The translations under genes and the position numbers were made by a program. This document shows positions 1 to 64,000 of a stretch of 64,000 nucleotides of DNA, piece by piece; the stretch's first letter is position 1, and each line of letters opens with the position of its first letter. The notes below the pieces were generated by a model, which was not told the origin of the DNA, did no database searches, and saw only the letters and a list, made by a program, of their open reading frames with translations. The DNA is from Nocardia asiatica NBRC 100129 (GTDB taxonomy: Bacteria; Actinomycetota; Actinomycetes; Mycobacteriales; Mycobacteriaceae). Where the stretch lies: contig NZ_BAFS01000475.1 in the NCBI RefSeq assembly GCF_000308415.1, positions 1 through 64,000 of the forward strand, written 5' to 3'.

Positions 1-843
1 GTACGGGGCGTCCGCGGTGGCCTTGCTGGACATGATCGCGACGACGACCGGCGCGGCGTCCGGTGGCCACACGACGGCGATGTCGTTGAGGGTCCCGTAG
101 TCGCCGGTTCCCGTCTTGTCGGCTACGGTCCATCCGCGCGGTACGCCCGCTCGGATGCGCTGTGCGCCCGCGGAAGTCGCGTTGCGTTCGAGAAGGTCGC
201 GGAGAAAAGCGCGTTTGTCGGCGGGCAGCGCGTCGCCGAGCACGATTCTCTGGTGAACGGTGCCGAACGCTCGCGGGGAAGTCGTGTCGCGGGGGTCTCC
301 CGGTGTGGCTTCCGTGATCGCCGGTTCGATGCGGTCCATCCGAGTGACCATGTCGCCGAGACCGCGCGCGTACTCCGTCAGCTGGGCCGGTCCGCCGATT
401 TCTCGCAGCAGGAGGTTGCCCGCGGTGCCGTCGCTGTAGCGGACCGCGGCGTCACAGAGCTGGCGAATGGTCATCCCCGTGGCCACGTGCTGCGGCGTGA
501 TCGAGGCGTTCTTCAGCAGGTCGTTTTCGGTGTACCCGACGACCGTGTCCAAATGGGTCAGCGGATTGCGGTGCAGGACAGCGGCCGCCGCCAGCGTCTT
601 GAACGTCGAGCAGAACGCGAATCGTTCGTCCGCCCGATGAGCGATGGTGGCGCCGGTGCCGGTCGCCAGGGCATACACACCCAACCGTGCGTCGAATGTC
701 CGTTCCAGCTCGATCAGACGATCGTGACGGTCGTCGGCCTCGACCGCAGGGGAGGCAGGTGTGTTCTCCGCCGCGCATCCGGCCAAGGGTGCGAGCGCGG
801 CCGCTGCCAGTAGAGCGCGACGACTGATGATCGGTGATGACAA
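1..843 (-). CDS. bla: Class A beta-lactamase, Tat-type lipoprotein (C-terminus outside window)
   Basis: Serine beta-lactamase predicted to hydrolyse penicillins and cephalosporins outside the membrane. The start is a TTG at 841-843 behind an AAGGAAGG/GGAGG stretch; it was chosen because it gives a complete twin-arginine lipoprotein signal (SRRALL, hydrophobic stretch, lipobox LAGC). The nucleophile motif STFK begins at residue 79. An SDG triad replaces the usual SDN, the omega loop reads RIEPAITE so the general base Glu is present but the usual Asn170 is Thr, and KTGTGDYG supplies the KTG box. SDG is also known from mycobacterial BlaC. The reading frame runs off the window edge shortly after the KTG box, so the last tens of residues are missing. 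No regulator of the BlaI or AmpR type is visible beside it. Family assignment is firm; substrate range is not readable. Confidence 0.93.
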   Translation of the reverse strand, partial: MSSPIISRRALLAAAALAPLAGCAAENTPASPAVEADDRHDRLIELERTFDARLGVYALATGTGATIAHRADERFAFCSTFKTLAAAAVLHRNPLTHLDTVVGYTENDLLKNASITPQHVATGMTIRQLCDAAVRYSDGTAGNLLLREIGGPAQLTEYARGLGDMVTRMDRIEPAITEATPGDPRDTTSPRAFGTVHQRIVLGDALPADKRAFLRDLLERNATSAGAQRIRAGVPRGWTVADKTGTGDYGTLNDIAVVWPPDAAPVVVAIMSSKATADAPY

Positions 844-973
844 CCTCCGGCCTTCCTTCCGCAGGGCGGCTGCTGACGACGATAGCGGGCGCCGCCGTGC
901 GCATACTTGCACCGGACCATTGGTGCGACGTAAGCACACGTCCGATACTTTCGCTGAGCGAATCGGGCCGGGA

Positions 974-1399
974 CTACTCGTCGTTTTCGGTAGCCGAGGG
1001 CGCGCTGTCGGCGGGTCCGAGAAGGTCCCAGCGGTTGCCCGCGATGTCGAGGAAGACGGCGACCCTACCGTAGGGTTCGATGCGCGGCCGGGTCACGAAT
1101 TCGACATTCGCGGCGCGCATCCGCGCGTATGCCCGGTCGAAGTCGGCCACCCGTAAGAAGAAGCCGACGCGCCCCGCGGTCTGCTCACCGACGACGGCGA
1201 GTTGGCGGGTGCCGTCGGCGCGCGCGAGCAGGATTCCCGTCCGCGCGCCGGGTGGGCGAACGACGACCCATCGTTTCGGCCGTCCGTCGCCGGTCACCGA
1301 CGGCACGTCCTCGACCAGGTCGAAGCCGAGAGTATGAACGAAGAAGTCGATGGCGGGGTCGTACTCCGCGACGACGATGGCGATCAGTTCCAAGTGCAC
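974..1399 (-). CDS. VOC/glyoxalase-fold protein
   Basis: A 141-residue single-domain protein of the vicinal-oxygen-chelate fold. It shows the usual N-terminal strand followed by DPAIDFFVHTLGF, a central GILLAR strand, then the second beta-alpha-beta-beta-beta unit with VFLDIAGNRWDLLGP near the C-terminus, which matches the D-x-x-GN-x-W/F-x-L pattern of glyoxalase/bleomycin-resistance/dioxygenase superfamily proteins. The GTG start at 1397-1399 has a weak ribosome-binding site. It lies between the beta-lactamase and a divergent hypothetical gene and belongs to no visible operon. Small stand-alone VOC proteins cover isomerases, resistance proteins and orphan enzymes, so no substrate is proposed. 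Confidence 0.8.
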   Translation of the reverse strand: MHLELIAIVVAEYDPAIDFFVHTLGFDLVEDVPSVTGDGRPKRWVVVRPPGARTGILLARADGTRQLAVVGEQTAGRVGFFLRVADFDRAYARMRAANVEFVTRPRIEPYGRVAVFLDIAGNRWDLLGPADSAPSATENDE

Positions 1400-1534
1400 T
1401 CGATGAGGTTAGAAGCGCGCCGGCGGTCGCGAATCGGGCACTCGCCGCTGCGCGCATCCGAGGATCGGCTGGTCGGGAGCCAACTTGGAGCGATCTGTCG
1501 TCTGTGTCGGTGCGGGGAATTAGAGTTATCGGCT

Positions 1535-2023
1535 ATGGGAGGTAGGCATCGGAAAGATCGGGTGTGGAGCGGCACGGACTCCGCCGCGGTCGCTGGTGTC
1601 ACGGTCGCGGCGCACGGCGATCCGGAAAACCGGACCGCTGGTGCGGGATTCGCGGCCCGTGCGCTGGCCGCGCAGCCGGAGGTTCCCGGGTGGATCGTCT
1701 GGGTGTACGAGCACGCCGGTGAGCAACTGGCGCGGCTGGAGTACCAGATGCATTATCCCCTCGACTACGGCGGCCCGGATGGTCGCACGAGCGAGGAATG
1801 GTTGATCATCCAGCGGGCGTACGTGGCGGAGCGCTCCGCTCGCGCGGTCGAGCGCGCTCGCCGCTTCCACGCCGACAGTCCCGGCGTCATCTACGCCCAC
1901 GGCCCGGCGCTGCCCGACGACGAAGAGTTCTACGACGCGTTGGATTCCGGGCGAGAATGGACCGGGCACTGGTACTCCCGTGACGCGGTCGAAGCGTGGG
2001 GATTGGTCGGAGTACCGGCCTGA
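1535..2023 (+). CDS. Hypothetical protein
   Basis: I do not recognise this 162-residue protein. Codon usage is typical of the neighbourhood and the frame is open far upstream, so the start is a choice: the ATG at 1535 is preferred because it precedes the stretch that looks structured, but its ribosome-binding site is poor. The C-terminal two thirds are rich in Glu, Arg and Trp (for example VPGWIVWVYEHAGEQ, LEYQMHYPLDYGG, EWTGHWYSRDAVEAWG), suggesting a soluble globular domain. No signal peptide or membrane segment is seen. It stands alone, divergent from the VOC gene and followed by a strong GC-rich hairpin. Confidence 0.55.
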   Translation: MGGRHRKDRVWSGTDSAAVAGVTVAAHGDPENRTAGAGFAARALAAQPEVPGWIVWVYEHAGEQLARLEYQMHYPLDYGGPDGRTSEEWLIIQRAYVAERSARAVERARRFHADSPGVIYAHGPALPDDEEFYDALDSGREWTGHWYSRDAVEAWGLVGVPA

Positions 2024-2088
2024 TCGGCTGATCAGGCTCACTCCGTCTCGCGTCCCCGCACCAGCCCCCTCGGGGGCCCCGGGGGGTG

Positions 2089-2126
2089 GAGGGCGCCCAC
2101 CCCCCGGGTGGGTGGGGAGCGCCCTC
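2089..2126. terminator. Strong GC-rich hairpin in a gene-free stretch
   Basis: Arms GAGGGCGC (2089-2096) and GCGCCCTC (2119-2126) enclose a second palindrome, CCCACCC-CCC-GGGTGGG at 2096-2112. It begins 66 bases after the stop of the hypothetical gene and could end its transcript, although no T-run follows. The rest of 2024-2559 carries no gene I can support. The inner 17-base palindrome recurs almost exactly at 49893-49909. Confidence 0.55.
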
Positions 2127-2559
2127 AGAGGGTGGGCACCCCGCACCTACTTCGGACGGTAGCGGCTCGCAGCGCGACCAGGGCCGGTTTCGGCTGCGGC
2201 GCGGCGTCGCACGTTCTTCGGCATCCTCGCGCCATGGAGGGCAACCGACACGCCGAAAGGCGCGTGTGACTTGCGGTTTCAGGCATATCGCTGGCTTCGG
2301 AATTAATATGTCCGCCGTCGCGGGCGTTTCCTCGCTCGTGACCCGCATGAGGACGGCACTGTCACACAGCGATGCGCGGCAAGCGAAGCCGTGGACATGT
2401 CCGCCGACGCACACCCGTGATCCACAACTCTCACACGGTGATGGCAGGCCCGCTCGAACCACAGCGAACCCTTCAGGGGCGGGCCTTCATGCTCTGCGGG
2501 CACGCCCCTCGGTGAGCCGCGACGCCGACCTGCCGGTGCGCTCGTGTCGCGGGCTGAAG

Positions 2560-3198
2560 TCACAGTCGAGCTTCGAGACCCGCCAGGATGATGCGCAGAC
2601 CGGCCCGGAACTCGGCTTCTGGATTGCTCTCGGCCGCCGCTTGCGCGATCTCGATCAGCTTCGGGAACCGGCCGGGCGGCAGGGCTGCGACCCGATCGGT
2701 GATCGCCGAGAGGTCCTCGCCGCGCACTGCGGACAGTGGGCCTGCGAGTTCGGCCTGCGCGAAGCCGGTGACGAAACCGGATACGGTGCGGAACGCCACG
2801 AGCAATTCGGTCCCTGACCTGTCCCCGCGGGCGAGTGCCTGCAACAGCGCCTCGGCCGGAGCGAGCGTCGCCAGGTCGAGGCTGCGCCTGGTGAGGATCA
2901 GCGGGATGGCATGCGGGTGGGATCGCACGGCGCGCCACATGCCTTCCGCGACCGCGACGACTTCGTCGGCCCAGCTGTCGGGAGGGTCGGCGGGCCAGCG
3001 CGCTTGTGCCATCACCGCTTCGGTGACCAGTTGCTCGAGGCCGTCGCGTCCGTCGACGTAGTTGTAGATCGTCATCGGTCCGGTCTCGATCGCCGTCGCG
3101 AGGCTGCGCATGGTCAAACCCGCGAGCCCGTGTTCATCGACCAAGGCCAACGCGGCGGCCTGTAGCTGTTCCCGCGTGAACTTTCTGGGTGCGGGCAT
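2560..3198 (-). CDS. TetR-family repressor
   Basis: A 212-residue TetR/AcrR-type regulator. Residues 1-60 hold the DNA-binding domain: FTREQLQAAALALVDEHG, then the helix-turn-helix LTMRSLATAIETGPMTIYNYV ending in the typical YxYVxxRDGL segment. The remainder is a helical ligand and dimerisation domain of the type found in tetracycline-repressor-like proteins. The ATG at 3196-3198 follows AAGGAGGGGC. The gene is divergent from the alpha/beta hydrolase at 3276, and an imperfect inverted repeat lies in the 77-base gap, so autoregulation and control of the hydrolase are likely. The inducer cannot be predicted. Confidence 0.9.
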   Translation of the reverse strand: MPAPRKFTREQLQAAALALVDEHGLAGLTMRSLATAIETGPMTIYNYVDGRDGLEQLVTEAVMAQARWPADPPDSWADEVVAVAEGMWRAVRSHPHAIPLILTRRSLDLATLAPAEALLQALARGDRSGTELLVAFRTVSGFVTGFAQAELAGPLSAVRGEDLSAITDRVAALPPGRFPKLIEIAQAAAESNPEAEFRAGLRIILAGLEARL

Positions 3199-3214
3199 GC
3201 CCCTCCTTGATTAA

Positions 3215-3258
3215 GTACATAGTACGTGTTTAGCTGTAGTCGTTCACGTACAACGTAC
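3215..3258. promoter_or_regulatory. Probable TetR operator between divergent genes
   Basis: The segments GTACATAGTACGTG (3215-3228) and CACGTACAACGTAC (3245-3258) are inverted repeats with 11 of 14 matches, separated by 16 bases. The inner GTACGTG/CACGTAC arms are perfect. The dyad lies between the start codons of the TetR gene and the hydrolase and is AT-richer than its surroundings. It is best read as the binding site of the adjacent TetR protein. Confidence 0.6.
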
Positions 3259-3275
3259 CTAAAGGACTCTTGGTC

Positions 3276-4163
3276 ATGACGATCCGCACCACCTTTCCCT
3301 CCGGCCGCCACCGGTGCGCGGCTTGGGTGACCCTGCCGCCGGGGCCCGGCCCGCATCCGGTCGTCGTGCTGGTGCACGGCGGCGGCGCAACCCACGAGAT
3401 GATGCTCGGCCAGTACGAGAAGTGGTTCTCCGACGCCGGACTGGCCGTGGTGGCCTTCGACTTCCGCCATCTCGGTGAATCGGAGGGTGAGCCACGCCAG
3501 TTGGTCAGCCAGCGCCGATATGCCGAAGACGTCGACTCGGCGCTGCGGTTCGTCCGCTCGCGCGCCGATCTCGATGCCGGTCGGGTGGCGCTGTGGGGGA
3601 CGTCGTTCGGCGCGAGCCACGTCCTCGCGGCGGCAGCTCGACACCCGGAACTCGCCGCCGCGGTAGTGCAGTGCCCGATCTTCAGTGGGCGCGCCGTCGT
3701 CGCCCGAGCCGGGGTGCGGCATCTGGCCCGATTCACCGTGCCGATCGTCTCCGACCTGCTGCGCGCCGTGTTTCGCTTGCCGCGGCGCTACGTACCCCTC
3801 GTGGGCAGACCGGGCGAGCCGGCCTTCGTCAATCAGCCCGGAGCCCTCGAAGGCTGGCAGTCGGTCACTCCTCCCGGCTACCGGTTCGACAACCGGATAA
3901 CGGCCGGCTCCGGGCTGGGCATGCTGTTCTATCACGCGGCGGCTCAGGCTCGCCGCGTGCGATGCCCACTGCTGATCTGCGCGTGCGACCGCGAGAACCT
4001 CATCGATCCCGCGATCGTCACGGGGGTCGCGGCCGATGTTCCCGGTGCGGTCATCGAGCACTACGACGCCGACCACTTCACGGTCTACCACCCGCCGGTG
4101 GTAGAGCAGATCGTGGCCGATCAGATCGCTTTCCTCACCACGCACCTCGCGCCGGCGGCGTAG
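3276..4163 (+). CDS. Alpha/beta hydrolase
   Basis: A soluble 295-residue alpha/beta hydrolase of the dienelactone-hydrolase/acyl-peptidase-like group. HGGGATHEMM supplies the oxyanion-hole region near residue 35, GTSFGASHV carries the nucleophile Ser in a G-x-S-x-G setting, a late Asp is in ICACDRENLID, and the His is in DADHFTVY near the C-terminus. The ATG at 3276 is preferred to the TTG at 3270 because AAAGGA lies about ten bases before the ATG and too close to the TTG. It is divergent from a TetR gene and shares its operator, suggesting an inducible detoxifying or catabolic esterase. No signal peptide is seen. Confidence 0.87.
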   Translation: MTIRTTFPSGRHRCAAWVTLPPGPGPHPVVVLVHGGGATHEMMLGQYEKWFSDAGLAVVAFDFRHLGESEGEPRQLVSQRRYAEDVDSALRFVRSRADLDAGRVALWGTSFGASHVLAAAARHPELAAAVVQCPIFSGRAVVARAGVRHLARFTVPIVSDLLRAVFRLPRRYVPLVGRPGEPAFVNQPGALEGWQSVTPPGYRFDNRITAGSGLGMLFYHAAAQARRVRCPLLICACDRENLIDPAIVTGVAADVPGAVIEHYDADHFTVYHPPVVEQIVADQIAFLTTHLAPAA

Positions 4164-4466
4164 GCAGCTCCTCGAAGCCGCCGAGCAGGTCGGGCACGGC
4201 GGCTTCGGTGCGGTCTATCGCTGCACGCAGGTGGCCCTGGACCGCACGGTGGCGGTGAAGGTGCCGACCGCCGAACTCGACGAGGGGACCGGGAGCGGTT
4301 CTTGCGCGAGCAGCGGGCGATGGGCCGGCTGACCGGGCATCCGAACATCGTCCCGGTCTTGGAGGTGGGTGTCACCGCGAGCGGGCGCCCCTACCTGCTG
4401 ATGCCGTACTACTCGGCGCGATCCGAAGTGGCTGGGCAGGAGCATCTGGAAAACGGGATGACGTGA
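4164..4466 (+). pseudogene. Fragment of a PknK-like Ser/Thr protein kinase
   Basis: The glycine-rich loop GHGGFGAVYRCTQ and the catalytic Lys in VAVKV are readable in one frame from about 4168. The frame then breaks near 4283-4290 and continues in another with RERFLREQRAMGRLTGHPN, IVPVLEVGVT and YLLMPYY. This is the N-lobe of actinobacterial kinases of the PknK type. The amino-terminal lead, the whole C-lobe with HRD and DFG, and any regulatory domain are absent, and homology stops abruptly before the TGA at 4464. One small deletion restores the frame, so this is a decayed gene fragment. It sits directly after the hydrolase stop codon. Confidence 0.8.
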
Positions 4467-4515
4467 AATCGTCGGCGGTGTTGTATCGCTTCATGACTTC
4501 GCTCCGCATCGCCGC

Positions 4516-4885
4516 ATGAATACGGCGCCCGAAGCGGAGCGGACCCACGGATCATCGATCCGGATCGGCGCTCTGGTTCCGCTGACTCGGCCCGGTGCGT
4601 CTGGCCCCGCCGCAGTCGCACGGCTGGCGGGTCTACGCGGACTTCCTTCTCGGCGCGGGGCACAGCCGGATCGCCGTGGCGGCCGAGTCGAGTGTCTACT
4701 GGGCGTCCGGGATTCGCATACTGCGGGACTACTTGGCTCCCCGCGGCGGCACCGTCATCGCGCTCGATATGCGCGCGCTCACCCCTGCGGCCGTGTGCGG
4801 CGAACTCCTCGCCAATCGCGCGACGGCCCTGGTCGATCGAGATCCGGCGCGGCGCGACCGCTTTCGGGTCCGCCACACCAGCTGA
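4516..4885 (+). pseudogene. Decayed ABC-type substrate-binding protein
   Basis: A short first piece reads RIGALVPLTRPG, the typical opening of periplasmic-binding proteins of the branched-chain amino acid type (Leu/Ile/Val-binding fold). A second piece in another frame from 4595 reads LAPPQSHGWRVYADFLLGAG, then YWASGIRILRDYLAPRGGTV and MRALTPAAVCGELLANRATA, which in intact relatives lies about 100 residues further on. The intervening segment and the C-terminal half are missing and the tail after ATAL is unrelated. I read it as a gene with an internal deletion and a truncated end. It follows the kinase fragment; 4886-5199 holds no recognisable gene. Confidence 0.7.
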
Positions 4886-5199
4886 GAGATACCTACGACG
4901 CGCCGGATAGTCCCTCGACGGGGATTTCCGCGCCGTTGTGTCGGTGAGTCGCGTTGTACCAGCGGCAACCCCGCGGCGATCTCCCCCACCCGACTCGCCG
5001 ATGCGGTCAGCGCTTCGGCAGCGAGCGGCCTCTCCCGCGAGTTTTTCGCGGAATGTTGTCACAGATCTCCGCAATGCCGTGATAGATCCAGGGACCTCGC
5101 GACAACTCGAAACAACCCCGTCGCGCAATGCCCTCGATCAGCCCACGAGGCGCTAGCTTCTGTCTGCTCGCAGTGCAGCGAGCAGATCGGAGTCAATTC

Positions 5200-5889
5200 A
5201 TGCACCGCACATCGATCACGCGCCGCCTCGCGATGGCCGCCATCGCCCTGGTCGCGACGGCTGCCACCGCACTCGGCATCGCCACGCCACAGGCGGTTGC
5301 GGCACCGGCGCGGGATCCCATCCTTTTCGTTCATGGCTGGCAGGGATCGGCGTCGGACTGGAATTACATGTGGGGCCGATTCCTGGACGCGGGGTATTCC
5401 GCGGACGAGATGGCACGATTCAGCTACGACACCTCCCAGTCGAACAAGGCCATCGCGCAGGAGGTTCAAGCGCAGGTCGATGCGCTGCGCGCGAGAACCG
5501 GAGCCACCAAGGTCGACATCGTCACCCACTCGATGGGCGGCCTCAACAGTCGCTGGTACCTGAAGAAGCTCGACGGGCTGAACTCCGTCGACGACTGGGT
5601 CTCCATCGCCGGTCCCAATCACGGCACCGACGTGGCCAACAGCTGCCTCGACGTGTCCTGCGAGGAGATGCGGCCCGGGTCGGCCTTCCTGGCCGAACTC
5701 AACAGCGCCGACGAAACCCCCGGCCGGGTGAACTACGGCACCTGGTGGTCACCGTGCGACGAGATCATCAACCCCGATGAGAGCACCATTCTCAGTGGTG
5801 CCGCCAACACCCGGACGCCGTGCATCGGCCATGTCGCGCTGCTGTCGTCGTCGACGGTTTTCGAGGGCGTGCGCGACTTCGTGAAGTAG
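5200..5889 (+). CDS. Secreted lipase/esterase, Bacillus LipA-like
   Basis: A 229-residue secreted lipase of the small alpha/beta-hydrolase type resembling Bacillus lipase A (lipase class 2). An ATG at 5200 begins a classical signal peptide (TRRLAMAAIALVATAATALG, cleavage likely after AVAA). The mature part has LFVHGWQG for the oxyanion hole, THSMGG with the nucleophile Ser, an Asp region around NPDESTILSG and the catalytic His in CIGHVALL. Two to four Cys could form disulphides. An upstream ATG at 5128 in frame is rejected because it would bury the signal peptide. A GC-rich hairpin follows the stop. Extracellular ester or triglyceride hydrolysis is predicted. Confidence 0.9.
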   Translation: MHRTSITRRLAMAAIALVATAATALGIATPQAVAAPARDPILFVHGWQGSASDWNYMWGRFLDAGYSADEMARFSYDTSQSNKAIAQEVQAQVDALRARTGATKVDIVTHSMGGLNSRWYLKKLDGLNSVDDWVSIAGPNHGTDVANSCLDVSCEEMRPGSAFLAELNSADETPGRVNYGTWWSPCDEIINPDESTILSGAANTRTPCIGHVALLSSSTVFEGVRDFVK

Positions 5890-5907
5890 TCGGCTGAGCC
5901 CAGCCGT

Positions 5908-5935
5908 GCCCCGTCTCGCATCCGCGAGGCGGGGC
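5908..5935. terminator. Hairpin after the lipase gene
   Basis: Arms GCCCCGTCTCGC (5908-5919) and GCGAGGCGGGGC (5924-5935) pair with one G-T wobble around a four-base loop, 19 bases after the lipase stop codon. No T-run follows, so this is a terminator-like hairpin rather than a classical intrinsic terminator. Confidence 0.55.
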
Positions 5936-6139
5936 CGCACCGGCCGGCTCGACGCGCCGGCAGCTTCGTGTCGCGGACAGGTCAGAAGGGATACTCGGCG
6001 AACAACTCTCCCGCGAGCTTGCGCACGGCGTGCTCCCGTATGCGCCGCCCGTACACCGGGTCCCCGGCCAGGTCGGTGTACCGTTGACATGCACCGTTCC
6101 GGGTGGGGATGGTCCGGTTCGAACTGGGAGGTTCGCGGG

Positions 6140-6610
6140 GTGGATCCGACGATCATGGCAGCGGCGGCAGCTGCCGCGTCAGCCGTATCAGCGGGCGCGG
6201 TAGCGGGATTGACCGAGACCGCGAAACAAGCGGTCACCGACGCCTACCAGAAGGTCAAAGGGGTCATCGGCCGCAAGTACCCATCCGTCGATCTCGCGGT
6301 GGTCGAAGCCCGGCCCGAAGCGAAGTCTCGGCACCTGGTGCTCGCAGAGGAACTCACCGAGGCCGGCGCCGGTGCCGATCCGGAACTCGCCGCGATGGTG
6401 CAGCAGTTGTGGCAGGTGATCGAGGAACACACGCCGACGATCGCTGGATTGGTGGGTGTGCGGCTGACCAGGGTGCAGGCCGGGGAACTCGAGATCAGCG
6501 GTATCACGGCCGCGGGCGCGAGCGGGGTGATCGCCGACACCGTCCAGGTCGACGGCAAGTTCTCGGTGACCGATGTCCGGGTCACCTCGGAGTTCCCGCA
6601 CCCTCGATAG
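6140..6610 (+). CDS. Small helical protein paired with an NB-ARC/TPR ATPase
   Basis: A 156-residue protein with no catalytic motif I recognise. The GTG at 6140 follows GGGAGG by seven bases. Residues 5-45 are an Ala-rich, possibly membrane-seeking helix running into TETAKQAVTDAYQKVKGVIG; residues 50-105 are further helix; residues 110-150 turn into beta-prone, Gly/Val-rich sequence with IADTVQVDGKFSVTDVRV at 131-148. The last segment resembles the start of the next protein (VDVDGDFTTYIDNST). Helical N-domain plus short C-terminal amyloid-like motif, encoded just before a STAND ATPase bearing a related N-terminal motif, is the layout described for bacterial Bell-domain/BASS pairs. Assignment to that class is my inference. 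Confidence 0.7.
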   Translation: MDPTIMAAAAAAASAVSAGAVAGLTETAKQAVTDAYQKVKGVIGRKYPSVDLAVVEARPEAKSRHLVLAEELTEAGAGADPELAAMVQQLWQVIEEHTPTIAGLVGVRLTRVQAGELEISGITAAGASGVIADTVQVDGKFSVTDVRVTSEFPHPR

Positions 6611-6669
6611 GCGCGGCGGTATCCCGGCCCTCACCTACCGCGCGAAAACCCGATTTCTCGGCCACCGGT

Positions 6670-9039
6670 GTGGACGTCGACGGAGACTTCACCACCTATA
6701 TCGACAATTCCACTCACGCTACCAACCATTACGGTCCTTACGGGCTGCAGCTTGTTGCGGGGTCGAAACGTATGGTTGTAGGCCGGATTCCGCGGCCAGC
6801 CAAGCATTTCATCGCCCGCGCGCAAGTCGCACAGTTGCGGAAGATGTTGGAGCAATTGCCGGTCGCAGTGGTGGTGACCGGGATGCGGGGTGCGGGCAAG
6901 ACCCAGGTCGCCGCGGCATACGCCCGAGAGGCGCTTACGGCAGAAGGCGGTTTGGTGGGATGGGTCAACGCTGAAACCCGTGACACTTTGCTCGCCGGTC
7001 TGGGGGAGATCGCCGCGCGGGTCGGGGTCGCCGACCCCGACGGCGACTCCGCGAAGTCGGCGCAGCGGCTGCGTGATCACCTGTCGGAACGGCAGGAACC
7101 AGCGTTGCTCGTTCTCGACAATGCCACCGATCCCGATTTCGTCGACACCCTGCTCCCGACCGGGAACATGACTCGGGTGGTCGTGACCAGCACCGACCGC
7201 GCTTTCACGCAACTCGGTGAGATGATCGACGCCGATGAGGGTTTCTCGCGACCGGAGTCGGTGCGTTATCTCGGCGCGGCGACAGGCCTGGACGATCCGG
7301 TAGGTGCCGCGCTGGTCGCCGCTGATCTGGGTGATCTGCCGTTGGCGTTGTCGGCCGCGGCGGCCACCATCGCCGGGCGACACCTGGACTACCCGCGCTA
7401 CCGGCAGTTGCTGGCGGCCCAGCCGCTGCCCGCGGTGTTGCCGCGCCGCAAGGGAAACGATCATCCGTTGACGGTGGATCAGGCGCTGTTGCTGTCGATT
7501 CGAACCGTCGAAGCCCCTACCGACGATCCGGAGCTCGACGCCGTGGTGCGGTGGCTGCTGGGGGTGATGGCGATGCTGGCCCCTGACGGTGTCGACTACA
7601 CGATGCTGCCCGATCGTGCGGGTCGCTTGGACGCCGCGTTGCAGCGGTGTGTGGAGGGGTCGTTGCTGTCGTGGTCAGTTGTGGGGCAAGTAGTCGTCAT
7701 GCACCCGCTACTGGCCCGGGTCGTGCGGGAACGCGCCCACATCACCCACACCACGACCGAGGTCACCGCCGCGATCGCGGTGATCACGCCGCTGCTGTTC
7801 CCCGAGAATCAGGCATTTCAGCGGCGCGCGGAAGGCGCACGCTTGGTCGACCACATCGAAGCCCTGTGGAAGGCGATCGGTCGCGACCCCACTCTCGACG
7901 CCGAGGCTCTCCTCCAGGTGCTGGCCGCACGCCGCTGGGCGACTCGGCAACTGACCAAAGCGGCCGACACCGTGCGTTCCATCGGTCTGGCCCACCACAG
8001 CCTCACCGACCACGAGCACATTCTGGGTGCCGACCACCCCGACACCCTCACCGCCCGCAACGACCTCGCCGCTGCCTACCAGGAGGCGGGGCAGCTGGAT
8101 CGAGCGGTCGCGTTGTTCGAGCGGAACCTCGCCGATCGAGAACGGCTGCTGGGTGTCGATCACGCCGACGCTGTGGCCTCCCGCGGCAACCTCGCCTGCG
8201 CTTACGAGTCGGCGGGACGTTGGGTCGAGGCGATCGGCCTGTACGAGCGGGTGCTGGCGGAGCGGGAGCGGATGCTGGGCGCCGACCACCCCAAGACCCT
8301 GACCACCCGCAACGACCTCGCCGATGCCTACCGGGAAGCAGGGCGCCTGGCCGAGGCGATCACGATGCACGAGCAGGCGGTCGCCGACCGGGAACGGGTC
8401 CAGGGTGCCGATCACCCCGACACCCTGCTCTCCCGCAATCAGCTCGCCTATGCCTACGGGCTGGCGGGACAGCTGACCGAGGCGGTCTCGCTGTTCGAGC
8501 GGACCCTTACCGACCGCCAACGGGTACAAGGCGCTGATCACCCTGACACCCTGAAGTCGCGCCACAACCTCGCCAGCACCTACGAGGCGGCGGGACGATC
8601 GGCCGAAGCGATCGACCTGCACGAGCGAACCCTCTCCGACCGCGAACGGATCCTCGGCACCGACCACCCGAAAACCTTGCTCTCCCGCCACAGCCTCGCC
8701 CGCGCGTACAAGGCGGCGGGACGACTGCCGGAGGCGATAGGACTCTACGAGCGAAACCGCGCCGATCGCGAGCGCATTCTCAGCCCCGACCACCCCGACA
8801 CCCTGGTTTCTCGCCACAGTCTCGCCGATGCCTACAGAGAAGCAGGGCGGCAGGGGGACGCGATCGCGCTGTACGAAAACCTCCTCGCAGACTACGAGCG
8901 AGTATTGGGGCCGGACCATCCGACCACCAGGGTTGTGCGTGACGACCTACGATCGGCACACCAGAAGGATGGTGGCGCGCGAACCGGATCTGAGTTGATT
9001 GCCGGTGCGCCGCCGGACGAGTCCCGGCCGCCGCATTGA
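6670..9039 (+). CDS. NB-ARC STAND ATPase with C-terminal tetratricopeptide repeats
   Basis: An NLR-like signalling ATPase of 789 residues. Residues 1-22 form a short motif (VDVDGDFTTYIDNST) resembling the end of the preceding protein. The NB-ARC domain follows: Walker A GMRGAGKT with Lys77, Walker B-like LLVLDN, sensor segment VVVTSTDRAF, and GDLPLAL at the helical end. A winged-helix-like linker leads to about seven TPR units of 42 residues with the pattern RERxLGxDHPDTL...AxAYxxAGRxxEAIxLxE. The GTG at 6670 is the only start in frame between the previous stop and the conserved region but has no good ribosome-binding site, so coupling to the upstream gene is likely. Ligand-driven oligomerisation is the family mode. 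The trigger and output are unknown. Confidence 0.85.
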   Translation: MDVDGDFTTYIDNSTHATNHYGPYGLQLVAGSKRMVVGRIPRPAKHFIARAQVAQLRKMLEQLPVAVVVTGMRGAGKTQVAAAYAREALTAEGGLVGWVNAETRDTLLAGLGEIAARVGVADPDGDSAKSAQRLRDHLSERQEPALLVLDNATDPDFVDTLLPTGNMTRVVVTSTDRAFTQLGEMIDADEGFSRPESVRYLGAATGLDDPVGAALVAADLGDLPLALSAAAATIAGRHLDYPRYRQLLAAQPLPAVLPRRKGNDHPLTVDQALLLSIRTVEAPTDDPELDAVVRWLLGVMAMLAPDGVDYTMLPDRAGRLDAALQRCVEGSLLSWSVVGQVVVMHPLLARVVRERAHITHTTTEVTAAIAVITPLLFPENQAFQRRAEGARLVDHIEALWKAIGRDPTLDAEALLQVLAARRWATRQLTKAADTVRSIGLAHHSLTDHEHILGADHPDTLTARNDLAAAYQEAGQLDRAVALFERNLADRERLLGVDHADAVASRGNLACAYESAGRWVEAIGLYERVLAERERMLGADHPKTLTTRNDLADAYREAGRLAEAITMHEQAVADRERVQGADHPDTLLSRNQLAYAYGLAGQLTEAVSLFERTLTDRQRVQGADHPDTLKSRHNLASTYEAAGRSAEAIDLHERTLSDRERILGTDHPKTLLSRHSLARAYKAAGRLPEAIGLYERNRADRERILSPDHPDTLVSRHSLADAYREAGRQGDAIALYENLLADYERVLGPDHPTTRVVRDDLRSAHQKDGGARTGSELIAGAPPDESRPPH
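8000..8950 (+). repeat. 126-base tandem coding repeats (TPR units)
   Basis: Within the STAND gene the codons for HPDTL or HPKTL recur at about 8032, 8158, 8284, 8410, 8536, 8662, 8788 and 8914, a period of exactly 126 bases or 42 residues. Third positions vary between copies while the residues are kept, so the array is under protein-level selection. Such arrays can still change copy number by recombination. Confidence 0.85.
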
Positions 9040-9054
9040 GCGAACGGCTCTCGC

Positions 9055-9789
9055 CTACTCGCCGTCATGGTCGGCCTGCGGAACGGCCGCCACCACGCCT
9101 TCGCGGTCGAGCGGGTGACGATCGAGCCACCATTGCGCGGCCAGCAGCGACAGCGTCCAGCCGAGCCAGGTGCCGAGGCCCGCGATGGTCTGGGTGAGGA
9201 GTGTGTCGTCACCGCGGAATGTGGTGTCGAGACGGGGGCTGAGCACGAGGTACAGGATCACCCCCAGGACGCGGTTGAGCACGATCGACAGGGTGAGCGC
9301 GAAGCTGCGGATCATCCACCGCCGGTGGTCGCCGAATCGGCGCCGGCGAGCCATGCGCCAGCCCGCGATCGTGCAGAGCAGCCACAGAGCGGACAGCATG
9401 ACGTTGCTGACCCGGGCGACCGGCCCGAACGGGCTCGTCGCGCCGATCACCAGACCGGTCAGCCCGGCCGGCAGCACCCCGGCGAAGACGTAGACGCGAC
9501 CCAAGCGGCGGTGTAGTGCCGGACGCGTCCGGCGAAACCAGGGCCACACCTGGAAGCCGCAGATCAGGATCGCCACCGAGCCGCAGACGACGTGAGCCAC
9601 CAGCAGGGGGTAGTGCGGTGCGAAGCCCGGGTCGGGCACGCGTGAGAGCGACCGGTCGAAGGTCAGGTAGGGCGGCAGGGAGAACGCGACGAAGGCGAAG
9701 ACCAGTACCAGTAGCGGCCCGGTCCACGGGCGCTGCCACCAGGATTCGCGGCGCGCCGTGGGAGGCGATTGCGGGGTCGAAACAGTCAT
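9055..9789 (-). CDS. DUF2306 integral membrane protein
   Basis: A 244-residue membrane protein with about six hydrophobic helices: WTGPLLVLVFAFVAFSLPPY, then LVAHVVCGSVAILICGFQVW, a third around VYVFAGVLPAGLTGLVIG, a fourth MLSALWLLCTIAGW, a fifth with SIVLNRVLGVILYLVL and a sixth near the end. Histidines sit at helix ends (HYPLLVAH, HRRLG, DHRRWMIRS), as is usual for the DUF2306 family, whose function is unproven. The ATG at 9787-9789 is chosen over an upstream in-frame start that would cross the operators. It is divergent from the TetR gene at 9882, with two palindromes between them, so it is probably the direct target of that repressor. Confidence 0.82.
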   Translation of the reverse strand: MTVSTPQSPPTARRESWWQRPWTGPLLVLVFAFVAFSLPPYLTFDRSLSRVPDPGFAPHYPLLVAHVVCGSVAILICGFQVWPWFRRTRPALHRRLGRVYVFAGVLPAGLTGLVIGATSPFGPVARVSNVMLSALWLLCTIAGWRMARRRRFGDHRRWMIRSFALTLSIVLNRVLGVILYLVLSPRLDTTFRGDDTLLTQTIAGLGTWLGWTLSLLAAQWWLDRHPLDREGVVAAVPQADHDGE

Positions 9790-9825
9790 GGTGGGACCAT
9801 CCGGGAAGCCGTGAACACGAATACT

Positions 9826-9858
9826 GCGTATAAGATACGCTCTGCGTATGATATACGC
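9826..9858. promoter_or_regulatory. Two tandem palindromic operators
   Basis: Two perfect 15-base dyads lie head to tail: GCGTAT-AAG-ATACGC (9826-9840) and GCGTAT-GAT-ATACGC (9844-9858), separated by three bases, so the centres are 18 bases apart. They sit between the divergent DUF2306 and TetR genes. This arrangement fits two TetR dimers side by side on the DNA. Confidence 0.8.
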
Positions 9859-9881
9859 AATACTGTCTGCGAGGAGAGACT

Positions 9882-10616
9882 GTGACCGAGGAACTGCCAC
9901 CGGTGGCTCGGCTGCTGTGGTCGGGACAGCGGCTCGCGGGCCGGGGCCCGAAACCGGCCCTGACCCTCGACCGCATCGTCGGCGCGGCCGTGGAGGTGGC
10001 CGACGCCGACGGCATCGGGGCGCTGTCGATGCAGCGAGTCGCCAAGCACTTGGGTGCGGCGACCATGTCGCTGTACCGGCACGTGCCCAGCAAGGACGAT
10101 CTGATCTCGCTGATGTTCGACGCGGTGATGGGCGACCCGCCCCCGTTGCGGTCCGACGGCTGGCGCGCTGCGCTGGAACGATGGGCCCGCGCCATCCGGC
10201 AGCTGTACCTGCGCCATCCGTGGATGCTGGCGGTCGGCACCGGCAACCGCTTCATGGGACCGAACGAAGCCGGCTGGGCTGAGGCCGCCAGCCGTGCCCT
10301 GCTGGACGGCGGGTTGCCCGCGGCAGTCGTCACCGAGGCTCTGCTGTCGGTCAGCGCGTTCACCGGTGGGGTGACCCGGCTCGAGATCGATCCCGGTCTC
10401 GGTCGTGACACCGCCGGTCACACCGGGCCGACGCTCGATCCCGCCGTGTTCGCCGAATTCGATGGGCCACAACGGTTCCCGTCGCTGGCCGCGGTCTCGG
10501 GCGCGGAGGACAGTCGCGGCGCGCACGCGGCGGGCACAGTGTTCGAGTTCGGACTGGCCGCGCTGCTGGACGGAATCGCCGAGCGATTGGCCGGCGGGCT
10601 CGACACCGGTCGGTGA
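9882..10616 (+). CDS. TetR-family repressor with TetR_C-type ligand domain
   Basis: A 244-residue repressor. The helix-turn-helix (LSMQRVAKHLGAATMSLYRHV, SKDDLISLMFD) spans roughly residues 45-80 after an N-terminal lead RGPKPALTLDRIVGAAVEVAD. The C-terminal domain (WRAALERWARAIRQLYLRHPWM ... GGVTRLE ... FEFGLAALLDGIAERL) matches the tetracycline-repressor-like class. The GTG at 9882 lies 23 bases from the second operator, with GAGGAGAG upstream. Divergence from the DUF2306 gene and the twin dyads between them imply autoregulation and control of that gene. The ligand is unknown. Confidence 0.9.
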   Translation: MTEELPPVARLLWSGQRLAGRGPKPALTLDRIVGAAVEVADADGIGALSMQRVAKHLGAATMSLYRHVPSKDDLISLMFDAVMGDPPPLRSDGWRAALERWARAIRQLYLRHPWMLAVGTGNRFMGPNEAGWAEAASRALLDGGLPAAVVTEALLSVSAFTGGVTRLEIDPGLGRDTAGHTGPTLDPAVFAEFDGPQRFPSLAAVSGAEDSRGAHAAGTVFEFGLAALLDGIAERLAGGLDTGR

Positions 10617-10682
10617 CCAGCGGCATCGGTGCCGGTCAGGCCCCAGATCGGGAATCTGCCTGCATCCGTGCCGCGTTCACCG

Positions 10683-11375
10683 TCACGTGGTCGTGCGAAG
10701 TTCTACGCAACATTCCCCGGCCTTCGGCGCGAGCACCGCGTCGAGGGTTTCCGCCTCGAGTCCGGCCAGCACGCCTGTCAGGTAGGCGTGATTGAGCCCG
10801 CACACCAGCTCGGGCTGCGTTGCGGCGAGCGGATGAAACGGGCAATTGCGCATGCGCAGGCAATCCGGGGCTGGACGAGTAGGTTCGAAGCCCTGTTCGG
10901 CGAGCAGCGATCGAAGGATCGTGAGGGCGCGTTCGGCGCCGAGCCGCCCGGGCCGTACCTCCTCCCGCGTGGCGCGCCCGAGGGCCACGCCAAGGTCGGT
11001 CGCCACCCTGTGCGCGGCATCGCGAGCGGTCTCACCGGGGCCGTGGTCGAGCACCGCGCCCATCAGAATCTCGGCCAGGATCTCGTGGCGGCGTTCGGGA
11101 ATGCTCACCCGCACCTCGGCGTCGGAGGGCTGGTACACCTTCGGTGCGCGCCCCACTTTCCGGAGGCCGCCGACCTGCTGATAGCTCGCCCGCAGCAGTC
11201 CGGCGGCGACGAGCTTGTCCAAATGGAACGCCGCGAGTTTCCGGGAGATCCCGACCTGCTCGGCGGCCTCGTCGCGGGTGACCGGACGGCCCGCGCGGCG
11301 GATGAACCAGTACATCCCCCGCCGCAACTCGTCATCGAGCGCGGCCACGGCACCGATCGCCGATTCGCTGGTCAC
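10683..11375 (-). CDS. Winged-helix regulator with C-terminal Cys cluster (COG2345-like)
   Basis: A 230-residue transcriptional regulator. An ArsR-like winged helix occupies residues 10-90 (MYWFIRRAGRPVTRDEAAEQ, ISRKLAAFHLDKLVAAGLL). The C-terminal part carries clustered cysteines in DCLRMRNCPFHPLA, ELVCGLNHAY and GECCVEL. This pattern is shared with SufR-like predicted regulators, some of which sense through an Fe-S cluster. The start is a GTG at 11373-11375. It is divergent from the DUF2231 relic and the folE group across an AT-rich spacer with a small dyad GAGT-CATA-ACTC at 11401-11412. Metal or Fe-S sensing is inference. Confidence 0.8.
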   Translation of the reverse strand: MTSESAIGAVAALDDELRRGMYWFIRRAGRPVTRDEAAEQVGISRKLAAFHLDKLVAAGLLRASYQQVGGLRKVGRAPKVYQPSDAEVRVSIPERRHEILAEILMGAVLDHGPGETARDAAHRVATDLGVALGRATREEVRPGRLGAERALTILRSLLAEQGFEPTRPAPDCLRMRNCPFHPLAATQPELVCGLNHAYLTGVLAGLEAETLDAVLAPKAGECCVELRTTT

Positions 11376-11502
11376 CCGATCATGATAGCGCCTATTTCTT
11401 GAGTCATAACTCCACTTGGATGTGCTCGACGTGGACGACTTGACTCAGTTCCTCAATAACACCAATAATATTTAGTGTAATCAGCGTCGGTCGGAGGTTG
11501 TG

Positions 11503-11695
11503 GTGAGCAGTGACCCGCACGGCCTCAACACTCGGTCAGCGCGGCGCCGGCCGGACCGTACGGGCATCCGTTCCCTCCGATCCTGGTCACCGTCCCGATC
11601 GGGGCTCGGGTGGCGAGTTCGGTGTTCGACATCGCCTCGCCCGTGGTCGAGGACGGCGGCAAACTCGCCTACCACTACGGCGTCCGGGTAAGCCG
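11503..11695 (+). pseudogene. Relic of a DUF2231 membrane protein
   Basis: In the frame through 11559 the sequence reads YGHPFPPILVTVPIGARVAS followed by SVFDIASPVVEDGGKLAYH, which is the signature of the first membrane helix of DUF2231 proteins. The frame meets a TGA at 11511 upstream, the only plausible start (GTG at 11503) is in another frame, and the remaining three helices are missing. A promoter-like AT-rich stretch (TTGACT near 11438, AATAATATTTAGTG near 11464) lies in front. I read it as a frameshifted and truncated gene remnant, preceding another shortened membrane ORF. Confidence 0.6.
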
Positions 11696-11755
11696 CCCAA
11701 GCCAACGGCTACCACCGCTGAACCCCTATCCGGTCTTTTCCCGTCAGGAGACACC

Positions 11756-11917
11756 ATGGGCATCGCGGCCTTGATTCTCTGGCTGCTCACCGCCGTAGGC
11801 GGCTTCGTTCCGCTCGGCGCCTGGATCGCCGCAGGCGGCGCTCGGCAACCGAACTCCAGTCACTTGCCCGCACGGGTCGTCTTCGGGCACGTCCTGCTCG
11901 CCGTGGACGGGAGCTAG
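11756..11917 (+). CDS. Small single-pass membrane protein, possibly truncated
   Basis: A 53-residue ORF with an ATG at 11756 behind CAGGAGACACC. It has one hydrophobic helix, [20 protein letters not shown], followed by AAGGARQ and a second apolar patch [12 protein letters not shown] that ends at a stop within the expected second helix. It looks like the first part of a longer two- to four-helix actinobacterial membrane protein. It ends two bases before the folE start and may be co-transcribed with it. Function unknown. Confidence 0.5.
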
Positions 11918-11919
11918 CC

Positions 11920-12516
11920 GTGCTACAGCCCGCGCTCCGGGTCGTCCACGAACCCGCCGCTCACGTCGACCTCGCCGCCGCCGAGCAGGCCGCCCGGCAA
12001 TTCCTCACCGCGCTCGGCGTCGGCCTCGCCGACGAACACCTGCACGCCACTCCACGGCGCATGGCCCGCGCCTACGCCGAACTGTTCTCTCCCCGTCCGT
12101 TCGATCTCACCACTTTCCCCAACGAGGAGGGCTACGACGAACTCGTGCTGGCTCGCCGCATCCCGCTGCGCTCGGTGTGCGAACACCATTTGCTGCCGTT
12201 CGTCGGCGTCGCCCACGTCGGTTATCTCCCCGGCGAGCGCATCCTCGGATTGTCCAAACTCGCCCGTATCGTCGAGCATTTCTCCCACCGCCCCCAGGTG
12301 CAGGAACGACTCACCAAGCAAATAGCGGATTGGCTCGCCGAGAACCTGCGACCGATCGGCGTCGGCGTCGTCATCGAAGCCGAACACACGTGCATGACCC
12401 TGCGCGGCGTCCAAGCCGCAGGCACGACCACCGTCACGTCGACCTTGCTCGGAACTCTGCGCGAAGACGCCCGTTCTCGTCAGGAATTCTTCTCGCTCAC
12501 GGGCGTCATGCCGTGA
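11920..12516 (+). CDS. folE: GTP cyclohydrolase I
   Basis: Converts GTP to 7,8-dihydroneopterin triphosphate, the first step of folate (and tetrahydrobiopterin-type) synthesis. The 198-residue protein has the Zn and active-site segment [20 protein letters not shown], the [20 protein letters not shown] helix, and [12 protein letters not shown] carrying the second Zn Cys and a catalytic His. All expected ligands of the Zn-dependent type IA enzyme are present. The GTG at 11920 nearly abuts the preceding small membrane ORF. The gene is not beside folP, folB or folK, so it may be a second copy; I cannot test that here. Confidence 0.95.
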
Positions 12517-12604
12517 GAGATCAACTGGAGCTAGCTCGTTTCCGCGGTTGCTGACCGGGTACGGCGATGGTGGGTCGGGATCTTTGTCAGAGGGTGAAAC
12601 GAAG

Positions 12605-12685
12605 ATGATGACCTTGGATCAGATCATGGCGATGGCGCGTAGCTGGTGGAATCAGATGTTCCCCGGCATGCCGATGATGATGTGA
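12605..12685 (+). CDS. Methionine-rich 26-residue peptide ORF
   Basis: An ORF from ATG 12605 to TGA 12685, preceded by GAGGGTGAAACGAAG. The peptide has nine Met among 26 residues: it opens MMTLDQIMAM, continues ARSWWNQMF and ends PGMPMMM. An amphipathic helix is plausible for residues 2-18, with a Trp pair at 14-15. Met clusters of the MxM and MxxM kind bind Cu(I) or Ag(I) in other proteins. It lies between folE and the convergent ligA. Whether it is translated is unproven; the composition is too skewed to be expected from background. Confidence 0.5.
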   Translation: MMTLDQIMAMARSWWNQMFPGMPMMM

Positions 12686-12793
12686 TTCATCCACGCCGAT
12701 AGGTACTGCTCCGAGTGAGCGACGTTTCTCCGGCGGGCCGTGCGGCGGCGCCGCCGGAGAGGAGGTCTGCCGGTCACGCGGCCGGGCGCGAGC

Positions 12794-14785
12794 TCAGACG
12801 ACCTTGGCGTCGATCAGCAGCTTCCATATCTCGCCTTGGTCGACGACCTGGACACCGAGCTTCTCCGCCTTGGTCAGCTTGCTCTCACCGACCCCCGCAC
12901 CGGTGATCAGCAGATCCGTATTCGCCGAAACCGAGGAAGCCGCCGTCGCGCCCGCCTTCTCACACAGGCGCTGGAATGTCGGGCGGGCGACTTTCTCGCC
13001 GGAGCGCGGGTCGTTGATGGCGCCGGTGATCACCACCGTCTTGCCCGCCAAGGGCGCGCCGGCCGCGACGACCGGGGGAAGGTCCTCCGCCCGCACGTCC
13101 AGGCTGACGCCGGCCGCTCGCAGTCGCTCCAATTCCGGACGCAAACGCGTGAGGTGCGCGACCAGGGAGGCGGCGACCTTCGGGCCGATGTCCTCCACCG
13201 CCACGAGCCGTTCCTCGCCCGCCTCGGCGACCTCCTCCAGCGAGCGGAATCCGGCTCGGGCCAGGCGAGCGGCGGTGCCGTCGGAGGCCATCGGGATCGC
13301 CAGGCCGATCAGCGCGCGGCGCAGGCCGACCTGACGGCTGGCATCGATCGAGTCGATCATGCGCGCGGCCGAGACCTCGCCGATGCGGTCGAACTCGAGC
13401 AGTCGCTGCTTGGTCAGCGTGTAGAAGTCCGACGGGCGCTCCAGGATGCCCGCCTCGGCCAGGCGTTCGATCCACACCTGCCCGATCGCGTCGATGTCCG
13501 CTGCCGCGCGCGAGGCCCAGTGGATCAGCCTGCGCACCGTCTGTGCGGAGCAGGAGACATTGGTGCAGAACAACTCTCGGCTGTTGCCCTGTTCGGTCAC
13601 CGGCTGCTCGCACGAGGGGCAGACGGTGGGCGGCACGATCTCGCGTTCCTCGCCGGTGCGCTTGGAGGCGTCGAGCACGCCCGCCACGAACGGGATCACG
13701 TCGCCCGCGCGGCGCACCAGCACGGTGTCACCGACCTTGATGTCGCGGGCGCGGATCACCTCCTGGTTGGCCAGCGTCGCCTTCGTGACCGTCGTACCGC
13801 CCACGAACACCGGCTCCAGCCACGCGACCGGGACGATCTTGCCGGTCTTTCCGACGTCCCAGACCACATCGGCCAGCAACGTGGTCTTCTCCTCGGCGGC
13901 GAACTTGAACGCCAGCGCGCCACGAGGGGAGTTCGAGCGGGTTCCGGCCGCGGCGTAGGCATCGCGGTCGGCCAGTCGCAGCACCGCGCCGTCGAGGTCG
14001 TAGTCCAACTCGTTACGACCCGCCTCGATCGCGGTGATCGCCGCCTGCGCCTGTTCGGCGTCGGCGCACAACCGCATCTCCGCACCCGCGACCCCCACCG
14101 CCCGCAACCCCTCGGCGAGGTCGGCCGCGGCGCCGCCGACGGAGGTGTCGAGGTCGAAACCGAAGAACCGCAGGCGGCGCTCGGCGACCGTGGCCGGGTC
14201 CTTCGCGCGCAGCGTGCCCGCCGCGGCGTTGCGCGGGTTGATCAGCGGCTTGTCCGGATGCGCGGTGTTGTAGGCGAGGAAGGTCGAACGCAGCATCACC
14301 GCCTCGCCACGCACCTCCACCCGCCCCGCGAGGTCGATCCGCTCGGGAACGCCATCGACCAACGCGCGGACCAGCACGGTCACATCGTCACCGGTGGTGC
14401 CGTCACCCCGGGTCACCGCACGCACCAGCCGCCCGTCCTCGAAGACCAGGGCCAGCGACAAGCCGTCGAGCTTCGGCATCACCACCACCGGCTGACCGGG
14501 GAAGCGTTCGAAGAACGCCGCGACCTGCTCCGGCTTGGTCGCCTTCTCGAGCGACAGCATCGGACGCGAGTGCCGGACCGGGGCGTGCAGCACCGCGGGC
14601 GCGCCGACCTGCTCCAGCGGGTTCGGGTCGGGCGCGAGCTCGGGGTGCGCCTCGATCAGGCCACGCAGCTCGTCCTCGATCGCGTCGTACTCGGCGTCCG
14701 CGACCAGCGGCGAGCCCTGGTAGTAGGCGTCACGCAGCGCCACGATCCGGTCCGCGAGCTCTTGGATGTGTTCCCCAGTGTCCAC
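12794..14785 (-). CDS. ligA: NAD-dependent DNA ligase
   Basis: Seals nicks in DNA using NAD+. From the GTG at 14783-14785 the protein is 663 residues, a normal LigA length. Order of domains: Ia NAD-binding region (DAYYQGSPLVADAEYD), adenylation domain with the AMP-accepting Lys in MPKLDGLSLAL and RGDGTTGDD, OB fold, four-Cys Zn finger (CPSC ... CTNVSC), helix-hairpin-helix segment and C-terminal BRCT domain (AGKTVVITGAIND ... LLITGAGVGESK). The frame is open further upstream, but the extra residues look non-coding. KLDG instead of the commoner K(V/I)DG, and an isolated setting, hint that it could be a LigA paralogue. That is inference. Confidence 0.93.
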   Translation of the reverse strand: MDTGEHIQELADRIVALRDAYYQGSPLVADAEYDAIEDELRGLIEAHPELAPDPNPLEQVGAPAVLHAPVRHSRPMLSLEKATKPEQVAAFFERFPGQPVVVMPKLDGLSLALVFEDGRLVRAVTRGDGTTGDDVTVLVRALVDGVPERIDLAGRVEVRGEAVMLRSTFLAYNTAHPDKPLINPRNAAAGTLRAKDPATVAERRLRFFGFDLDTSVGGAAADLAEGLRAVGVAGAEMRLCADAEQAQAAITAIEAGRNELDYDLDGAVLRLADRDAYAAAGTRSNSPRGALAFKFAAEEKTTLLADVVWDVGKTGKIVPVAWLEPVFVGGTTVTKATLANQEVIRARDIKVGDTVLVRRAGDVIPFVAGVLDASKRTGEEREIVPPTVCPSCEQPVTEQGNSRELFCTNVSCSAQTVRRLIHWASRAAADIDAIGQVWIERLAEAGILERPSDFYTLTKQRLLEFDRIGEVSAARMIDSIDASRQVGLRRALIGLAIPMASDGTAARLARAGFRSLEEVAEAGEERLVAVEDIGPKVAASLVAHLTRLRPELERLRAAGVSLDVRAEDLPPVVAAGAPLAGKTVVITGAINDPRSGEKVARPTFQRLCEKAGATAASSVSANTDLLITGAGVGESKLTKAEKLGVQVVDQGEIWKLLIDAKVV

Positions 14786-15002
14786 AGCATCCGACGCTAC
14801 CGACCCCCACCGACAGCCACTCGGTGGCGTTCGGATCGAGGCACCTTCGCCCGACGGACGCAAGACCTGAATGCCCACCGCTGCCAGCGAAGCCATCGTC
14901 CGACCACCCACCCGACACACCCCGAACCAACCCTGACTAGGCGATTAGCACCGCCCCGCCCTCGTGCGGTAATCTCTTCGAGCGCCCGCACAGCGGACGC
15001 AA

Positions 15003-15076
15003 CGGGCTGTGGCGCAGTTTGGTAGCGCACTTGACTGGGGGTCAAGTGGTCGCAGGTTCAAATCCTGTCAGCCCGA
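15003..15076 (+). tRNA. tRNA-Pro (anticodon GGG)
   Basis: A complete cloverleaf can be drawn. The acceptor stem pairs CGGGCTG (15003-15009) with CAGCCCG (15069-15075), the D stem is GCGC/GCGC, the anticodon arm is CTTGA-CTGGGGG-TCAAG with anticodon GGG, and the T arm is GCAGG-TTCAAAT-CCTGT. The discriminator is A and CCA is not encoded. A strong terminator follows six bases later, and a decayed integrase lies just beyond, as is common where tRNA genes serve as integration sites. Confidence 0.95.
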
Positions 15077-15081
15077 CGACG

Positions 15082-15113
15082 AACTCCTTCCGACCTGGGT
15101 CGGAAGGAGTTTT
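15082..15113 (+). terminator. Intrinsic terminator of tRNA-Pro
   Basis: AACTCCTTCCGAC (15082-15094) and GTCGGAAGGAGTT (15099-15111) form a perfect 13-base-pair stem with loop CTGG, followed by TT and CTC. It directly follows the tRNA gene. Confidence 0.9.
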
Positions 15114-15308
15114 CTCGTTCCGGGGACGGCTCCTATTCGAGTGGTTCTCACCGAAATCTCACGTTTTCGGGCCGGTGGAGCCCGGGCCTGCCGCTCGAGC
15201 GCATCTCGATTGTCCGGAACGGTCTCCGGTGCATCGCTGTAGTGTGCCTTGCCGAACCCGTGGGTGTTGCCGAGCGCTGACGGGCGGCGTCTTCAGGGTC
15301 GCCATAGG

Positions 15309-15555
15309 AAATGATCGACCGCGGTGGCCGAGCCTTTGCGGAACGTGCGCGGGGTCATCCAGGCGAAGTCGTCCCCGCGTGCGGGGCGTCACGTCCGGCC
15401 GAAGTTGGTCGGGTTGCGCACCGACCCGTTGTGGGCAGGGAACAGCAGCTCTATCGGTTGCGGCCTCGACGGAGTGGGCGGGCAGGATGCGCTGCCAGCC
15501 GTTGTCGGTCTTGGGGCTGGCCTGCGCACCCATTTTCCCTTCACCTCGACCAGGG
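15309..15555 (-). pseudogene. Remnant of a tyrosine recombinase (phage-type integrase)
   Basis: Reading the minus strand, four integrase-like pieces occur in the right order but in shifting frames: VEVKGK near 15545, ASPKTDNGWQRILPA near 15505, IELLFPAHNGSVRNPTNFGR near 15425, and DFAWMTPRTFRKGSATAVDH near 15340. The last matches the HxFRK box of actinobacterial site-specific integrases with the His replaced by Arg. At least two frameshifts separate the pieces and the C-terminal catalytic Tyr region is not found. About 230 bases from tRNA-Pro, it is the scar of an integrative element. Confidence 0.75.
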
Positions 15556-16006
15556 GTGGTGCCGGTGCTGCGGGGAGGGGGACTGGGCGCCTCCAGGCCG
15601 ATGTTCTCGAGCAGCGGCGCGAAGGTTCGCCGCCCAAGGCGGGTCGACCGGATCCGTCTGGTTGTCGGATGGTTGAGGGGCAGGGCAGAAAGAACTTGCT
15701 CGGTGCGCGATTTTTCGAGAACGATGATGCGAGAACGATGATCGGCCAGAGCTGGGCGAGTCGAGGTAGTGAAGTCCTCGTTGTGGTCCCGGTTCGGAGG
15801 TTGGGGGGGTCGCACCGGTGCCAGGTCGTATTCGCTGGTGGCCGGACCGTCGAGCAGTTGTGGGGACGGCAGTTCGCCGTGCCCCTGCAGGTCGATGTCG
15901 GGTGGTTCGGTGCGGACCAACCGGGTCAGGCGGGGAAGGACTGACGTCACCGAGCCACTGTTTTCGGGGGCAGCCGAAAGCAATTGCAGGAAAATATTAT
16001 TCGGCC
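15556..16006. other. Gene-poor stretch beside the integrase relic
   Basis: Frames here are open on both strands by composition only. I see no conserved motif, no terminator and no convincing start, and consider it eroded DNA belonging to the former element. I looked for a second copy of the tRNA 3-prime end and saw none. Confidence 0.4.
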
Positions 16007-16219
16007 ATGATCTTCCCAACTCGGACACTGCGCGTCAGTGTCGCCGCAATCGCCATCACCACGGGACTTGTCACCGCCGCCGGCCCGGCCGCCGCAGACA
16101 CTCCCGGTACGGGCAGTAGTTCGGTCGGCACTGGCTCCGCCGCTGTGGTGCAGAACCTTATTACGTCGCTCGCTTGCGCCGTGGGCGCCATGTCATGCCC
16201 CATCGTCATACCCAAGTGA
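16007..16219 (+). CDS. Small secreted peptide
   Basis: A 70-residue ORF with an ATG at 16007. The first 30 residues are a clear signal peptide: positively charged start FPTRTLR, hydrophobic core VSVAAIAITTGLVTAAG, cleavage expected after AAA in PAAADTPG. The mature part of about 40 residues is Gly/Ser-rich (GTGSSSVGTGSA) and then apolar with two Cys (SLACAVGAMSCPIV) that could form a disulphide. AGGAAAA upstream is rather far away. Its end overlaps the tail of the convergent P450 frame by 27 bases. Function unknown; short secreted proteins like this are common in nocardial genomes. Confidence 0.65.
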   Translation: MIFPTRTLRVSVAAIAITTGLVTAAGPAAADTPGTGSSSVGTGSAAVVQNLITSLACAVGAMSCPIVIPK

Positions 16220-17746
16220 CCGGGCGGGCGGACTGACGAAGAGTTTCTCGCTCATCGATTTGTGATGGGCGAAGCCCATCCGCCCTGACAACGCCATTTC
16301 AGCAGAACCGTCCGTTGCTACGAGTCCGCGCAGGTTGGACCACGGGGAGTCGGGGCACGTGGGCCGGTAAATGCTGCGGGAGCAGTTGCCGTCAGCCTGT
16401 AAGACGCGATGTCCGGATGTAGGTAGCGCCCGGTGATCCGAGACTCCCGGTCTCCGGCGATCTTTTGGAGCCGATGCACCGGACACGCGCTCGTCGGCGA
16501 ACCACGTCGGCTCGGTGCGCCCCGCGCCCGAGCCGACGTGGACGCTCGTCGCCCAGGTGCGATCAGGGGACAGGGAGGGGGCGGATGGCGGAAAGGTCAC
16601 CGGGACCGTCGCGGGTGCGCGGTGGAAGGGGTCCGATAGCCAGGTTACTTCGTCGGGAGGAATCGCCAGGCGGATCTCCGGTAGGGCGTCGAGTAGTTGG
16701 TCGAGGGCTTCCTGGACGATGACCATGGCCAGCGACTGGGCGGGGCACGCGTGCGGACCGGCGCCCCAGGCGAGATGTGAACGATTGCCCTGGCGTTCAC
16801 CCGCCGCAGCGGCGGGATCGTTGTTGCACGCCGCCAGACCGATCAGCACCGGCTGGTGCTGCGGCAGCCACGCGTCCCCGACGACCTGCGGCTGAGTGGG
16901 ATACCGGAAGCAGGAATTCGCCTTCGGCGGGTCGGTGAACAGCACCTCGTCGATCGCGTCCCGGGTGGACAGCGCTCCGCCGAGCAGTTCGCCGCCGAAC
17001 CGGTCGTCGGTCGCCAGCGAAAGCACGGTGACCGCGATCAGATTCCAGGTCGGTTCGGCGCCGGTCGTGTACAGCATGGTCAGCTGGTGCACGAGTTCGG
17101 TTTCGCTGAGCCGAGCCGGATGCTGGACCAGCCAGGACGCCGCGTCGTTCGCGGGCGCTGCCTTTTTGGCCGAGATCACCGCGAACATCGTCGCTTCGAG
17201 CGTTCGCCTGCTCGCCTCCGCCGCGTCTGTGTCGGTGGCGTCGCGCAGGTTCATCATCGCCGCGTACGCGTTCTCGCGGACCTCGCGGGGAAGGCCCAGC
17301 ACTTCCTCGAGCACGCCGACGGTGAGCGGGATCGCGTACTCGGTGAGCAGGTCCGCCGAACCGGCCGCGCAGAAGCCGTTGATCAACGACACGGCGGTGC
17401 GTTCCACCGTGTCGCGCAGCGTGTGCAGATCGATCCGGTCGAGACTGCCGGTGACGGCGGTCCGGTAGCGGGAATGCTCGTCTCCCGTGGTCCGCGACGC
17501 GTCCGGTCGCCAGCGCATCGCCAACGGCACCGGACATTCTGTCGGCACACTCTGCTCCCACTGGCTCGGATCAGCGGAGAATCGGGTGGAATCGCTGAGG
17601 ATGTCCAGTGCGGTGCGGTAATCGATGACGAGAGTCGCCGGCACTCCCGGCGCGACCTCAACCGGAACCAGCGGACCGTGCTCGCCGCGCATGCGCTGGT
17701 ATGTGGTGTGCGGGTCGGCCGCGAACTCGTCCGAATACAGCTTCAC
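16193..17746 (-). CDS. Cytochrome P450 lacking the ExxR arginine (CYP157-like)
   Basis: A 517-residue P450-like protein from the GTG at 17744-17746. The heme-ligand loop HLAWGAGPHACPAQSLA places the thiolate at Cys334. The I-helix segment reads YTTGAEPTWN. The K-helix, where nearly all P450s have ExxR, reads DEVLFTDPP, so Glu267 is not followed by Arg at position 270. Loss of ExxR is documented for the CYP157 family of actinomycetes, which this resembles in its K-helix and Cys loop. After SDPFHRAPATVPVTF, where relatives end, the frame continues for roughly 120 unusual residues, perhaps after loss of the original stop. No ferredoxin or conservon genes adjoin it, so its activity is uncertain. 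Confidence 0.82.
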   Translation of the reverse strand: MKLYSDEFAADPHTTYQRMRGEHGPLVPVEVAPGVPATLVIDYRTALDILSDSTRFSADPSQWEQSVPTECPVPLAMRWRPDASRTTGDEHSRYRTAVTGSLDRIDLHTLRDTVERTAVSLINGFCAAGSADLLTEYAIPLTVGVLEEVLGLPREVRENAYAAMMNLRDATDTDAAEASRRTLEATMFAVISAKKAAPANDAASWLVQHPARLSETELVHQLTMLYTTGAEPTWNLIAVTVLSLATDDRFGGELLGGALSTRDAIDEVLFTDPPKANSCFRYPTQPQVVGDAWLPQHQPVLIGLAACNNDPAAAAGERQGNRSHLAWGAGPHACPAQSLAMVIVQEALDQLLDALPEIRLAIPPDEVTWLSDPFHRAPATVPVTFPPSAPSLSPDRTWATSVHVGSGAGRTEPTWFADERVSGASAPKDRRRPGVSDHRALPTSGHRVLQADGNCSRSIYRPTCPDSPWSNLRGLVATDGSAEMALSGRMGFAHHKSMSEKLFVSPPARSLGYDDGA

Positions 17747-18610
17747 CGCCGGGCACCGTAGCGATGCGGCGTGGACGGGCGAGACGGTTGTCTCGCTTCG
17801 TGCGAAAGAGACGAAATCATGAGCAGGCTCCTGAACGCGAAGGCAAAGGGGCGACGACGGGATCCGTACGGCTTCGCTGGCGCAAACGGATCCGGCCGTC
17901 CGGGAAAGAGCTGGTCCGGCTACCGCGGGAAGGTACGGAGGGAAGGCCGCCGACGCGCGGAGGATGCGAATAGTCGGCCTGCTGCGCGGGTGGTGAATCT
18001 TGCCGATCCATGTGCCCGGTGCGACCTCGACACTGCTGAACTCCCCTGTTACGCCGCCGGCAAGTGGCGCCACGGCCGAACCAGGCCCGTCGTACCGACC
18101 GGTATGCCAAATCTGTTCGACCGCAGCATAATTCGACTAACGGTGGGGGAGCATACGCATACCGGCCGCCGTTCGCAGCGCGAGAATTCGGGCCTGCGTC
18201 GCCCTGGACGCAGCGAGGTACGTCGGCACGGGGATCGTACGGCCGCGCTGACTCGAAACCGGCATACGAGTAGTTCTGCGCCGACCGGCCGGGGCATTCG
18301 GTGCCGTGAACTGTGTTGCTGCTGAAGCCCGGCCGCAATATGCGCGGGATTCGGACACCTTCGGAGTTGCTTCTCGAACTCCGTGCGGACGCTGCCGACC
18401 GGCGTCACCCCTGTTCGGCAGCCGCTTTAGACCCAGCGACCAGGTGGGCGATGTCACAATTCGGTTCGGTCGAAGCAACCCGCAGCCGGTGCCATGCCCC
18501 GAGACGCACCACGGAAAGAATTGGCGAGATGCCATGGTGATGTGCGACCGTGCCGAGCGTGAGCCGGCGCGGCCTCGGGACGTCGAGCCGACCATGCGCC
18601 CCTTTGCGAA
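17747..18610. other. 864-base stretch without a recognisable gene
   Basis: Several overlapping frames are open on both strands but none shows a convincing ribosome-binding site, domain or consistent codon usage. I see no repeats or RNA gene. It contains the upstream region of the P450 gene and the downstream flank of the SDR/GNAT pair. Confidence 0.4.
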
Positions 18611-19330
18611 TCAGCGTGTGGTGTGTGCGCCGCCGTTGATGTGCAGCGTTTGGCCGGTGATGTGGCGGGCAGTGGGGGAGGCGAGGAATTCCACGAGTCC
18701 GGCGACGTCTTCGGGCAGACCGGCCTTCTTGTTGTGGGTCGCCGCGATCAACGCCGCGCGGCGTTCGTCGGTGAGTTCGCCACGGAAGAAGTCGGTCTCG
18801 GCGATATATCCCGGGGACACCACGTTGACGGTGACGCCGTGTGGCGCCAGCTGGGCCGACAATCCCGCCGACCACGCCGCCAAAGCCGCCTTGGCCGCGC
18901 CGTAGGAACTCGCGGCGTATTCCGCGCCGATCGAACCGATGTTGACGACTGCTCCACCCTTCGGCAGGCGATCCCGCAACGCGGTGGTCGTCAACACCGC
19001 GCTCAGCAGGTTCGCGTCGAGGTTGGCCCGCCACTGCGCCGCGATCTGATCGAGGGATTCGGCGGTCGGCCGCCCGAGATCGGTGTTCGCGCCTGCCATG
19101 TTGACCAGCACGTCCACCGTCGGCCCGAGCTGACCGGCCAGCCGCTGCACGTCGGCGGGATCGGCGGAGTCACAACGGATTCCGGTCGCACCGAGTTCGT
19201 CGGCGGTGCGTTCGACCTGGTCGTGATCCCGGCCGGTGAAAACGACGAAGTCACCGGCCGCGGCGAAGCGCTGGACGACGTGGCGCCCGATACCCCGGCT
19301 GCCGCCGGTGACCACTACCGTGCGCGTCAT
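18611..19330 (-). CDS. Short-chain dehydrogenase/reductase
   Basis: A 239-residue classical SDR, expected to reduce or oxidise a carbonyl/alcohol with NAD(P)(H). TGGSRGIG is the cofactor-binding loop, VNMAGA corresponds to the NNAG motif, IGSIGAEYAASSYGAAK supplies Ser, Tyr and Lys of the active site, and VNVVSPGYI is the PG motif. The Arg after the glycine-rich loop and FTGRD at the end of the second strand favour NADPH. It overlaps the end of the upstream GNAT gene by four bases (ATGA), so both form one transcript. Substrate not predictable; FabG-like fold without fatty-acid context. Confidence 0.9.
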   Translation of the reverse strand: MTRTVVVTGGSRGIGRHVVQRFAAAGDFVVFTGRDHDQVERTADELGATGIRCDSADPADVQRLAGQLGPTVDVLVNMAGANTDLGRPTAESLDQIAAQWRANLDANLLSAVLTTTALRDRLPKGGAVVNIGSIGAEYAASSYGAAKAALAAWSAGLSAQLAPHGVTVNVVSPGYIAETDFFRGELTDERRAALIAATHNKKAGLPEDVAGLVEFLASPTARHITGQTLHINGGAHTTR

Positions 19331-20058
19331 CGGAGGTCACTCGCTGATGCGGACGGCGCCTGCACGATCGTCAACTTCGAACGCTTTCGCAGTGTGAAAC
19401 CCAGCGACTCGTACAGGCTGATGGCTGTCGTGTTGTGGGCGAGCGCATGTAAAAACGGTATCTCACCTCGGGCGCGGATGCCCGCGCCGATCGCGCGGAT
19501 CAGGCGCGTCGCGAAGCCGCGGCCACGGAACTGCGCGTCGGTGCACACGGCGCTGATCTCGGTCCAGCCGGGCGGGTGCAGGCGCTCCCCGGCCATCGCC
19601 ACCAGGCGGCCGTGTACACGCAGCCCCAGATAGGTGCCCATTTCGATGGTTCGCGGCGCGTACGGCCCCGGTTCGGTGCGTGCGATCAGATTCAGAATTT
19701 CCGGCACGTCCGCCGCGGTGAGAGTTTCCAGTTCGGGGTCGTCGGCGACGTGCAGCGCGCTGCCGTCCATCTGCACCGAGTCCAATTCGTGGAGGATCGT
19801 CCAGCCGACCGGTGGCACGTGGCCGTCACCGCGCAGGGCGGTGCTGCCACCCGGTCCGAGCAGGGTGGCCAGATCGGCCCAGTCCCGTTGGCCGAGAACC
19901 GGTGGATGGCCGACGAACCCGGCGACTTCCGGGTCGTAACGGCAGATCCGTCCCACCCACCCGGCGAACCGGCGATGCTCGCCATAGAGCGACCCTCCCA
20001 CCGGATCGTCGAGCGGGTGCGGCGAGGTATCGATGTCGATGGTCGACTCGAGGGTCAA
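19327..20058 (-). CDS. GNAT-family N-acetyltransferase
   Basis: A 243-residue protein whose C-terminal half is a GNAT domain: EISAVCTDAQFRGRGFATRL carries the acetyl-CoA pyrophosphate-binding R/Q-x-x-G-x-G/A loop, and LHALAHNTTAISLYESLGF the final motif. The N-terminal half is a degenerate second domain. I chose the TTG at 20056-20058 because AAGGAG lies seven bases before it; a GTG at 20073 and an ATG further up in frame have no ribosome-binding site. It leads the SDR by a four-base overlap. Likely an amine or peptide acetyltransferase of unknown target. Confidence 0.85.
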   Translation of the reverse strand: MTLESTIDIDTSPHPLDDPVGGSLYGEHRRFAGWVGRICRYDPEVAGFVGHPPVLGQRDWADLATLLGPGGSTALRGDGHVPPVGWTILHELDSVQMDGSALHVADDPELETLTAADVPEILNLIARTEPGPYAPRTIEMGTYLGLRVHGRLVAMAGERLHPPGWTEISAVCTDAQFRGRGFATRLIRAIGAGIRARGEIPFLHALAHNTTAISLYESLGFTLRKRSKLTIVQAPSASASDLR

Positions 20059-20240
20059 CGCCCACTCCTTCACAACAGCGTCCGACGAGAGAACGTTAGC
20101 CGAGCACATGACCAGTGGGCATCGGTTGCGCTCACCGCGATCGAGACGCGTATCGCCGCGCGCGGCCATCGACATCGGTCATGTTCGGTAGCGTAAGCCT
20201 GTCCGGTGGCGGACCGGACGGCGTGAATAGGAGCGGACTG

Positions 20241-21065
20241 GTGCGTGTCCATCATCTGGATGCCGGGGGGACTCGTCCTTTCGGCGGCCGGCTGTTCGAC
20301 GGCAGGCCGGGCGTATGGCGCAAGGCCGCCGGAGCGTGTCATTGCCTGTTGATCGAGCACTCGGCCGGGTTGGCGCTGGTGGACACCGGTTACGGCGAGC
20401 AGGCCGTGGTCCGGCCGGAGGTCTGGGTGGGGCGGCAGCTCATCCGGCAATCGGACCCGGTTCTCGACCAGCCGATCGCCCGGCAGATCGAGGCGCTCGG
20501 CTTCTCCCGCGCCGATGTCCGCGACATCGTCGTGACACACCTCGATCTCGACCACTCGGGTGGGCTCGCCGATTTCCCTCAGGCCACCGTGCATGTGTAT
20601 CGGGCGGAGCTGGACATGGTCGAGAAGCCGTTCGGCCGTCAGGAGAAGTTCCGCTATCGATCCGTGCACTTCGAGCACGGACCCAAGTGGTCGGTCTACG
20701 ACGAGTCCGACAGCCGCGCGGAGCGATGGTACGGATTCCGGGCGGTCCGCGCACTGCGGGGTCTGTCACCGGAGATACTCATGGTTCCGCTGACCGGGCA
20801 CTCGCGCGGTCACGTCGGCGTCGCCGTGGACACCGGTGACGGCTGGCTGTTGCACGCCGGTGACGCTTACACCCACCACGGCCAGATGCGCGAGAAGCCT
20901 TCGACGCCCCTGGGAGTGCGCGCCTTCCAGCGATATGTGGACACGCACCGGCAGTCCCGGATCGAGAATCAGCAGCGGCTGCGGGAACTCGTCCGCGACA
21001 ATGGCGACAAGGTGACGGTGTTCTCCGCACATTGCGCCACGGAATTCGAGCGACTGCGCCGTTGA
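20241..21065 (+). CDS. Metallo-beta-lactamase-fold hydrolase
   Basis: A 274-residue metallo-hydrolase. VVTHLDLDHSGG is the HxHxDH metal motif, TGHSRGHVGV the third His, HAGDAYTH the bridging Asp region, and VFSAHCATEF the last His, so a binuclear metal site of the lactonase/glyoxalase II kind is intact. The GTG at 20241 follows AATAGGAGCGGACTG, a good Shine-Dalgarno at eight bases; longer in-frame starts lack one. The GHS-x-GH spacing and overall length recall AiiA-type lactonases, but acyl-homoserine lactone cleavage is only one possibility. No signal peptide. It is divergent from the GNAT/SDR pair. Confidence 0.87.
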   Translation: MRVHHLDAGGTRPFGGRLFDGRPGVWRKAAGACHCLLIEHSAGLALVDTGYGEQAVVRPEVWVGRQLIRQSDPVLDQPIARQIEALGFSRADVRDIVVTHLDLDHSGGLADFPQATVHVYRAELDMVEKPFGRQEKFRYRSVHFEHGPKWSVYDESDSRAERWYGFRAVRALRGLSPEILMVPLTGHSRGHVGVAVDTGDGWLLHAGDAYTHHGQMREKPSTPLGVRAFQRYVDTHRQSRIENQQRLRELVRDNGDKVTVFSAHCATEFERLRR

Positions 21066-21150
21066 CACCCGGCTGGCTCACTTCTTCGCACTCGTGAGCA
21101 TCAGCGGCCCGCGGCGCCACCGATGCCGTCATCAACGGACCGAGCCGGGT

Positions 21151-22182
21151 TCACCGCCGGGCGATCGCCCGCGTCACGCTACGGAAGACTCGCCGCCGGA
21201 GGCTCGCGCGCGCCCTGGCGAGCAGCGGGGGTTCCGGAGCGGGCGCAACGTCGCCGAACCTGGGGAATAGTGCCAAGGCATTGTCGCGCTGGATCTTTCG
21301 CCGCATGGTGTCGTCACAATCGGGAAAGGTTTCCAGCCCGGCGTTGAAGTAGTGAACCGCGGGTTCGGGGGCGAAGGGCCAGTCGCTGCCGTAGAGCACA
21401 TGCCCGGGTTGGGCGAACGCGAGCAGAGTCGGCAGTGTGGCCGCACTCGCCGAGAGCGCTGTGTCGAAATAGAACCCGGCGAAGTCGTCGAGGATGTCCA
21501 GCGGACTGCGCCCGGTGTCGTTGAAGATCGCCAGTGCCATGCGGTGGGCGGCGTACGGGACGAACCCGCCCGCATGGCCGAGGATGAAGCGGATGTGCGG
21601 GTAACGACGGCGGATGTCGTTGCGCACCAGCAAAAACGCCGCCCGGGTGGTGTCGAGCAGGAAATCCGCAGCGAAGGGCGGAACGCCGGGCACGGCGGGC
21701 GCGGGGAGATCGGCCGGATGGACGAACGCGACGGCGGAGCGTTCGTCCAGGACGCGGAAGAGTTCGTCCTGTCCTTCTTCGCCCAGGTAGGTGCCCGCCG
21801 CGTTGCCGAGCAGCACGACGCCGTCGGCGTGCAGGTCGTCGAGGGCGCGCCGCGCCTCGGCGGCGGCCGCGCCGACGTGGGGCATGGCGAGGGTGGCGAA
21901 GAAGCCGAAGCGGTCGGGTTCGGCGCCTGCCAGCGCGGCGGTGTAGTCGTTGAGTGACCGGGCCAGTCCGGCCGCCTCCGTGGGATCGGGCAGGAAGGTG
22001 GCGCCGGGAGTCGAGACCGACAGCACCGCCGAGGCGATCCCGGCCTGCGTCAGCAGCGCGCGCGCCGCCTCGGGGCTCCATTCGGGCAGCTCACGCCCGC
22101 CCGCGGCGGTGATTCCGTGGGCGCGCAGCGTCTCGGCGTAGGCCGGTGGGATGAGGTGCTGATGCACATCGATGCGATTCAT
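21151..22182 (-). CDS. Amidohydrolase 2 family (ACMSD-like) enzyme
   Basis: A 343-residue TIM-barrel metal-dependent hydrolase or decarboxylase. The N-terminus MNRIDVHQHLIPP carries the first two metal-binding His, VHPADLP and ILGHAGGFVPYAAHRM the later His ligands, and LYGSDWPFAPEP the metal/catalytic Asp. These match amidohydrolase-2 proteins such as aminocarboxymuconate semialdehyde decarboxylase and 2,6-dihydroxybenzoate decarboxylases. The ATG at 22180-22182 follows AAAGGA. It is divergent from the meta-cleavage operon and shares its operator region, so it probably acts on a related aromatic acid or ring-cleavage product. Decarboxylation versus hydrolysis cannot be decided. Confidence 0.87.
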   Translation of the reverse strand: MNRIDVHQHLIPPAYAETLRAHGITAAGGRELPEWSPEAARALLTQAGIASAVLSVSTPGATFLPDPTEAAGLARSLNDYTAALAGAEPDRFGFFATLAMPHVGAAAAEARRALDDLHADGVVLLGNAAGTYLGEEGQDELFRVLDERSAVAFVHPADLPAPAVPGVPPFAADFLLDTTRAAFLLVRNDIRRRYPHIRFILGHAGGFVPYAAHRMALAIFNDTGRSPLDILDDFAGFYFDTALSASAATLPTLLAFAQPGHVLYGSDWPFAPEPAVHYFNAGLETFPDCDDTMRRKIQRDNALALFPRFGDVAPAPEPPLLARARASLRRRVFRSVTRAIARR

Positions 22183-22277
22183 CGCAGGCAGTCCTTTCTT
22201 CGGGCGCGTCGGCCGTGCAGAACGCCGGAAGGTCCGAACCCTCACTCTGGCGTACCGCGTCGGGCCACACAAGCAAT

Positions 22278-22340
22278 TCTGATGATTTCATCATTTCTGC
22301 TTGACAGAGGTTTTCCACATAACTGATGATTACATCAGTT
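22278..22340. promoter_or_regulatory. Promoter and two operators of the meta-cleavage operon
   Basis: A perfect dyad AACTGAT-GATTAC-ATCAGTT lies at 22321-22340. A weaker copy centred on TGATGATTTCATCA (22280-22293) matches it at 16 of 20 positions. Between them TTGACA (22301-22306) is a good -35 box, and a 17-base spacer puts the -10 region inside the perfect dyad. A repressor bound there would block the operon at 22360. The same half-sites with the same N6 spacing occur before the TetR gene at 26764-26783. Confidence 0.8.
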
Positions 22341-22359
22341 CAGTGATCTGGAGGTAGCG

Positions 22360-23226
22360 GTGACCATCGACAACGCAGCCGAGACCGGGCGGGTGATCCG
22401 GGTCGGCGATCGGGAGATCTTCTTCAGCGAGGCGGGTGCCGGTCCGGCCGTGGTGCTCCTGCACGGTGGTGGGCCCGGCGCCAGTGGCCTGTCGAACTAC
22501 TCCCGAAACGTCGAACCGTTGGCGCGGCGGTTCCGGGTGATCGTGTCCGACCTGCCGGGCTACGGGCGCTCCACCAAGCGCATCGACCAGTCCGACCCGT
22601 TCGGAGACCTGGCCGCGGCGGTCGGTGGGCTGTTGGACGCCCTCGACATCGGCTCGGCTCACCTGATCGGAAACTCCTATGGGGGAGCGGCGGCGCTGCG
22701 CTTGGCGATGGACCGGCCGGAGAAGGTGGGCAAGCTGATCCTCATGGGCCCCGGCGGTGTGGGCACCACGCGTGCGCTGCCGACGAAGGGCTTGCAGTCG
22801 CTGCTGTCCTACTACGGTGGCGACGGTCCGAGCCGGGCGAAGCTTGCCGAGTTCGTCCGGGAGTACCTGGTCTACGACGCGGGCGCCGTCACCGACGAGA
22901 TCATCGACGGCCGCTATCGTGCCAGCCTCGATCCGGAGGTGGTGGCCGACCCACCGTTGCGCCGCCCTTCTGGTCCGTCCGCGTTGCGCACCCTGTGGCG
23001 GATGGATTTCACCCGCGACTCCCGGTTGTCCCGGGTACGCAATCGGACGCTGGTGATCTGGGGCGCCGAAGACAAGGTCAACCGGCCTTCCGGTGGGCGC
23101 ATGCTCGCCGAGACCATGCCGAACTGCGACCTGTACCTGGCGGCCGAGACCGGCCACTGGGTGCAGTGGGAACGCGCGGAGCTGTTCAACGCACTGGCGA
23201 GCGCGTTCCTGGGGGCGGCGGCGTGA
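22360..23226 (+). CDS. Meta-cleavage product hydrolase (HsaD/MhpC/BphD-like)
   Basis: A 288-residue alpha/beta hydrolase of the C-C bond hydrolase group, which splits ring-opened 2-hydroxy-6-oxo-dienoates. Typical features: LLHGGGPGASGLSNYSRN (oxyanion hole), IGNSYGGAAAL with the nucleophile Ser (relatives have GNSMGG), GPGGVG after it, WGAEDKVN with the Asp, and AETGHWVQWER with the His. The GTG at 22360 has GGAGG five bases upstream. It is first in the operon, overlaps the extradiol dioxygenase gene by four bases (GTGA) and is preceded by two operator dyads. Context and motifs agree on a step directly after ring fission. Confidence 0.92.
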   Translation: MTIDNAAETGRVIRVGDREIFFSEAGAGPAVVLLHGGGPGASGLSNYSRNVEPLARRFRVIVSDLPGYGRSTKRIDQSDPFGDLAAAVGGLLDALDIGSAHLIGNSYGGAAALRLAMDRPEKVGKLILMGPGGVGTTRALPTKGLQSLLSYYGGDGPSRAKLAEFVREYLVYDAGAVTDEIIDGRYRASLDPEVVADPPLRRPSGPSALRTLWRMDFTRDSRLSRVRNRTLVIWGAEDKVNRPSGGRMLAETMPNCDLYLAAETGHWVQWERAELFNALASAFLGAAA

Positions 23227-24248
23227 ACTCGTTCACCCCGGACGCCGACGGGTCGGTATTCGGCGCGGTGCACCTGGGTTATGTCGTGGTGCGTTCGCAG
23301 CGGCTGACCGACTGGCGCCGGTTCGGCGCGCTCGCGATCGGGCTGCACGTCGACGAACTCGGCGCCGACGCCCTGCGTTTCCGCCTGGACGACCGGGCCT
23401 GCCGATTCCTGATCCAGCGCGGAGCGGCCGAGGACGTCACCGCGCTCGGCTGGCAGGTCGACGACCACGAGACCTTCGACCGCATCCTCACGCGGGTCAG
23501 CAGCCGCGAGGTGCCGATCGAGGAGGGCACCGCCGAGCAGGCGGCAGCGCGCGGCGTGGAGCGGCTGTGGCGCTTTCCCGGCCCGAAGGGCATCGCCACC
23601 GAGATCTTCACCACCCCGGTGATCACTCCCGAGCCGCTACGGATGGTCAGCTCCGGATGGGTGACGGGAGAAGCCGGGATGGGCCATGTCGCCGTACTCT
23701 CGCGCGAACCGGAAGCGATGCGCGGCTACTACAACACGGTTTTCGACGCTCGTTTGACCGATTACATCGACGAGAACATTTCCGGGCTGACGATGAAGAT
23801 CCGCTTCTTGCGGGTGAACGAACGCCATCACTCGATCGCGATAGCGAACCTGCGCGGGGTGAAGATCGATCCGATCGCGACGCGGGTGCAGCACATCAAC
23901 GTTCAGTCCGCGAGCCTGGACGACATGCTGGCCGCGTTCGGGCGGGTGACCGATCTGGGTTTCCGGATGGCGTGGTCGGTCGGTCAGCACACCAACGATC
24001 GCGAGTTGTCGTTCTATTGCGTGACGCCGTCCGGGTTCGAGCTGGAGGTGGGGTGGAACCCGGTGGTGATCGGTCCGGAGCTGGAATCGACCTGGGAGCC
24101 GAGCACCTATCGAGGCATCAGCGTCTGGGGGCACACCACGGTAGGGGAGACGGTGCTCGACAAGTTCGCCCAGTTCCGCCGAGCGCTGCGGTCGCTGCGG
24201 ACCTCGGAGCCCACTGTCGCGGAACTGACGGGAGAACTGTCGCGATGA
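23223..24248 (+). CDS. Extradiol ring-cleavage dioxygenase (BphC/HsaC type)
   Basis: A 341-residue two-domain type I extradiol dioxygenase that opens catechols next to the diol. The Fe(II) ligands are visible in the C-terminal domain: His155 in GMGHVAVL, His224 in VQHINVQ and Glu275 in GFELEVGW. The N-terminal domain repeats the same fold without ligands. The nearby H-T-N-D-R-E-L-SFYC segment agrees with 2,3-dihydroxybiphenyl dioxygenase-like enzymes. GTG start overlaps the hydrolase stop and its end overlaps the hydroxylase start (ATGA), so translation is coupled. A bicyclic or alkyl-substituted catechol is the likeliest substrate from this subfamily. Confidence 0.93.
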   Translation: MNSFTPDADGSVFGAVHLGYVVVRSQRLTDWRRFGALAIGLHVDELGADALRFRLDDRACRFLIQRGAAEDVTALGWQVDDHETFDRILTRVSSREVPIEEGTAEQAAARGVERLWRFPGPKGIATEIFTTPVITPEPLRMVSSGWVTGEAGMGHVAVLSREPEAMRGYYNTVFDARLTDYIDENISGLTMKIRFLRVNERHHSIAIANLRGVKIDPIATRVQHINVQSASLDDMLAAFGRVTDLGFRMAWSVGQHTNDRELSFYCVTPSGFELEVGWNPVVIGPELESTWEPSTYRGISVWGHTTVGETVLDKFAQFRRALRSLRTSEPTVAELTGELSR

Positions 24249-26044
24249 GCGCATTCGATGTCGACGTCGTCGTGGTCGGCCTCGGCCCGACCGGTTTGAC
24301 CTTGGCCAATCTGCTGGGGCGGCGCGGGGCGCGGGTGCTGGTGCTGGAACGTGAGCCGGAGTACTACGGGTCGGCCCGTGCGGTCTACACCGATGACGAA
24401 GGCATGCGAATCTTCCAGACCGCCGGTGCGGCAGACGAATTGGCGGCCGACATGAACGTCGATTCGACTGTGCAGTGGGTGCGCGGGGACGGCTCCGTGC
24501 TGGCGCAGTTCAACCAGGTGGATCGGCCGCTGGGCTGGCCGGTGGTGAATTTCCTGTACCAGCCGTACTTGGAGAACACCCTCGAACGGGCCCTCGACCG
24601 CTACCCGCACGTCACGGTGCGGCGCGGGCGCGAGGTCGTCGGCTTCGACCAGGACGCCGACCGCGTGCGCGTCGAGCATGCCGAGTGCCGCGGCACCGGA
24701 TACGGCAGATTCCCGGCCGACACCGACCTGGGCACCGCCGAGCGGGTGCGCGCGAAGTTCCTGGTCGGCTGCGACGGCGGCCGCAGTGTGGTGCGCACCG
24801 GGCTCGGCATCGGTATGTCCGGCACCAGTTTCCCGGAACGGTGGCTGGTGGTGGATCTGAAGGCTCGCGACGGCGTCGACGCTTTCCGGCATCTGCCGTA
24901 TTTCGACTTCGTGTGCGATCCGCGACTGCCGATCGTGTCCTGCCCGCAGCCGGACCGGCATCACCGGTTCGAGTTCATGCTCACGCGGACGCAGACGAAG
25001 GAGGAGATGGAGGCCGACGACACCGTGCGCCGCCATATCGCCCGCTTCGTCGACCCGGACGAGGTGGAGGTGCTGCGCAAGCTCGTCTACACCTTCAACG
25101 CTGTCGTCGCCGACCGCTGGCGGGACGGCCGCATCCTCATCGCGGGCGATGCCGCGCACATGACGCCACAGTTCATCGGTCAAGGCATGAACTCCGGAGT
25201 GCGTGACGCGGACAACCTGTCCTGGAAGCTGACCGCGATCATCGAACACGGTGCGGCCCTGGAGATCCTGGACAGCTACGAGTCCGAGCGCAGGCCGCAC
25301 GCCAAAGCGATGATCGATCTGTCGGTGCTGAACAAGAAGATGGTCTCCATCGACAACAAAGCGGTCGCGGCGGCCCGGGACATCGGGCTCACCACCGCGC
25401 TGCGCGCGCCCGGGCTCGGCGGCTGGATTCGCGGCGCGAAGATGAAGCCCAGACCGCGTTTTCGTCGCGGCGCATACCTCGGCTTGCCCCGCCGCGGGCT
25501 GCGCGCCGTGGCGGGAACCCTGACCCCACAGCCGGAGGTGCGCGACTACAACGGACGCCATCGGCGCTTGGACGAGGCGCTGGGTCTCGGGTTCGCGATA
25601 CTGGGTCACGGCGTCGATCCCCGCCGGGCCTTCGGCGCCGATGACCTGGCGATATTGCGCGAACTCGACGTCGCTTTCGTCACCGTGTACCCGCTGGGTG
25701 GACGCCCGCAGGGTAAGCCGGGCGAGGGGCGCGACGACGTCATCGACGTCGAAGACCACACCGGAACGCTGACCCGATGGTTCGGAAAGGCCGGGCTCCG
25801 CGCCGGCGGTGTCGTCGTGCTGCGCCCGGACCGATTCGTCTTCGGCGCCGCCGCGGCCGGGAAAGGCGCGCCCCTGGTCGCCGAACTCGTCCGGCAACTG
25901 GGCATCCCCGCGCGCCCCCGGACGCCTCCGGTCGACCGGTTCGGCGCCGGTGACGAAGGAAAGCGCAGTGCGAGCGAACCCGTTGAGTTCGGGCAGCGAC
26001 CGGATCACCTGGTCGCCGGGCCACCCCACGGTGCCGGACGGTGA
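24245..26044 (+). CDS. FAD-dependent aromatic hydroxylase (MhpA-like)
   Basis: A 599-residue class A flavoprotein monooxygenase, expected to hydroxylate a phenolic substrate with NAD(P)H and O2 to give the catechol for the extradiol enzyme. GLGPTGLTLANLLG binds FAD, GCDGGRSVVR is the DG motif, RILIAGDAAHMTPQFIGQGM the GD motif, and DADNLSWKL follows as in 3-(3-hydroxyphenyl)propionate hydroxylases. A thioredoxin-like C-terminal domain occupies the last 130 residues. The ATG at 24245 overlaps the previous stop. The tail after about residue 560 is poorly conserved-looking. It ends the operon; no hydratase, aldolase or aldehyde dehydrogenase follows. Confidence 0.92.
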   Translation: MSAFDVDVVVVGLGPTGLTLANLLGRRGARVLVLEREPEYYGSARAVYTDDEGMRIFQTAGAADELAADMNVDSTVQWVRGDGSVLAQFNQVDRPLGWPVVNFLYQPYLENTLERALDRYPHVTVRRGREVVGFDQDADRVRVEHAECRGTGYGRFPADTDLGTAERVRAKFLVGCDGGRSVVRTGLGIGMSGTSFPERWLVVDLKARDGVDAFRHLPYFDFVCDPRLPIVSCPQPDRHHRFEFMLTRTQTKEEMEADDTVRRHIARFVDPDEVEVLRKLVYTFNAVVADRWRDGRILIAGDAAHMTPQFIGQGMNSGVRDADNLSWKLTAIIEHGAALEILDSYESERRPHAKAMIDLSVLNKKMVSIDNKAVAAARDIGLTTALRAPGLGGWIRGAKMKPRPRFRRGAYLGLPRRGLRAVAGTLTPQPEVRDYNGRHRRLDEALGLGFAILGHGVDPRRAFGADDLAILRELDVAFVTVYPLGGRPQGKPGEGRDDVIDVEDHTGTLTRWFGKAGLRAGGVVVLRPDRFVFGAAAAGKGAPLVAELVRQLGIPARPRTPPVDRFGAGDEGKRSASEPVEFGQRPDHLVAGPPHGAGR

Positions 26045-26087
26045 TCGGACCCGCGGACCAGGCGTCCAGTGGTCGCGGCCCCGCGGC

Positions 26088-26726
26088 TCACAACTGCGGC
26101 TGGGGCGGAAGCGGCCCGGACACCAGCTTCCGGGCCGTTCGTTTCGGCACGCCGAACATGCGCAGCACGTGGAAGGTCATCTCGTCCGACAGCGCCCCGG
26201 CGTCGGCGTCGGGGCGGGTGTCGAGCATCTGCAACAGACCCAGCAGCGCGCCGCCCGCGGCCATCATCGCCATCTCCACGTCCATCTCCTCGAACCGGCC
26301 CGCTTCCTGCGCGGCGCGGATGTCGCGGCGCGCCCGCGGCGCCAAGCCGTCGTCGCGCGAGAGCACCGGAATCCCCGACCGCAAGATGACCCGCACCATT
26401 TCGGGGATCTGCCGCTGCAATCGCCCGGTCATGCGGAAACTGACCGCGAACACCTCGGCCGGATCGTCGTAGAGCCGCACGATCTCGTCGCGCATCTGGG
26501 CGTAGATCTCCAGAGCGGAGCGCACCGCCTCGTCGAACAACTGCTCTTTGGTCTGGAAGTGGTTGTAGAACGAGCCGAAACCCACGTCGGCGGCGTCGGT
26601 GATCTCCTGAATGCTCACCGCCGGCCTGCCTTCCGCCAGGAACTTCCGCGCGGCCGCCAGCAGCGCATTGCGGGTGCGCTCCCGGCGTCGATCGGTCCGA
26701 GTACGCGCCACCGGTTCCGCTGTCAT
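26088..26726 (-). CDS. TetR-family repressor, likely regulator of the meta-cleavage operon
   Basis: A 212-residue TetR protein. RTRNALLAAARKFLAEGRP leads into the helix-turn-helix VSIQEITDAADVGFGSFYNH and FQTKEQLFDEAV. The C-terminal region is a helical ligand domain ending near residue 190. It converges on the hydroxylase gene and is preceded by a dyad, AACTGAT-N6-ATCAGTT at 26764-26783, identical in its half-sites to the operator of the operon at 22360. This is good evidence that it represses both itself and the operon, with an aromatic intermediate as the likely inducer. The inducer is inference. Confidence 0.9.
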   Translation of the reverse strand: MTAEPVARTRTDRRRERTRNALLAAARKFLAEGRPAVSIQEITDAADVGFGSFYNHFQTKEQLFDEAVRSALEIYAQMRDEIVRLYDDPAEVFAVSFRMTGRLQRQIPEMVRVILRSGIPVLSRDDGLAPRARRDIRAAQEAGRFEEMDVEMAMMAAGGALLGLLQMLDTRPDADAGALSDEMTFHVLRMFGVPKRTARKLVSGPLPPQPQL

Positions 26727-26763
26727 CGACCCTCTCCCGCATTTCGATCCGTACGGGAATCAT

Positions 26764-26783
26764 AACTGATCAAAAAATCAGTT
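26764..26783. promoter_or_regulatory. Operator of the TetR gene
   Basis: AACTGAT (26764-26770), CAAAAA and ATCAGTT (26777-26783) form a 20-base dyad 38 bases before the TetR start codon. Half-sites and spacing equal those at 22321-22340. Confidence 0.8.
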
Positions 26784-26864
26784 ACAGGGCGGTGCGCTAC
26801 CGCCTGGTAGTGCGCTACCTGAACCGGCCGGTTGTCGAGTACCTGGCGATGCGCGAGCTCGCGG

Positions 26865-28082
26865 TCACCGATCCACTCCGGTCGAGAACCGCTCATCGTC
26901 GGCGCCCTCGGACGGCGCCGGCTGCTCATCGCCGAGCGAATGCCGAATCGGAAGAATGAGCTGGCGTTTGCGCGGCATGGTGTTGATGAGGGTGATGTCA
27001 CCGTTGTAGTGGGCGAGGACGCGGTGGTCCATGACCGCGCGCCACAACGGGGGAATCGCGGCCAGCACGACCATGGTGGCGTAGCCCGCGGGCAGCTGGG
27101 GAGCCTGCGCTGAACTGCGGAGGGTCTGGTAGCGGCGGCCGGGGTTGGCGTGATGGTCGCTGTGGCGCTGGAGGTGGAACAGGAAGATGTTGGTGACCAG
27201 TCGGTCGCTGTTCCAGCTGTCGCGCGGCGAGCAGCGGGCGTAACGGCCGTCGGGTCGGCGGGCGCGCAGAAGTCCGTAGTGTTCGACGTAGTTCACGGTC
27301 TCCAGCAGGCCCGCGCCGATGAGCGCTTGGATGGCGAGGTAGGGGATGACGACGGGGCCGAAGGCCACGATCATCGTGGTGAACAACGCCACGCTCATCG
27401 CCCAGGCTTGCAGGAGATGGTTGGCCGGGCTGAGCCAGCGTTTGCCGTTGCGGGCCAAGCGCTGACGTTCCAGGGCGAGGGCGGAGCGGAAACCGCCCGC
27501 CATGGTGCGCGGCAGGAACTTCCACAGCGATTCGCCGTAGCGTGCGCTGGCGGGGTCTTCCGGGGTGGCGACGCGGACATGGTGGCCGCGATTGTGCTCG
27601 ACGAAGAAATGCCCGTACCCCGACTGCGCGAGCGCGATCTTGGCCAGCCAGCGTTCGAGTCGTTCGGCGCGGTGGCCGAGTTCGTGCGCGGCGTTGATGC
27701 CGATACCGGAGACGAAGCCGAGGGTCACCGCCAAACCGAGTTTGTCGGCCAGGGTCAGCTCGTGGCTGGCCCACAGATATCCGGCGATGAGCAGGCCGAT
27801 GAATTGAATCGGCAGGAAGAGAAAGGTGCACCACCGGTAGTAGCGGTCGTTGGACAGTGCCTCGTAGTCCTCGTCGCGCGGGTTGCTGCCATCGTCGCCG
27901 ATGGCCCAGTCCAGCAGCGGGATCACCACGAGCACGATGATGGGGCCGATCCACCAGAAGACTTCCAGTCCGGTGTGCACCACCAGCTGGGAGGGCAACA
28001 CCGCGCACCCCGGGGCGATCAAGCCGAGAATCCACAAGTAGCGCTTGGGGTCTCGGGCTTTCGTGTGCTCGAAGATCGTCAT
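26865..28082 (-). CDS. alkB: Alkane 1-monooxygenase
   Basis: An integral-membrane non-haem diiron enzyme hydroxylating the terminal carbon of medium-chain alkanes. The 405-residue protein has about six membrane helices and all His boxes: HELGHR, EHNRGHH followed by VATPEDPAS, NYVEHYGL, and LQRHSDHHANPGRRYQTL. The ATG at 28080-28082 is followed by a short cytosolic lead. AlkB needs rubredoxin and rubredoxin reductase; in many actinomycetes rubredoxin genes follow directly or are fused, but here the next gene on the strand is a TetR regulator of another regulon and no rubredoxin (CxxCG pairs) is seen in the window. Electron donors must come from elsewhere. Confidence 0.95.
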   Translation of the reverse strand: MTIFEHTKARDPKRYLWILGLIAPGCAVLPSQLVVHTGLEVFWWIGPIIVLVVIPLLDWAIGDDGSNPRDEDYEALSNDRYYRWCTFLFLPIQFIGLLIAGYLWASHELTLADKLGLAVTLGFVSGIGINAAHELGHRAERLERWLAKIALAQSGYGHFFVEHNRGHHVRVATPEDPASARYGESLWKFLPRTMAGGFRSALALERQRLARNGKRWLSPANHLLQAWAMSVALFTTMIVAFGPVVIPYLAIQALIGAGLLETVNYVEHYGLLRARRPDGRYARCSPRDSWNSDRLVTNIFLFHLQRHSDHHANPGRRYQTLRSSAQAPQLPAGYATMVVLAAIPPLWRAVMDHRVLAHYNGDITLINTMPRKRQLILPIRHSLGDEQPAPSEGADDERFSTGVDR

Positions 28083-28763
28083 AGCCGTCCCGCCGATCCA
28101 TCAGGGAAACATCCAACCGACAGTTCTGACTGCGGACAACGCATCCACTGTGCACGCCGTTCCAGAATAGCTGGAAGTTCGCTGACTGGTAGAAAACGGT
28201 CCGAATCGGCGGCTGACCGGGCGGTGTGGGCGCTGCGCACAGGCCCTTGCGGCCGGTCGGCGTCCGGCTTTTCGGTCGCGTTCTCACGCGCGACGGATGC
28301 GGGGTGGTGCGCTCGGTGAAGGGATTCGACACCGTCCGGGGACGGCGCAGGGTCGATGCCGACGACGAAGGCGCGACGCTCATCTCGGCGGCGCGGGAAC
28401 GGCATGTGCGGTTGCGCCGGTCCACGCCGCCGCGCCGGGCGCGGATGGGTCCGCGCGAGAATTCCGAGCGTCATCGGTGTGCGCACCTGAGCGGCTCAGG
28501 CCGGTGGGGATGAGCCAACTCCGACATTCGAACCTTTCTGTACCGAATTCGACGTAGCTGTCCAACGGCGGAACAGGGATGGGGCAAATGTGGTGCAAAT
28601 CAGCCGGTCGGCCGCGGCTCGGTCGTATGAACCGAGCCGCGGCCGAGGGGTGGTGCAGGGAAATCACGGCGCTACGGGCCGATGCCGCGCGGCAGCCCAG
28701 GGCAGTGCGCCGAGGCTCCGATCGAGATACCGACGGTATCGGAGTAGGCCGCCTTTTCGCAAA
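28083..28763. other. Intergenic stretch between alkB and the lipase gene
   Basis: 681 bases with no gene I can support. It holds the upstream region of alkB and, near the lipase end, a perfect dyad GATACC-GAC-GGTATC at 28726-28740. That dyad resembles GATACT-GAG-AGTATC at 30130-30144 on the other side of the lipase gene. Confidence 0.45.
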
Positions 28764-30083
28764 TCAGGGCAGCGCCCCACAGTTGGACGGAGCGGGCTGG
28801 TCGGAGAGCCGTTCGGTCATCCACTGCTGGGAGGTTGCCAGCGACGGGAAGAACGCCAGCACGTGGGTGACACGCAGACCGGTGATGACGCTGGGCAACT
28901 CGGTATTCGCGTTCAGTTGCACCGGCGCGCCACCGCCGCACCACCGGGCGGCCATGTCGCGGACGGGCACGTACGGCGCGCCCTCGTCGCCCTGGTTGGA
29001 GGACACGAGAACGGGCATGCTCGGGGTAAGCGTCCCGACGCGCTGCTCGTCGAACGCGGCCTTCAATGCGGGGGACTGGTCGATCACCGCGGTGAGCGGT
29101 TGACCGCTGACGGTCCACTGCGAGGTGTTCGGGAACTGCTGGGCCAGTCCGATCGGTACGGCGCACTTTTCCAGGGATTCCCGCAGAATCGCCTTGCCGG
29201 TGTCGTTGAGTTCGGCGTCGAGCACCGCGCGGGTTTCGGGATAGTTGGCGGCGATGCCGTTGAGAATCCACGCGAAGGCCGGGCCGAGCGCGGCCCGTCC
29301 GTCGTTGAACCCGATGAAGTATTCGTCGTCCACGACCGGCCCGCCGACATAGGCGCCCCGGACGTTCAATTCAGGGGCGTAGCTCTGCTTCAGCTCGGCC
29401 GCGGCGGCCGAGGCCATACCGCCCTGGGAGTATCCGTACAGGATGACCGGCGAGCCGGGATGGAGGCTGGTACCCGGCAATTGCAACGCCGCGCGCGCGG
29501 CATCCAGGAGCGAGTACGCCTGAGCTTTCCGGTTGAGATAGTCGTGCACCGCGGGTGTTCCCAGACCGTGGTAATCGGTCACCATCACCGCCATGCCGCG
29601 AGCCAGCAGCGTATACAGCGCCAGCACGTCGTATTCGACGATCACGTCGAAGGGGGGCTGGTATTGCACGAATTGCGCCAGCAGTTTCGAAGGCGCGCAT
29701 TGATCGCCTTGTCCCTTGGTTCCGACCGCGTAGGCGATCAGCGGACGCTCGCCGGGGCCGGTCCACGGCTGGGCCGGCTCCAGATACGTTCCCACCACCG
29801 CTGCCGGGGCGCCGTGGGTGTCACTGCTGGAGTACATGATGCGCGTCGACGTCGCCGGGATCTGTCCGGGCTGTCCGGGGACCGAAATCGCCAGCCGCGA
29901 CGCTTCGGTCCGGATGATGGAGCCCGGCGCGCCCGCCGACGCGGGCGGGATGTAGAACTCGTCGCCGGCCACGGTTTCCGCGGTCGGTTCCGCCCCTGCG
30001 TGTGGGGCGGAGATCGCCCCGCCCCCGACGACGATGAGGGTTCCCGTCAAAGCTGTGGCCAATCTGAGTATTCGGCTCCTCAC
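28764..30083 (-). CDS. Secretory lipase (LIP family)
   Basis: A 439-residue exported lipase of the Candida antarctica lipase A-like LIP family. The signal peptide is LATALTGTLIVVGGGAISA with cleavage near HAGAEP. ILYGYSQGGMASAAAA holds the nucleophile Ser, and VLVSSNQGDEGAPYVPVRDM and THVLAFFPS carry the probable acid and His. Four Cys in the mature part allow disulphides. It hydrolyses extracellular esters or triglycerides by family. It is divergent from a TetR gene across a 76-base gap with one dyad and is probably its target. The ATG at 30081-30083 is the only sensible start. Confidence 0.92.
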   Translation of the reverse strand: MRSRILRLATALTGTLIVVGGGAISAPHAGAEPTAETVAGDEFYIPPASAGAPGSIIRTEASRLAISVPGQPGQIPATSTRIMYSSSDTHGAPAAVVGTYLEPAQPWTGPGERPLIAYAVGTKGQGDQCAPSKLLAQFVQYQPPFDVIVEYDVLALYTLLARGMAVMVTDYHGLGTPAVHDYLNRKAQAYSLLDAARAALQLPGTSLHPGSPVILYGYSQGGMASAAAAELKQSYAPELNVRGAYVGGPVVDDEYFIGFNDGRAALGPAFAWILNGIAANYPETRAVLDAELNDTGKAILRESLEKCAVPIGLAQQFPNTSQWTVSGQPLTAVIDQSPALKAAFDEQRVGTLTPSMPVLVSSNQGDEGAPYVPVRDMAARWCGGGAPVQLNANTELPSVITGLRVTHVLAFFPSLATSQQWMTERLSDQPAPSNCGALP

Positions 30084-30129
30084 GATGCGATCCTTCCTGC
30101 GATTGGGATACCCATGGCATCTAGAATCG

Positions 30130-30144
30130 GATACTGAGAGTATC
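30130..30144. promoter_or_regulatory. Dyad operator between lipase and TetR genes
   Basis: GATACT-GAG-AGTATC is a perfect 15-base dyad. It lies 15 bases before the TTG start of the TetR gene and 46 bases before the lipase start, in the right place to control both. Confidence 0.7.
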
Positions 30145-30159
30145 TGTAAGGGGTAGAGA

Positions 30160-30792
30160 TTGTCCGGGAATAGCGATGAGTGTCGGCGGCTTCGGGGAGC
30201 AGGGGGTTCGCGGCCGACCAGAGCGCAGAGTCAGGCGCGCACGCGCACCGTGTTGATCCAGACCGCGAAGCGGCTTTTCCTGGCAGACGGCTATCAGGCG
30301 ACAACTCTGGAGAAGGTAGCGAAAGCCGCCGGTTTCACCAAAGGGGCGGTTTATTCCAACTTCCGCACCAAAGACGACCTGTGTCTGGCCGTGCTCGACG
30401 AAATTCACGGCGAGCGAGCGGCCGAGGTCGCCGAGATCATCGCCGCACCGATGGCCGCGCAGCGGCTGAAGCGGATGACGGAATGGGCGCAGCGAGTTGT
30501 CGGCGATCCGGATTGGACGCAGCTGGAGTTGGAGTTCAGCGTCCATGCTCGGCGCGACGATCACCTGCGCGCCGAACTCGCGACCCGGCTCGACACCATC
30601 GTCGGGATGCTCAGCGAGGCTCTGGCGACGACCGACGACCGCGAGGGCCGGATTCCGCAGGCCGAAGCGGCGGTCGCCGTGCTGGCACTCGGCGTCGGGC
30701 TGGGCCTGTTCCGATCGATAGATCCCGGCATCCCGGTCGCGGGGATGATTTCCGCGCTGCGCGCGATCGCGGGGTTGTCCCGGGACGGCTGA
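30160..30792 (+). CDS. TetR-family repressor beside the lipase gene
   Basis: A 210-residue TetR regulator. After a basic lead (RAQSQARTRTVLIQTAKRLF) the helix-turn-helix reads TTLEKVAKAAGFTKGAVYSN and FRTKDDLCLAVLD. The C-terminal domain LELEFSVHARRDDHLRAEL and AVLALGVGLGLFRSI is of the type often called TetR_C_6-like. The TTG at 30160 is chosen for its AAGGGG seven bases upstream; the ATG at 30177 is in another frame. With the divergent lipase and the dyad it forms a likely fatty-acid- or ester-responsive switch; the ligand is inference. Confidence 0.88.
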   Translation: MSGNSDECRRLRGAGGSRPTRAQSQARTRTVLIQTAKRLFLADGYQATTLEKVAKAAGFTKGAVYSNFRTKDDLCLAVLDEIHGERAAEVAEIIAAPMAAQRLKRMTEWAQRVVGDPDWTQLELEFSVHARRDDHLRAELATRLDTIVGMLSEALATTDDREGRIPQAEAAVAVLALGVGLGLFRSIDPGIPVAGMISALRAIAGLSRDG

Positions 30793-30874
30793 TCCGGTCG
30801 GCGATCGCACTGCACCGCACCTCTCGCGGCCGGGTCACGCAGCCGAGGTTGCCATCACCGCGCCGGCTGTTAAT

Positions 30875-30890
30875 ATAAGTCAAAACTTAT
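30875..30890 (+). promoter_or_regulatory. Dyad before the AHSA1/ArsR pair
   Basis: ATAAGT-CAAA-ACTTAT is a perfect dyad directly upstream of the ribosome-binding site AAGGAGG of the AHSA1 gene. Position and symmetry suit the ArsR repressor encoded second in the operon. Confidence 0.65.
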
Positions 30891-30904
30891 CCAAGGAGGA
30901 AGTC

Positions 30905-31561
30905 ATGCCGCTGCTCACCGATCCCGCCGCCATCGCCGGGCTGGTGACCCGTGAAGTCCGCACCGGTTCCCGGGACGGCAAACCGACCAGGATCGCCGTC
31001 GCCCGGCGCAGCTACCCGACCGATCAGGCGGATCTGTGGAACGCGCTCACCGACAGCGAGCGGATCCCGCGCTGGTTCCTGCCCATCAGCGGCGATCTGC
31101 GGGTCGGCGGCCGCTATCAGACCGAGGGCAACGCGGGCGGCGTGGTGGAACAGTGCGACGCGCCGGAGCGGTTCGCCGTGACCTGGGAGATGGGCCCGCA
31201 GGTCTCGTGGCTGACGGTGCGTCTCACGCCCGCCGGCGCGGGCACCGAGTTGGAGTTGACGCACGAGGCGCTGGTCGATCCGGAGTTCTGGTCGCAGTAC
31301 GGACCGGGCGCCGTGGGCGTGGGCTGGGATCTCGCCCTCGTGGGCTTGGGGCTGCATCTGTCCAGCGGAGCTCCGGTCGACTCGGCGGAGGCGCTGGCCT
31401 TTCCGACGACGCCTGAGGGAGTGGCGTTCGTCCGCGAGGTGGCGCTCGGCTGGGCGGAGGCCGCCGCCAGGGACGGGGACGACCCGGCGGAAGCGAACGC
31501 CGCGGCGCTGCGGACCGTCGATTTCTACACGATCGTGCCCGAGGACGGCTCCGAGGACTGA
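30905..31561 (+). CDS. AHSA1/SRPBCC-domain protein
   Basis: A 218-residue protein of the START/SRPBCC (Aha1-C-like) fold, a hydrophobic-cavity domain. Typical elements are DQADLWNALTDSERIPRWF, LRVGGRYQTEGNAGGVVEQC, and ERFAVTWEMG followed by LELTHEAL near the ligand-cavity helix GVGWDLALVGLGLHL. The start ATG 30905 has an excellent AAGGAGG. Its stop overlaps the ATG of the ArsR gene by one base (TGATGG). Pairs of ArsR regulator and AHSA1 protein are widespread; the SRPBCC partner is thought to bind a small ligand, but no activity is established. Confidence 0.88.
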   Translation: MPLLTDPAAIAGLVTREVRTGSRDGKPTRIAVARRSYPTDQADLWNALTDSERIPRWFLPISGDLRVGGRYQTEGNAGGVVEQCDAPERFAVTWEMGPQVSWLTVRLTPAGAGTELELTHEALVDPEFWSQYGPGAVGVGWDLALVGLGLHLSSGAPVDSAEALAFPTTPEGVAFVREVALGWAEAAARDGDDPAEANAAALRTVDFYTIVPEDGSED

Positions 31562-31968
31562 TGGATCGGTCCCCGGCGAAGATCTTCGAGGCACTCGGCG
31601 ACCCGGTTCGCCGATTCATCCTCGAATTGGTGGCGGCCGACGAGCAGCCCGCGGGTGCGGTGGTCGCCGCCGTGCAACAGCACACGCCGATCTCGCAGCC
31701 CGGCGTCTCCCAGCACCTGAAGGTGCTCCGGGACGCCGGGCTGGTGCGCGTGCGCGCCGAGGGCACTCGACGGCTGTACACCCTCGACCCGGAGGGCGTC
31801 GATGCCGCCCGGGCCTGGCTGACCGCATTGGCCGCCCCGCTGCACCAGTTCGCTCAACCGCTCGACGCTCTGACAACGGAGATCGCCCGCGGGAAACGAG
31901 ACCGCCGGGGCGCTGCCTCCGGCGCACCGGGCGAAGAGGATTCTGGTCGGCGAGCCCGGAACGCGTGA
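31561..31968 (+). CDS. ArsR-family regulator
   Basis: A 135-residue winged-helix repressor. IFEALGDPVRRFILELVAAD is the opening helix pair and ISQPGVSQHLKVLRDAGLV the recognition helix; AEGTRRLYTLDPEG forms the wing. No Cys metal-binding motif (CxCxxC) is present, so this is the non-metal ArsR subtype commonly coupled to AHSA1 proteins. The Arg/Gly-rich tail after residue 110 is probably disordered. It probably binds the ATAAGT dyad 670 bases upstream in front of its own operon. Confidence 0.9.
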   Translation: MDRSPAKIFEALGDPVRRFILELVAADEQPAGAVVAAVQQHTPISQPGVSQHLKVLRDAGLVRVRAEGTRRLYTLDPEGVDAARAWLTALAAPLHQFAQPLDALTTEIARGKRDRRGAASGAPGEEDSGRRARNA

Positions 31969-31987
31969 CCGCGTGGCGGGTGCTCGC

Positions 31988-33247
31988 TCAGTAGCGGCCG
32001 AACACGACGGCCGCGTTGTGGCCGCCGAAACCGTAGGAGTTGTTCAGCGCGTAATTGATGTTCTGGGTGCGGGCGCTGCCGTGCACGATGTCGAGTTCGA
32101 TCTCCGGGTCTTGGTTGTCGAGGTTCAGCGTCGGCGGCACCACGCCGTCGCGGACACTGAGCACGGTCAGGGCGGCTTCCACCGCGCCGACCGCGCCGAC
32201 CGAGTGGCCCAACGCGGATTTCGGCGCGTAGACCGACGCGTGGTCGCCCACCGCCGCCCGGATGCCCTTGGCTTCGGCGAGATCACCGAACGGGGTGGCC
32301 GTGGCGTGGGCATTGACGTGATCGATCTCGGTGGGGCTCACCCCGGCCGTTTCGATCGCCCGTCGCATGGCGCGAATATTTCCCGCGCCCTCCGGGTGCG
32401 GCAACACCATGTGGTAACCGTCGGCGGTCAGGCCCGCGCCCATCAAGCGAGCCAGGGGCTTGGCTCCCCGCGCCCGTGCGTGGTCTTCCGACTCCAGTAC
32501 GAACAGCGCGGCGGCCTCGCCGAAGACGAATCCGTCGCGGTCCCGGTCGAACGGACGTGACGCGCGTTCGGGTTCGTCGATCCGTGTGCTCAACGCGCGC
32601 ATCATCGAGAAACCGGCCACCGCGAGCGGGTTGATACGGCCCTCCACACCCCCTGCCACGACCATGTCGGCTTCGCCCAGGATGATCGAACGCCACGCGT
32701 GCACCAGCGCCTCGCATCCCGACGCACAGGCGGAGACGGGCGTGATCACGCTGGCTCGCGCGCCGAGTTCCAGTCCGACCACGGCGGCGGCGCCGTTCGG
32801 CATGGCCATGGGGACCGCGAAGGGCGACACCTTGCGGTAGCCCGCTTCCCGCATCAAGTCGTTGGACTCGATGATCGTGTCGGCGCCGCCGAGGCCGGTG
32901 CCGATGCAGACACCGAGGCGATCGAGGTCCACTTCCGGTCGTCCCGCCGTGTCCCAGATCCGGTTGCCCATGACATAGGCCACCTGCTGGACATAGGACA
33001 TGCGACGCTTCTGGACGCGACTGAGTTCATCGGTGGGATCGAGCTTGAACTGGCCGCCGATGTCGACGGGAACCTGGAAGCGCTCGAAATCCGGGTCTTG
33101 CACCTTGGCGATACCGGTTTCCCCGGCGAGCAGCCCCTTCCAGGTCGCCTCGGTGTCGGAGCCGACCGCCGTCGACATCTCGACAGCCGTCACGACCACG
33201 CTCCGGAAACCTCCGTTGCTGGTGGAGAAGTCCGCCAAATCGGACAT
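31988..33247 (-). CDS. 3-oxoacyl-ACP synthase II (KasA/KasB-like)
   Basis: A 419-residue condensing enzyme that extends acyl-ACP with malonyl-ACP in type II fatty acid or meromycolate synthesis. The nucleophile is in [12 protein letters not shown], and the two catalytic His in [11 protein letters not shown] and [11 protein letters not shown]. The N-terminal [21 protein letters not shown] and the [10 protein letters not shown] region closely follow mycobacterial KasA/KasB. Start ATG 33245-33247 has GAAGGGG; the ORF can be extended by one TTG codon only. It is not followed by acpM or accD as in the classic kas locus, so it may be an extra paralogue. It is divergent from an AraC gene. Confidence 0.93.
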
Positions 33248-33353
33248 CAAACCCCTTCTTTCGGCTTGTCGGCTCAGGTGCTCAAGCGAGGCTATGTGCG
33301 CGCCGGAAGGCCCGGGTAGTAGCCCGAGTGCCTTTCACCGCTACGATCGGGCC

Positions 33354-34304
33354 ATGCAACCGGATGGGGGAGCGCGCCGGGTCGCGGTCGTCATTCCCGA
33401 TGAAGTAGTCGTTCTGGACGCGGCGATTCCGATCGACGTGTTCGGTTCCGATCCGCACTATCAGCTCGAGGTCTGCGCGGTATCCCCGGCGGTGCCGACC
33501 GCGGTTCCCGGGCTGTCTTGCGTGGCGGTGGCGGGGCTGGAAGCTTTGCGGCACGCCGACACGGTGGTGGTACCCGGTTACGCGTCCTACGAGACGCCGC
33601 CGCCGGAGCGGGTGCTGGGAGCGCTTCGCGAGGCCCACGGGAGGGGTGCGCGCATGCTGTCGATCTGTACCGGTGCTTTCGCTCTCGCCGCCGCGGGACT
33701 GCTGTCCAACCGGCCCGCGACGACGCATTGGCGGGCCACCTCGTTGTTGCAGAGCCGGTACCCCGACGTCGAGGTCCACCCGGACCGCTTGTTCGTGGAC
33801 GACGGTGACGTGATGACTTCCGCGGGTGTCACCAGCGGGATCGACCTGTGCCTGCACGTGGTGCGCAAGGACATCGGCGCGGCGGCCGCGAACGAGCGCG
33901 CCCGCGACCTGGTGGCGCCACCGGTTCGCGAAGGCGGTCAGGCCCAGTACACCCGGCAGTTCCCGACGCAGACCTCCTCCGGTGTGCTGGCCGAGACGCG
34001 GGCGTGGATCCTCGCGAACCTCGAGCACCGGCATTCGCTCGAAGACCTCGCCAAGCGGTCGAATCTCTCGCGGCGCAGCTTCGTGCGGCGATTCCGGGAG
34101 GAGACCGGAACCTCCACGCACGTGTGGATCACCAGTGCGCGCCTGAATCAGGCGCGCGAACTGCTGGAGACGACCGAACTGTCGATCGATCAGATCGGCT
34201 ACCGGGTGGGTCTGGGCAATCCCGCCAACACCCGGGCGGTGTTCAAGCGGCATCTGGGCGTCAGCCCCGGTCAGTACCGGCGCATGTTCGCCGTCGGAAA
34301 CTGA
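33354..34304 (+). CDS. AraC-family regulator with DJ-1/PfpI-like domain
   Basis: A 316-residue regulator of the GATase1-AraC type. Residues 5-190 form a DJ-1/PfpI-like sensor domain (VAVVIPDEVVVLDAAIPIDV, VVVPGYASYE, LSICTGAFALAAAGLL with the nucleophile-elbow Cys, THWRAT). Residues 215-312 hold two helix-turn-helix motifs (HSLEDLAKRSNLSRRSFVRR, LSIDQIGYRVGLGNPANTR). The C-terminal RHLGVSPGQYRR is the family signature. It is a close paralogue of the protein at 43828-44766, sharing the domain order and many motifs. The two regulators flank the isonitrile/halogenase cluster, so one or both may control it. Confidence 0.9.
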   Translation: MQPDGGARRVAVVIPDEVVVLDAAIPIDVFGSDPHYQLEVCAVSPAVPTAVPGLSCVAVAGLEALRHADTVVVPGYASYETPPPERVLGALREAHGRGARMLSICTGAFALAAAGLLSNRPATTHWRATSLLQSRYPDVEVHPDRLFVDDGDVMTSAGVTSGIDLCLHVVRKDIGAAAANERARDLVAPPVREGGQAQYTRQFPTQTSSGVLAETRAWILANLEHRHSLEDLAKRSNLSRRSFVRRFREETGTSTHVWITSARLNQARELLETTELSIDQIGYRVGLGNPANTRAVFKRHLGVSPGQYRRMFAVGN

Positions 34305-34316
34305 CCGGCGCCGGAC

Positions 34317-34982
34317 TCAGCCGGGCAGCCGTTGCGCGGGATAGTCGTTCAGTCGCGGATCGGCGTTCCCGACGACCACCGGATGGCCGACCAGATCGAA
34401 CATCGCGATGTCGGAATGGTGATCGCCGAATGCGGCGCAGGAGCCGAGATCGATGGCGGTCCGCTCGGCATACCGCAGCAAGGCCGCGGATTTGTCGCTG
34501 CCCACCATCGTCGCGAGTACGTTCCCGGTGTACTTCCCGGCCGTCGTCTCCATGGTCGTGCACAAGATTTCGGTGGCGCCGACCGCGTCGGCGATCGGAC
34601 GCAGCGCCGGGGTGAACGAGCCCGAGACCAGCACGATGCGCGTCCCGGCCCGGGACAGCTCCGCCAGCCGCCGACGTACGGCGGTATTGAAGAAGGCCGG
34701 ATCCGCGGCACACGAAGTGAACCAGTCGTCACCGACGCGGCGCACGTCGGCGACGTCGCGGCCGGCCCAGTGCCGATAGAACCAGCGATGGGATTCGCCG
34801 CGGCTCATCCCCGCGGCACGAAGTGCGCGGAACTCGCCGACCACGGTGTCGGCTTCGGGACCGCGCCCACGTCGTCGCGCGTCGAAGACGAACAGCGACA
34901 GGAAGCTCACGCAGCGCACCAACGTTTCGTCGACATCGACGAAAGCGGCTGGCACATCGGCTCGGTCGGCCCGGCGCGTCAC
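34317..34982 (-). CDS. HAD-IB family phosphatase
   Basis: A 221-residue haloacid-dehalogenase-fold hydrolase of the SerB-like IB subclass. FVDVDETLVR is motif I with the nucleophile Asp, IVLVSGSFTPAL motif II, the Lys in MVGSDKSAALL motif III and FGDHHSDIAMFDLVG motif IV, all intact. Known members act on phosphoserine, phospholipid or sugar phosphates. It follows the antiporter gene on the same strand after 46 bases, so the two may be co-transcribed. Its end is 12 bases from the convergent AraC gene. Substrate not predictable. Confidence 0.88.
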   Translation of the reverse strand: MTRRADRADVPAAFVDVDETLVRCVSFLSLFVFDARRRGRGPEADTVVGEFRALRAAGMSRGESHRWFYRHWAGRDVADVRRVGDDWFTSCAADPAFFNTAVRRRLAELSRAGTRIVLVSGSFTPALRPIADAVGATEILCTTMETTAGKYTGNVLATMVGSDKSAALLRYAERTAIDLGSCAAFGDHHSDIAMFDLVGHPVVVGNADPRLNDYPAQRLPG

Positions 34983-35028
34983 CGGCGACGCACCCCCGCG
35001 AGCGCAACCCGGAGTCTCCGCGGCTGCC

Positions 35029-36279
35029 TCATGCGGCGGTGGCCCCGGTCTGCACGGTGGGATCGGTGCGTCGCCCGTCCTTCTCCGGTGGCGGGTCGCC
35101 GCGGTACGCGGCCGGGGTGGCGCCGAACAGTTTCAGCAAGGGCGCGGTCATCGCGGTGGTGACCAGCGCCATCATCACCAGCAGGGAGTACAGCCGCTGT
35201 TCGAGGACGCCGATCGTCAAGCCGATGTTCAGGATCACCAGCTCGGTCAGCCCGCGGGTGTTCATCAGCGCCGCTAGGGCCGCGGACTCCGCTCGCTCGG
35301 TCCGGCCGAGGCGAGCCGCCAGGTAGGTGCCGCCGAGCTTGCCCGCGAGTGCGGCGCACATGATCGCGGCGAATTCGCCGATCGCGGCGCGATCGAGGGC
35401 GCCGAGGTCGACCTGGAGGCCGGCCACCACGAAGAACGCGGGCAGGAAGATGCTGCTCAGCAACTGGGCGCCGCTGTCGACGGCCGCGCGCAGCCGCCGG
35501 GGGAAGACTACACCGAACAGGAACGCGCCGAAGATCAGGTGCAGTCCGAGCCATTCGGTGGTGGCTCCCAGCAGCAGCGCGCCCGCGACGCCGAGGAAGA
35601 CCATGTTGCCCGAATTCTGCTCCGATCCGGTGCGGGAGAGGCGGTCGAGGGCTGGACGCACCGCCCACCACAGCACCATGACCAGCGGAACGCACAACAA
35701 CAACCGCCAGTGGTGATCCGTGCCCGGCCGGGCGATGGCGATGACCACCGCCAGCCCGCACCAGGCCAGGACGTCGTCCACCGCGGCGCAGGTCATGGCG
35801 GTCTGGCCGAGACGCGTGCCGAGCAGCTTGCGGTCGTGCAGGATCCGGGCCAGCACGGGGAACGCCGTGACGGCCAGCGCGCAACCGATGAACAGCGCGA
35901 AGGTCACCCCGTTGCCGCCGTCGTGGCGGGCCAGCGCCCAGATCGCGATGGCGGAGCCGAACGCGAAGGGCGCGAGATAGGCCGACAGCGCGATCGCCGT
36001 GACCGACCGCCCACGTCCGGCGATCGACCGCAGATCCATCTCCAGGCCGGCGGAGAACATGAAGATCATCACGCCGACGTTCGCGAAGGCGGTGAGATAC
36101 GAACGGATGTCGTGCGGGAAGACCGCCTCCGACAATTGCGCCCCGAGAATCGTCGGACCCGCGAGAATGCCCGCCACGATCTCGCCGATCACCGCGGGCT
36201 GGCCCAGCCGCTCGGCGAGCCAACCCAGCAGACGCGCCGCGCCCACGATCAAGACGAGGTCCAGCAACAGAAAGATCAT
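35029..36279 (-). CDS. Cation/proton antiporter (CPA2 type)
   Basis: A 416-residue membrane protein of the monovalent cation:proton antiporter-2 family (Na+/H+ or K+/H+ exchange). About twelve hydrophobic helices are visible, beginning MIFLLLDLVLIVGAARLLG, with GQPAVIGEIVAGILAGPTIL as the conserved second segment, SAGLEMDLRSI in the fourth, CAAVDDVLAW carrying the ion-binding Asp pair in the fifth/sixth, and ALMNTRGLTELVILNIGL near the end. The ATG at 36277-36279 has no clear ribosome-binding site; a TTG 15 bases earlier has GGAG in front. No TrkA_N or TrkA_C domain is attached. pH or cation homeostasis, or self-protection, are possible. Confidence 0.9.
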   Translation of the reverse strand: MIFLLLDLVLIVGAARLLGWLAERLGQPAVIGEIVAGILAGPTILGAQLSEAVFPHDIRSYLTAFANVGVMIFMFSAGLEMDLRSIAGRGRSVTAIALSAYLAPFAFGSAIAIWALARHDGGNGVTFALFIGCALAVTAFPVLARILHDRKLLGTRLGQTAMTCAAVDDVLAWCGLAVVIAIARPGTDHHWRLLLCVPLVMVLWWAVRPALDRLSRTGSEQNSGNMVFLGVAGALLLGATTEWLGLHLIFGAFLFGVVFPRRLRAAVDSGAQLLSSIFLPAFFVVAGLQVDLGALDRAAIGEFAAIMCAALAGKLGGTYLAARLGRTERAESAALAALMNTRGLTELVILNIGLTIGVLEQRLYSLLVMMALVTTAMTAPLLKLFGATPAAYRGDPPPEKDGRRTDPTVQTGATAA

Positions 36280-36604
36280 TTGATGGCTCGGCAACGTCTC
36301 GACTCCGTTCGCATTGCGACATCGCGGGATCGGATTCGATGCTCGCACGGGGTGTCTCCGTAGCGCATCGACCGCGGCGCGGAACCCCCCGAAACATGGA
36401 CTACCTGCACCGAGACGATAGCGCACCCGCCCGGCGGATGAGAGTGCGGAGTGAGCTACGACACGCCTGTCCCGGCCGGGGCGCGGGCTGGCGCAAAGAG
36501 GTGCATCTCTGTCGCGAATCGGACTGGCTGGTCGCTGTTTTCGTTCGGAATACTTCGTTCTATGGCTTGTGCCGGTCGGAGGGCCCAGCCGAGGGGAGTC
36601 GACG
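36280..36604. other. Divergent promoter region before the natural-product genes
   Basis: 325 bases between the antiporter and SDR starts. I see no gene. The part from about 36520 to 36560 is AT-richer than its surroundings, but no clear -35/-10 pair or dyad stands out. Confidence 0.4.
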
Positions 36605-37420
36605 TTGTTCGAAGGTAAGACGGTACTCGTAACCGGTGCGGCAACCATCATCGGAGCTGAAGTAGCCGGTGTCTTCGCCGAATATGGCGCGAATGTCGTA
36701 CTGGGAGACATAGATACGGACGGGGGGAAGCAGACGGCCGCCGCGATCGGCGATCGAGCCGTCTTCGTGCCCCTCGATGTGCGCAGCGACGCGTCGATCG
36801 GGTCGTTCGTCGCCGCGGCGGCCGACCGGCACGGACGGATCGACGTGCTGGTCAACATCGCCTGCGTCTACGGCGACGACGGGCCCGGCGAGGACGCGCG
36901 GGCGCAGTGGCTCGACGTGCTGAACACCAATGTCGTCGGCGCGGCGATGTTGTGCGAGCAGGCGCGCCCCCGGCTTCGCGACAGCGCGGGGTCGATCGTC
37001 AACTTCGCGTCTCCCAGCGGACGCGTCGCTCAGGCCGGCCGGATCCAGTACCCGGTCAGCAAGGCGGGAATGCTCCAGCTGACTCGCAGTCTCGCACTGG
37101 AGTACGCCGGTGACGGCATCCGGGTGAACAGTGTGTCGCCGGGCTGGACCTGGTCCCGCGTGATGAACGAGATCACCGGAGGAGACCGGGCTCGCACCGA
37201 TGCGGTGGCCGCCCGGTTCCACATGCTGGGCAGGGCGGCCGACGCCCGCGAGATCGGCGAGGTGGTCGCTTTTCTCACCTCGCCCAAGGCGAGTTTCGTG
37301 ACCGGCGCCGAGTGGACCGTGGACGGCGGCTACTCGGCTCTGGGACCCGAGCAGACCACATCGGCGATCGAGTTGCTCATGCGTGAGCGACCGGAACCGC
37401 ACACACCCTCTTTAGCTTAG
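36605..37420 (+). CDS. SDR oxidoreductase of the isonitrile/halogenase cluster
   Basis: A 271-residue short-chain dehydrogenase. VLVTGAATIIGAEVAG is the cofactor loop in an unusual TGxxxxIG form, LGDID at the end of strand two suggests NAD(H), NIACVYG replaces NNAG, and FASPSGRVAQAGRIQYPVSK has Ser, Tyr and Lys of the active site. The end DGGYSALGPEQ is typical. I chose the TTG at 36605 because GGGGAG lies seven bases upstream; the longer in-frame GTG at 36569 has none. Ten bases separate it from the flavin monooxygenase gene, so it heads the first operon of the cluster. Confidence 0.87.
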   Translation: MFEGKTVLVTGAATIIGAEVAGVFAEYGANVVLGDIDTDGGKQTAAAIGDRAVFVPLDVRSDASIGSFVAAAADRHGRIDVLVNIACVYGDDGPGEDARAQWLDVLNTNVVGAAMLCEQARPRLRDSAGSIVNFASPSGRVAQAGRIQYPVSKAGMLQLTRSLALEYAGDGIRVNSVSPGWTWSRVMNEITGGDRARTDAVAARFHMLGRAADAREIGEVVAFLTSPKASFVTGAEWTVDGGYSALGPEQTTSAIELLMRERPEPHTPSLA

Positions 37421-37430
37421 GAGTCGAGAA

Positions 37431-38609
37431 ATGACTGCAGCGACAATATCGGCGACCTCCCTGCTGACGGCGGTCCGATCGCTGACTCCCGATCTGGCCG
37501 CGCGCCGCAGCGAGATCGATGCCGAGCGCAGGCTCCCGGTCGACATCGTCGAGCGGTTGCGCGAAATGGGTGTCTACCGCATGTGTTTCAGCGCCGAGAT
37601 CGGCGGTCCCGGCTTGACCTCGCTCGAGCAACTGGAGATCGTGGAGGCGCTGTCCTACGGCGACGCGGCGACCGGCTGGTGCGCCATGATCGGCGCCGCC
37701 ACCGGCATCTACGCCGGTTATCTCGACGAACAGGCCATCGCGGAACTGATGCCGACACAGGACCTGATCACCGCGGGACTGATCTTCCCGGCCGGTCGCG
37801 CCGAGCGGGTCGCCGATGGTTACCGGCTGACGGGACGGTGGAAGTTCGGCAGCGCGATCACGCACGCGGACCTGGTCATCGGCGGCGCTTTCGTGACAAA
37901 GGACGGCCGGATGGAGGAGACCGCGGACGGCAAGCCGGTCGTCCGGCTGTTCTACATGCGCCGCGATCAGGTCGCCGTGTTCGACACCTGGGACACCACG
38001 GGCCTGCGCGGCAGCGGGAGCAACGATTACGCGGTCGAGGATCTGTTCGTCCCCGAGCGCCACTCCTTCACGTTCGGGGAGCGCAAGAGCTGTAGCGGGA
38101 AGCTGGCCGAGCCGGAGGCGCTGGCGCGGATCATGCCGGGCGTACCCCTCGGAACGGCTCGCGCGGCGCTGGACTACGTGCGCGGACTCGCGGAGGGAAA
38201 GATAGTGACCGCGACGGGGCAGAAGTGGGCGGACAATTACCGCGCGCAGTATCTGCTCGGCGAGTGCGAGATGGAGTACATCGTCGCGCGGGGTGCTGTC
38301 GTCAAGACGGTCGAGGAACTGTGGAACGCGTTGGACGGCAACCGTTTCGTGGACCTGCCGCCGGACCTGCGGATAGCGACCGCGTTGGCCAGGACCAATT
38401 CCTTCCGCGCCGCCCAGCGGATCCTCTCTCGCCTGTGCGAGCTGGTGGGCACCGATTCGATCTACCGCCCGAACCCGCTCGACATCTGGCTGCGCGACAC
38501 GAACACGATGGTTCGCCACATCATCGCGCACGACCAGGTGATCCAGTCGACGGGCGCGTTCGTGCTCGGCGGCAGACCGGAGTTCCCGTTCGTCGTAGGG
38601 TTGGGCTGA
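37431..38609 (+). CDS. Flavin-dependent monooxygenase with acyl-CoA dehydrogenase fold
   Basis: A 392-residue group D flavoprotein (HsaA/HpaB/nitrososynthase superfamily). Key regions: RLPVDIVERLREMGVYRMC, ALSYGDAATGWCAMIGAATG, the central GYRLTGRWKFGSAITHADLV and TWDTTGLRGSGSNDYAVEDLFVP (flavin/beta-barrel), then a helical C-domain ending IAHDQVIQSTGAFVLGG. A catalytic Glu of true acyl-CoA dehydrogenases is not evident, and relatives use reduced flavin and O2 for C- or N-hydroxylation. ATG 37431 follows TAGGAG. It sits between SDR and acyltransferase with tiny gaps. C-hydroxylation or N-oxidation of the cluster product is plausible. No flavin reductase is in the window. Confidence 0.85.
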   Translation: MTAATISATSLLTAVRSLTPDLAARRSEIDAERRLPVDIVERLREMGVYRMCFSAEIGGPGLTSLEQLEIVEALSYGDAATGWCAMIGAATGIYAGYLDEQAIAELMPTQDLITAGLIFPAGRAERVADGYRLTGRWKFGSAITHADLVIGGAFVTKDGRMEETADGKPVVRLFYMRRDQVAVFDTWDTTGLRGSGSNDYAVEDLFVPERHSFTFGERKSCSGKLAEPEALARIMPGVPLGTARAALDYVRGLAEGKIVTATGQKWADNYRAQYLLGECEMEYIVARGAVVKTVEELWNALDGNRFVDLPPDLRIATALARTNSFRAAQRILSRLCELVGTDSIYRPNPLDIWLRDTNTMVRHIIAHDQVIQSTGAFVLGGRPEFPFVVGLG

Positions 38610-38612
38610 ACC

Positions 38613-39761
38613 GTGCTGCAAGTCGACAATCGCAAACGGCTGCCGTCCTTGACCGGACTGCGCTTCTTCGCCGCGTTCTCGGTCTTCATCTTCCATGTGA
38701 TGCTGCCCAATTCGCCGATCCCTCCCTACAAGCCGGTCAACCTCTTCGCCGACCCGGATCTCGCGTACAACGCGGCGGTGGTCGTCGGCAAGGCGGGCTT
38801 CCTGGGTGTGTCGTTCTTCTTCATCTTGAGCGGCTTCGTGCTCACCTGGTCGTGGAAGCCGGGGCAGAGCAAATTGCAGTTCATCCGGCGGCGTATGGTC
38901 AAGATATTCCCCAATCACCTGACGCTCTGGGTGGCGTCGATGGTGCTCTTCGCGGCGGCTATAACGTCCTGGAAGGCTTGGCTGCCGAATATCTTTCTGG
39001 TCCACGCCTGGTTCCCGCAAAATTATATCAACGCGGGTGTCAACACACCGTCGTGGACATTGTCCTGTGAGCTCCTGTTCTATGTTCTGTTCCCTTTCCT
39101 GATACCGGCGGTGCTGCGCATCGACGTCAAATATCTGTGGTACGGCGCCGCCGCCATGGTGGCCGGGATGTGCCTGATCGTCCTGCTGACGGTATTCGTC
39201 GTCCCGAGCTCCGAGAAATCGGAACTCACGCCCATACCCGTGCTGCAATTGTGGTTCGGTTATCTCTTTCCGCCGTCGCGACTGTTCGAATTCTTCCTCG
39301 GCGTGTTCGTGGCGCGCATCGTGATGGAAGGGCGATGGATACGGATTCCGCTCTGGGCGGCGGTGGCCGGGGTGGGCGTGGGCTATCTGGTGGCCATGTA
39401 CACGCCGTTCTACATCGGTTTCGTTCTGGCGACGGCTGTGCCGTTGGCGTTGCTGATCGGCTCCGCGGCCAAGTCCGACCTGGAGGAGAGCTCGCGGTTC
39501 CTGTCCAGCCGGCTCGCGGTCTGGCTCGGTGAGATCTCCTTCGCCTTCTACATCTGTCAGGGTGTGACGGTGTTCTATGCCCGTCGCCTGATGGGGGCCG
39601 CCACGTTCAGCGCTCCGGTCGCCGTGCTGCTGATCGTCCTCTTGTTCTGCCTCAATATTCTCGCCGCATGGCTTTTGTTCACCTTCGTGGAATCTCCTGC
39701 GATGCGCCGTTTCGCTCGGCCGAAACAACGCCCGGTCGTCGCGGAGCGGGTGGTCAATTAG
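38613..39761 (+). CDS. Membrane acyltransferase (acyltransferase 3 family)
   Basis: A 382-residue integral-membrane O-acyltransferase of the OafA/NodX family. RLPSLTGLRFFAAFSVFIFH contains the R-F-F-A and catalytic His, FLGVSFFFILSGFVLTWSW and FIRRRMVKIFPNHL follow in the usual order, then WTLSCELLFYVLFPFL and seven or more further helices; the tail SPAMRRFARPKQRP is cytosolic. It starts with GTG 38613, three bases after the previous stop. Such enzymes move acyl groups to sugars, peptides or macrolides. Here it may decorate the cluster product. A strong terminator follows at 39798. Confidence 0.9.
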   Translation: MLQVDNRKRLPSLTGLRFFAAFSVFIFHVMLPNSPIPPYKPVNLFADPDLAYNAAVVVGKAGFLGVSFFFILSGFVLTWSWKPGQSKLQFIRRRMVKIFPNHLTLWVASMVLFAAAITSWKAWLPNIFLVHAWFPQNYINAGVNTPSWTLSCELLFYVLFPFLIPAVLRIDVKYLWYGAAAMVAGMCLIVLLTVFVVPSSEKSELTPIPVLQLWFGYLFPPSRLFEFFLGVFVARIVMEGRWIRIPLWAAVAGVGVGYLVAMYTPFYIGFVLATAVPLALLIGSAAKSDLEESSRFLSSRLAVWLGEISFAFYICQGVTVFYARRLMGAATFSAPVAVLLIVLLFCLNILAAWLLFTFVESPAMRRFARPKQRPVVAERVVN

Positions 39762-39797
39762 AGGCCGAACGACGCTCGACGACAGCGTCGATACCTC

Positions 39798-39840
39798 TTC
39801 GGAGGCTCATGGCTGCGCCATGGGCCTCCGAATTCTTTTC
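39798..39840 (+). terminator. Intrinsic terminator after the acyltransferase gene
   Basis: TTCGGAGGCTCATGGC (39798-39813) pairs with GCCATGGGCCTCCGAA (39817-39832) over 16 positions with one wobble and a three-base loop, followed by TTCTTTTC. It separates the SDR operon from the isonitrile synthase operon. The remaining 310 bases up to 40150 are relatively AT-rich, carry no gene I can see, and must hold the promoter of the next operon. Confidence 0.9.
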
Positions 39841-40150
39841 CTGTCCGTGGGAAATCTACTTGGTTGCCTACCGGTCCGGGCGGCGGTATCCTGAGAGTGT
39901 TCTAACCACGGAACCGGGTTATAGACGTGGGGGGTGTGTTCGACCGATGAACTGCGCGACTCGGATTTGGCTCTGAGCATCGGGGCTCGCCGATTTTGGG
40001 TTTCCGCTGGATTCCGGTTCCTACTTTCGTATTTACTCTGACGTTTTCTGACCGCAGACAGCTCACCGACGGCTCGATCCGCGAATGGCGGAAATTCGCC
40101 GTGCGGTTCGGTTGTGTGCGCTCATTTTGTCGGGTGTCAGGAAGGTAGTA

Positions 40151-41182
40151 ATGAGTACGACTGTCGACAATGGGTCCGAGCGCGTCGGCGAGCTCGGCCG
40201 AGCGGACGCCCAGGCCAGACCCGAGGACGTCGGGTCGGTCGCCACCCGGATACTGGGCATGGTCTTCGCGCGCCGGCGAAGTGCCGAGCCGGGGGCGGTG
40301 TGCGACGTGGCCCCCTGTGCGGAGTGTTTCGCACCGCATCTGACCAAGGTGATCCGCTACATCGAACTCGGCTTGCCGGTTCACTTCATCATCCCCGCCT
40401 TCCCGGCGAAGTCGCGCAACCGCCGCAAGACGCTGGGGCATCTGCCGGACATGGCCGAGGTGCTGGCGATCGAGTCCCTGCAAGGGTTCTGCGACCAGAT
40501 CTCCGCCGTGTACCGGCCGGGCGCCATCGTGACGATCTGCTCCGACGGTCATGTCTTCAGTGACACGCTGGGCATTCCGGATATTCACGTCGACCACTAC
40601 GGCGACGAGCTCCGTCGCGTGATCCGGTCGACCGGCGGCGGTTCCATCGGCCTGTACGGGTTGCGTGACGCCATGCCGGACATGGGATGGGACGAACGCA
40701 GGCGGCGCCTGCTGGACGAGTTCTCCGACGGCATCGACGTGCTGCGCGAGGCGGTCCGGACCGACCCCGCCGCCCGGCGGATGTTCAACGGAATCCATCG
40801 CTTCATGGTCGAGGACAACGCGGTGCTGATGCCCGAGCTGTCCGCCACCCAGCGGCGGAACCGATCGAAGGAGACGGCTTACGAAGTGGTGCAGCGCAGT
40901 CAGGCGTGGAGCCGCCTGATGGGGGAGACCTTCCCCGACGCGGTGCGGCTGTCGATCCATCCGCAGACCAATCACTCCGAGAAGATCGGGTTCCACCTCC
41001 TGCGGACGCAGGACAGCTGGCTGACGCCGTGGCACGGCGTGGTGCTCGACGACGGAACCAGCTACACGCTGGTCAAGCGGATGCAGGCCGAGGAACGGGG
41101 CGCTCGCCTGGTCTGGCGCAACAGTCGCCCCAGTCATTTCGTGCTCGGCGGGACGCCGGGGACCGAATTCCATCGAGCGTGA
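40151..41182 (+). CDS. Isonitrile (isocyanide) synthase, PvcA/IsnA-like
   Basis: A 343-residue member of the PvcA/IsnA/DIT1 family, which turns the amino group of Tyr or Trp into an isonitrile using ribulose-5-phosphate as carbon source. Family segments are clear: IRYIELGLPVHFIIPAFPAK, SRNRRKTLGHLPDMAE near the N-terminus, ICSDGHVFSD and VDHYGDELR in the middle, and RLSIHPQTNHSEKIG plus TPWHGVVLDDG in the C-terminal half. The ATG at 40151 follows GGAAGG; an ATG at 40085 in frame would add residues of non-coding appearance. It precedes a PvcB-like oxygenase by eight bases, the classic pairing. Tyr versus Trp use cannot be told. Confidence 0.92.
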   Translation: MSTTVDNGSERVGELGRADAQARPEDVGSVATRILGMVFARRRSAEPGAVCDVAPCAECFAPHLTKVIRYIELGLPVHFIIPAFPAKSRNRRKTLGHLPDMAEVLAIESLQGFCDQISAVYRPGAIVTICSDGHVFSDTLGIPDIHVDHYGDELRRVIRSTGGGSIGLYGLRDAMPDMGWDERRRRLLDEFSDGIDVLREAVRTDPAARRMFNGIHRFMVEDNAVLMPELSATQRRNRSKETAYEVVQRSQAWSRLMGETFPDAVRLSIHPQTNHSEKIGFHLLRTQDSWLTPWHGVVLDDGTSYTLVKRMQAEERGARLVWRNSRPSHFVLGGTPGTEFHRA

Positions 41183-41190
41183 GGAAGCGC

Positions 41191-41994
41191 ATGACGAAAA
41201 GTTTGAACGAAGCACTGCTGGCAGGACAGCAACTCCGCCCGTTCGGCCGCGTGGTGACCTCCCCGGCGGAGGGGCAGACGCTCGCGGAGGTGCCGATCGA
41301 GGAACTGCTCGCGCTGACGCTCGGCGCGAAGGTGGTGGTACTGCGTGGTTTCGGCCTGCTCGGCAAGGCGGAACTGGAGAACTACTGCCGTGCGGCCGGG
41401 GAGATCCTGCAGTGGAACTTCGGCTCGATTCTCGACCTGGTGGTGCGGGATACCGCAGAGAACTACCTGTTCGACAGAGGCGATGTCCCCTTCCACTGGG
41501 ACGGCGCGTTCGCCGAGCAGGTGCCGCGGTTCTTCCTCTTCCAGTGCGTACAGGGCGAGGGCGCCGGCGGTGAGACCGTGTTCTGCGACAGCGTCCAGGT
41601 CTATCGGGAAGCGCCCGAAGACCTGAAGCAGCTGTGGGCGCGGACCACGATCACCTACCGGACCGACAAGCTCGCGCATTACGGCGGTCTCGCCGAATGG
41701 CCGCTGCTGGCAACCCATCCGGCCACTGGCGAGACGACGATCCGATACGCCGAGCCGTTGGATCCCGCACGCTACGCCAATCCACTGTTCCTGACCGTCG
41801 ACGGTATTTCCGCCGAGGACGGGGTGCGTGTGCTGGAGGACTTGCGTGAGCGGTTGCACGACCCGCGCTACTGCTACGCCCACGAATGGCGAACCGGCGA
41901 CATCGTCGTGGCCGAGAACCACGCGCTGCTGCACGGCAGGAACGCGTTCACCGAATCGGTGTCCAGGCATCTGCAGCGCATCCAGATCATCTGA
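41191..41994 (+). CDS. Fe(II)/2-oxoglutarate-dependent oxygenase, PvcB/IsnB-like
   Basis: A 267-residue TauD-superfamily oxygenase. HWDGAFAE gives the first His and Asp of the iron facial triad, and NHALLHGRNAFTESVSRHLQ gives the distal His and the 2-oxoglutarate-binding Arg. In known systems (PvcB, IsnB) the partner enzyme oxidatively decarboxylates or desaturates the isonitrile amino acid to a vinyl isonitrile or keeps the carboxylate. ATG 41191 follows GAGGAAG. The tight position between the isonitrile synthase and the halogenase argues for a shared pathway. Confidence 0.92.
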   Translation: MTKSLNEALLAGQQLRPFGRVVTSPAEGQTLAEVPIEELLALTLGAKVVVLRGFGLLGKAELENYCRAAGEILQWNFGSILDLVVRDTAENYLFDRGDVPFHWDGAFAEQVPRFFLFQCVQGEGAGGETVFCDSVQVYREAPEDLKQLWARTTITYRTDKLAHYGGLAEWPLLATHPATGETTIRYAEPLDPARYANPLFLTVDGISAEDGVRVLEDLRERLHDPRYCYAHEWRTGDIVVAENHALLHGRNAFTESVSRHLQRIQII

Positions 41995-42021
41995 GTTATC
42001 AGCCATTAGAGAGGACTGTCA

Positions 42022-43818
42022 ATGGCTACATCGAACGCAAGACCAGCGAGCGAGTACGACGTCGTCATCATGGGCGGTGGTCCCGCAGGGTCGACCCTCG
42101 CCGCCATGCTCTGCCGCGAGACCGATCTGCGGGTGGCGGTCTTCGACCGCGAGGTGTTCCCGCGCGAACACATCGGCGAATCCGGCGCGCACCCGCTCGT
42201 TCCCGTCCTGCAAGCGAGCGGCGCCCTGGAAAAGGTGCTCGCGAGTGAGTGCTGGATCCAGAAATTCGGCGGAATCTATCAGTGGGACACCGATCGGCCG
42301 TTCGTGGGCTTCTTCGAGCATTCGGACTACCTGGTCGACGGCGTGTACCGCTGGTCGGTGCATGTGAATCGCGCCGAATTCGACACCGTGCTGCTGGAGC
42401 ACGCCGAATCCTCCGGCGCGCACGTCTTCCAGGGCGTCCGGATCGTAGGGTTCCACCCCGGCGAAGCGGATGCCACGATCGTGCTGGAAGACGGAACCGA
42501 GATCAAGGCAGGCTATTTCGTCGACGCGTCCGGCCGGGCGAATCAGGTGGCGGCCCGCGGTTCCCAGCGCGACAAGCAATGGCTGTCGGAGTACCGCAAT
42601 GTGGCCGTCTGGTCGCATTACCGCAACTGCGTGCCCGCCCAGCGGGCGGACGGTGACTGGAACGTGTTCCGCGCCGACGACCTGTCCCCGATCTACGCCG
42701 TGGCCTTCGAACACGGATGGGTGTGGTACATCCCGACGCCTCGCCTGGTCGACGGCGTCCGGGAGAACGTGTGGTCGATCGGCATCGTGACCAATCCGGA
42801 GTCGATCGCCCGGGTGGACCTGCGTGATCCGGACATCTTCCTCAAGACGATCAAATCGATTCCGGTACTGCGGGACCTGGTCGCGGACGCCGAACCGATT
42901 CGCGCCGAGATGCTGACGGCCACCAATTACTCCCGCATCAGCGAATGTTTCGGTTCGTACTCCGATCGCTGGATGGCGGTCGGGGACGCGTCGTACTTCG
43001 TGGATCCGCTGTTCTCCTCGGGGATGTCGTTCGCCGTCACGCAAGCGTGGGCGGCCGCCCTGGTTCTGCGCAAGACCTTCGACAAGGAGCTGGACGAGCA
43101 GGCCAAGGAAGACCTCTGGCGTGACTACGACGTCGAGTGGCGCGGGATGGCCGAGACGTGGGCCCTGAGCATCGACCAGTGGTATCACGAGATCTCGCGG
43201 TCGCATCCGGAGAGTCCGTACTGGAGCGCGCAGGGGCGGCGAGTCGGGGTCGACAACGCCACCGAGGGGACATTCCAGGCGCTGCTGAACACCGCACTGG
43301 TGCCCGACCTGCTGAACATCATGACGAAGGGGACGCGCGACCCGCGTGACCTCGCCACGGAAGGGCCCTACCTCCGGGCCTTCACCGCGGCCGACGCGGT
43401 CGAGTTGGCCGCGGACGACGTCGTGGCGCTGTCTCCGGATGCCCGGATCCGCGCGGGTCTGGGCGCGGACATCCCGGGTTTCAAGGGCATGTCGCCGCCG
43501 TTCGAGATTCCGCAGGCGGCACGCGAAGGGCTGGCGATGTATTGGCGCGACCCCATCGCCAACAGCGACGCCGCGCCGTCGCCGCTGGCCGATCCGGTGC
43601 CCTGCCACCGGATCTATTCCGCGGCCGATCCCGGCATCGAGGTGCGGTGCCTGGAGCGGGACGGGGGCGAAGCGCTGTGGGAGGCGCTGAACCGCGGTCC
43701 CGCGCGCTGGTCGGAGCTGGCGCCACAGCTGTCGGTGCTGCAGGGGCGGGCACTGAAGCGCTTGATTCGCGCCGGGTTGGTGGTCGTCGGGCCGGAAGCG
43801 GATCAGCAGGTCGACTAG
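42022..43818 (+). CDS. Flavin-dependent halogenase
   Basis: A 598-residue FAD-dependent halogenase-like protein. VVIMGGGPAGSTLAAMLCRE binds FAD, FPREHIGESGAHPLVPVL is the early conserved segment, KFGGIYQW carries a candidate catalytic Lys, and HGWVWYIPTP is the WxWxIP signature that distinguishes halogenases from monooxygenases. DRWMAVGDASYFVDPLFSSG is the GD motif region. The last 150 residues are an extension ending in a winged-helix-like LWEALNRGPARWSELAPQL. Phenol, pyrrole or carrier-bound halogenases (CmlS/PltA-like) are nearer in look than free-tryptophan types. AGAGAGGACTG precedes the ATG. Chlorination of a tyrosine-derived isonitrile is the simplest hypothesis. Confidence 0.88.
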   Translation: MATSNARPASEYDVVIMGGGPAGSTLAAMLCRETDLRVAVFDREVFPREHIGESGAHPLVPVLQASGALEKVLASECWIQKFGGIYQWDTDRPFVGFFEHSDYLVDGVYRWSVHVNRAEFDTVLLEHAESSGAHVFQGVRIVGFHPGEADATIVLEDGTEIKAGYFVDASGRANQVAARGSQRDKQWLSEYRNVAVWSHYRNCVPAQRADGDWNVFRADDLSPIYAVAFEHGWVWYIPTPRLVDGVRENVWSIGIVTNPESIARVDLRDPDIFLKTIKSIPVLRDLVADAEPIRAEMLTATNYSRISECFGSYSDRWMAVGDASYFVDPLFSSGMSFAVTQAWAAALVLRKTFDKELDEQAKEDLWRDYDVEWRGMAETWALSIDQWYHEISRSHPESPYWSAQGRRVGVDNATEGTFQALLNTALVPDLLNIMTKGTRDPRDLATEGPYLRAFTAADAVELAADDVVALSPDARIRAGLGADIPGFKGMSPPFEIPQAAREGLAMYWRDPIANSDAAPSPLADPVPCHRIYSAADPGIEVRCLERDGGEALWEALNRGPARWSELAPQLSVLQGRALKRLIRAGLVVVGPEADQQVD

Positions 43819-43827
43819 GTCGGCGAC

Positions 43828-44766
43828 ATGAGTTCAGTAGCTGTATTGGCCGTCGACGACGTGATCCCGTTCGATCTCTCGGTTCCCATCGAGATCTTCG
43901 GCCGGGCCGAGCAGGAGGACGGAACTCCGGCGTACGAAGTCGAGGTGTGCGGCGTGAGCTCCGATGTTCCGTCGAAGTTCTTCGGGATCTCGTGTCTGCG
44001 CGACATCGACTATCTCGAGGAGGCCGGAACGATCATCGTGCCGGGATCGATGAGTTATCGATCCCGGCCGTCGGATCGCTTGCGAAGGGCATTGGTTCGT
44101 GCCCACGAGCGTGGGGCGAGAGTGGCATCGATTTGCCTGGGCGCGTTCACTCTCGCTTCGGTGGGGCTGCTCGACGGAAGACGGGCGACGACGCATTGGA
44201 TGGCTGCCGCCGAGTTGTCGCGGAGCTATCCGCGGGTGCGGGTGGATCCCACCGTGCTGTATGTGGACAGCGGGTGCATCCTGACTTCGGCCGGCGCGGC
44301 GGCCGGGCTGGATCTGTGCCTGCACATGGTGCGGCGGGATTACGGGGCCGCGGTGGCGGCGGCCACCGCCCGGCTCTCGGTGATGCCGCTGACCCGCGAC
44401 GGAGGGCAGGCACAGTTCATCGCGGAACGCCCGCGCTCCGAGGCGGACAGCAAGTCGATCAATCCCATCCTGGAATGGGCGGACACGATGCTCGGTGAGA
44501 AGATCACCGTGCTGGACCTCGCGGACCGAGCCGGAGTCAGCAAACGCACGCTGATCCGGCGCTTCCACGAGCAGGTCCGGATGACGCCGAACGAGTGGCT
44601 CCAGACCGCCAGGGTGCGAAAGGCGCAGGAGTTGCTGGAGACGACCATCCTAACGATGGAGTGCATCACCGATCGAACGGGGTTCGCTTCGGTGGCCGCG
44701 TTCCGGAAGGTCTTTCGCAAGACCGTGGGCGTGACGCCCCAGGCCTACCGGCGGGCCTTCCGCTGA
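43828..44766 (+). CDS. AraC-family regulator of the isonitrile/halogenase cluster
   Basis: A 312-residue GATase1-AraC regulator, paralogous to that at 33354. The sensor domain reads VAVLAVDDVIPFDLSVPIEI, IIVPGSMSYRSR, ASICLGAFTLASVGLLDG and THWMAA. The DNA-binding domain has two helix-turn-helices (ITVLDLADRAGVSKRTLIRR; LTMECITDRTGFASVAAFR) and ends FRKTVGVTPQAYRR. The ATG is nine bases past the halogenase stop, so it is probably co-transcribed and pathway-specific. Activator or repressor role and effector are unknown. Confidence 0.9.
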   Translation: MSSVAVLAVDDVIPFDLSVPIEIFGRAEQEDGTPAYEVEVCGVSSDVPSKFFGISCLRDIDYLEEAGTIIVPGSMSYRSRPSDRLRRALVRAHERGARVASICLGAFTLASVGLLDGRRATTHWMAAAELSRSYPRVRVDPTVLYVDSGCILTSAGAAAGLDLCLHMVRRDYGAAVAAATARLSVMPLTRDGGQAQFIAERPRSEADSKSINPILEWADTMLGEKITVLDLADRAGVSKRTLIRRFHEQVRMTPNEWLQTARVRKAQELLETTILTMECITDRTGFASVAAFRKVFRKTVGVTPQAYRRAFR

Positions 44767-44875
44767 CCGTTCGCGCGGCCCGTCCGCGCGCCGGTCGTTC
44801 GCATCCGGCCGCCGGGTCTCGCCAGAGATCCGATCGGGATTCGCGGCGAGCATCCCCGGTCGGCCGGTCACTCGT

Positions 44876-44898
44876 GGGGCCCGTTCACAACGGGCCCC
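44876..44898 (+). terminator. Terminator hairpin after the AraC gene
   Basis: GGGGCCCGT (44876-44884) pairs perfectly with ACGGGCCCC (44890-44898) around TCACA, followed by TTCGTCG. It would close the halogenase operon. Little else is visible in 44767-45041. Confidence 0.75.
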
Positions 44899-45041
44899 TT
44901 CGTCGTCCGGTGCGGTAGGCGCGACGATCCGGGGCGGGTGCGCGTGCGCTGTGTGCGAGTACCGCGCTACTCGCGATTTTCGTGATGGCATCTGTTGGGC
45001 TCATAGTTGGTGCTCGGGTCCCCACCGCGAAGGAGATCATG

Positions 45042-46718
45042 ATGCCCACCGCGAATTTCGGTACGAAGGAAGATCCCGGCTTCGAGCTCGAGCAGAGTCC
45101 CGATCTGATCGTGGTGCGCACGCACAGTGGTCGCGGGATCCGGCGGCAGTCGGGTTCGGTGCGCACGCCGCTCAGCGGTGAACTCGAGGACGCGACGCTG
45201 GTGCAGACCTACCCGGAGGCAGGGGTCGAGGTCTATCGGCTGCCTCCCGGCTCACGGTCGGTGGAGCAGCGCAAGCCGGTGCTCGAGGCCGCCGCGGAGG
45301 TGCGGTTCGCCGGACACGTCCTGGTGGACCCTGCCACGGGCGAACCGGTGCTCTATACGGAGAACATCTTCGTGAAGTTCGTCGACAGCGTCGATTCCGA
45401 GCATTGCCGCGCCGTCCTGGACGCGGCGGGCCTGACTGTGAAGCAGACGGTTTCGTATGCGACCAATGCCTATTTCACGGCCGCGCCCGAGGGGACCGGT
45501 CAGCAGGTCTTCGACATCGCCGAGTCGCTGCTGGGCCGCGCCGACGTCGAGTACTGCCATCCGGAGTTGATCCGGCGCCGTGCCCGAAAGGCGATCTTCC
45601 CCCAGCAATGGCATCTGCGGAAGACCACGATCGGCGGTGTCACCGTCGACGCGCATGCGGCAGTGGAGGCCGCCCACGCGATCACCCGCGGCGCCGGCGT
45701 GACGATCGCCGTCATCGATGACGGCGTAGACATCGATCATCCCGAGTTCGCCGGTGGGGGAAAGATCGTCGCGCCTCGGGATGTCACGGCGAAGACCAGC
45801 GATCCGCGCCCCAAGGACACCTTCGGCACCGGCCCCGACAACGGTGACAACCACGGCACCGCCTGCGCGGGCGTGGCCTGCGCCAACGGCGCCGCCGGAG
45901 CATCCGGAGTGGCGCCTGAGGCAGCGCTGATGCCGATCCGGCTCGTCTCCGGGCTCGGATCACAGGCGGAGGCGGACGCGTTCCAATGGGCCGCCGATCA
46001 CGGCGCCGACGTGATCTCGTGCAGTTGGGGACCTGCCGACGGCAGGTGGTTCCAGCCGAACGATCCGGCGCACGACCGCGTGGTGGCGCTGCCTGCGAGC
46101 ACCCGGTTGGCGATCGAGTACGCCGTCACCACCGGACGTGACGGGAAGGGCTGCGTGGTGCTGTTCGCGGCGGGCAACGGCAACGAATCCGTCGACAACG
46201 ACGGCTACGCCAGTTTCGCGAAGGTGATCGCGGTCGCGGCCTGCAACGACACCGGCAAGCGCAGTGTCTACAGCGATTTCGGCAAGGCGGTGTGGTGCGC
46301 GTTCCCCAGCAGCGATTTCGGGCATCGCCCCTTCGGTCATCCCGACGCGCTGACGCCCGGGATCTGGACCGTGGACCGGCGTGGAGCGGCCGGATACAAC
46401 CCCGGCACTGCGGCGTCGGGGGATGGGGCGGGCGACTACACCAACGATTTCGGCGGCACCTCCAGCGCGTGCCCCGGCGCCGCCGGCGTGGTGGCGCTGA
46501 TGCTGTCGGTGCGTCCGGATCTCGGCTCGGATGCGGTGAAGGAGCTGCTGAAAGGCGCCTGCGACAAGATCGACCCGCAGGGCGGCGGCTACGGCGCGGA
46601 CGGGCGCAGCGACAAATACGGGTACGGCAGGCTGAACGCGCTCGCCGCTGTGCGGGCCGCACGGCCCGCGGCGGAAGACGCCTCGGCCGCCGCGGTGCTC
46701 ACCGTGGGAGGGGAGTGA
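45042..46718 (+). CDS. Subtilisin-like serine protease (S8), no signal peptide
   Basis: A 558-residue subtilase. The catalytic triad is complete: Asp in IAVIDDGVDIDHPE, His in DNHGTACAGVA and Ser in FGGTSSACPGAAG, with the oxyanion Asn in FAAGNGNES. A domain of about 190 residues precedes it (FAGHVLVDPATGEPVLYTEN, VKFVDSVDSEHCRAVLDAAG) and looks like an inhibitor-type prodomain. The second of two adjacent ATGs (45042) is chosen for its spacing to AAGGAG. No signal peptide or membrane anchor is seen, so it is cytosolic or exported by another route. A small nuclease-like gene follows three bases later. Confidence 0.92.
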   Translation: MPTANFGTKEDPGFELEQSPDLIVVRTHSGRGIRRQSGSVRTPLSGELEDATLVQTYPEAGVEVYRLPPGSRSVEQRKPVLEAAAEVRFAGHVLVDPATGEPVLYTENIFVKFVDSVDSEHCRAVLDAAGLTVKQTVSYATNAYFTAAPEGTGQQVFDIAESLLGRADVEYCHPELIRRRARKAIFPQQWHLRKTTIGGVTVDAHAAVEAAHAITRGAGVTIAVIDDGVDIDHPEFAGGGKIVAPRDVTAKTSDPRPKDTFGTGPDNGDNHGTACAGVACANGAAGASGVAPEAALMPIRLVSGLGSQAEADAFQWAADHGADVISCSWGPADGRWFQPNDPAHDRVVALPASTRLAIEYAVTTGRDGKGCVVLFAAGNGNESVDNDGYASFAKVIAVAACNDTGKRSVYSDFGKAVWCAFPSSDFGHRPFGHPDALTPGIWTVDRRGAAGYNPGTAASGDGAGDYTNDFGGTSSACPGAAGVVALMLSVRPDLGSDAVKELLKGACDKIDPQGGGYGADGRSDKYGYGRLNALAAVRAARPAAEDASAAAVLTVGGE

Positions 46719-46721
46719 GAG

Positions 46722-47129
46722 GTGACAGCGGACCGCGTTCAGCTGATCGTGGTGGACGCGGCGAACGTCGTCGGTTCGCGGCCCGACGGGTGGTGGCGTG
46801 ATCGATCCGGCGCCGCTCGGCGCTTGCTCGCCCGGATGCCGGGGCTGCGGGAGCATCTGGCCGGACCGGCCGAGGTGGTCGTGGTACTCGAGGGAGCGGC
46901 GAGGGCCGCGGTCGACGCGGCGGACCCGGACGTCGGCAGCGTCCGCGTGGTGCGGGCGGACGGGTCGGGCGATGACGCGATCGTCGACGTGGTGGCCGCG
47001 GCTCGCGCGGAGGACGGCCGCCGTTCGATCACCGTGGTGACGGCGGACCGGGGACTGCGTGACCGCGTGGCGATGCTCGAGGCGGAGGTGGCCGGTCCGC
47101 GCTGGCTGCTGGACCGCCTGCGATCGTGA
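46722..47129 (+). CDS. NYN/PIN-like domain protein
   Basis: A 135-residue protein, GTG start three bases after the protease stop. The N-terminal strand LIVVDAANVVGSRPDGWW has the conserved Asp and Asn of NYN/YacP-like PIN nucleases; VVVVLEGAAR and GSGDDAIVDVVAA give further acidic residues, and SITVVTADRGLRDRVAMLEA the final Asp. Such a set would bind divalent metal and cleave RNA. The short length leaves only the core fold. Co-transcription with a cytosolic protease suggests a linked function, but none is established. Confidence 0.75.
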   Translation: MTADRVQLIVVDAANVVGSRPDGWWRDRSGAARRLLARMPGLREHLAGPAEVVVVLEGAARAAVDAADPDVGSVRVVRADGSGDDAIVDVVAAARAEDGRRSITVVTADRGLRDRVAMLEAEVAGPRWLLDRLRS

Positions 47130-47221
47130 GACTCGGTCAGCGCCGGGAAGTCGGTATCGCCTTTGCGCACTTCCGGCGTTTCAACCATCCGTCCAGTCCG
47201 TTTTGGGGCAGTCTGAGCGGT

Positions 47222-47572
47222 ATGACCGCCTCCGACGACGTGGGGATGCCGTTGCTATACCTGGTCGAGATCTCCGAGCCAGGATACTTCAATCGGCCGT
47301 GGTGGAAGATCGCCAGCACCGGCGCGCCGAGTCAGGTCCGCGCCGCGCTCACCGAACTGGCCGTCCGGGTCGAACGCGACGTCCAGCGCGCCGGCGGCGC
47401 AGGCCGGTGCTGGTACCGCTACGACGTGCGGTGGTCCGACGGCGCGGTACTGGAGTGCTTCCAGGGCGCGATCCGATCGGTGTTGATTCCCGGCGAGTTG
47501 CGCTGCCTGGCCGTCGCCCTGACCTCGGCGACGACTTTGGAGTTGCGCTCCGCCGAGCGGCCACCGTACTGA
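47222..47572 (+). CDS. Hypothetical protein
   Basis: A 116-residue protein I do not recognise. It contains PLLYLVEISEPGYFNRPWWK, a helix QVRAALTELAVRVERDVQRA, and CWYRYDVRWSDGAVLECFQG followed by two short strands. A compact soluble alpha/beta domain is likely. ATG 47222 has a weak ribosome-binding site; the frame is open back to a GTG at 47126 that overlaps the preceding stop, which would allow translational coupling. Both starts remain possible. Confidence 0.6.
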   Translation: MTASDDVGMPLLYLVEISEPGYFNRPWWKIASTGAPSQVRAALTELAVRVERDVQRAGGAGRCWYRYDVRWSDGAVLECFQGAIRSVLIPGELRCLAVALTSATTLELRSAERPPY

Positions 47573-47625
47573 TCGCGTCCTGGTGCGCGCCGCAACCCCA
47601 CAGCAGACGCCCCGCACCGAAAATG

Positions 47626-47658
47626 CCGCAGAGCCCCGATGGCTTCGGAGCCCTGCGG
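47626..47658. terminator. Hairpin between convergent genes
   Basis: CCGCAGAGCCCCGA and TCGGAGCCCTGCGG pair with two wobble positions around a short loop. It lies between the convergent ends of the hypothetical gene and the exporter gene and can act in both directions. Confidence 0.6.
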
Positions 47659-47671
47659 GTGGATCGGTGGC

Positions 47672-49270
47672 TCAGTCGAGGAGAGCCGGTTCTTTGTGAG
47701 CGTCCTGCCGCATCGGGTCGACGGCGGGGTCGATGTCGATCGTGTGGCGCAGCGGCCGGTTCGGCAGCAATGCCGCCGCGACGAGGGCCACGGCTGTCGC
47801 TACCGCGGCGATGAGGAAGATCCGCCCGGTCGCGTCACCGTAGGAGGCGCGCACGATGGTCGCGATGGGCCCGGGCAGGGCGTCCAGGTCGAGATTGCTG
47901 CCGCCGGCGGACTCGGTGCGGATGCCGATTCTGGCGAATCCCGCCGCGGACAGCTCGCCGACCCGGGTGGCCAGCACCGACCCCAGCACCGAGACCCCGA
48001 TGGCGCCGCCGAAGGTGCGGAAGAAGGCGACACTGCTCGACGCGGCGCCGATGTCGTGCACGCTCACCGTGTTCTGCACGGCCAGGACGAGGTTCTGCAT
48101 CATCATGCCGACGCCGAGGCCGACGACGGTGATGTAGACGCCGACCAGCCACAGGCTCGTCGCGTGGTCGATCGTCGAGAGCAGCGCGAATCCGGCGACC
48201 AGCAGCGCCGCTCCGGAGACCACGAAACCCTTCCACTTGCCGCGCCGGGTGATCAGCTGCCCGGAGCCCACCGAGGCGATCAGCATGCCCGCGACGAGCG
48301 GAATGGTCAGCACGCCCGCCGCGGTCGGCGAGTAGCCGCGCGCGGTCTGGAAGTACTGGCCCAGGAAGGTGGTGGCGCCGAACATGCCGACGCCGACCGC
48401 GACGGAGGCGACGATCGCCAGGCCCGTAGTGCGTTCGGTGACGATCGGCAGCGGGATGATCGGCGACTCGGCGCGGGATTCCACCCACACGGTCGCGATC
48501 AGCAGCAGTACGCCGGAAGCGACGTAGATCGCCGATTCCCGCGAGACCCAGTCGTAGTAACCGGCTTTCCCGGCGAACGACACCCAGATGAGCAGCACCG
48601 ACACGCCGCCGGTCAGCAGAGCCGCGCCGAGCCAGTCGATCGACACGCCGTCCTTGCGATCGGTGGGCAGCCGCAGCGTCCGCTGCAGCAGCGCCAGCGC
48701 GATCACCGCCAGCGGCACGCACACGAAGAAGCACCAGCGCCAGCCCAGCGCGCTGTCGACGATGACACCGCCCAGGACCGGACCGCCGGACATCGACACA
48801 GCCATCACGGCGCCCATGTAGCCGGAGTAGCGCCCGCGTTCGCGCGGCGCGACGATGGAGCCGATGATCGCGACGACGAGCGCGGTCAGCCCGCCCATGC
48901 CGATGCCCTGGATGACGCGGGCGACCAGCAGCAGGGGGACGTTGCTCGTGAACCCGGCGATGACGGAGCCGACGACGAAGACGACGATGGCCGACTGGAC
49001 CAGCGTCTTCTTGTTGAACAGGTCGGCCGCCTTGCCCCAGATCGGCGTGGAGGCCGCGTTGGCCAGCAGCGCCGAGGTGATGACCCAGGCGTAGGCGGTC
49101 TGCGAGCCCTGGAGATCGCCGATGATGGTGGGCAGCGCGGTGGCGACGATCGTGGTGCTCAACAGCGCCGTGAACAACGCCGCGAGCAGCCCGGTCATCG
49201 CTTCCAGCACTTCGCGGTGGGTCATCGCGGACGGGTCGCGTCGCGTCACCGGCTCGACTGAACTAGACAT
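47672..49270 (-). CDS. DHA2-family (EmrB/QacA) drug:proton exporter
   Basis: A 532-residue major facilitator with 14 predicted membrane helices. The first helix region GLLAALFTALLSTTIVATAL has the family motif D1-like segment; AYAWVITSALLANAASTPIW, GRYSGYMGAVMAVSMSGGPV (motif C) and GWRWCFFVCVPLAVIALAL follow. A large loop lies between helices 13 and 14. It starts inside the end of the MarR gene (eight-base overlap), so MarR and exporter form one operon under the twin operators at 49773-49817. Multidrug efflux is expected; the two neighbouring natural-product clusters make product export a possibility. Confidence 0.93.
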   Translation of the reverse strand: MSSSVEPVTRRDPSAMTHREVLEAMTGLLAALFTALLSTTIVATALPTIIGDLQGSQTAYAWVITSALLANAASTPIWGKAADLFNKKTLVQSAIVVFVVGSVIAGFTSNVPLLLVARVIQGIGMGGLTALVVAIIGSIVAPRERGRYSGYMGAVMAVSMSGGPVLGGVIVDSALGWRWCFFVCVPLAVIALALLQRTLRLPTDRKDGVSIDWLGAALLTGGVSVLLIWVSFAGKAGYYDWVSRESAIYVASGVLLLIATVWVESRAESPIIPLPIVTERTTGLAIVASVAVGVGMFGATTFLGQYFQTARGYSPTAAGVLTIPLVAGMLIASVGSGQLITRRGKWKGFVVSGAALLVAGFALLSTIDHATSLWLVGVYITVVGLGVGMMMQNLVLAVQNTVSVHDIGAASSSVAFFRTFGGAIGVSVLGSVLATRVGELSAAGFARIGIRTESAGGSNLDLDALPGPIATIVRASYGDATGRIFLIAAVATAVALVAAALLPNRPLRHTIDIDPAVDPMRQDAHKEPALLD

Positions 49271-49751
49271 CTGCTTCCTGACTCTCTTTCGGAACCGGCT
49301 GGTGCGCGGCGCTCTGCGCGTGCGTGGTCAGTGCGTTGCGGAGTTTCTGCACGGCGGCGCAGGCCTGGTCGGCGTCGGCTTGGCTCCAGTCGGCGAGGAC
49401 GTTCTGCAGGCCCCGCGCTCGCGACCCCCGTACGCGGTGCAGCAGATCGCGGCCTTCGTGGGTCACCCGGAGGAGGGTGGCCCGGCCGTCGGCGGGATCG
49501 GCGTGCCTGCTGATGTGGCCCGCGGCGACGAGTTCGGTGACGTGCCTGCTCAAGGCGCTCGGACTGATGCACAGGTCCACGGCCAGGTCCACCTGCCTGC
49601 ACGGCCCCTTGGATTCGAGCGTGCCGAGCACGCCGATGCCACCCGGGAGCAGTTGCCCTTCCTCCGGGTGGGCGAGCACGGTGCGGATCGCCCGGCCCAT
49701 CAGATAGAGCTCTTTGATCAGGCTTTGAGCGGTATCGGGTGAGACTGTCAT
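49263..49751 (-). CDS. MarR-family repressor
   Basis: A 162-residue MarR regulator. The winged helix is clear: GPCRQVDLAVDLCISPSALS then RHVTELVAAGHISRHADPAD with the wing DGRATLLRVTHEGRDLL. Flanking helices form the dimer interface. ATG 49749-49751 is preferred; the GTG two codons earlier overlaps the GGAG. It is the first gene of the exporter operon and the promoter carries two near-identical dyads 28 bases apart, the usual arrangement for MarR autoregulation relieved by a drug-like ligand. Confidence 0.92.
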   Translation of the reverse strand: MTVSPDTAQSLIKELYLMGRAIRTVLAHPEEGQLLPGGIGVLGTLESKGPCRQVDLAVDLCISPSALSRHVTELVAAGHISRHADPADGRATLLRVTHEGRDLLHRVRGSRARGLQNVLADWSQADADQACAAVQKLRNALTTHAQSAAHQPVPKESQEADV

Positions 49752-49772
49752 GTCCACTCCAGGCGAAATAAG

Positions 49773-49817
49773 TTGCTTGCGCTACGCAACTATAAAGTAA
49801 TTGCTTGCGCTAAGCAA
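49773..49817. promoter_or_regulatory. Two MarR operators
   Basis: TTGCTTGCGCTACGCAA (49773-49789) and TTGCTTGCGCTAAGCAA (49801-49817) are near-identical; the second is a perfect TTGCTT-N5-AAGCAA dyad. The AT-rich 11 bases between them probably contain the -10 element of the marR-exporter operon. Confidence 0.8.
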
Positions 49818-49892
49818 CTAGACGGCTCGATCGATGCGCTGATGGCGGCGTGCACGATGCGCAGCTATCGGATGGCGGCGGACGGGCGGCCA

Positions 49893-49909
49893 CCCACCCC
49901 CAGGGTGGG
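49893..49909. repeat. CCCACCC-N3-GGGTGGG palindrome
   Basis: The 17 bases differ in one loop position from the core of the hairpin at 2096-2112. A second partial copy (GGCCCACCCCCGGGG) follows at 49914. It lies in the leader region of the fatty acyl-AMP ligase gene. Possibly a dispersed palindromic repeat or a transcript hairpin. Confidence 0.5.
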
Positions 49910-50023
49910 AACGGCCCACCCCCGGGGTTTGCTGGATGCTCCCTGAGGTCCCTGGCCCTGCGGATACAGGCGTCGGAGAGTAGTAGCCGACACCGATGCC
50001 GAGCCCTACCGAGGAACTACGAG

Positions 50024-51688
50024 ATGCAGCCCAGCTTCGTTCACCACGCCAGGCAGCAAATTTTCGAATACGGGGCGACCAGGTCGTTCACCTACCTGCA
50101 CGAGACCGGGCGTGAGCTGACCGAAGAGGTCGCCACCTACCTCGATCTCGACCGCGACGCCAGGGCCGTCGCCGCCTGGCTGGCCGGGCGTCCGGAATCT
50201 ACGCGGCCGGTCGTGCTGCTCTACCACGACGGACTGGCTTTCCTGCGAACGTTCCTCGGCTGCCTGTACGCGGGGGTGATCGCCGTGCCCGCGCCCCTGC
50301 CGCACGACGAGCGCGGCGCCCGCCGGGTGGCGGGGATCGTCACCGATTCCGGCGCTCGGTTGGTGCTCACGACCAGCGACGTCCAGCCGCTCGTCGCGCA
50401 CGCGACCAGCGTGGCGGTCGCCGCCACCGACCGTCCGCTGGGTGATCCGGACCAGTGGCGGATGCCCCGCATCGGTTCCTCGACGGTCGCCTTCCTCCAG
50501 TACACGTCGGGGTCGACCGGCGACCCCAAAGGCGTCGTCGTCACGCACGGCAACCTCATGCACAACGAAGCCGCCATCGTCTCGATCGGGTTGGACGACG
50601 CCGCCGTCGGTGTCAGCTGGATTCCGCACTTCCACGACATGGGCCTGATCGGCATGCTGCTCGGGTCGCTGTACGTCGGGGCGAGCTTGGTGTTCATGGC
50701 CCCGACGACCTTTCTGAAGCATCCGGTACGCTGGCTGCGGGCCATCAGCGAGTACGGCGCCACCTATACCGCCGCGCCGAATTTCGCCTACGACTTGATC
50801 GCCCGCCGCGTGACCGACGAACAGCTGGCCGAACTCGATCTGTCCTCGCTCCGGATCGCTCTGAGCGGCGCCGAGCCGGTGCGCGAACGGACCATCGCGG
50901 CCGTGGTGGAGCGTTTCGCGCCCGCGGGCCTGCGTCCGGCGTCGATCCTTCCCGCCTACGGCTTGGCCGAGACGACGCTGCTGGCAAGCGTCGGACCCCG
51001 CGAAGCGGCGCCGGTCTATCTCGATGTGGGCGGTAGATCCCCGCTCGTCGGGTGCGGACAGGCGGCCCTCGGCCTGGATGTCCGCATCGTCGACCCGGAT
51101 ACCGGGGCGGAAGCGGCGCCGGGCGAGGTGGGAGAGATCTGGATCGGCGGCGCGAGCGTCGCCGCGGGTTACTGGAACCGCCCCGACGAGTCGCGCGAGA
51201 CGTTCGGCGCCTACCTCGGCGCGCAGGGACCATTCCTGCGAACCGGTGACCTCGGTCTACTGCACGAGGCCGAGCTGTACGTCACCGGGCGCCGCAAGGA
51301 CCTCCTGATCGTCCACGGCCGCAACCTCTATCCGCAGGACATCGAGGAACTGGTGCGCGGCCTGCATCCGGCGCTCGGGGCCGCCGGTGTCGCCGTCTCC
51401 GTCGACGCGGGCGGCCGGGAACGTCTCGTCGTGCTGCAGGGCGTCAAGACAGCCCGGCAGGGCGACACCACCCTCGCCGAGCTGACCTCGGCGATCAAGA
51501 TCGCCGTGGCCCGCGGGTTCGACATCGGGGCGCCGAACGTCGTGCTCGTGGAGCCCCGATCCGTACAGCGCACCACCAGCGGGAAGGTCCAGCGGGCCGC
51601 GATGCGGGAGTCGTTGCTGGCCCATCGCGTCGAGGGTGTCCTGCACGAGGATCTCGAACCGGCGCTGAGCCGATCTCTGACCGTCTGA
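50024..51688 (+). CDS. Fatty acyl-AMP ligase (FAAL)
   Basis: A 554-residue acyl-adenylate-forming enzyme that activates a fatty acid and loads it on an acyl carrier protein. FLQYTSGSTGDPKGVVVTHG is the P-loop, WIPHFHDMGLIGMLLGSLY the typical FAAL HxxDM segment, LPAYGLAETTLLAS the adenine-binding motif, RTGDLGLLHEAELYVTGR and KDLLIVHGRNLYPQDIE the hinge. The C-terminal domain is short and ends GKVQRAAMRESLL with the catalytic Lys. ATG 50024 has GAGGAA at eight bases; longer in-frame starts cross the palindromic region. It leads the FAAL-ACP-PKS operon, and its partner is presumably the ACP encoded 26 bases downstream. Confidence 0.94.
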   Translation: MQPSFVHHARQQIFEYGATRSFTYLHETGRELTEEVATYLDLDRDARAVAAWLAGRPESTRPVVLLYHDGLAFLRTFLGCLYAGVIAVPAPLPHDERGARRVAGIVTDSGARLVLTTSDVQPLVAHATSVAVAATDRPLGDPDQWRMPRIGSSTVAFLQYTSGSTGDPKGVVVTHGNLMHNEAAIVSIGLDDAAVGVSWIPHFHDMGLIGMLLGSLYVGASLVFMAPTTFLKHPVRWLRAISEYGATYTAAPNFAYDLIARRVTDEQLAELDLSSLRIALSGAEPVRERTIAAVVERFAPAGLRPASILPAYGLAETTLLASVGPREAAPVYLDVGGRSPLVGCGQAALGLDVRIVDPDTGAEAAPGEVGEIWIGGASVAAGYWNRPDESRETFGAYLGAQGPFLRTGDLGLLHEAELYVTGRRKDLLIVHGRNLYPQDIEELVRGLHPALGAAGVAVSVDAGGRERLVVLQGVKTARQGDTTLAELTSAIKIAVARGFDIGAPNVVLVEPRSVQRTTSGKVQRAAMRESLLAHRVEGVLHEDLEPALSRSLTV

Positions 51689-51714
51689 CCGCATACCTGC
51701 CCAGGAGCCGAAAC

Positions 51715-51981
51715 ATGTTCAGCACGACCGTTGTTCGCCCGACCGCGATCCAGGAGTGGCTCATCGAGCGCGTGGCAGACTACACCGAACGCGCACCCTC
51801 GCACGTGGACCCGGTCGTCCCGCTCGCCGAGCTGGGCCTGGACTCCGTGTCCGCGGTGAACCTGTGCGGCGAGATCGAGGACCGCTGGTCGCTCGAGGTC
51901 GACCCGGTCCTGGTGTTCGACTACCCGACCATCGCCGACATCGCCGCGTACATCGCCGCCGAACACGCCCTCGCCGCATGA
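51715..51981 (+). CDS. Stand-alone acyl carrier protein
   Basis: An 88-residue carrier protein. LAELGLDSVSAVNLCGEIED contains the Ser that receives phosphopantetheine, and DPVLVFDYPTIADIAAYIA is the typical last helix of PKS-type carriers. ATG 51715 follows CCAGGAG; the stop overlaps the PKS start (ATGA), so the two are translationally coupled. It most likely takes the acyl group from the FAAL and presents it to the ketosynthase of the next protein. Confidence 0.93.
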   Translation: MFSTTVVRPTAIQEWLIERVADYTERAPSHVDPVVPLAELGLDSVSAVNLCGEIEDRWSLEVDPVLVFDYPTIADIAAYIAAEHALAA

Positions 51982-54900
51982 CCGACATCGCTCTCGTCGG
52001 CCTCGACTGCCGGTTCCCGCAAGCACCCGATCCGGCCGCGCTGTGGCGGCTGCTGATCGACGGACGAGACGCGATCTCCGACGTTCCGGCGAGCCGCTGG
52101 AACGCCGCTGATTTCCACGACCCGGCCGGTGCGCCCGGCACGATCAACACCCGCAGCGGAGGTTTCCTCGACGACGCCGACGCCTTCGACGCCGAGTTCT
52201 TCGGCATCGCCCCACGCGAAGCCGAAACGATGGATCCGCAGCAGCGGTTGCTGCTGCAGGCCACCTGGCGGGCCTTCGAGGACGCCACGCTGGATCCGCG
52301 CGCCCAAGCCGGTTCCCGCACGGGCGTCTACGTCGGCGTGATGGCGAACGAATGGGCCAACCTGCAGATGAGCGACTATGCCGCCATCACGCCGCAGCAC
52401 GGCTCCGGCAACGGATACTTCATGACCGCCAACCGGCTGTCCTACCAATTCGACCTCAGAGGACCGAGTGTCGCGGTCGACACGGCCTGCTCGTCGTCAT
52501 TGGTCGCGATCCACCTCGCCTGCGGGGCACTGGCTTCCGGGGAATGCGATCAGGCGATCGCCGGTGGCGTCAACCTCGTGCTCACCCCCGCCGTCGGAGT
52601 CTTCTACACCCAGGCCGGACTTTCCGCGCCGGACGCGCGGTGCAAGCCGTTCAGCGGCAACGCCGACGGGATCGTGCGCGGCGAGGGTGTCGCGATGCTG
52701 GTGCTGCGGCGGCTGGCCGACGCGGAGGCGGCGGGGTTGCCGATCTACGCGGTGATCAAGGGCAGCGCGGTGAATTCGGACGGGCGCAGCAACGGCATCA
52801 CGGCACCGAACCGGTGGGCGCAGCAGCAGGTGATCGGCCAGGCGTGCGAGCGCGCCGGGGTGCGGCCCGACGAGGTGGACTTCCTCGAGGCGCACGGCAC
52901 CGGGACCGTGCTCGGCGACATGATCGAGGTCAACGCGCTGGGGCGGCTGCACGGGCGAGATCGGCGGCGGCCCTGCGCGATCGGTTCGATCAAAGGCAAT
53001 CTCGGCCACACCGAGGGCGCCGCGGGCGTCGCGGGCCTGATCAAGGTCGCCCTGAGCTTGCGGCACGGAGTCGTCCCGCCGTCGAGGTTCGCCGAGCAGG
53101 AGAACCCGCGACTGCGCATGGCCCAGCAGGGTTTGCGCCTGCTCACCGAACCGATGCCGCTGGAGGGTCCCGGCTACGGGGGAGTCAGCAGCTTCGGCAT
53201 CGGCGGCACGAACGCCCATATCGTGCTGGGCAGCGCTCCCGTCGCCGAGCCGCCCGCCGCATCCGGTGGCGGAGTGCTCACGCTGTCGGCGAACGACGCG
53301 GAAGGATTGCGGCGCAACGCGCACCGCCTCGCCGACGTGCTGGCCGCCACCCCGCAGGACCGATTCGCGCAACTGTGCTGGACGAGCAACCAGGTCAAGT
53401 CGTCCGGGCGTGCCCGGCTCGCCGTCGTGGCGGCCGATCGCGACGCCGCGATCGCGCGGCTGCGCGACGGCGCGGAAACCGGGATCGCGGGACCGATCGG
53501 CGTCGGCTGGATGTTCACCGGGCAGGGCGCGCAGTTCGCCGGAATGGCACGCGCGCTGGACGCGGCGAGCACGTTGTTCCGGGACGCGCTGGCAGAGGTC
53601 GACCAGGCCATGACGGCCCAGCTCGGTCGCTCCGTGCGCGCGCTGATGTGCGACGAGCGCACCGAGATCGACCGCACCGAACTCGCGCAACCGTCGATCT
53701 TCGCGATGGAGTACGCGCTGGCCAAGTCGCTCGCCGACGCCGGGGTGCGCCCCGCCTGGGTGATCGGGCACAGCATCGGCGAACTCACGGCCGCCGCGGT
53801 GGCCGGAGTGTTCGATCTGGACGACGCGTGCCGGCTCGTCGTCGCGCGCGGACGGCTGATGCAGCGATTGCCGGACGGCGGAGCGATGCTCGCCGTGCAG
53901 GCAGACCCCGCCGACGTCGCCGGACTGCTCGCCGACCAGCCGCAGGTCGCGCTCGCCGCCGTCAACGGCCCGAGCGAGATCGTGCTGTCCGGCGCGGCAG
54001 CGGCGATCAGCCGCATCCGGGACGTGCTCGCGAGTCGTGGGGTGCGGACCAAGGCGCTGAACGTCTCGCACGCATTCCACAGTCCGCTGATGGAACCCAT
54101 GCTCGAGCAGTTCCGGGCCGTCGCCCGCGAGTGCGTCTACCGCCGGCCCGCCGTACCGCTCTACTCGACCGTGCACGGGCGGCTGCTCGGCGAAGACGAG
54201 GCGATGGACGCGGCGTACTGGACCGAACACGTGCGCGCCACCGTGCGCTTCGGCGACGCCGTGCAGGCCGCGTTCGCCGCCGAGCCCAGCCACGTCGTCG
54301 AGATCGGGCCACGCCGTGTGCTCACCGCGCTGGTCGGCCGGGCCCGCCCCGATCTGGCCGCCCGTTGCCTGACACCCAGCCCGGGCCCCGGCGCGACGGG
54401 CGGCGAACTCGCCGACACCATCGCCGCGCTGTATCGCGACGGAGTCGGCCCCGACTGGGACCGGCTCTACGAACCGGCGCAGCGCGTCCGCCGCAGGCTG
54501 CCCGGATACGAGTTCTCCACCGACCAGCGGTTCTGGGTCGAACCGTCCACGACCCGAACGCCTTCCGCGCACACCGAGGAAACCTCCATGGACCAATTGA
54601 TCGCACTTTTCCGTGAGCAGAACGCCGTGCTGGCCGGTCTCGTCGGCGCCTCACCTACCGGCCACGTGCCGCAGCTCGCAGGCGGCACCACGGTCTCGCC
54701 GCAGGATCTCCTCGCGCAGCGCGTGGCGGGGCAGGCGGCGGAGGCCCGCGAACCGATGGCCCCCGCGGCGGTCGCCGGTGTGGTTCGCGCGGAAGCGGCG
54801 CGACTGAGCGGATTCCCCGTCGATCGGCTGCGCGAAGCCCAAACCTTGGGCGACGAATTGGGTTTCGACTCGCTCATGCTGACCGACCTGATCGCCGCGC

Positions 54901-56279
54901 TCGTTCGCACGCTGCCCGGATTGACCGTCGACCCGGGCCGGATCACGCCCGCGACGACGCTCGGCGACGTCACCGCGTACGTCACCACCCAGCTCGGTGG
55001 GTCTGTGCCCGACGAGGTCGCCCTTCACTCGGCGATCGGAATCGGCGCACCCGGCCCCGCCGTTGTCGAGCCGGAATACCGCATCTCCGATTTCGCGGAG
55101 GTTCGGGCCATCGCCGACCGGCTCTCCGGCGTCGAGACGCTCGGGGTGTTCAATCCCTACTTCCTGATCAACGACGGGATCACGCGGGACACCTCCGTCG
55201 TCGACGGCGCCTCGGTGGTGAACTTCTCCAGCTTCAACTACCTGGGCCTGTCCGGCCATCCCGCCGTCATCGCCGCGGTCCAGGACGCGGTGGCGCGCTA
55301 CGGCAGCTCGTGCTCGGCCAGCCGGATCCTCTCCGGTGAGAAGCCGGTGCATCGCGAACTGGAGAGCGAACTCGCGGCCCTGCTCGGCACCGAGGACGCC
55401 ATCGCACTGGTCGGCGGGCACTCCACGAACGTCACGATCATCGGGCACCTGGTCGGGCCGGAGGACCTGGTGATCCACGACAGCCTCGCGCACGACAGCA
55501 TCATGCAGGGCTGCAAACTGTCCGGCGCGACCCGCCGTCCGTTCCCGCACAACGACCACGCCGCCCTCGACGAACTGCTCACCGAGATCCGTCATCAGTA
55601 CCGGCGGGTGCTGATCCTCATCGAGGGGGTGTACAGCCAGGACGGCGACATCCCCGATCTGCCCGCCATCATCGCGGTGAAGAAGAAGCACAAGGCGCTG
55701 TTGATGATCGATGAGGCGCACAGCGTCGGCGTGCTCGGCGCGGGCGGCGGCGGCATCGGCGAATACTTCGGCGTCGATCGCGGCGACGTCGAGTTGTGGT
55801 CGGGGACGGTGTCGAAGGCGCTCGCCGGTTGCGGTGGGTATGTGGCGGGCAGCGCGGAACTGATCCGGTTCTTGAAGTACACGACTCCCGGATTCGTCTA
55901 CAGCGTCGGCATGACGCCGATGAACGCGGCCGCCTCGGCCGCGGCGATCCGGCAGTTGCGGTCGGACGGTGAGCCGCTGGAGCGCTTACGCCACAACTCA
56001 CGGCTTTTCCTGCGATTGGCCAGGGAGGCCGGCATCGACACCGGCGACAGCCACGACACGCCGATCGTCCCGTGCATCGTGGGCGACTCGCTGAAGACGT
56101 TGAAACTGTCGAACGCGCTGCTGCGCCGCGGCATCAACGTCAACCCGATCCTGTACCCGGCGGTGCCGGAAAACCTTGCGCGCCTGCGGTTCTTCGTCAC
56201 CGCCTGCCATACCGAGGACCAGATCCGCGACACCGTCAAGATCCTCGCCGAGGAACTGGCGCAACTCACCGAGAGCTGA
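51978..56279 (+). CDS. Type I polyketide synthase with C-terminal alpha-oxoamine synthase (KS-AT-ACP-AOS)
   Basis: A 1433-residue megaenzyme. The ketosynthase (residues 1-430) has Cys171 in DTACSSS, His306 in EAHGTGT and His344 in NLGHTEG. The acyltransferase (about 500-815) has GHSIGE with Ser599 and the HAFH motif of malonyl-CoA-specific domains. An ACP has Ser965 in GFDSLML. From about 1030 to the end is a PLP-dependent alpha-oxoamine synthase (KBL/AONS/SPT type): NFSSFNYLGLSGHP, SCSASRILSGEK, DSLAHDSI, IDEAHSVGVLG, and the PLP Lys1280 in SGTVSKALAG. No KR, DH, ER or thioesterase exists. The logical outcome is one malonyl extension of a FAAL-supplied fatty acid, then decarboxylative condensation with an amino acid, releasing a long-chain alpha-aminoketone. 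The amino acid is unknown. Confidence 0.93.
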   Translation: MTDIALVGLDCRFPQAPDPAALWRLLIDGRDAISDVPASRWNAADFHDPAGAPGTINTRSGGFLDDADAFDAEFFGIAPREAETMDPQQRLLLQATWRAFEDATLDPRAQAGSRTGVYVGVMANEWANLQMSDYAAITPQHGSGNGYFMTANRLSYQFDLRGPSVAVDTACSSSLVAIHLACGALASGECDQAIAGGVNLVLTPAVGVFYTQAGLSAPDARCKPFSGNADGIVRGEGVAMLVLRRLADAEAAGLPIYAVIKGSAVNSDGRSNGITAPNRWAQQQVIGQACERAGVRPDEVDFLEAHGTGTVLGDMIEVNALGRLHGRDRRRPCAIGSIKGNLGHTEGAAGVAGLIKVALSLRHGVVPPSRFAEQENPRLRMAQQGLRLLTEPMPLEGPGYGGVSSFGIGGTNAHIVLGSAPVAEPPAASGGGVLTLSANDAEGLRRNAHRLADVLAATPQDRFAQLCWTSNQVKSSGRARLAVVAADRDAAIARLRDGAETGIAGPIGVGWMFTGQGAQFAGMARALDAASTLFRDALAEVDQAMTAQLGRSVRALMCDERTEIDRTELAQPSIFAMEYALAKSLADAGVRPAWVIGHSIGELTAAAVAGVFDLDDACRLVVARGRLMQRLPDGGAMLAVQADPADVAGLLADQPQVALAAVNGPSEIVLSGAAAAISRIRDVLASRGVRTKALNVSHAFHSPLMEPMLEQFRAVARECVYRRPAVPLYSTVHGRLLGEDEAMDAAYWTEHVRATVRFGDAVQAAFAAEPSHVVEIGPRRVLTALVGRARPDLAARCLTPSPGPGATGGELADTIAALYRDGVGPDWDRLYEPAQRVRRRLPGYEFSTDQRFWVEPSTTRTPSAHTEETSMDQLIALFREQNAVLAGLVGASPTGHVPQLAGGTTVSPQDLLAQRVAGQAAEAREPMAPAAVAGVVRAEAARLSGFPVDRLREAQTLGDELGFDSLMLTDLIAALVRTLPGLTVDPGRITPATTLGDVTAYVTTQLGGSVPDEVALHSAIGIGAPGPAVVEPEYRISDFAEVRAIADRLSGVETLGVFNPYFLINDGITRDTSVVDGASVVNFSSFNYLGLSGHPAVIAAVQDAVARYGSSCSASRILSGEKPVHRELESELAALLGTEDAIALVGGHSTNVTIIGHLVGPEDLVIHDSLAHDSIMQGCKLSGATRRPFPHNDHAALDELLTEIRHQYRRVLILIEGVYSQDGDIPDLPAIIAVKKKHKALLMIDEAHSVGVLGAGGGGIGEYFGVDRGDVELWSGTVSKALAGCGGYVAGSAELIRFLKYTTPGFVYSVGMTPMNAAASAAAIRQLRSDGEPLERLRHNSRLFLRLAREAGIDTGDSHDTPIVPCIVGDSLKTLKLSNALLRRGINVNPILYPAVPENLARLRFFVTACHTEDQIRDTVKILAEELAQLTES

Positions 56280-56296
56280 GTCGCGCCAGGTCGGCC

Positions 56297-56339
56297 GCCG
56301 ACGCCTGGGTGTTGCCGCGCGAACGCGCAGGCGTCCGGC
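56297..56339 (+). terminator. Hairpin after the PKS gene; gap to the esterase
   Basis: GACGCCTG (56300-56307) and CAGGCGTC (56328-56335) form a stem, extended on both sides with a mismatch, 20 bases after the PKS stop. It probably ends the FAAL-ACP-PKS transcript. The remaining bases to 56774 show open frames by composition only; I support no gene there. Confidence 0.55.
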
Positions 56340-56774
56340 GTATGCGGTGACCTCCCTCGACCGGGTCGTCCCCGGGTTACGGCGGCGGAGCCGTGTTGCC
56401 GCTGTGCGCGAGCCGAGCGCCTTGTGCTCGGACGTGCCGGTGTCGCTGTAGCATCTGTCCGGGACGCCATCGTTCCAGTTCGGGGCCGCTCGCGGCGCCG
56501 CTGGGCGGGTCGGGCGATGAGGGCGGGTTACGGCGGCCATTGGTGGGTCAGAGCCCTGCAGGGGGCATGTTCGACCGGATTTTCCGACAAGCGCCGCGGG
56601 TGCCGCGCCGGGTGAGGGTTCGAGCGGTGATCGGGCTCGTTTCGTGTGCGGCTTCCGGATCTCCTCAGGAGCGCCCCACGCCCGAGCCGATCGATGCCGC
56701 GGGCTACCACGGCGGCAAGGCCGGAAGCCTTCTCGCCGTCGACCGTAGCGACCGCATCGGAGGTTTGGGCAGCC

Positions 56775-58376
56775 ATGTTTCGCTCGATCGCGCGCATCGC
56801 GGTATCTCTGGCGGCGGCCACCGGCTTGTGGTTCCCGTCGTCGCCCGCGGTCGCGTCGGCGCCGTCGGACGTGGCGGTGACCGGCGGGCAGATCTCCGGC
56901 CGCGCCGTCGACGGAATCATCGAATACCTGGGCATCCCGTTCGCCGCACCCACCGGTGGCGATGCGCGATTCGGGCCGCCACGTCCGGCGCCGTCGTGGT
57001 CCGGCGTGCGGCCCGCCCGGGAACACGGGCCGCAGTGTCCGCAGAACGGATATCTGCCCGGTCTGCCGACCACCGGGCCCACCAGCGAAGACTGCCTGAC
57101 CATCGACGTGTACACGCCCGAGGGGGCCCGCGGCCGCCCGCTGCCGGTGATGGTGTTCTTCCACGGCGGCGGCTACGTCACCGGATCCAACAGTCAATAC
57201 GCCGCGCCCACCCGGATGGTCGCCGACGGTGACGTCATCGTGGCCGTGCCCAATTACCGCTTGGGCCCTCTCGGCTTCCTGTCGCTGCCCGAACTGGCGG
57301 CCGAGTCCGGCGGCGCCACCGGAACGGTCGGCATCCAGGACCAGCAGGCCGCCCTGCGGTGGGTCCGGGACAACGCGCACGTCTTCGGCGGCGATCCGGG
57401 CAACGTCACGATCTTCGGTGAGTCGGCCGGCGGTGGCAGCGTGTGCACGCATTTCGCCGCACCCGGCTCCGACGGCCTGTACGCCAAAGCGATCATCCAA
57501 AGCGGCTCCTGCGCACAATCACCTCTGGTGCCCGGCACTCGCGACAACGCTTTCGCGCGCTCGCAGCACTATTCGGAAAGCCTCGGATGCGCCGATCCCG
57601 CGACACGATTGAGCTGCCTTCGCGCGCTGCCCGTCGCGAAGCTCCTGGATTCGCCGTCCGTCCAGTTCGACGGGCCGACCCCGGTCTGGGTGCCGAGTAT
57701 CGACGGCGTCGTCGTCACCCGCACGCTCGACACCGCACTGGCGGGGGACACCCGCAAGACACCGATCATCGTCGGAAGCAACAGTGCGGAAGGAGCGCTG
57801 TTCGTAGCCGAATCCGACTACGCGCGCGGTCATCTTCCCGATGCGGCGAGCTATGAGCGTTACGTCCGCCAGTCGTTCGGCGGCTTCGCCGACCGTGTGC
57901 TGGCCGCGTACCCGATCGATCGGTATCCGTCCCCGGCCGCAGCCCAGACGGCGGTGATCACCGACGGTCTGTTCGCCTGTCCCGCACTGTTCACCAGCCG
58001 CGCCGCCCGCGATACCGGGCACCCGCTGTGGCAGTACGAGTTCGACCAAGCGCCGTTCGGTGCGCACAATCCGGTCCTGCCGGGCGCCTTCCACTCCGCC
58101 GAGCTTCCCTATCTGTTCACCAGCCTCATGCGCGTTCCGATTCCGTGGACCGGCGCATCCGCGGCATTCGCCGCACAGATGCAGCGGTGGTGGACCACTT
58201 TCGCGCACACCGGCGATCCGAACGGTCCCGGCTCGCCGCATTGGCCCGCCTGGCCGGAATCGACCGGACGTAACTCCGACGGGCCCGCGCTGACCATGCG
58301 GGCGACCGGAAGCTTCGTGACCGACGACTTCGCTCTCCGGCACCACTGTGCGTTCTGGTCCGAACGCGAGCGCTGA
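56775..58376 (+). CDS. Secreted type-B carboxylesterase
   Basis: A 533-residue carboxylesterase of the cholinesterase-like type B family. The signal peptide SIARIAVSLAAATGLWF ends near AVASAP. GGQISGRAVDGIIEYLGIPF and CLTIDVYTP are early family signatures, FFHGGGYVTGS the oxyanion hole, TIFGESAGGGSV the nucleophile elbow, NSAEGALFV the acid region and AFHSAELPYLF the catalytic His. ATG 56775 is chosen because it begins the signal peptide and follows GGAGG at 11 bases. It hydrolyses esters outside the cell. It lies after the PKS operon but a hairpin and a 495-base gap separate them, so a shared role is uncertain. Confidence 0.92.
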   Translation: MFRSIARIAVSLAAATGLWFPSSPAVASAPSDVAVTGGQISGRAVDGIIEYLGIPFAAPTGGDARFGPPRPAPSWSGVRPAREHGPQCPQNGYLPGLPTTGPTSEDCLTIDVYTPEGARGRPLPVMVFFHGGGYVTGSNSQYAAPTRMVADGDVIVAVPNYRLGPLGFLSLPELAAESGGATGTVGIQDQQAALRWVRDNAHVFGGDPGNVTIFGESAGGGSVCTHFAAPGSDGLYAKAIIQSGSCAQSPLVPGTRDNAFARSQHYSESLGCADPATRLSCLRALPVAKLLDSPSVQFDGPTPVWVPSIDGVVVTRTLDTALAGDTRKTPIIVGSNSAEGALFVAESDYARGHLPDAASYERYVRQSFGGFADRVLAAYPIDRYPSPAAAQTAVITDGLFACPALFTSRAARDTGHPLWQYEFDQAPFGAHNPVLPGAFHSAELPYLFTSLMRVPIPWTGASAAFAAQMQRWWTTFAHTGDPNGPGSPHWPAWPESTGRNSDGPALTMRATGSFVTDDFALRHHCAFWSERER

Positions 58377-58608
58377 ATCGCATTCTCGCTCTCGCGTTTT
58401 GGCCCGCGCACCGTGTCGGCCGCCTGCTCGCACGGTGTGTGCGTGGCGATCTTGCTGTGCTCGACGCGCTGGGCTATGGTCGTCGTCATGACTGCCGGGT
58501 CGGCGACGCGCCGCACACAGAACGGTTACCCGGCCGCGCGGTGATCATCCGGCGGGCCAGGGGCCCGCCCGCCTTCTTCACGAAATCCCAGATTCTTCAG
58601 GGACATCG

Positions 58609-58620
58609 GAAGGAGGTGAT
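58609..58620 (+). promoter_or_regulatory. Exceptionally strong ribosome-binding site
   Basis: GAAGGAGGTGAT precedes the ATG at 58624. AAGGAGGTGAT is complementary to the whole anti-Shine-Dalgarno end of 16S rRNA, far more than most genes in this window show. It fixes the start of the S1-domain protein and implies high translation. Confidence 0.85.
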
Positions 58621-58623
58621 TAC

Positions 58624-58878
58624 ATGTCCCCCGCGGAAACACCACACTCGAGTGGATGGCCTGGCTTCGTCGCCGCACATGCTCGAGGCGGAGTGCTCGA
58701 GGCCACCGTCGTAGAGATCGTGCCGTTCGGCGCGTTCCTTGAAGTGGCTCCCGGCGTACACGGGTTGCTGCACAAAACCGAGTGGTCCACCGAGCCGCAG
58801 ATCGGCGCCACGCTCACGGTGCGCATCCTCGAGATCGACACCGAGAGGCAGCGAGTGGCCTTGGCGCACGCTGAATAA
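58624..58878 (+). CDS. Small S1-domain RNA-binding protein
   Basis: An 84-residue protein that is little more than one S1 OB-fold: GGVLEATVVEIVPFGAFLEV, then APGVHGLLHKTEWS and LTVRILEIDTERQRVALAH, matching the repeat units of ribosomal protein S1 and polynucleotide phosphorylase. It should bind single-stranded RNA in the cytosol. Its Shine-Dalgarno is nearly perfect, so it may be abundant. It is monocistronic as far as visible. Whether it acts on translation, RNA decay or stress response cannot be told. Confidence 0.88.
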   Translation: MSPAETPHSSGWPGFVAAHARGGVLEATVVEIVPFGAFLEVAPGVHGLLHKTEWSTEPQIGATLTVRILEIDTERQRVALAHAE

Positions 58879-59431
58879 CGCTTCGCGCGGGTGTGCCGGG
58901 GCAGACTCCACCTGCCCCGGCACATCGTCAAGCCTATCTGTCCCCGACATGGCACCCACTGCTGCGCTGCGGTCAGCGGGGAGATTGCTACAACAGGCTC
59001 AGTGTGCGACGGGATCCGGCGCACGAGTCGACCGCTGCGGACCGTCTCTGATGCATCGGCCGGGTCGGTGCTGACCTTTCCGCGAACTTCTCACGCGCTA
59101 CGACTCTCGGGATCGAGACGCGGTTCCCGGTTGGCCTACGCGCGACAGCCCGGTGCGAGTCGCCGCCGAACTGGTCAATTGACCGGAATCGGCTCAGCGC
59201 TCGCTCTGATTGCTGTATGTTTGCTGAGCGATAACCCGGGTAGCACTGCCACGTCGTCCCTCGTCGTGGAAGGTCCGATGCCGTGGTTGTCCGACCTGTC
59301 GATATCCGGAATGCCGGTCACGAACTCGGCGGGCCGATCCGTGCCGCGGCGGGACGCCGGAGCCGACGCACCACTCGTGAGCCGGATCCGGCCGCAGGCG
59401 ATCGCCGGACCGGGGCTCATCCGGAGCCCGC
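58879..59431. other. 553-base stretch without a recognisable gene
   Basis: Open frames exist by composition, but no start with ribosome-binding site or conserved motif was found. It includes the upstream region of the glycosyltransferase gene. No repeat or RNA gene is apparent. Confidence 0.4.
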
Positions 59432-60436
59432 GTGATCGGCTACTACATCCATCACCGCGGCTCCGGGCATCTGCTTCGAGCGCTGTGCGTTCGCGCGCAC
59501 ATCGCCGCGCCCGTCGTCGCACTGTCGTCGCTGTCGCTGGCCGAGCACGAGGCTTTCGACGACACGGTGCACCTTCGTGCCGCTGATCGCGCCGCGACCT
59601 GCGACGATCCCACCGCGAACGGAACGTTGCACTGGGCCCCACGCCATGACCGCGGGCTCGCGGCTCGGATGGCGGCGGTCGCCGCCTGGATCGCCCGTGC
59701 GCGTCCGGAGGCCATGGTGGTCGACGGCTCCGTGGAGATCGCACTGCTGGCCCGGCTGCACGGCGTGCCGGTCGTGACGATGGTGCTGCCGGGTACCCGG
59801 ACGGATCCGGCGCACCAACTGCTCCACCGGGTCGCCGACCGGTTGATCGCGGCGTGGCCGCGTGGACTCTACGACCCGTTGTGGCTGCACCCGTACGCGG
59901 AGAAGACCCACTTCGTCGGCGGTATCACCCGCTTCGCCGGGCGTGCGCACATCCGGACGGAGCGGCGGGACGAGCGCCCGGTGGTCCTGGTGCTCGGCGG
60001 AGCGGGCGGACCCGGGTCCACCGCGGCGATGGTCCGCGCCTGCGCCGCACGGCACGGCCGATACCGGTGGCGCAGTCTCGGTTCGGGTGACTGGGTGGAC
60101 GATCCGTGGCCGCAGCTGTGCGAAGCCGACGTGATCGTCTCGCACGCCGGTCAGAGCGCGGTCGCAGACATCGCCGCCGCGGGCAAACCGGCCATCCTCA
60201 TCCCGGCCGACCGCCCGTTCGGCGAGCAGCGGGCGACCGGGCGCGCACTGGCCGCCGCCGGCCTGGCGCTCACCCTCGATCGCCGGCCGGACCTGGAGGA
60301 CTGGCCCTGGCTGCTCGCGCGAGCCCGTGAACTGGATACGGATCGGTGGCAGTGGTGGCACACCCGGGGAGCGGCGGCCCGCGCCGCGGCGGCCATCAGC
60401 GAGCTGGACGCGGACGACCTCTGTCCGGCGTCGTGA
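59432..60436 (+). CDS. Glycosyltransferase, MurG/GT28-like
   Basis: A 334-residue GT-B fold glycosyltransferase. The N-terminus IGYYIHHRGSGHLLRALCVR has the GxGH acceptor motif, and the C-terminal domain has VVLVLGGAGGPGS, then CEADVIVSHAGQSAVADIAA and GKPAILIPADRPFGEQRATG, the nucleotide-sugar site of GT28/MurG-like enzymes. It starts with GTG 59432. The protein is soluble and shorter than MurG. No sugar-biosynthesis or lipid carrier genes are next to it, so the acceptor is unknown. A strong hairpin follows its stop. Confidence 0.87.
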   Translation: MIGYYIHHRGSGHLLRALCVRAHIAAPVVALSSLSLAEHEAFDDTVHLRAADRAATCDDPTANGTLHWAPRHDRGLAARMAAVAAWIARARPEAMVVDGSVEIALLARLHGVPVVTMVLPGTRTDPAHQLLHRVADRLIAAWPRGLYDPLWLHPYAEKTHFVGGITRFAGRAHIRTERRDERPVVLVLGGAGGPGSTAAMVRACAARHGRYRWRSLGSGDWVDDPWPQLCEADVIVSHAGQSAVADIAAAGKPAILIPADRPFGEQRATGRALAAAGLALTLDRRPDLEDWPWLLARARELDTDRWQWWHTRGAAARAAAAISELDADDLCPAS

Positions 60437-60460
60437 CACCGGCGTGGCGGGTTCGATCGA

Positions 60461-60498
60461 CGGTCGGCGCGGGCGCCGAGCGTCCTCGGCGCCGACCG
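60461..60498 (+). terminator. Long GC-rich hairpin after the glycosyltransferase gene
   Basis: GGCGCCGA-GCGTCC-TCGGCGCC (60472-60493) is enclosed by CGGTC (60461-60465) and GACCG (60494-60498). It lies 25 bases after the stop. There is no T-run, so it is terminator-like. Confidence 0.55.
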
Positions 60499-60606
60499 GG
60501 GACGGCCGCCGCGGTAATAGGATGAGCTGGGCGACCAGCGGGTCCGATGTTGCTTCGATCCGCGTGATCAACGGTGAGAAACGGCAGGTAGGAGCATACT
60601 GACGCG

Positions 60607-61293
60607 ATGGACGAATCGGGCGACCGAATCGTGGACACGGCCGAGGGGGCCGTAGCCAGGGTGGTCGGCGCGGGGAAACCCCAGACCACGGGAAGCTTCC
60701 GTTTCTGGTTCGCCGATCAGCGGTGGGAGTGGTCGGACGAGGTCGCCGCGATGCACGGCTACGCGCCCGACACGGTGCGGCCGACGACGGAGTTGCTGCT
60801 CGCGCACCAACACCCCGAGGACCGCGATCACGTCGCCGAGGCGATCGAGAAGGCGGTTCGCAACGCCGAGCCGTTCTGCAGCCGTCATCGCATCATCGAC
60901 ACCGCCGGAGTCCCGCACCACGTCATCGTGCTGGGCGACACGATGACCGACAACAGCGGCACGGTCGTCGGCACCGCGGGCTACTACGTCGACCTGACGG
61001 CCACCATCGCCGAGGAACGCCAAGACCTGCTCGACGGCACGCTGCCCAAGCTCTTCGAGGCGCGCGCGGTGATCGAGCAGGCCAAAGGCGTGCTGATGCG
61101 GATCTACCGGATCAACGCCGACCAAGCCTTCCACGTCCTGCAATGGCGTTCGCAGGAGACCAATGTGAAGCTGCGCGACCTGGCCGTCCAGCTCATCGCC
61201 GAAATCGACCGCTTGCCACCGGCTCCGCCCACGGTGCAGACCGCTTTCGACCACATGTTGCTGACGGTGCACGAGCGCGTCGCGAAGTCGTGA
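60607..61293 (+). CDS. PAS-ANTAR antitermination regulator
   Basis: A 228-residue regulator. Residues 30-140 form a PAS domain (FRFWFADQRWEWSDEVAAMH, YAPDTVRPTTELLLAHQHPE, RHRIIDTAGVPHHVIVLGD, AGYYVDLT). Residues 150-210 are an ANTAR RNA-binding domain (LFEARAVIEQAKGVLMRIYR, INADQAFHVLQWRSQETNVK) with the conserved A-x-G-x-L-M core. ANTAR proteins prevent transcription termination by binding paired hairpins in leader RNA. Many nocardial and mycobacterial PAS-ANTAR proteins exist with unknown signals. It converges on the Rv2629-like gene with a 14-base gap. Confidence 0.92.
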   Translation: MDESGDRIVDTAEGAVARVVGAGKPQTTGSFRFWFADQRWEWSDEVAAMHGYAPDTVRPTTELLLAHQHPEDRDHVAEAIEKAVRNAEPFCSRHRIIDTAGVPHHVIVLGDTMTDNSGTVVGTAGYYVDLTATIAEERQDLLDGTLPKLFEARAVIEQAKGVLMRIYRINADQAFHVLQWRSQETNVKLRDLAVQLIAEIDRLPPAPPTVQTAFDHMLLTVHERVAKS

Positions 61294-61307
61294 GAATGCG
61301 GGCCTGT

Positions 61308-62384
61308 CTAGCGGCGGCGCAGCAGAGCGCCGACACCGTCGTGCAGGCCCGCGACGGCGTCGGCCAGGGTGATCTGAGCCCCGATCGCCAAGGCGGCCAC
61401 CGGCAGCGCTTCGTCGGCGCGGCGCATCTCCCCGGCCGAGCTGTTCGCGGCCGGCCCGACCAGCGGGTTCGCGGCGGTGCCGGCCAAGACCAGACGGTCG
61501 CCCAAGGCGGCGCGGTCGAGCAGTAGACGTTCCACTGTCGCGGCGCGCAACGCGGTCGTGGTGGCGGCGAGTCCGGTCACCGCCAGGCCGTCCGGCCGCC
61601 CGATCTCGGCGGCGAAGCGGTCCAGCACCTCGCGGCGCCGCCGCGCGACCACGCGGTGCAGGATCTCGCGGACCTCCGCGTCGAGCGCCTTCGGATCCGA
61701 ACCCGGCGACAGTGTCCCGGATTCCGCCTCGACGACATCCCGGCCTTTCGCGTCGAATTCCGCCCGCAGTTCGGCACGGGATCGGGCCTCTCCGGCGAGC
61801 ACGACGAGTTCCGCGTGCACGGTGTCGGCGAGCCGGTCGAGTTCTCGCGCGAATTCGCGGATGTTCCGTCGCGTGGTGTCGGTGGTGCGCTGCCGGATCG
61901 TGCGATGGGACCAGTCGTCCCGCTGGGTGTCGGGCATCAGGGGGCCCGCGCTCCGAAGGGACTCCTCTGCTTCGGCACCGTGCCGGTCGAGCGAATAGAG
62001 TTCCGAGCCCACCCGGTCCACGAGCGCCACGACATGCGGTATCTGCTCGTCCTGCAGGGCGATCAGCGGCAGCAGGTACGGCAGCGGTGAGACCCGGACG
62101 GTTTCGGTGTCCGGCGGTCTCGGCAGGCGTTCGTCGGCGAGGACCTCGGTCTCGTCGGCGATGAGCATCCGGCCGCACCGCCCGTGCGGCGGTGGATGCA
62201 GTTCGATCGCCTGGGCCAGCAGGCGCCGGATCCGTGGCCGGGCCCCGCTGCGGTCGAGTTCGGCGTCGATCGAGCGCCATTGCAGCTCGCATCGTCGCGC
62301 CGCGTCCTCGGTGTCGTAGGAACTGTCGAAGCAGACCGAGGCGAAGGGCCCGTGCTTTCGAATGATCCGCCGGAGGTCGGCCAT
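61308..62384 (-). CDS. Rv2629-like protein of the bacterial eRF1-like (baeRF) family
   Basis: A 358-residue homologue of mycobacterial Rv2629 and relatives, assigned to the bacterial/archaeal eRF1-like superfamily, which is linked to ribosome-related functions on fold grounds. The N-terminal FASVCFDSSYDTEDAARRCE, the central WSHRTIRQRTTDTTRRNIRE and REILHRVVARRRREVLDRFA, and the C-terminal LVLAGTAANPLVGP with its Leu/Ala-rich helices are characteristic. ATG 62382-62384 follows AGGTGAT; the open frame upstream is rejected. In mycobacteria Rv2629 belongs to the dormancy regulon. A leader of more than 500 bases precedes it here. No catalytic GGQ motif is seen. Confidence 0.85.
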   Translation of the reverse strand: MADLRRIIRKHGPFASVCFDSSYDTEDAARRCELQWRSIDAELDRSGARPRIRRLLAQAIELHPPPHGRCGRMLIADETEVLADERLPRPPDTETVRVSPLPYLLPLIALQDEQIPHVVALVDRVGSELYSLDRHGAEAEESLRSAGPLMPDTQRDDWSHRTIRQRTTDTTRRNIREFARELDRLADTVHAELVVLAGEARSRAELRAEFDAKGRDVVEAESGTLSPGSDPKALDAEVREILHRVVARRRREVLDRFAAEIGRPDGLAVTGLAATTTALRAATVERLLLDRAALGDRLVLAGTAANPLVGPAANSSAGEMRRADEALPVAALAIGAQITLADAVAGLHDGVGALLRRR

Positions 62385-63104
62385 CGGGATCACCTGGTTT
62401 CCCCGGCCGTGGCCGCCCGCGTCGAAGATCCTCGGCGAACATCGGGCACCGACCCGGTGGTGGGCCTCGGCGCCCGGGTGACTCGGTCGTGCGTGCCGAC
62501 AGCTTCGGTTCGGCGAACCATGCTGAGCGGGTACCCTGGCGGCTCGAGCCGAATCATGCCGGGCGCATCTGCCGACGCAGCCCACGCGCGTCTTCGCGTC
62601 GCGGGCAACGCATTGTCGTACCGGTTGCGGGCGAGGAATTCTCGTGAGTTCTCGCGGGCCCGCTGCCGCGCCGAGTGGCGCCCGGTGGGCCCGCCGCCGA
62701 CGGATGTCGAGTCGCGGGCGCTTCGGCGGCGGTGGGGCCGAGGGGATCGCGACTCGCCGCCGCGAGCCGTGCGGCGCGCGGACGCCGTTCTTTTTCGGTT
62801 TCGTGCAATAAAGGCACGTGATCCGGTATTTCTACAGCTCAGCGGCCGACTATTTGGGCAAGCGACCGCTTGGTAACCACATTGTGAACCGAAAAGAGCG
62901 GTTTGTTACAGGTGAGCTGTGGTAAACGTTGGAGGTATCGGATCGACAGCGCGGTCATCCGATAAAAATGGGGCGAGGAACCCGCGCTGCTCGATGTTCA
63001 GCCGATTCGAAGCGCTCTGTCGTGAACTACCGGCGCCGCTCGAACACGAGGGCTCTCCGCAAGCATGTGCGCGACTACGCGCACCAGCGCAGAGGAATGT
63101 CATC
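62385..63104. other. 720-base stretch without a recognisable gene
   Basis: GC-rich up to about 62790, then noticeably AT-richer (62800-62940), a likely promoter area for genes in either direction. The small inverted repeat AAGCGACCGCTT lies at about 62859. I found no ORF with a credible start and no RNA gene. Confidence 0.4.
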
Positions 63105-63263
63105 GTGATCGAGAAGCCCGAAGCGCCCGTCGTGGACGACGAAGAAAGAGATCGGATCATCTGGCCCGATCCCAGCCCGTTGAGTGGCTGGTGGGCCGAA
63201 GTCATGGCCCATCGCCGGACCACCCGGCAGCCCACCCCCACCGCGAACCCGCGACACAACTGA
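63105..63263 (+). CDS. Small hypothetical protein
   Basis: A 52-residue ORF with GTG 63105 preceded by AGAGGA nine bases upstream. The sequence is acidic at first (IEKPEAPVVDDEERDRIIWP), has a compact Trp/Pro patch DPSPLSGWWAEVMAHRR, and ends in a basic Pro/Thr-rich tail. There is no signal peptide or membrane helix. The frame is open back to 62919 but that part shows non-coding composition. Function unknown; translation is not certain. Confidence 0.45.
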   Translation: MIEKPEAPVVDDEERDRIIWPDPSPLSGWWAEVMAHRRTTRQPTPTANPRHN

Positions 63264-63310
63264 CCGGCCGTTCGCGGTCCCACCGACCCACCGCGACGTG
63301 CGGAAGGTGG

Positions 63311-63345
63311 GCGTCGAACGTCGTCCGGTGAACGACGTTCGACGC
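63311..63345. terminator. Perfect 14-base inverted repeat
   Basis: GCGTCGAACGTCGT (63311-63324) and ACGACGTTCGACGC (63332-63345) are exact reverse complements separated by CCGGTGA. It lies 48 bases after the small ORF and could terminate its transcript or be a protein-binding site. The remaining bases to 63632 show no gene I can support. Confidence 0.65.
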
Positions 63346-63665
63346 TCACGTTTCGCGCGGAATTCGCGCCGTTGACGTTCATCGGCGTGCTGCCCGTATG
63401 TCCGTTCGCGACAGGAAAATGCGCGAATGTGTCGTCCGGAGTGCAAGACTCATTCCGCGCTGTGTCGCTCGTCGAAAAGCGACGTCACTCCGAACTGCCG
63501 TGCTGTTCGGGTGAATTCGCGCGGCTTCCACATGCCGACCCCGTGATGCGCCTGCGTGCCCCCGGCAGCACCGGCTATTAGTCCGCGACCAATAGCCTTG
63601 TCGCCGGGCAAGATCGGAGTCTGCTTCAATGGGTGGTCACATTCGGCGGAGGACACGGGGGCGTC

Positions 63666-64000
63666 ATGTCCGGCACCAGAGCTGTCTCCTTTCGGGGAGT
63701 CGATGTGCTCGAAGATCTGCTGCGCTGGCTGGTACTGCGGCCACGGCGCGGGGAGCGGATGCTCCCGCTGGTGGGTCTGTGCGGTGATTCGACCAATGTC
63801 GGCGCGTGCCTGGACATGTTCGGCGCGGCACTCGGCGGGGTCGTGCACGTGTCCGTGGACGTGGACGCACTGGATCCCTTGCCCGACGGCAGCTCGCTGG
63901 TCGAGGACAACACGCCGGGCCTGACCGCCTTGCGCCAACTGCTCTACAACCTGTGCAAAGGGCTGTCCGCCGACCGCTACGGCCGATTGCGCCCGGTGCG
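63666..64000 (+). CDS. Unidentified protein (C-terminus outside window)
   Basis: The frame from ATG 63666 is open to the window end (111 codons seen); a GTG at 63633 in frame is an alternative start. I do not recognise the product. Visible features: a helix GVDVLEDLLRWLVLRPRRGE, an apolar strand MLPLVGLCGDS, the segment LDMFGAALGGVVHVSVDVDA and a region rich in Leu with LTALRQLLYNLCKGL. The run VSVDVDALDP superficially resembles the metal motif of arginase-family enzymes, but upstream elements of that family are missing. Codon usage is coding-like. Confidence 0.5.
   Translation, partial: MSGTRAVSFRGVDVLEDLLRWLVLRPRRGERMLPLVGLCGDSTNVGACLDMFGAALGGVVHVSVDVDALDPLPDGSSLVEDNTPGLTALRQLLYNLCKGLSADRYGRLRPV

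What the first reader, a model, noticed from the sequence alone, without database searches (positions are those of the whole stretch)
50024..56279. FAAL + ACP + KS-AT-ACP-oxoamine synthase: a predicted aminoketone lipid assembly line
Sequence shows a FAAL, a free ACP and a megaenzyme with complete KS, malonyl-type AT, ACP and PLP-dependent alpha-oxoamine synthase active sites, in overlapping genes with no reductive domain or thioesterase. Oxoamine synthases (SPT, KBL, AONS, PigH, Fum8) join an acyl thioester and an amino acid with loss of CO2. Inference: a fatty acid is activated, extended once to a beta-ketoacyl-ACP and released as a long-chain alpha-amino-beta-diketone or a cyclised derivative, a sphingoid-like lipid made by PKS logic. 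I know of no characterised nocardial product of this exact layout.
Basis: partly seen in the sequence, partly recalled or inferred. Interest (0 to 1): 0.78.

Follow-up and report, generated by a model that had tools for sequence, protein, structure and literature searches.

The report
Split RedL-type alkyl-pyrrolinone assembly line
Three neighbouring genes form a small assembly line that probably turns a fatty acid, one malonyl unit and one amino acid into a nitrogen-containing lipid; the layout is that of the known red-pigment enzyme RedL, but here it stands alone and its amino-acid pocket looks different, so the product may be new.

Summary
In detail: FAAL (50024-51688), ACP (51715-51981) and KS-AT-ACP-oxoamine synthase (AOS; 51978-56279), active sites intact, no reductase or thioesterase domain found. 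Three RedL homologues in Streptomyces-type red clusters align colinearly, AOS 52-54% identical; published RedL makes 4-keto-2-undecylpyrroline with glycine (passages). The window trio is not RedL itself: it is three genes, its AOS lies in another clade, RedH-, RedK- and RedM-type genes are absent from the window and the 30 other trio loci tested, and the amino-acid loop reads Ser-Arg, as in serine palmitoyltransferase, where the RedL clade has Thr-Pro. The trio is in at least 26 of 88 genomes of its genus, in about nine neighbourhoods that share no other gene throughout, so it is probably self-sufficient. Best reading: one non-reductive extension of an activated fatty acid, then AOS release with serine (less surely alanine or glycine) as an amino-diketone that closes to a 5-alkyl-pyrrolin-3-one. 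New variant of a known kind.

The parts
50024..51688 (+). Fatty acyl-AMP ligase (FAAL), 554 aa: activates the fatty-acid starter
   Evidence: PF00501 E 5.7e-65; FAAL-type NCBIfam models among the best hits, all below their cut-offs; closest solved chains are PKS adenylation domains and FAALs; 41-42% identical to the FAAL domain of three RedL homologues
51715..51981 (+). Free acyl carrier protein, 88 aa, GLDSV site
   Evidence: PF00550 E 7.2e-15; overlaps the next gene by 4 bases
51978..56279 (+). KS-AT-ACP-oxoamine synthase megaenzyme, 1433 aa
   Evidence: Pfam domains in order KS, AT, ACP, Aminotran_1_2; colinear with RedL homologues
51981..53234 (+). KS domain (residues about 2-419)
   Evidence: PF00109/PF02801; motifs intact
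53508..54341 (+). AT domain (residues 511-788), malonyl-type HAFH
   Evidence: PF00698; motifs
54783..54983 (+). Second ACP (residues 936-1002), DSL site
   Evidence: PF00550
55212..56240 (+). PLP-dependent alpha-oxoamine synthase domain (residues 1079-1421); PLP lysine Lys1280
   Evidence: PF00155; aligned to SPT 3a2b and KBL 1fc4
55311..55337 (+). Amino-acid loop CSASRILSG; Ser1115 aligns with the Val of KBL, Ser of SPT and Thr of the RedL clade
49263..49757 (-). Divergent MarR-type regulator; candidate regulator; its family is in 9 of 11 syntenic loci and in none of the 15 others
   Evidence: PF01047
47672..49270 (-). DHA2-like MFS efflux transporter; candidate exporter; its family is in 8 of 11 syntenic loci and in none of the 15 others
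   Evidence: PF07690; TIGR00711 just below cut-off
56646..58376 (+). Carboxylesterase-family protein downstream; in 11 of 11 syntenic loci and in none of the 15 others, so probably not part of the unit
   Evidence: PF00135

Best explanation
A self-contained, split RedL-type line. FAAL adenylates a fatty acid and loads it on the free ACP; KS condenses it once with malonyl loaded by the AT on the second ACP; with no reductive domain the product is a beta-ketoacyl-ACP; the AOS condenses it with the PLP-bound carbanion of an amino acid, losing CO2, to give a 1-amino-2,4-diketone that closes to a 5-alkyl-pyrrolin-3-one (3-hydroxypyrrole tautomer). Domain functions and conservation are shown by sequence; fatty-acid starter, malonyl extender, single extension, amino acid and cyclisation are inferred. 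The loop motif favours serine (about 0.5), then alanine (0.2) or glycine (0.2); with serine the product would be a 5-alkyl-2-(hydroxymethyl)pyrrolin-3-one, RedL architecture combined with the serine chemistry of RedN/PigH.
For: Same domain order and colinear homology with RedL homologues from three clusters that also hold RedX-, RedN-, RedM-, RedK-, RedJ- and RedH-type genes. Published RedL route: one extension, glycine, cyclisation (passages). KS, AT, ACP, AOS and FAAL motifs kept in the 26 genus loci apart from minor changes listed in the report. No KR, DH or ER. FAAL-PKS and ACP-PKS distances correlate 0.92 over 30 loci. Ser-Arg loop as in SPT, RedN and SgaB-type enzymes against Thr-Pro in 5 of 5 RedL-clade rows; PfSgaB uses serine almost exclusively; [quoted passage not shown]
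Against: No product or assay is known. In ThAOS a Ser at this position still accepted Gly, Ala, Ser and Aba, and Thr was active only with Ala, so the motif is weak evidence; AONS (alanine) also has Ser there. RedL needs RedK to reach a pyrrole; no RedK-type gene lies by any trio tested. In M. intermedium the megaenzyme looks decayed, so it is dispensable there. The FAAL is discordant with the PKS within the window's own syntenic group, which cuts against strict co-inheritance there.
Confidence: 0.62

Rival explanations
1. Plain RedL function: glycine is used and the product is a 4-keto-2-alkylpyrroline that feeds an alkylpyrrole or prodiginine-like pigment.
For: Identical domain order and colinear homology; a prodigiosin cluster has been reported in two N. 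salmonicida genomes (passage).
Against: AOS in another clade than RedL; loop motif differs; RedH, RedK, RedM C-terminus and the red methyltransferase give no tblastn hit at 1e-8 in the window or 30 other trio loci; no RedH-type match in the own genome at E<=1e-60 and the best RedK-like hit there is 33% identical on another contig.
Confidence: 0.18
2. Sphingoid-type lipid: the amino-ketone stays linear, is reduced and N-acylated, and serves as a membrane or envelope lipid, as with SgaAB.
For: AOS 51-52% identical to SgaB-type enzymes with the same loop; the sister clade's stand-alone KS-AT-ACP-AOS lies near an MMPL-family transporter in 10 of 13 loci by sequence cluster, which suggests an exported lipid. 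In R. koreensis (L086) FabG- and InhA-like reductase genes (by eye) lie some 5-6 kb downstream of the PKS.
Against: No ketoreductase domain in the trio and no reductase family recurring across neighbourhoods, though most flanking genes were not annotated; the extra beta-keto group makes ring closure likely, as with RedL.
Confidence: 0.12
3. Elongation is bypassed: the AOS takes the fatty acyl group directly, as the FAAL-AOS fusions of Planctomycetota must.
For: 28 of 80 named loci have FAAL and AOS in one frame without KS; one read by Pfam is FAAL-ACP-AOS.
Against: KS and AT active sites are conserved across the genus loci; these domains would otherwise decay.
Confidence: 0.06

Closest known systems
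RedL (undecylprodiginine biosynthesis, Streptomyces)
   Same: FAAL-ACP-KS-AT-ACP-AOS order; one non-reductive extension; AOS release; in three homologues AOS 52-54%, KS 48-50%, FAAL 41-42%, AT 37-42% identical
   Different: One fused chain; AOS loop Thr-Pro instead of Ser-Arg; different AOS clade; embedded with other red genes
RedN / PigH (ACP-ACP-AOS of bipyrrole formation)
   Same: beta-keto thioester plus serine, then ring closure (passage); Ser-Arg loop in four RedN-type rows
   Different: No FAAL, KS or AT in the chain (domain make-up from PMC3870968); AOS only 36-40% identical
SgaAB PKS-sphingolipid pathway (P. fluorescens MYb115, PMC12134224)
   Same: PKS feeding an AOS; serine use shown for SgaB; Ser-Arg loop in three plasmid-borne SgaB-like genes
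   Different: Iterative PKS with a separate AOS and an SDR; product is very long-chain sphinganine
FAAL-ACP-AOS fusions of Planctomycetota (A-CP-PLP2 in PMC3870968)
   Same: FAAL loading and AOS release
   Different: No KS or AT, hence no extension
Stand-alone KS-AT-ACP-AOS of Streptomyces and kin (L091-L100, L105, L108, L176)
   Same: Closest AOS relatives (sister clade, fork SH-aLRT 96)
   Different: No FAAL seen in the locus except in L105, several kb away; MMPL-family transporter near 10 of 13

Membership tests
RedL | Domain order FAAL-ACP-KS-AT-ACP-AOS, active sites intact | tested here: met
RedL | Single polypeptide | tested here: not met
   three ORFs; single chains in L177-L179
RedL | AOS groups with RedL AOS | tested here: not met
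   separate clades, SH-aLRT 100 and 99 (quick tree of 74 chosen rows)
RedL | Glycine as amino acid | not testable with these tools
   loop motif differs from the RedL clade
RedL | Lies in a red cluster with RedK, RedH | tested here: not met
alpha-Oxoamine synthase | Fold-type I PLP enzyme with conserved His, Asp, Lys and carboxylate-binding Arg | tested here: met
   E 5e-67 to SPT 3a2b; no NCBIfam AOS model reaches its cut-off
FAAL | Adenylating enzyme closest to acyl-AMP ligases | tested here: met
FAAL | Passes the acyl group to an ACP rather than CoA | not testable with these tools
   needs an assay
SgaAB PKS-sphingolipid pathway | Iterative reducing PKS plus separate AOS plus KDS reductase | tested here: not met
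   no KR, DH or ER, AOS fused

The most novel reading that the evidence does not exclude
A widespread actinobacterial three-gene line, independent of any pigment pathway, makes 5-alkyl-2-(hydroxymethyl)pyrrolin-3-one (3-hydroxypyrrole) lipids from fatty acid, malonate and serine: a lipid class with RedL architecture and RedN chemistry whose acyl tail has been changed by exchange of the FAAL gene between species.
Probability: 0.3. Interest if true: 0.7.

Novelty: new variant of a known kind. Interest (0 to 1): 0.5.

Why it matters
It gives a compact, testable three-gene route to a predicted nitrogen lipid carried by at least 26 of 88 genomes of the genus, with known RedL biochemistry as a guide. 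It also places RedL, PKS-made sphingolipids and planctomycete FAAL-AOS fusions in one related series of AOS-terminated fatty-acyl assembly lines that differ in number of extensions, reduction and amino acid.

Tried and rejected
Prodiginine pathway in the own genome: rejected (no RedH-type match at E<=1e-60, 9 of 14 candidates scored; best RedK-like hit 33% identical on another contig; no RedH, RedK, RedM or methyltransferase hit by any trio; hits of RedX and RedN there fall on the trio's own KS and AOS, plus one further KS-type hit at window 32084-32677, and the RedJ-type thioesterase hits five loci, see passing notes). Carboxylesterase, MFS and MarR as obligate parts: rejected, their families occur only in the window's syntenic group. 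Paper searches 'oxoamine synthase' + 'polyketide synthase' + 'fatty acyl-AMP ligase', 'Nocardia' + 'oxoamine synthase' and 'polyketide synthase' + 'serine palmitoyltransferase' + 'Nocardia' + 'sphingolipid' returned no paper. Structure prediction was not used, since sequence homology was decisive.
Full report
OBSERVATION. The region holds three co-directional genes: FAAL 50024-51688, ACP 51715-51981, and KS-AT-ACP-AOS 51978-56279. Pfam finds no reductive or thioesterase domain. All motifs are intact. A MarR gene and a DHA2-like MFS gene lie divergently upstream, a carboxylesterase-family gene downstream.

DISTRIBUTION. Of 88 genomes of the genus (own included), 21 hold the whole megaenzyme in one frame at 67-100% identity; one (G071) has its KS in a separate frame; four (G013, G018, G028, G043) hold a longer variant: 26 in all. 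This is a lower bound, because the match table was cut and only up to four candidates per genome were scored. In all 26 loci FAAL and then ACP precede it. By shared flanking genes the loci fall into about nine neighbourhoods. No flanking family is shared by all; those seen in more than one neighbourhood are a TrpB-like protein (named by eye; 6 loci, two groups) and two families in two loci each (neighbour genes called by GC-frame, at least 35% identity, 20-kb stretches). The named scan gave the trio in Nocardia niwae, N. exalbida, N. donostiensis, Rhodococcus koreensis, R. oryzae and Antrihabitans stalagmiti, and in a Solirubrobacteraceae MAG in the order ACP, FAAL, megaenzyme. Several of these contigs are short, so absence of a FAAL can be a contig end.

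CONSERVATION. In the 26 loci the KS, AT, second ACP and AOS motifs are kept, with these exceptions: the KS of L051 is in another frame, and L042 has Asp for the first His of HAFH. FAAL: the SGK lysine and RTGD are kept in 26 of 26; L048-L051 have Ser for the last Gly-type residue of the SGSTG motif and L039 and L051 lack the Lys of GRxKD. The first ACP has its serine in 26 of 26. dN/dS against five relatives is about 0.17-0.21 for the PKS, 0.24-0.30 for the FAAL, 0.19-0.54 for the ACP (NG86).

RELATION TO RedL. I recalled RedL as having this layout and then looked for it. Searches found RedX/RedN-type genes in four Streptomyces-type genomes (RedX by sub-cut-off hits to the PigJ family), and searches gave three full RedL chains with FAAL-ACP-KS-AT-ACP-AOS. 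The genes beside them are shared by all three regions; for one region Pfam calls them Epimerase (RedK-type) and PPDK_N/PEP-utilizers (RedH-type), while the thioesterase (RedJ-type), methyltransferase and adenylation (RedM-type) genes were named by eye. These are homologues found by context, not the characterised S. coelicolor protein. Identities to the window: FAAL 41-42%, ACP 35-44%, KS 48-50%, AT 37-42%, AOS 52-54%. RedL's published role was read in passages of PMC11188435 and PMC12654105. RedH, RedK, RedM C-terminus and methyltransferase give no hit at 1e-8 in the window or 30 other trio loci.

TREE AND MOTIF. In a quick ML tree (SH-aLRT only) of 74 AOS rows, chosen by me from 113 (window, SPT 3a2b and 111 of 146 hits), the trio clade (18 rows) has support 99 and its sister is the stand-alone KS-AT-ACP-AOS of Streptomyces and kin (fork 96). 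The RedL rows (5) form their own clade (100), as do the SgaB-type rows (100). The program warned of long branches for KBL, SPT and RedN, so their places are unsure. L067 sits in the RedL clade but its cluster was not examined; L070 has a RedH-type gene about 3 kb away. At the loop position that aligns with the KBL valine, 103 of 113 rows read Ser-Arg (window, RedN, SPT and SgaB-type included), 4 Ala-Arg, 5 Thr-Pro (the RedL clade), 1 Val-Arg (KBL). [quoted passage not shown] against a strict reading, ThAOS V79S still took Gly, Ala, Ser and Aba, and V79T only Ala. PfSgaB is nearly serine-exclusive (PMC12134224 section 8). So serine is favoured, not shown.

MECHANISM. Shown by sequence: domains, order, conservation, linkage of the three genes. 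Inferred: fatty-acid starter; malonyl extender (HAFH); one round; beta-keto product; amino acid; ring closure.

LIMITS. No structure was predicted, no chain length can be given, and the amino acid is uncertain. Most flanking genes in other genomes were not annotated. Start positions of the relatives' proteins were set by alignment. The literature library is open-access only.

PRIOR ART. A 2013 survey (PMC3870968, passages) lists A-CP-KS-AT-PLP2 from S. griseoviridis, A-CP-PLP2 from Blastopirellula and A-CP-Luc-PLP2 from N. brasiliensis, so AOS-ended PKS chains are known as a kind. A 2025 Nocardia survey (PMC12153302, passages including parts of the abstract) reports a prodigiosin cluster in two N. 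salmonicida genomes; whether it is related to this trio was not tested. A 2017 Rhodococcus survey (PMC5550956, word search only) does not contain the words aminotransferase, aminoketone or AMP-ligase. I found no paper on this trio in searches (no hits) or in the listings of searches, whose papers I did not all open.

Noticed in passing
window 50024-51688 with L031-L040: The FAAL gene is discordant with the PKS within one syntenic group: window vs L031 PKS 90% but FAAL 75%; L034 vs L036 PKS 93% but FAAL 75%. AU tests reject the PKS groupings on the FAAL data and a FAAL grouping on the PKS data (groups named after seeing the identities). Suggests exchange of the starter-activating gene.
   Followed up: partly
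L052-L055: In four genomes of the genus the trio follows hisF in what looks like a his-trp operon; hisI was called right after the megaenzyme in 3 of 4. In the own genome hisF and hisI are neighbours.
   Followed up: partly
L050, L051, L086, L087, L090: A RedJ-like type II thioesterase gene lies directly downstream of the megaenzyme in these five trio loci (Pfam on L050, L087, L090; tblastn on all five).
   Followed up: partly
L089, about 7.0-11.2 kb (Mycobacterium intermedium): A lone megaenzyme homologue looks decayed: second-ACP serine replaced by proline, AT motif GRS instead of GHS, and no FAAL or ACP gene found in the locus.
   Followed up: partly
L102, L119, L145: Proteins from deltaproteobacterial/myxobacterial MAGs have KS, AT, KR, DH-type and AOS domains in one chain (PP-binding called in two of three), a reducing version that resembles a fused SgaAB; L119 and L145 also have a FAAL gene upstream.
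   Followed up: partly
window 37431-44766: A PvcA/DIT1-type protein (40085-41182; isocyanide-synthase family, recalled) with acyl-CoA dehydrogenase-like, acyltransferase, Trp_halogenase/FAD-type and AraC-type genes: possibly a separate small cluster.
   Followed up: no
L176 (S. anthocyanicus plasmid NZ_CP109572.1): A plasmid-borne KS-AT-ACP-AOS gene next to an MMPL transporter, annotated only as aminotransferase.
   Followed up: no
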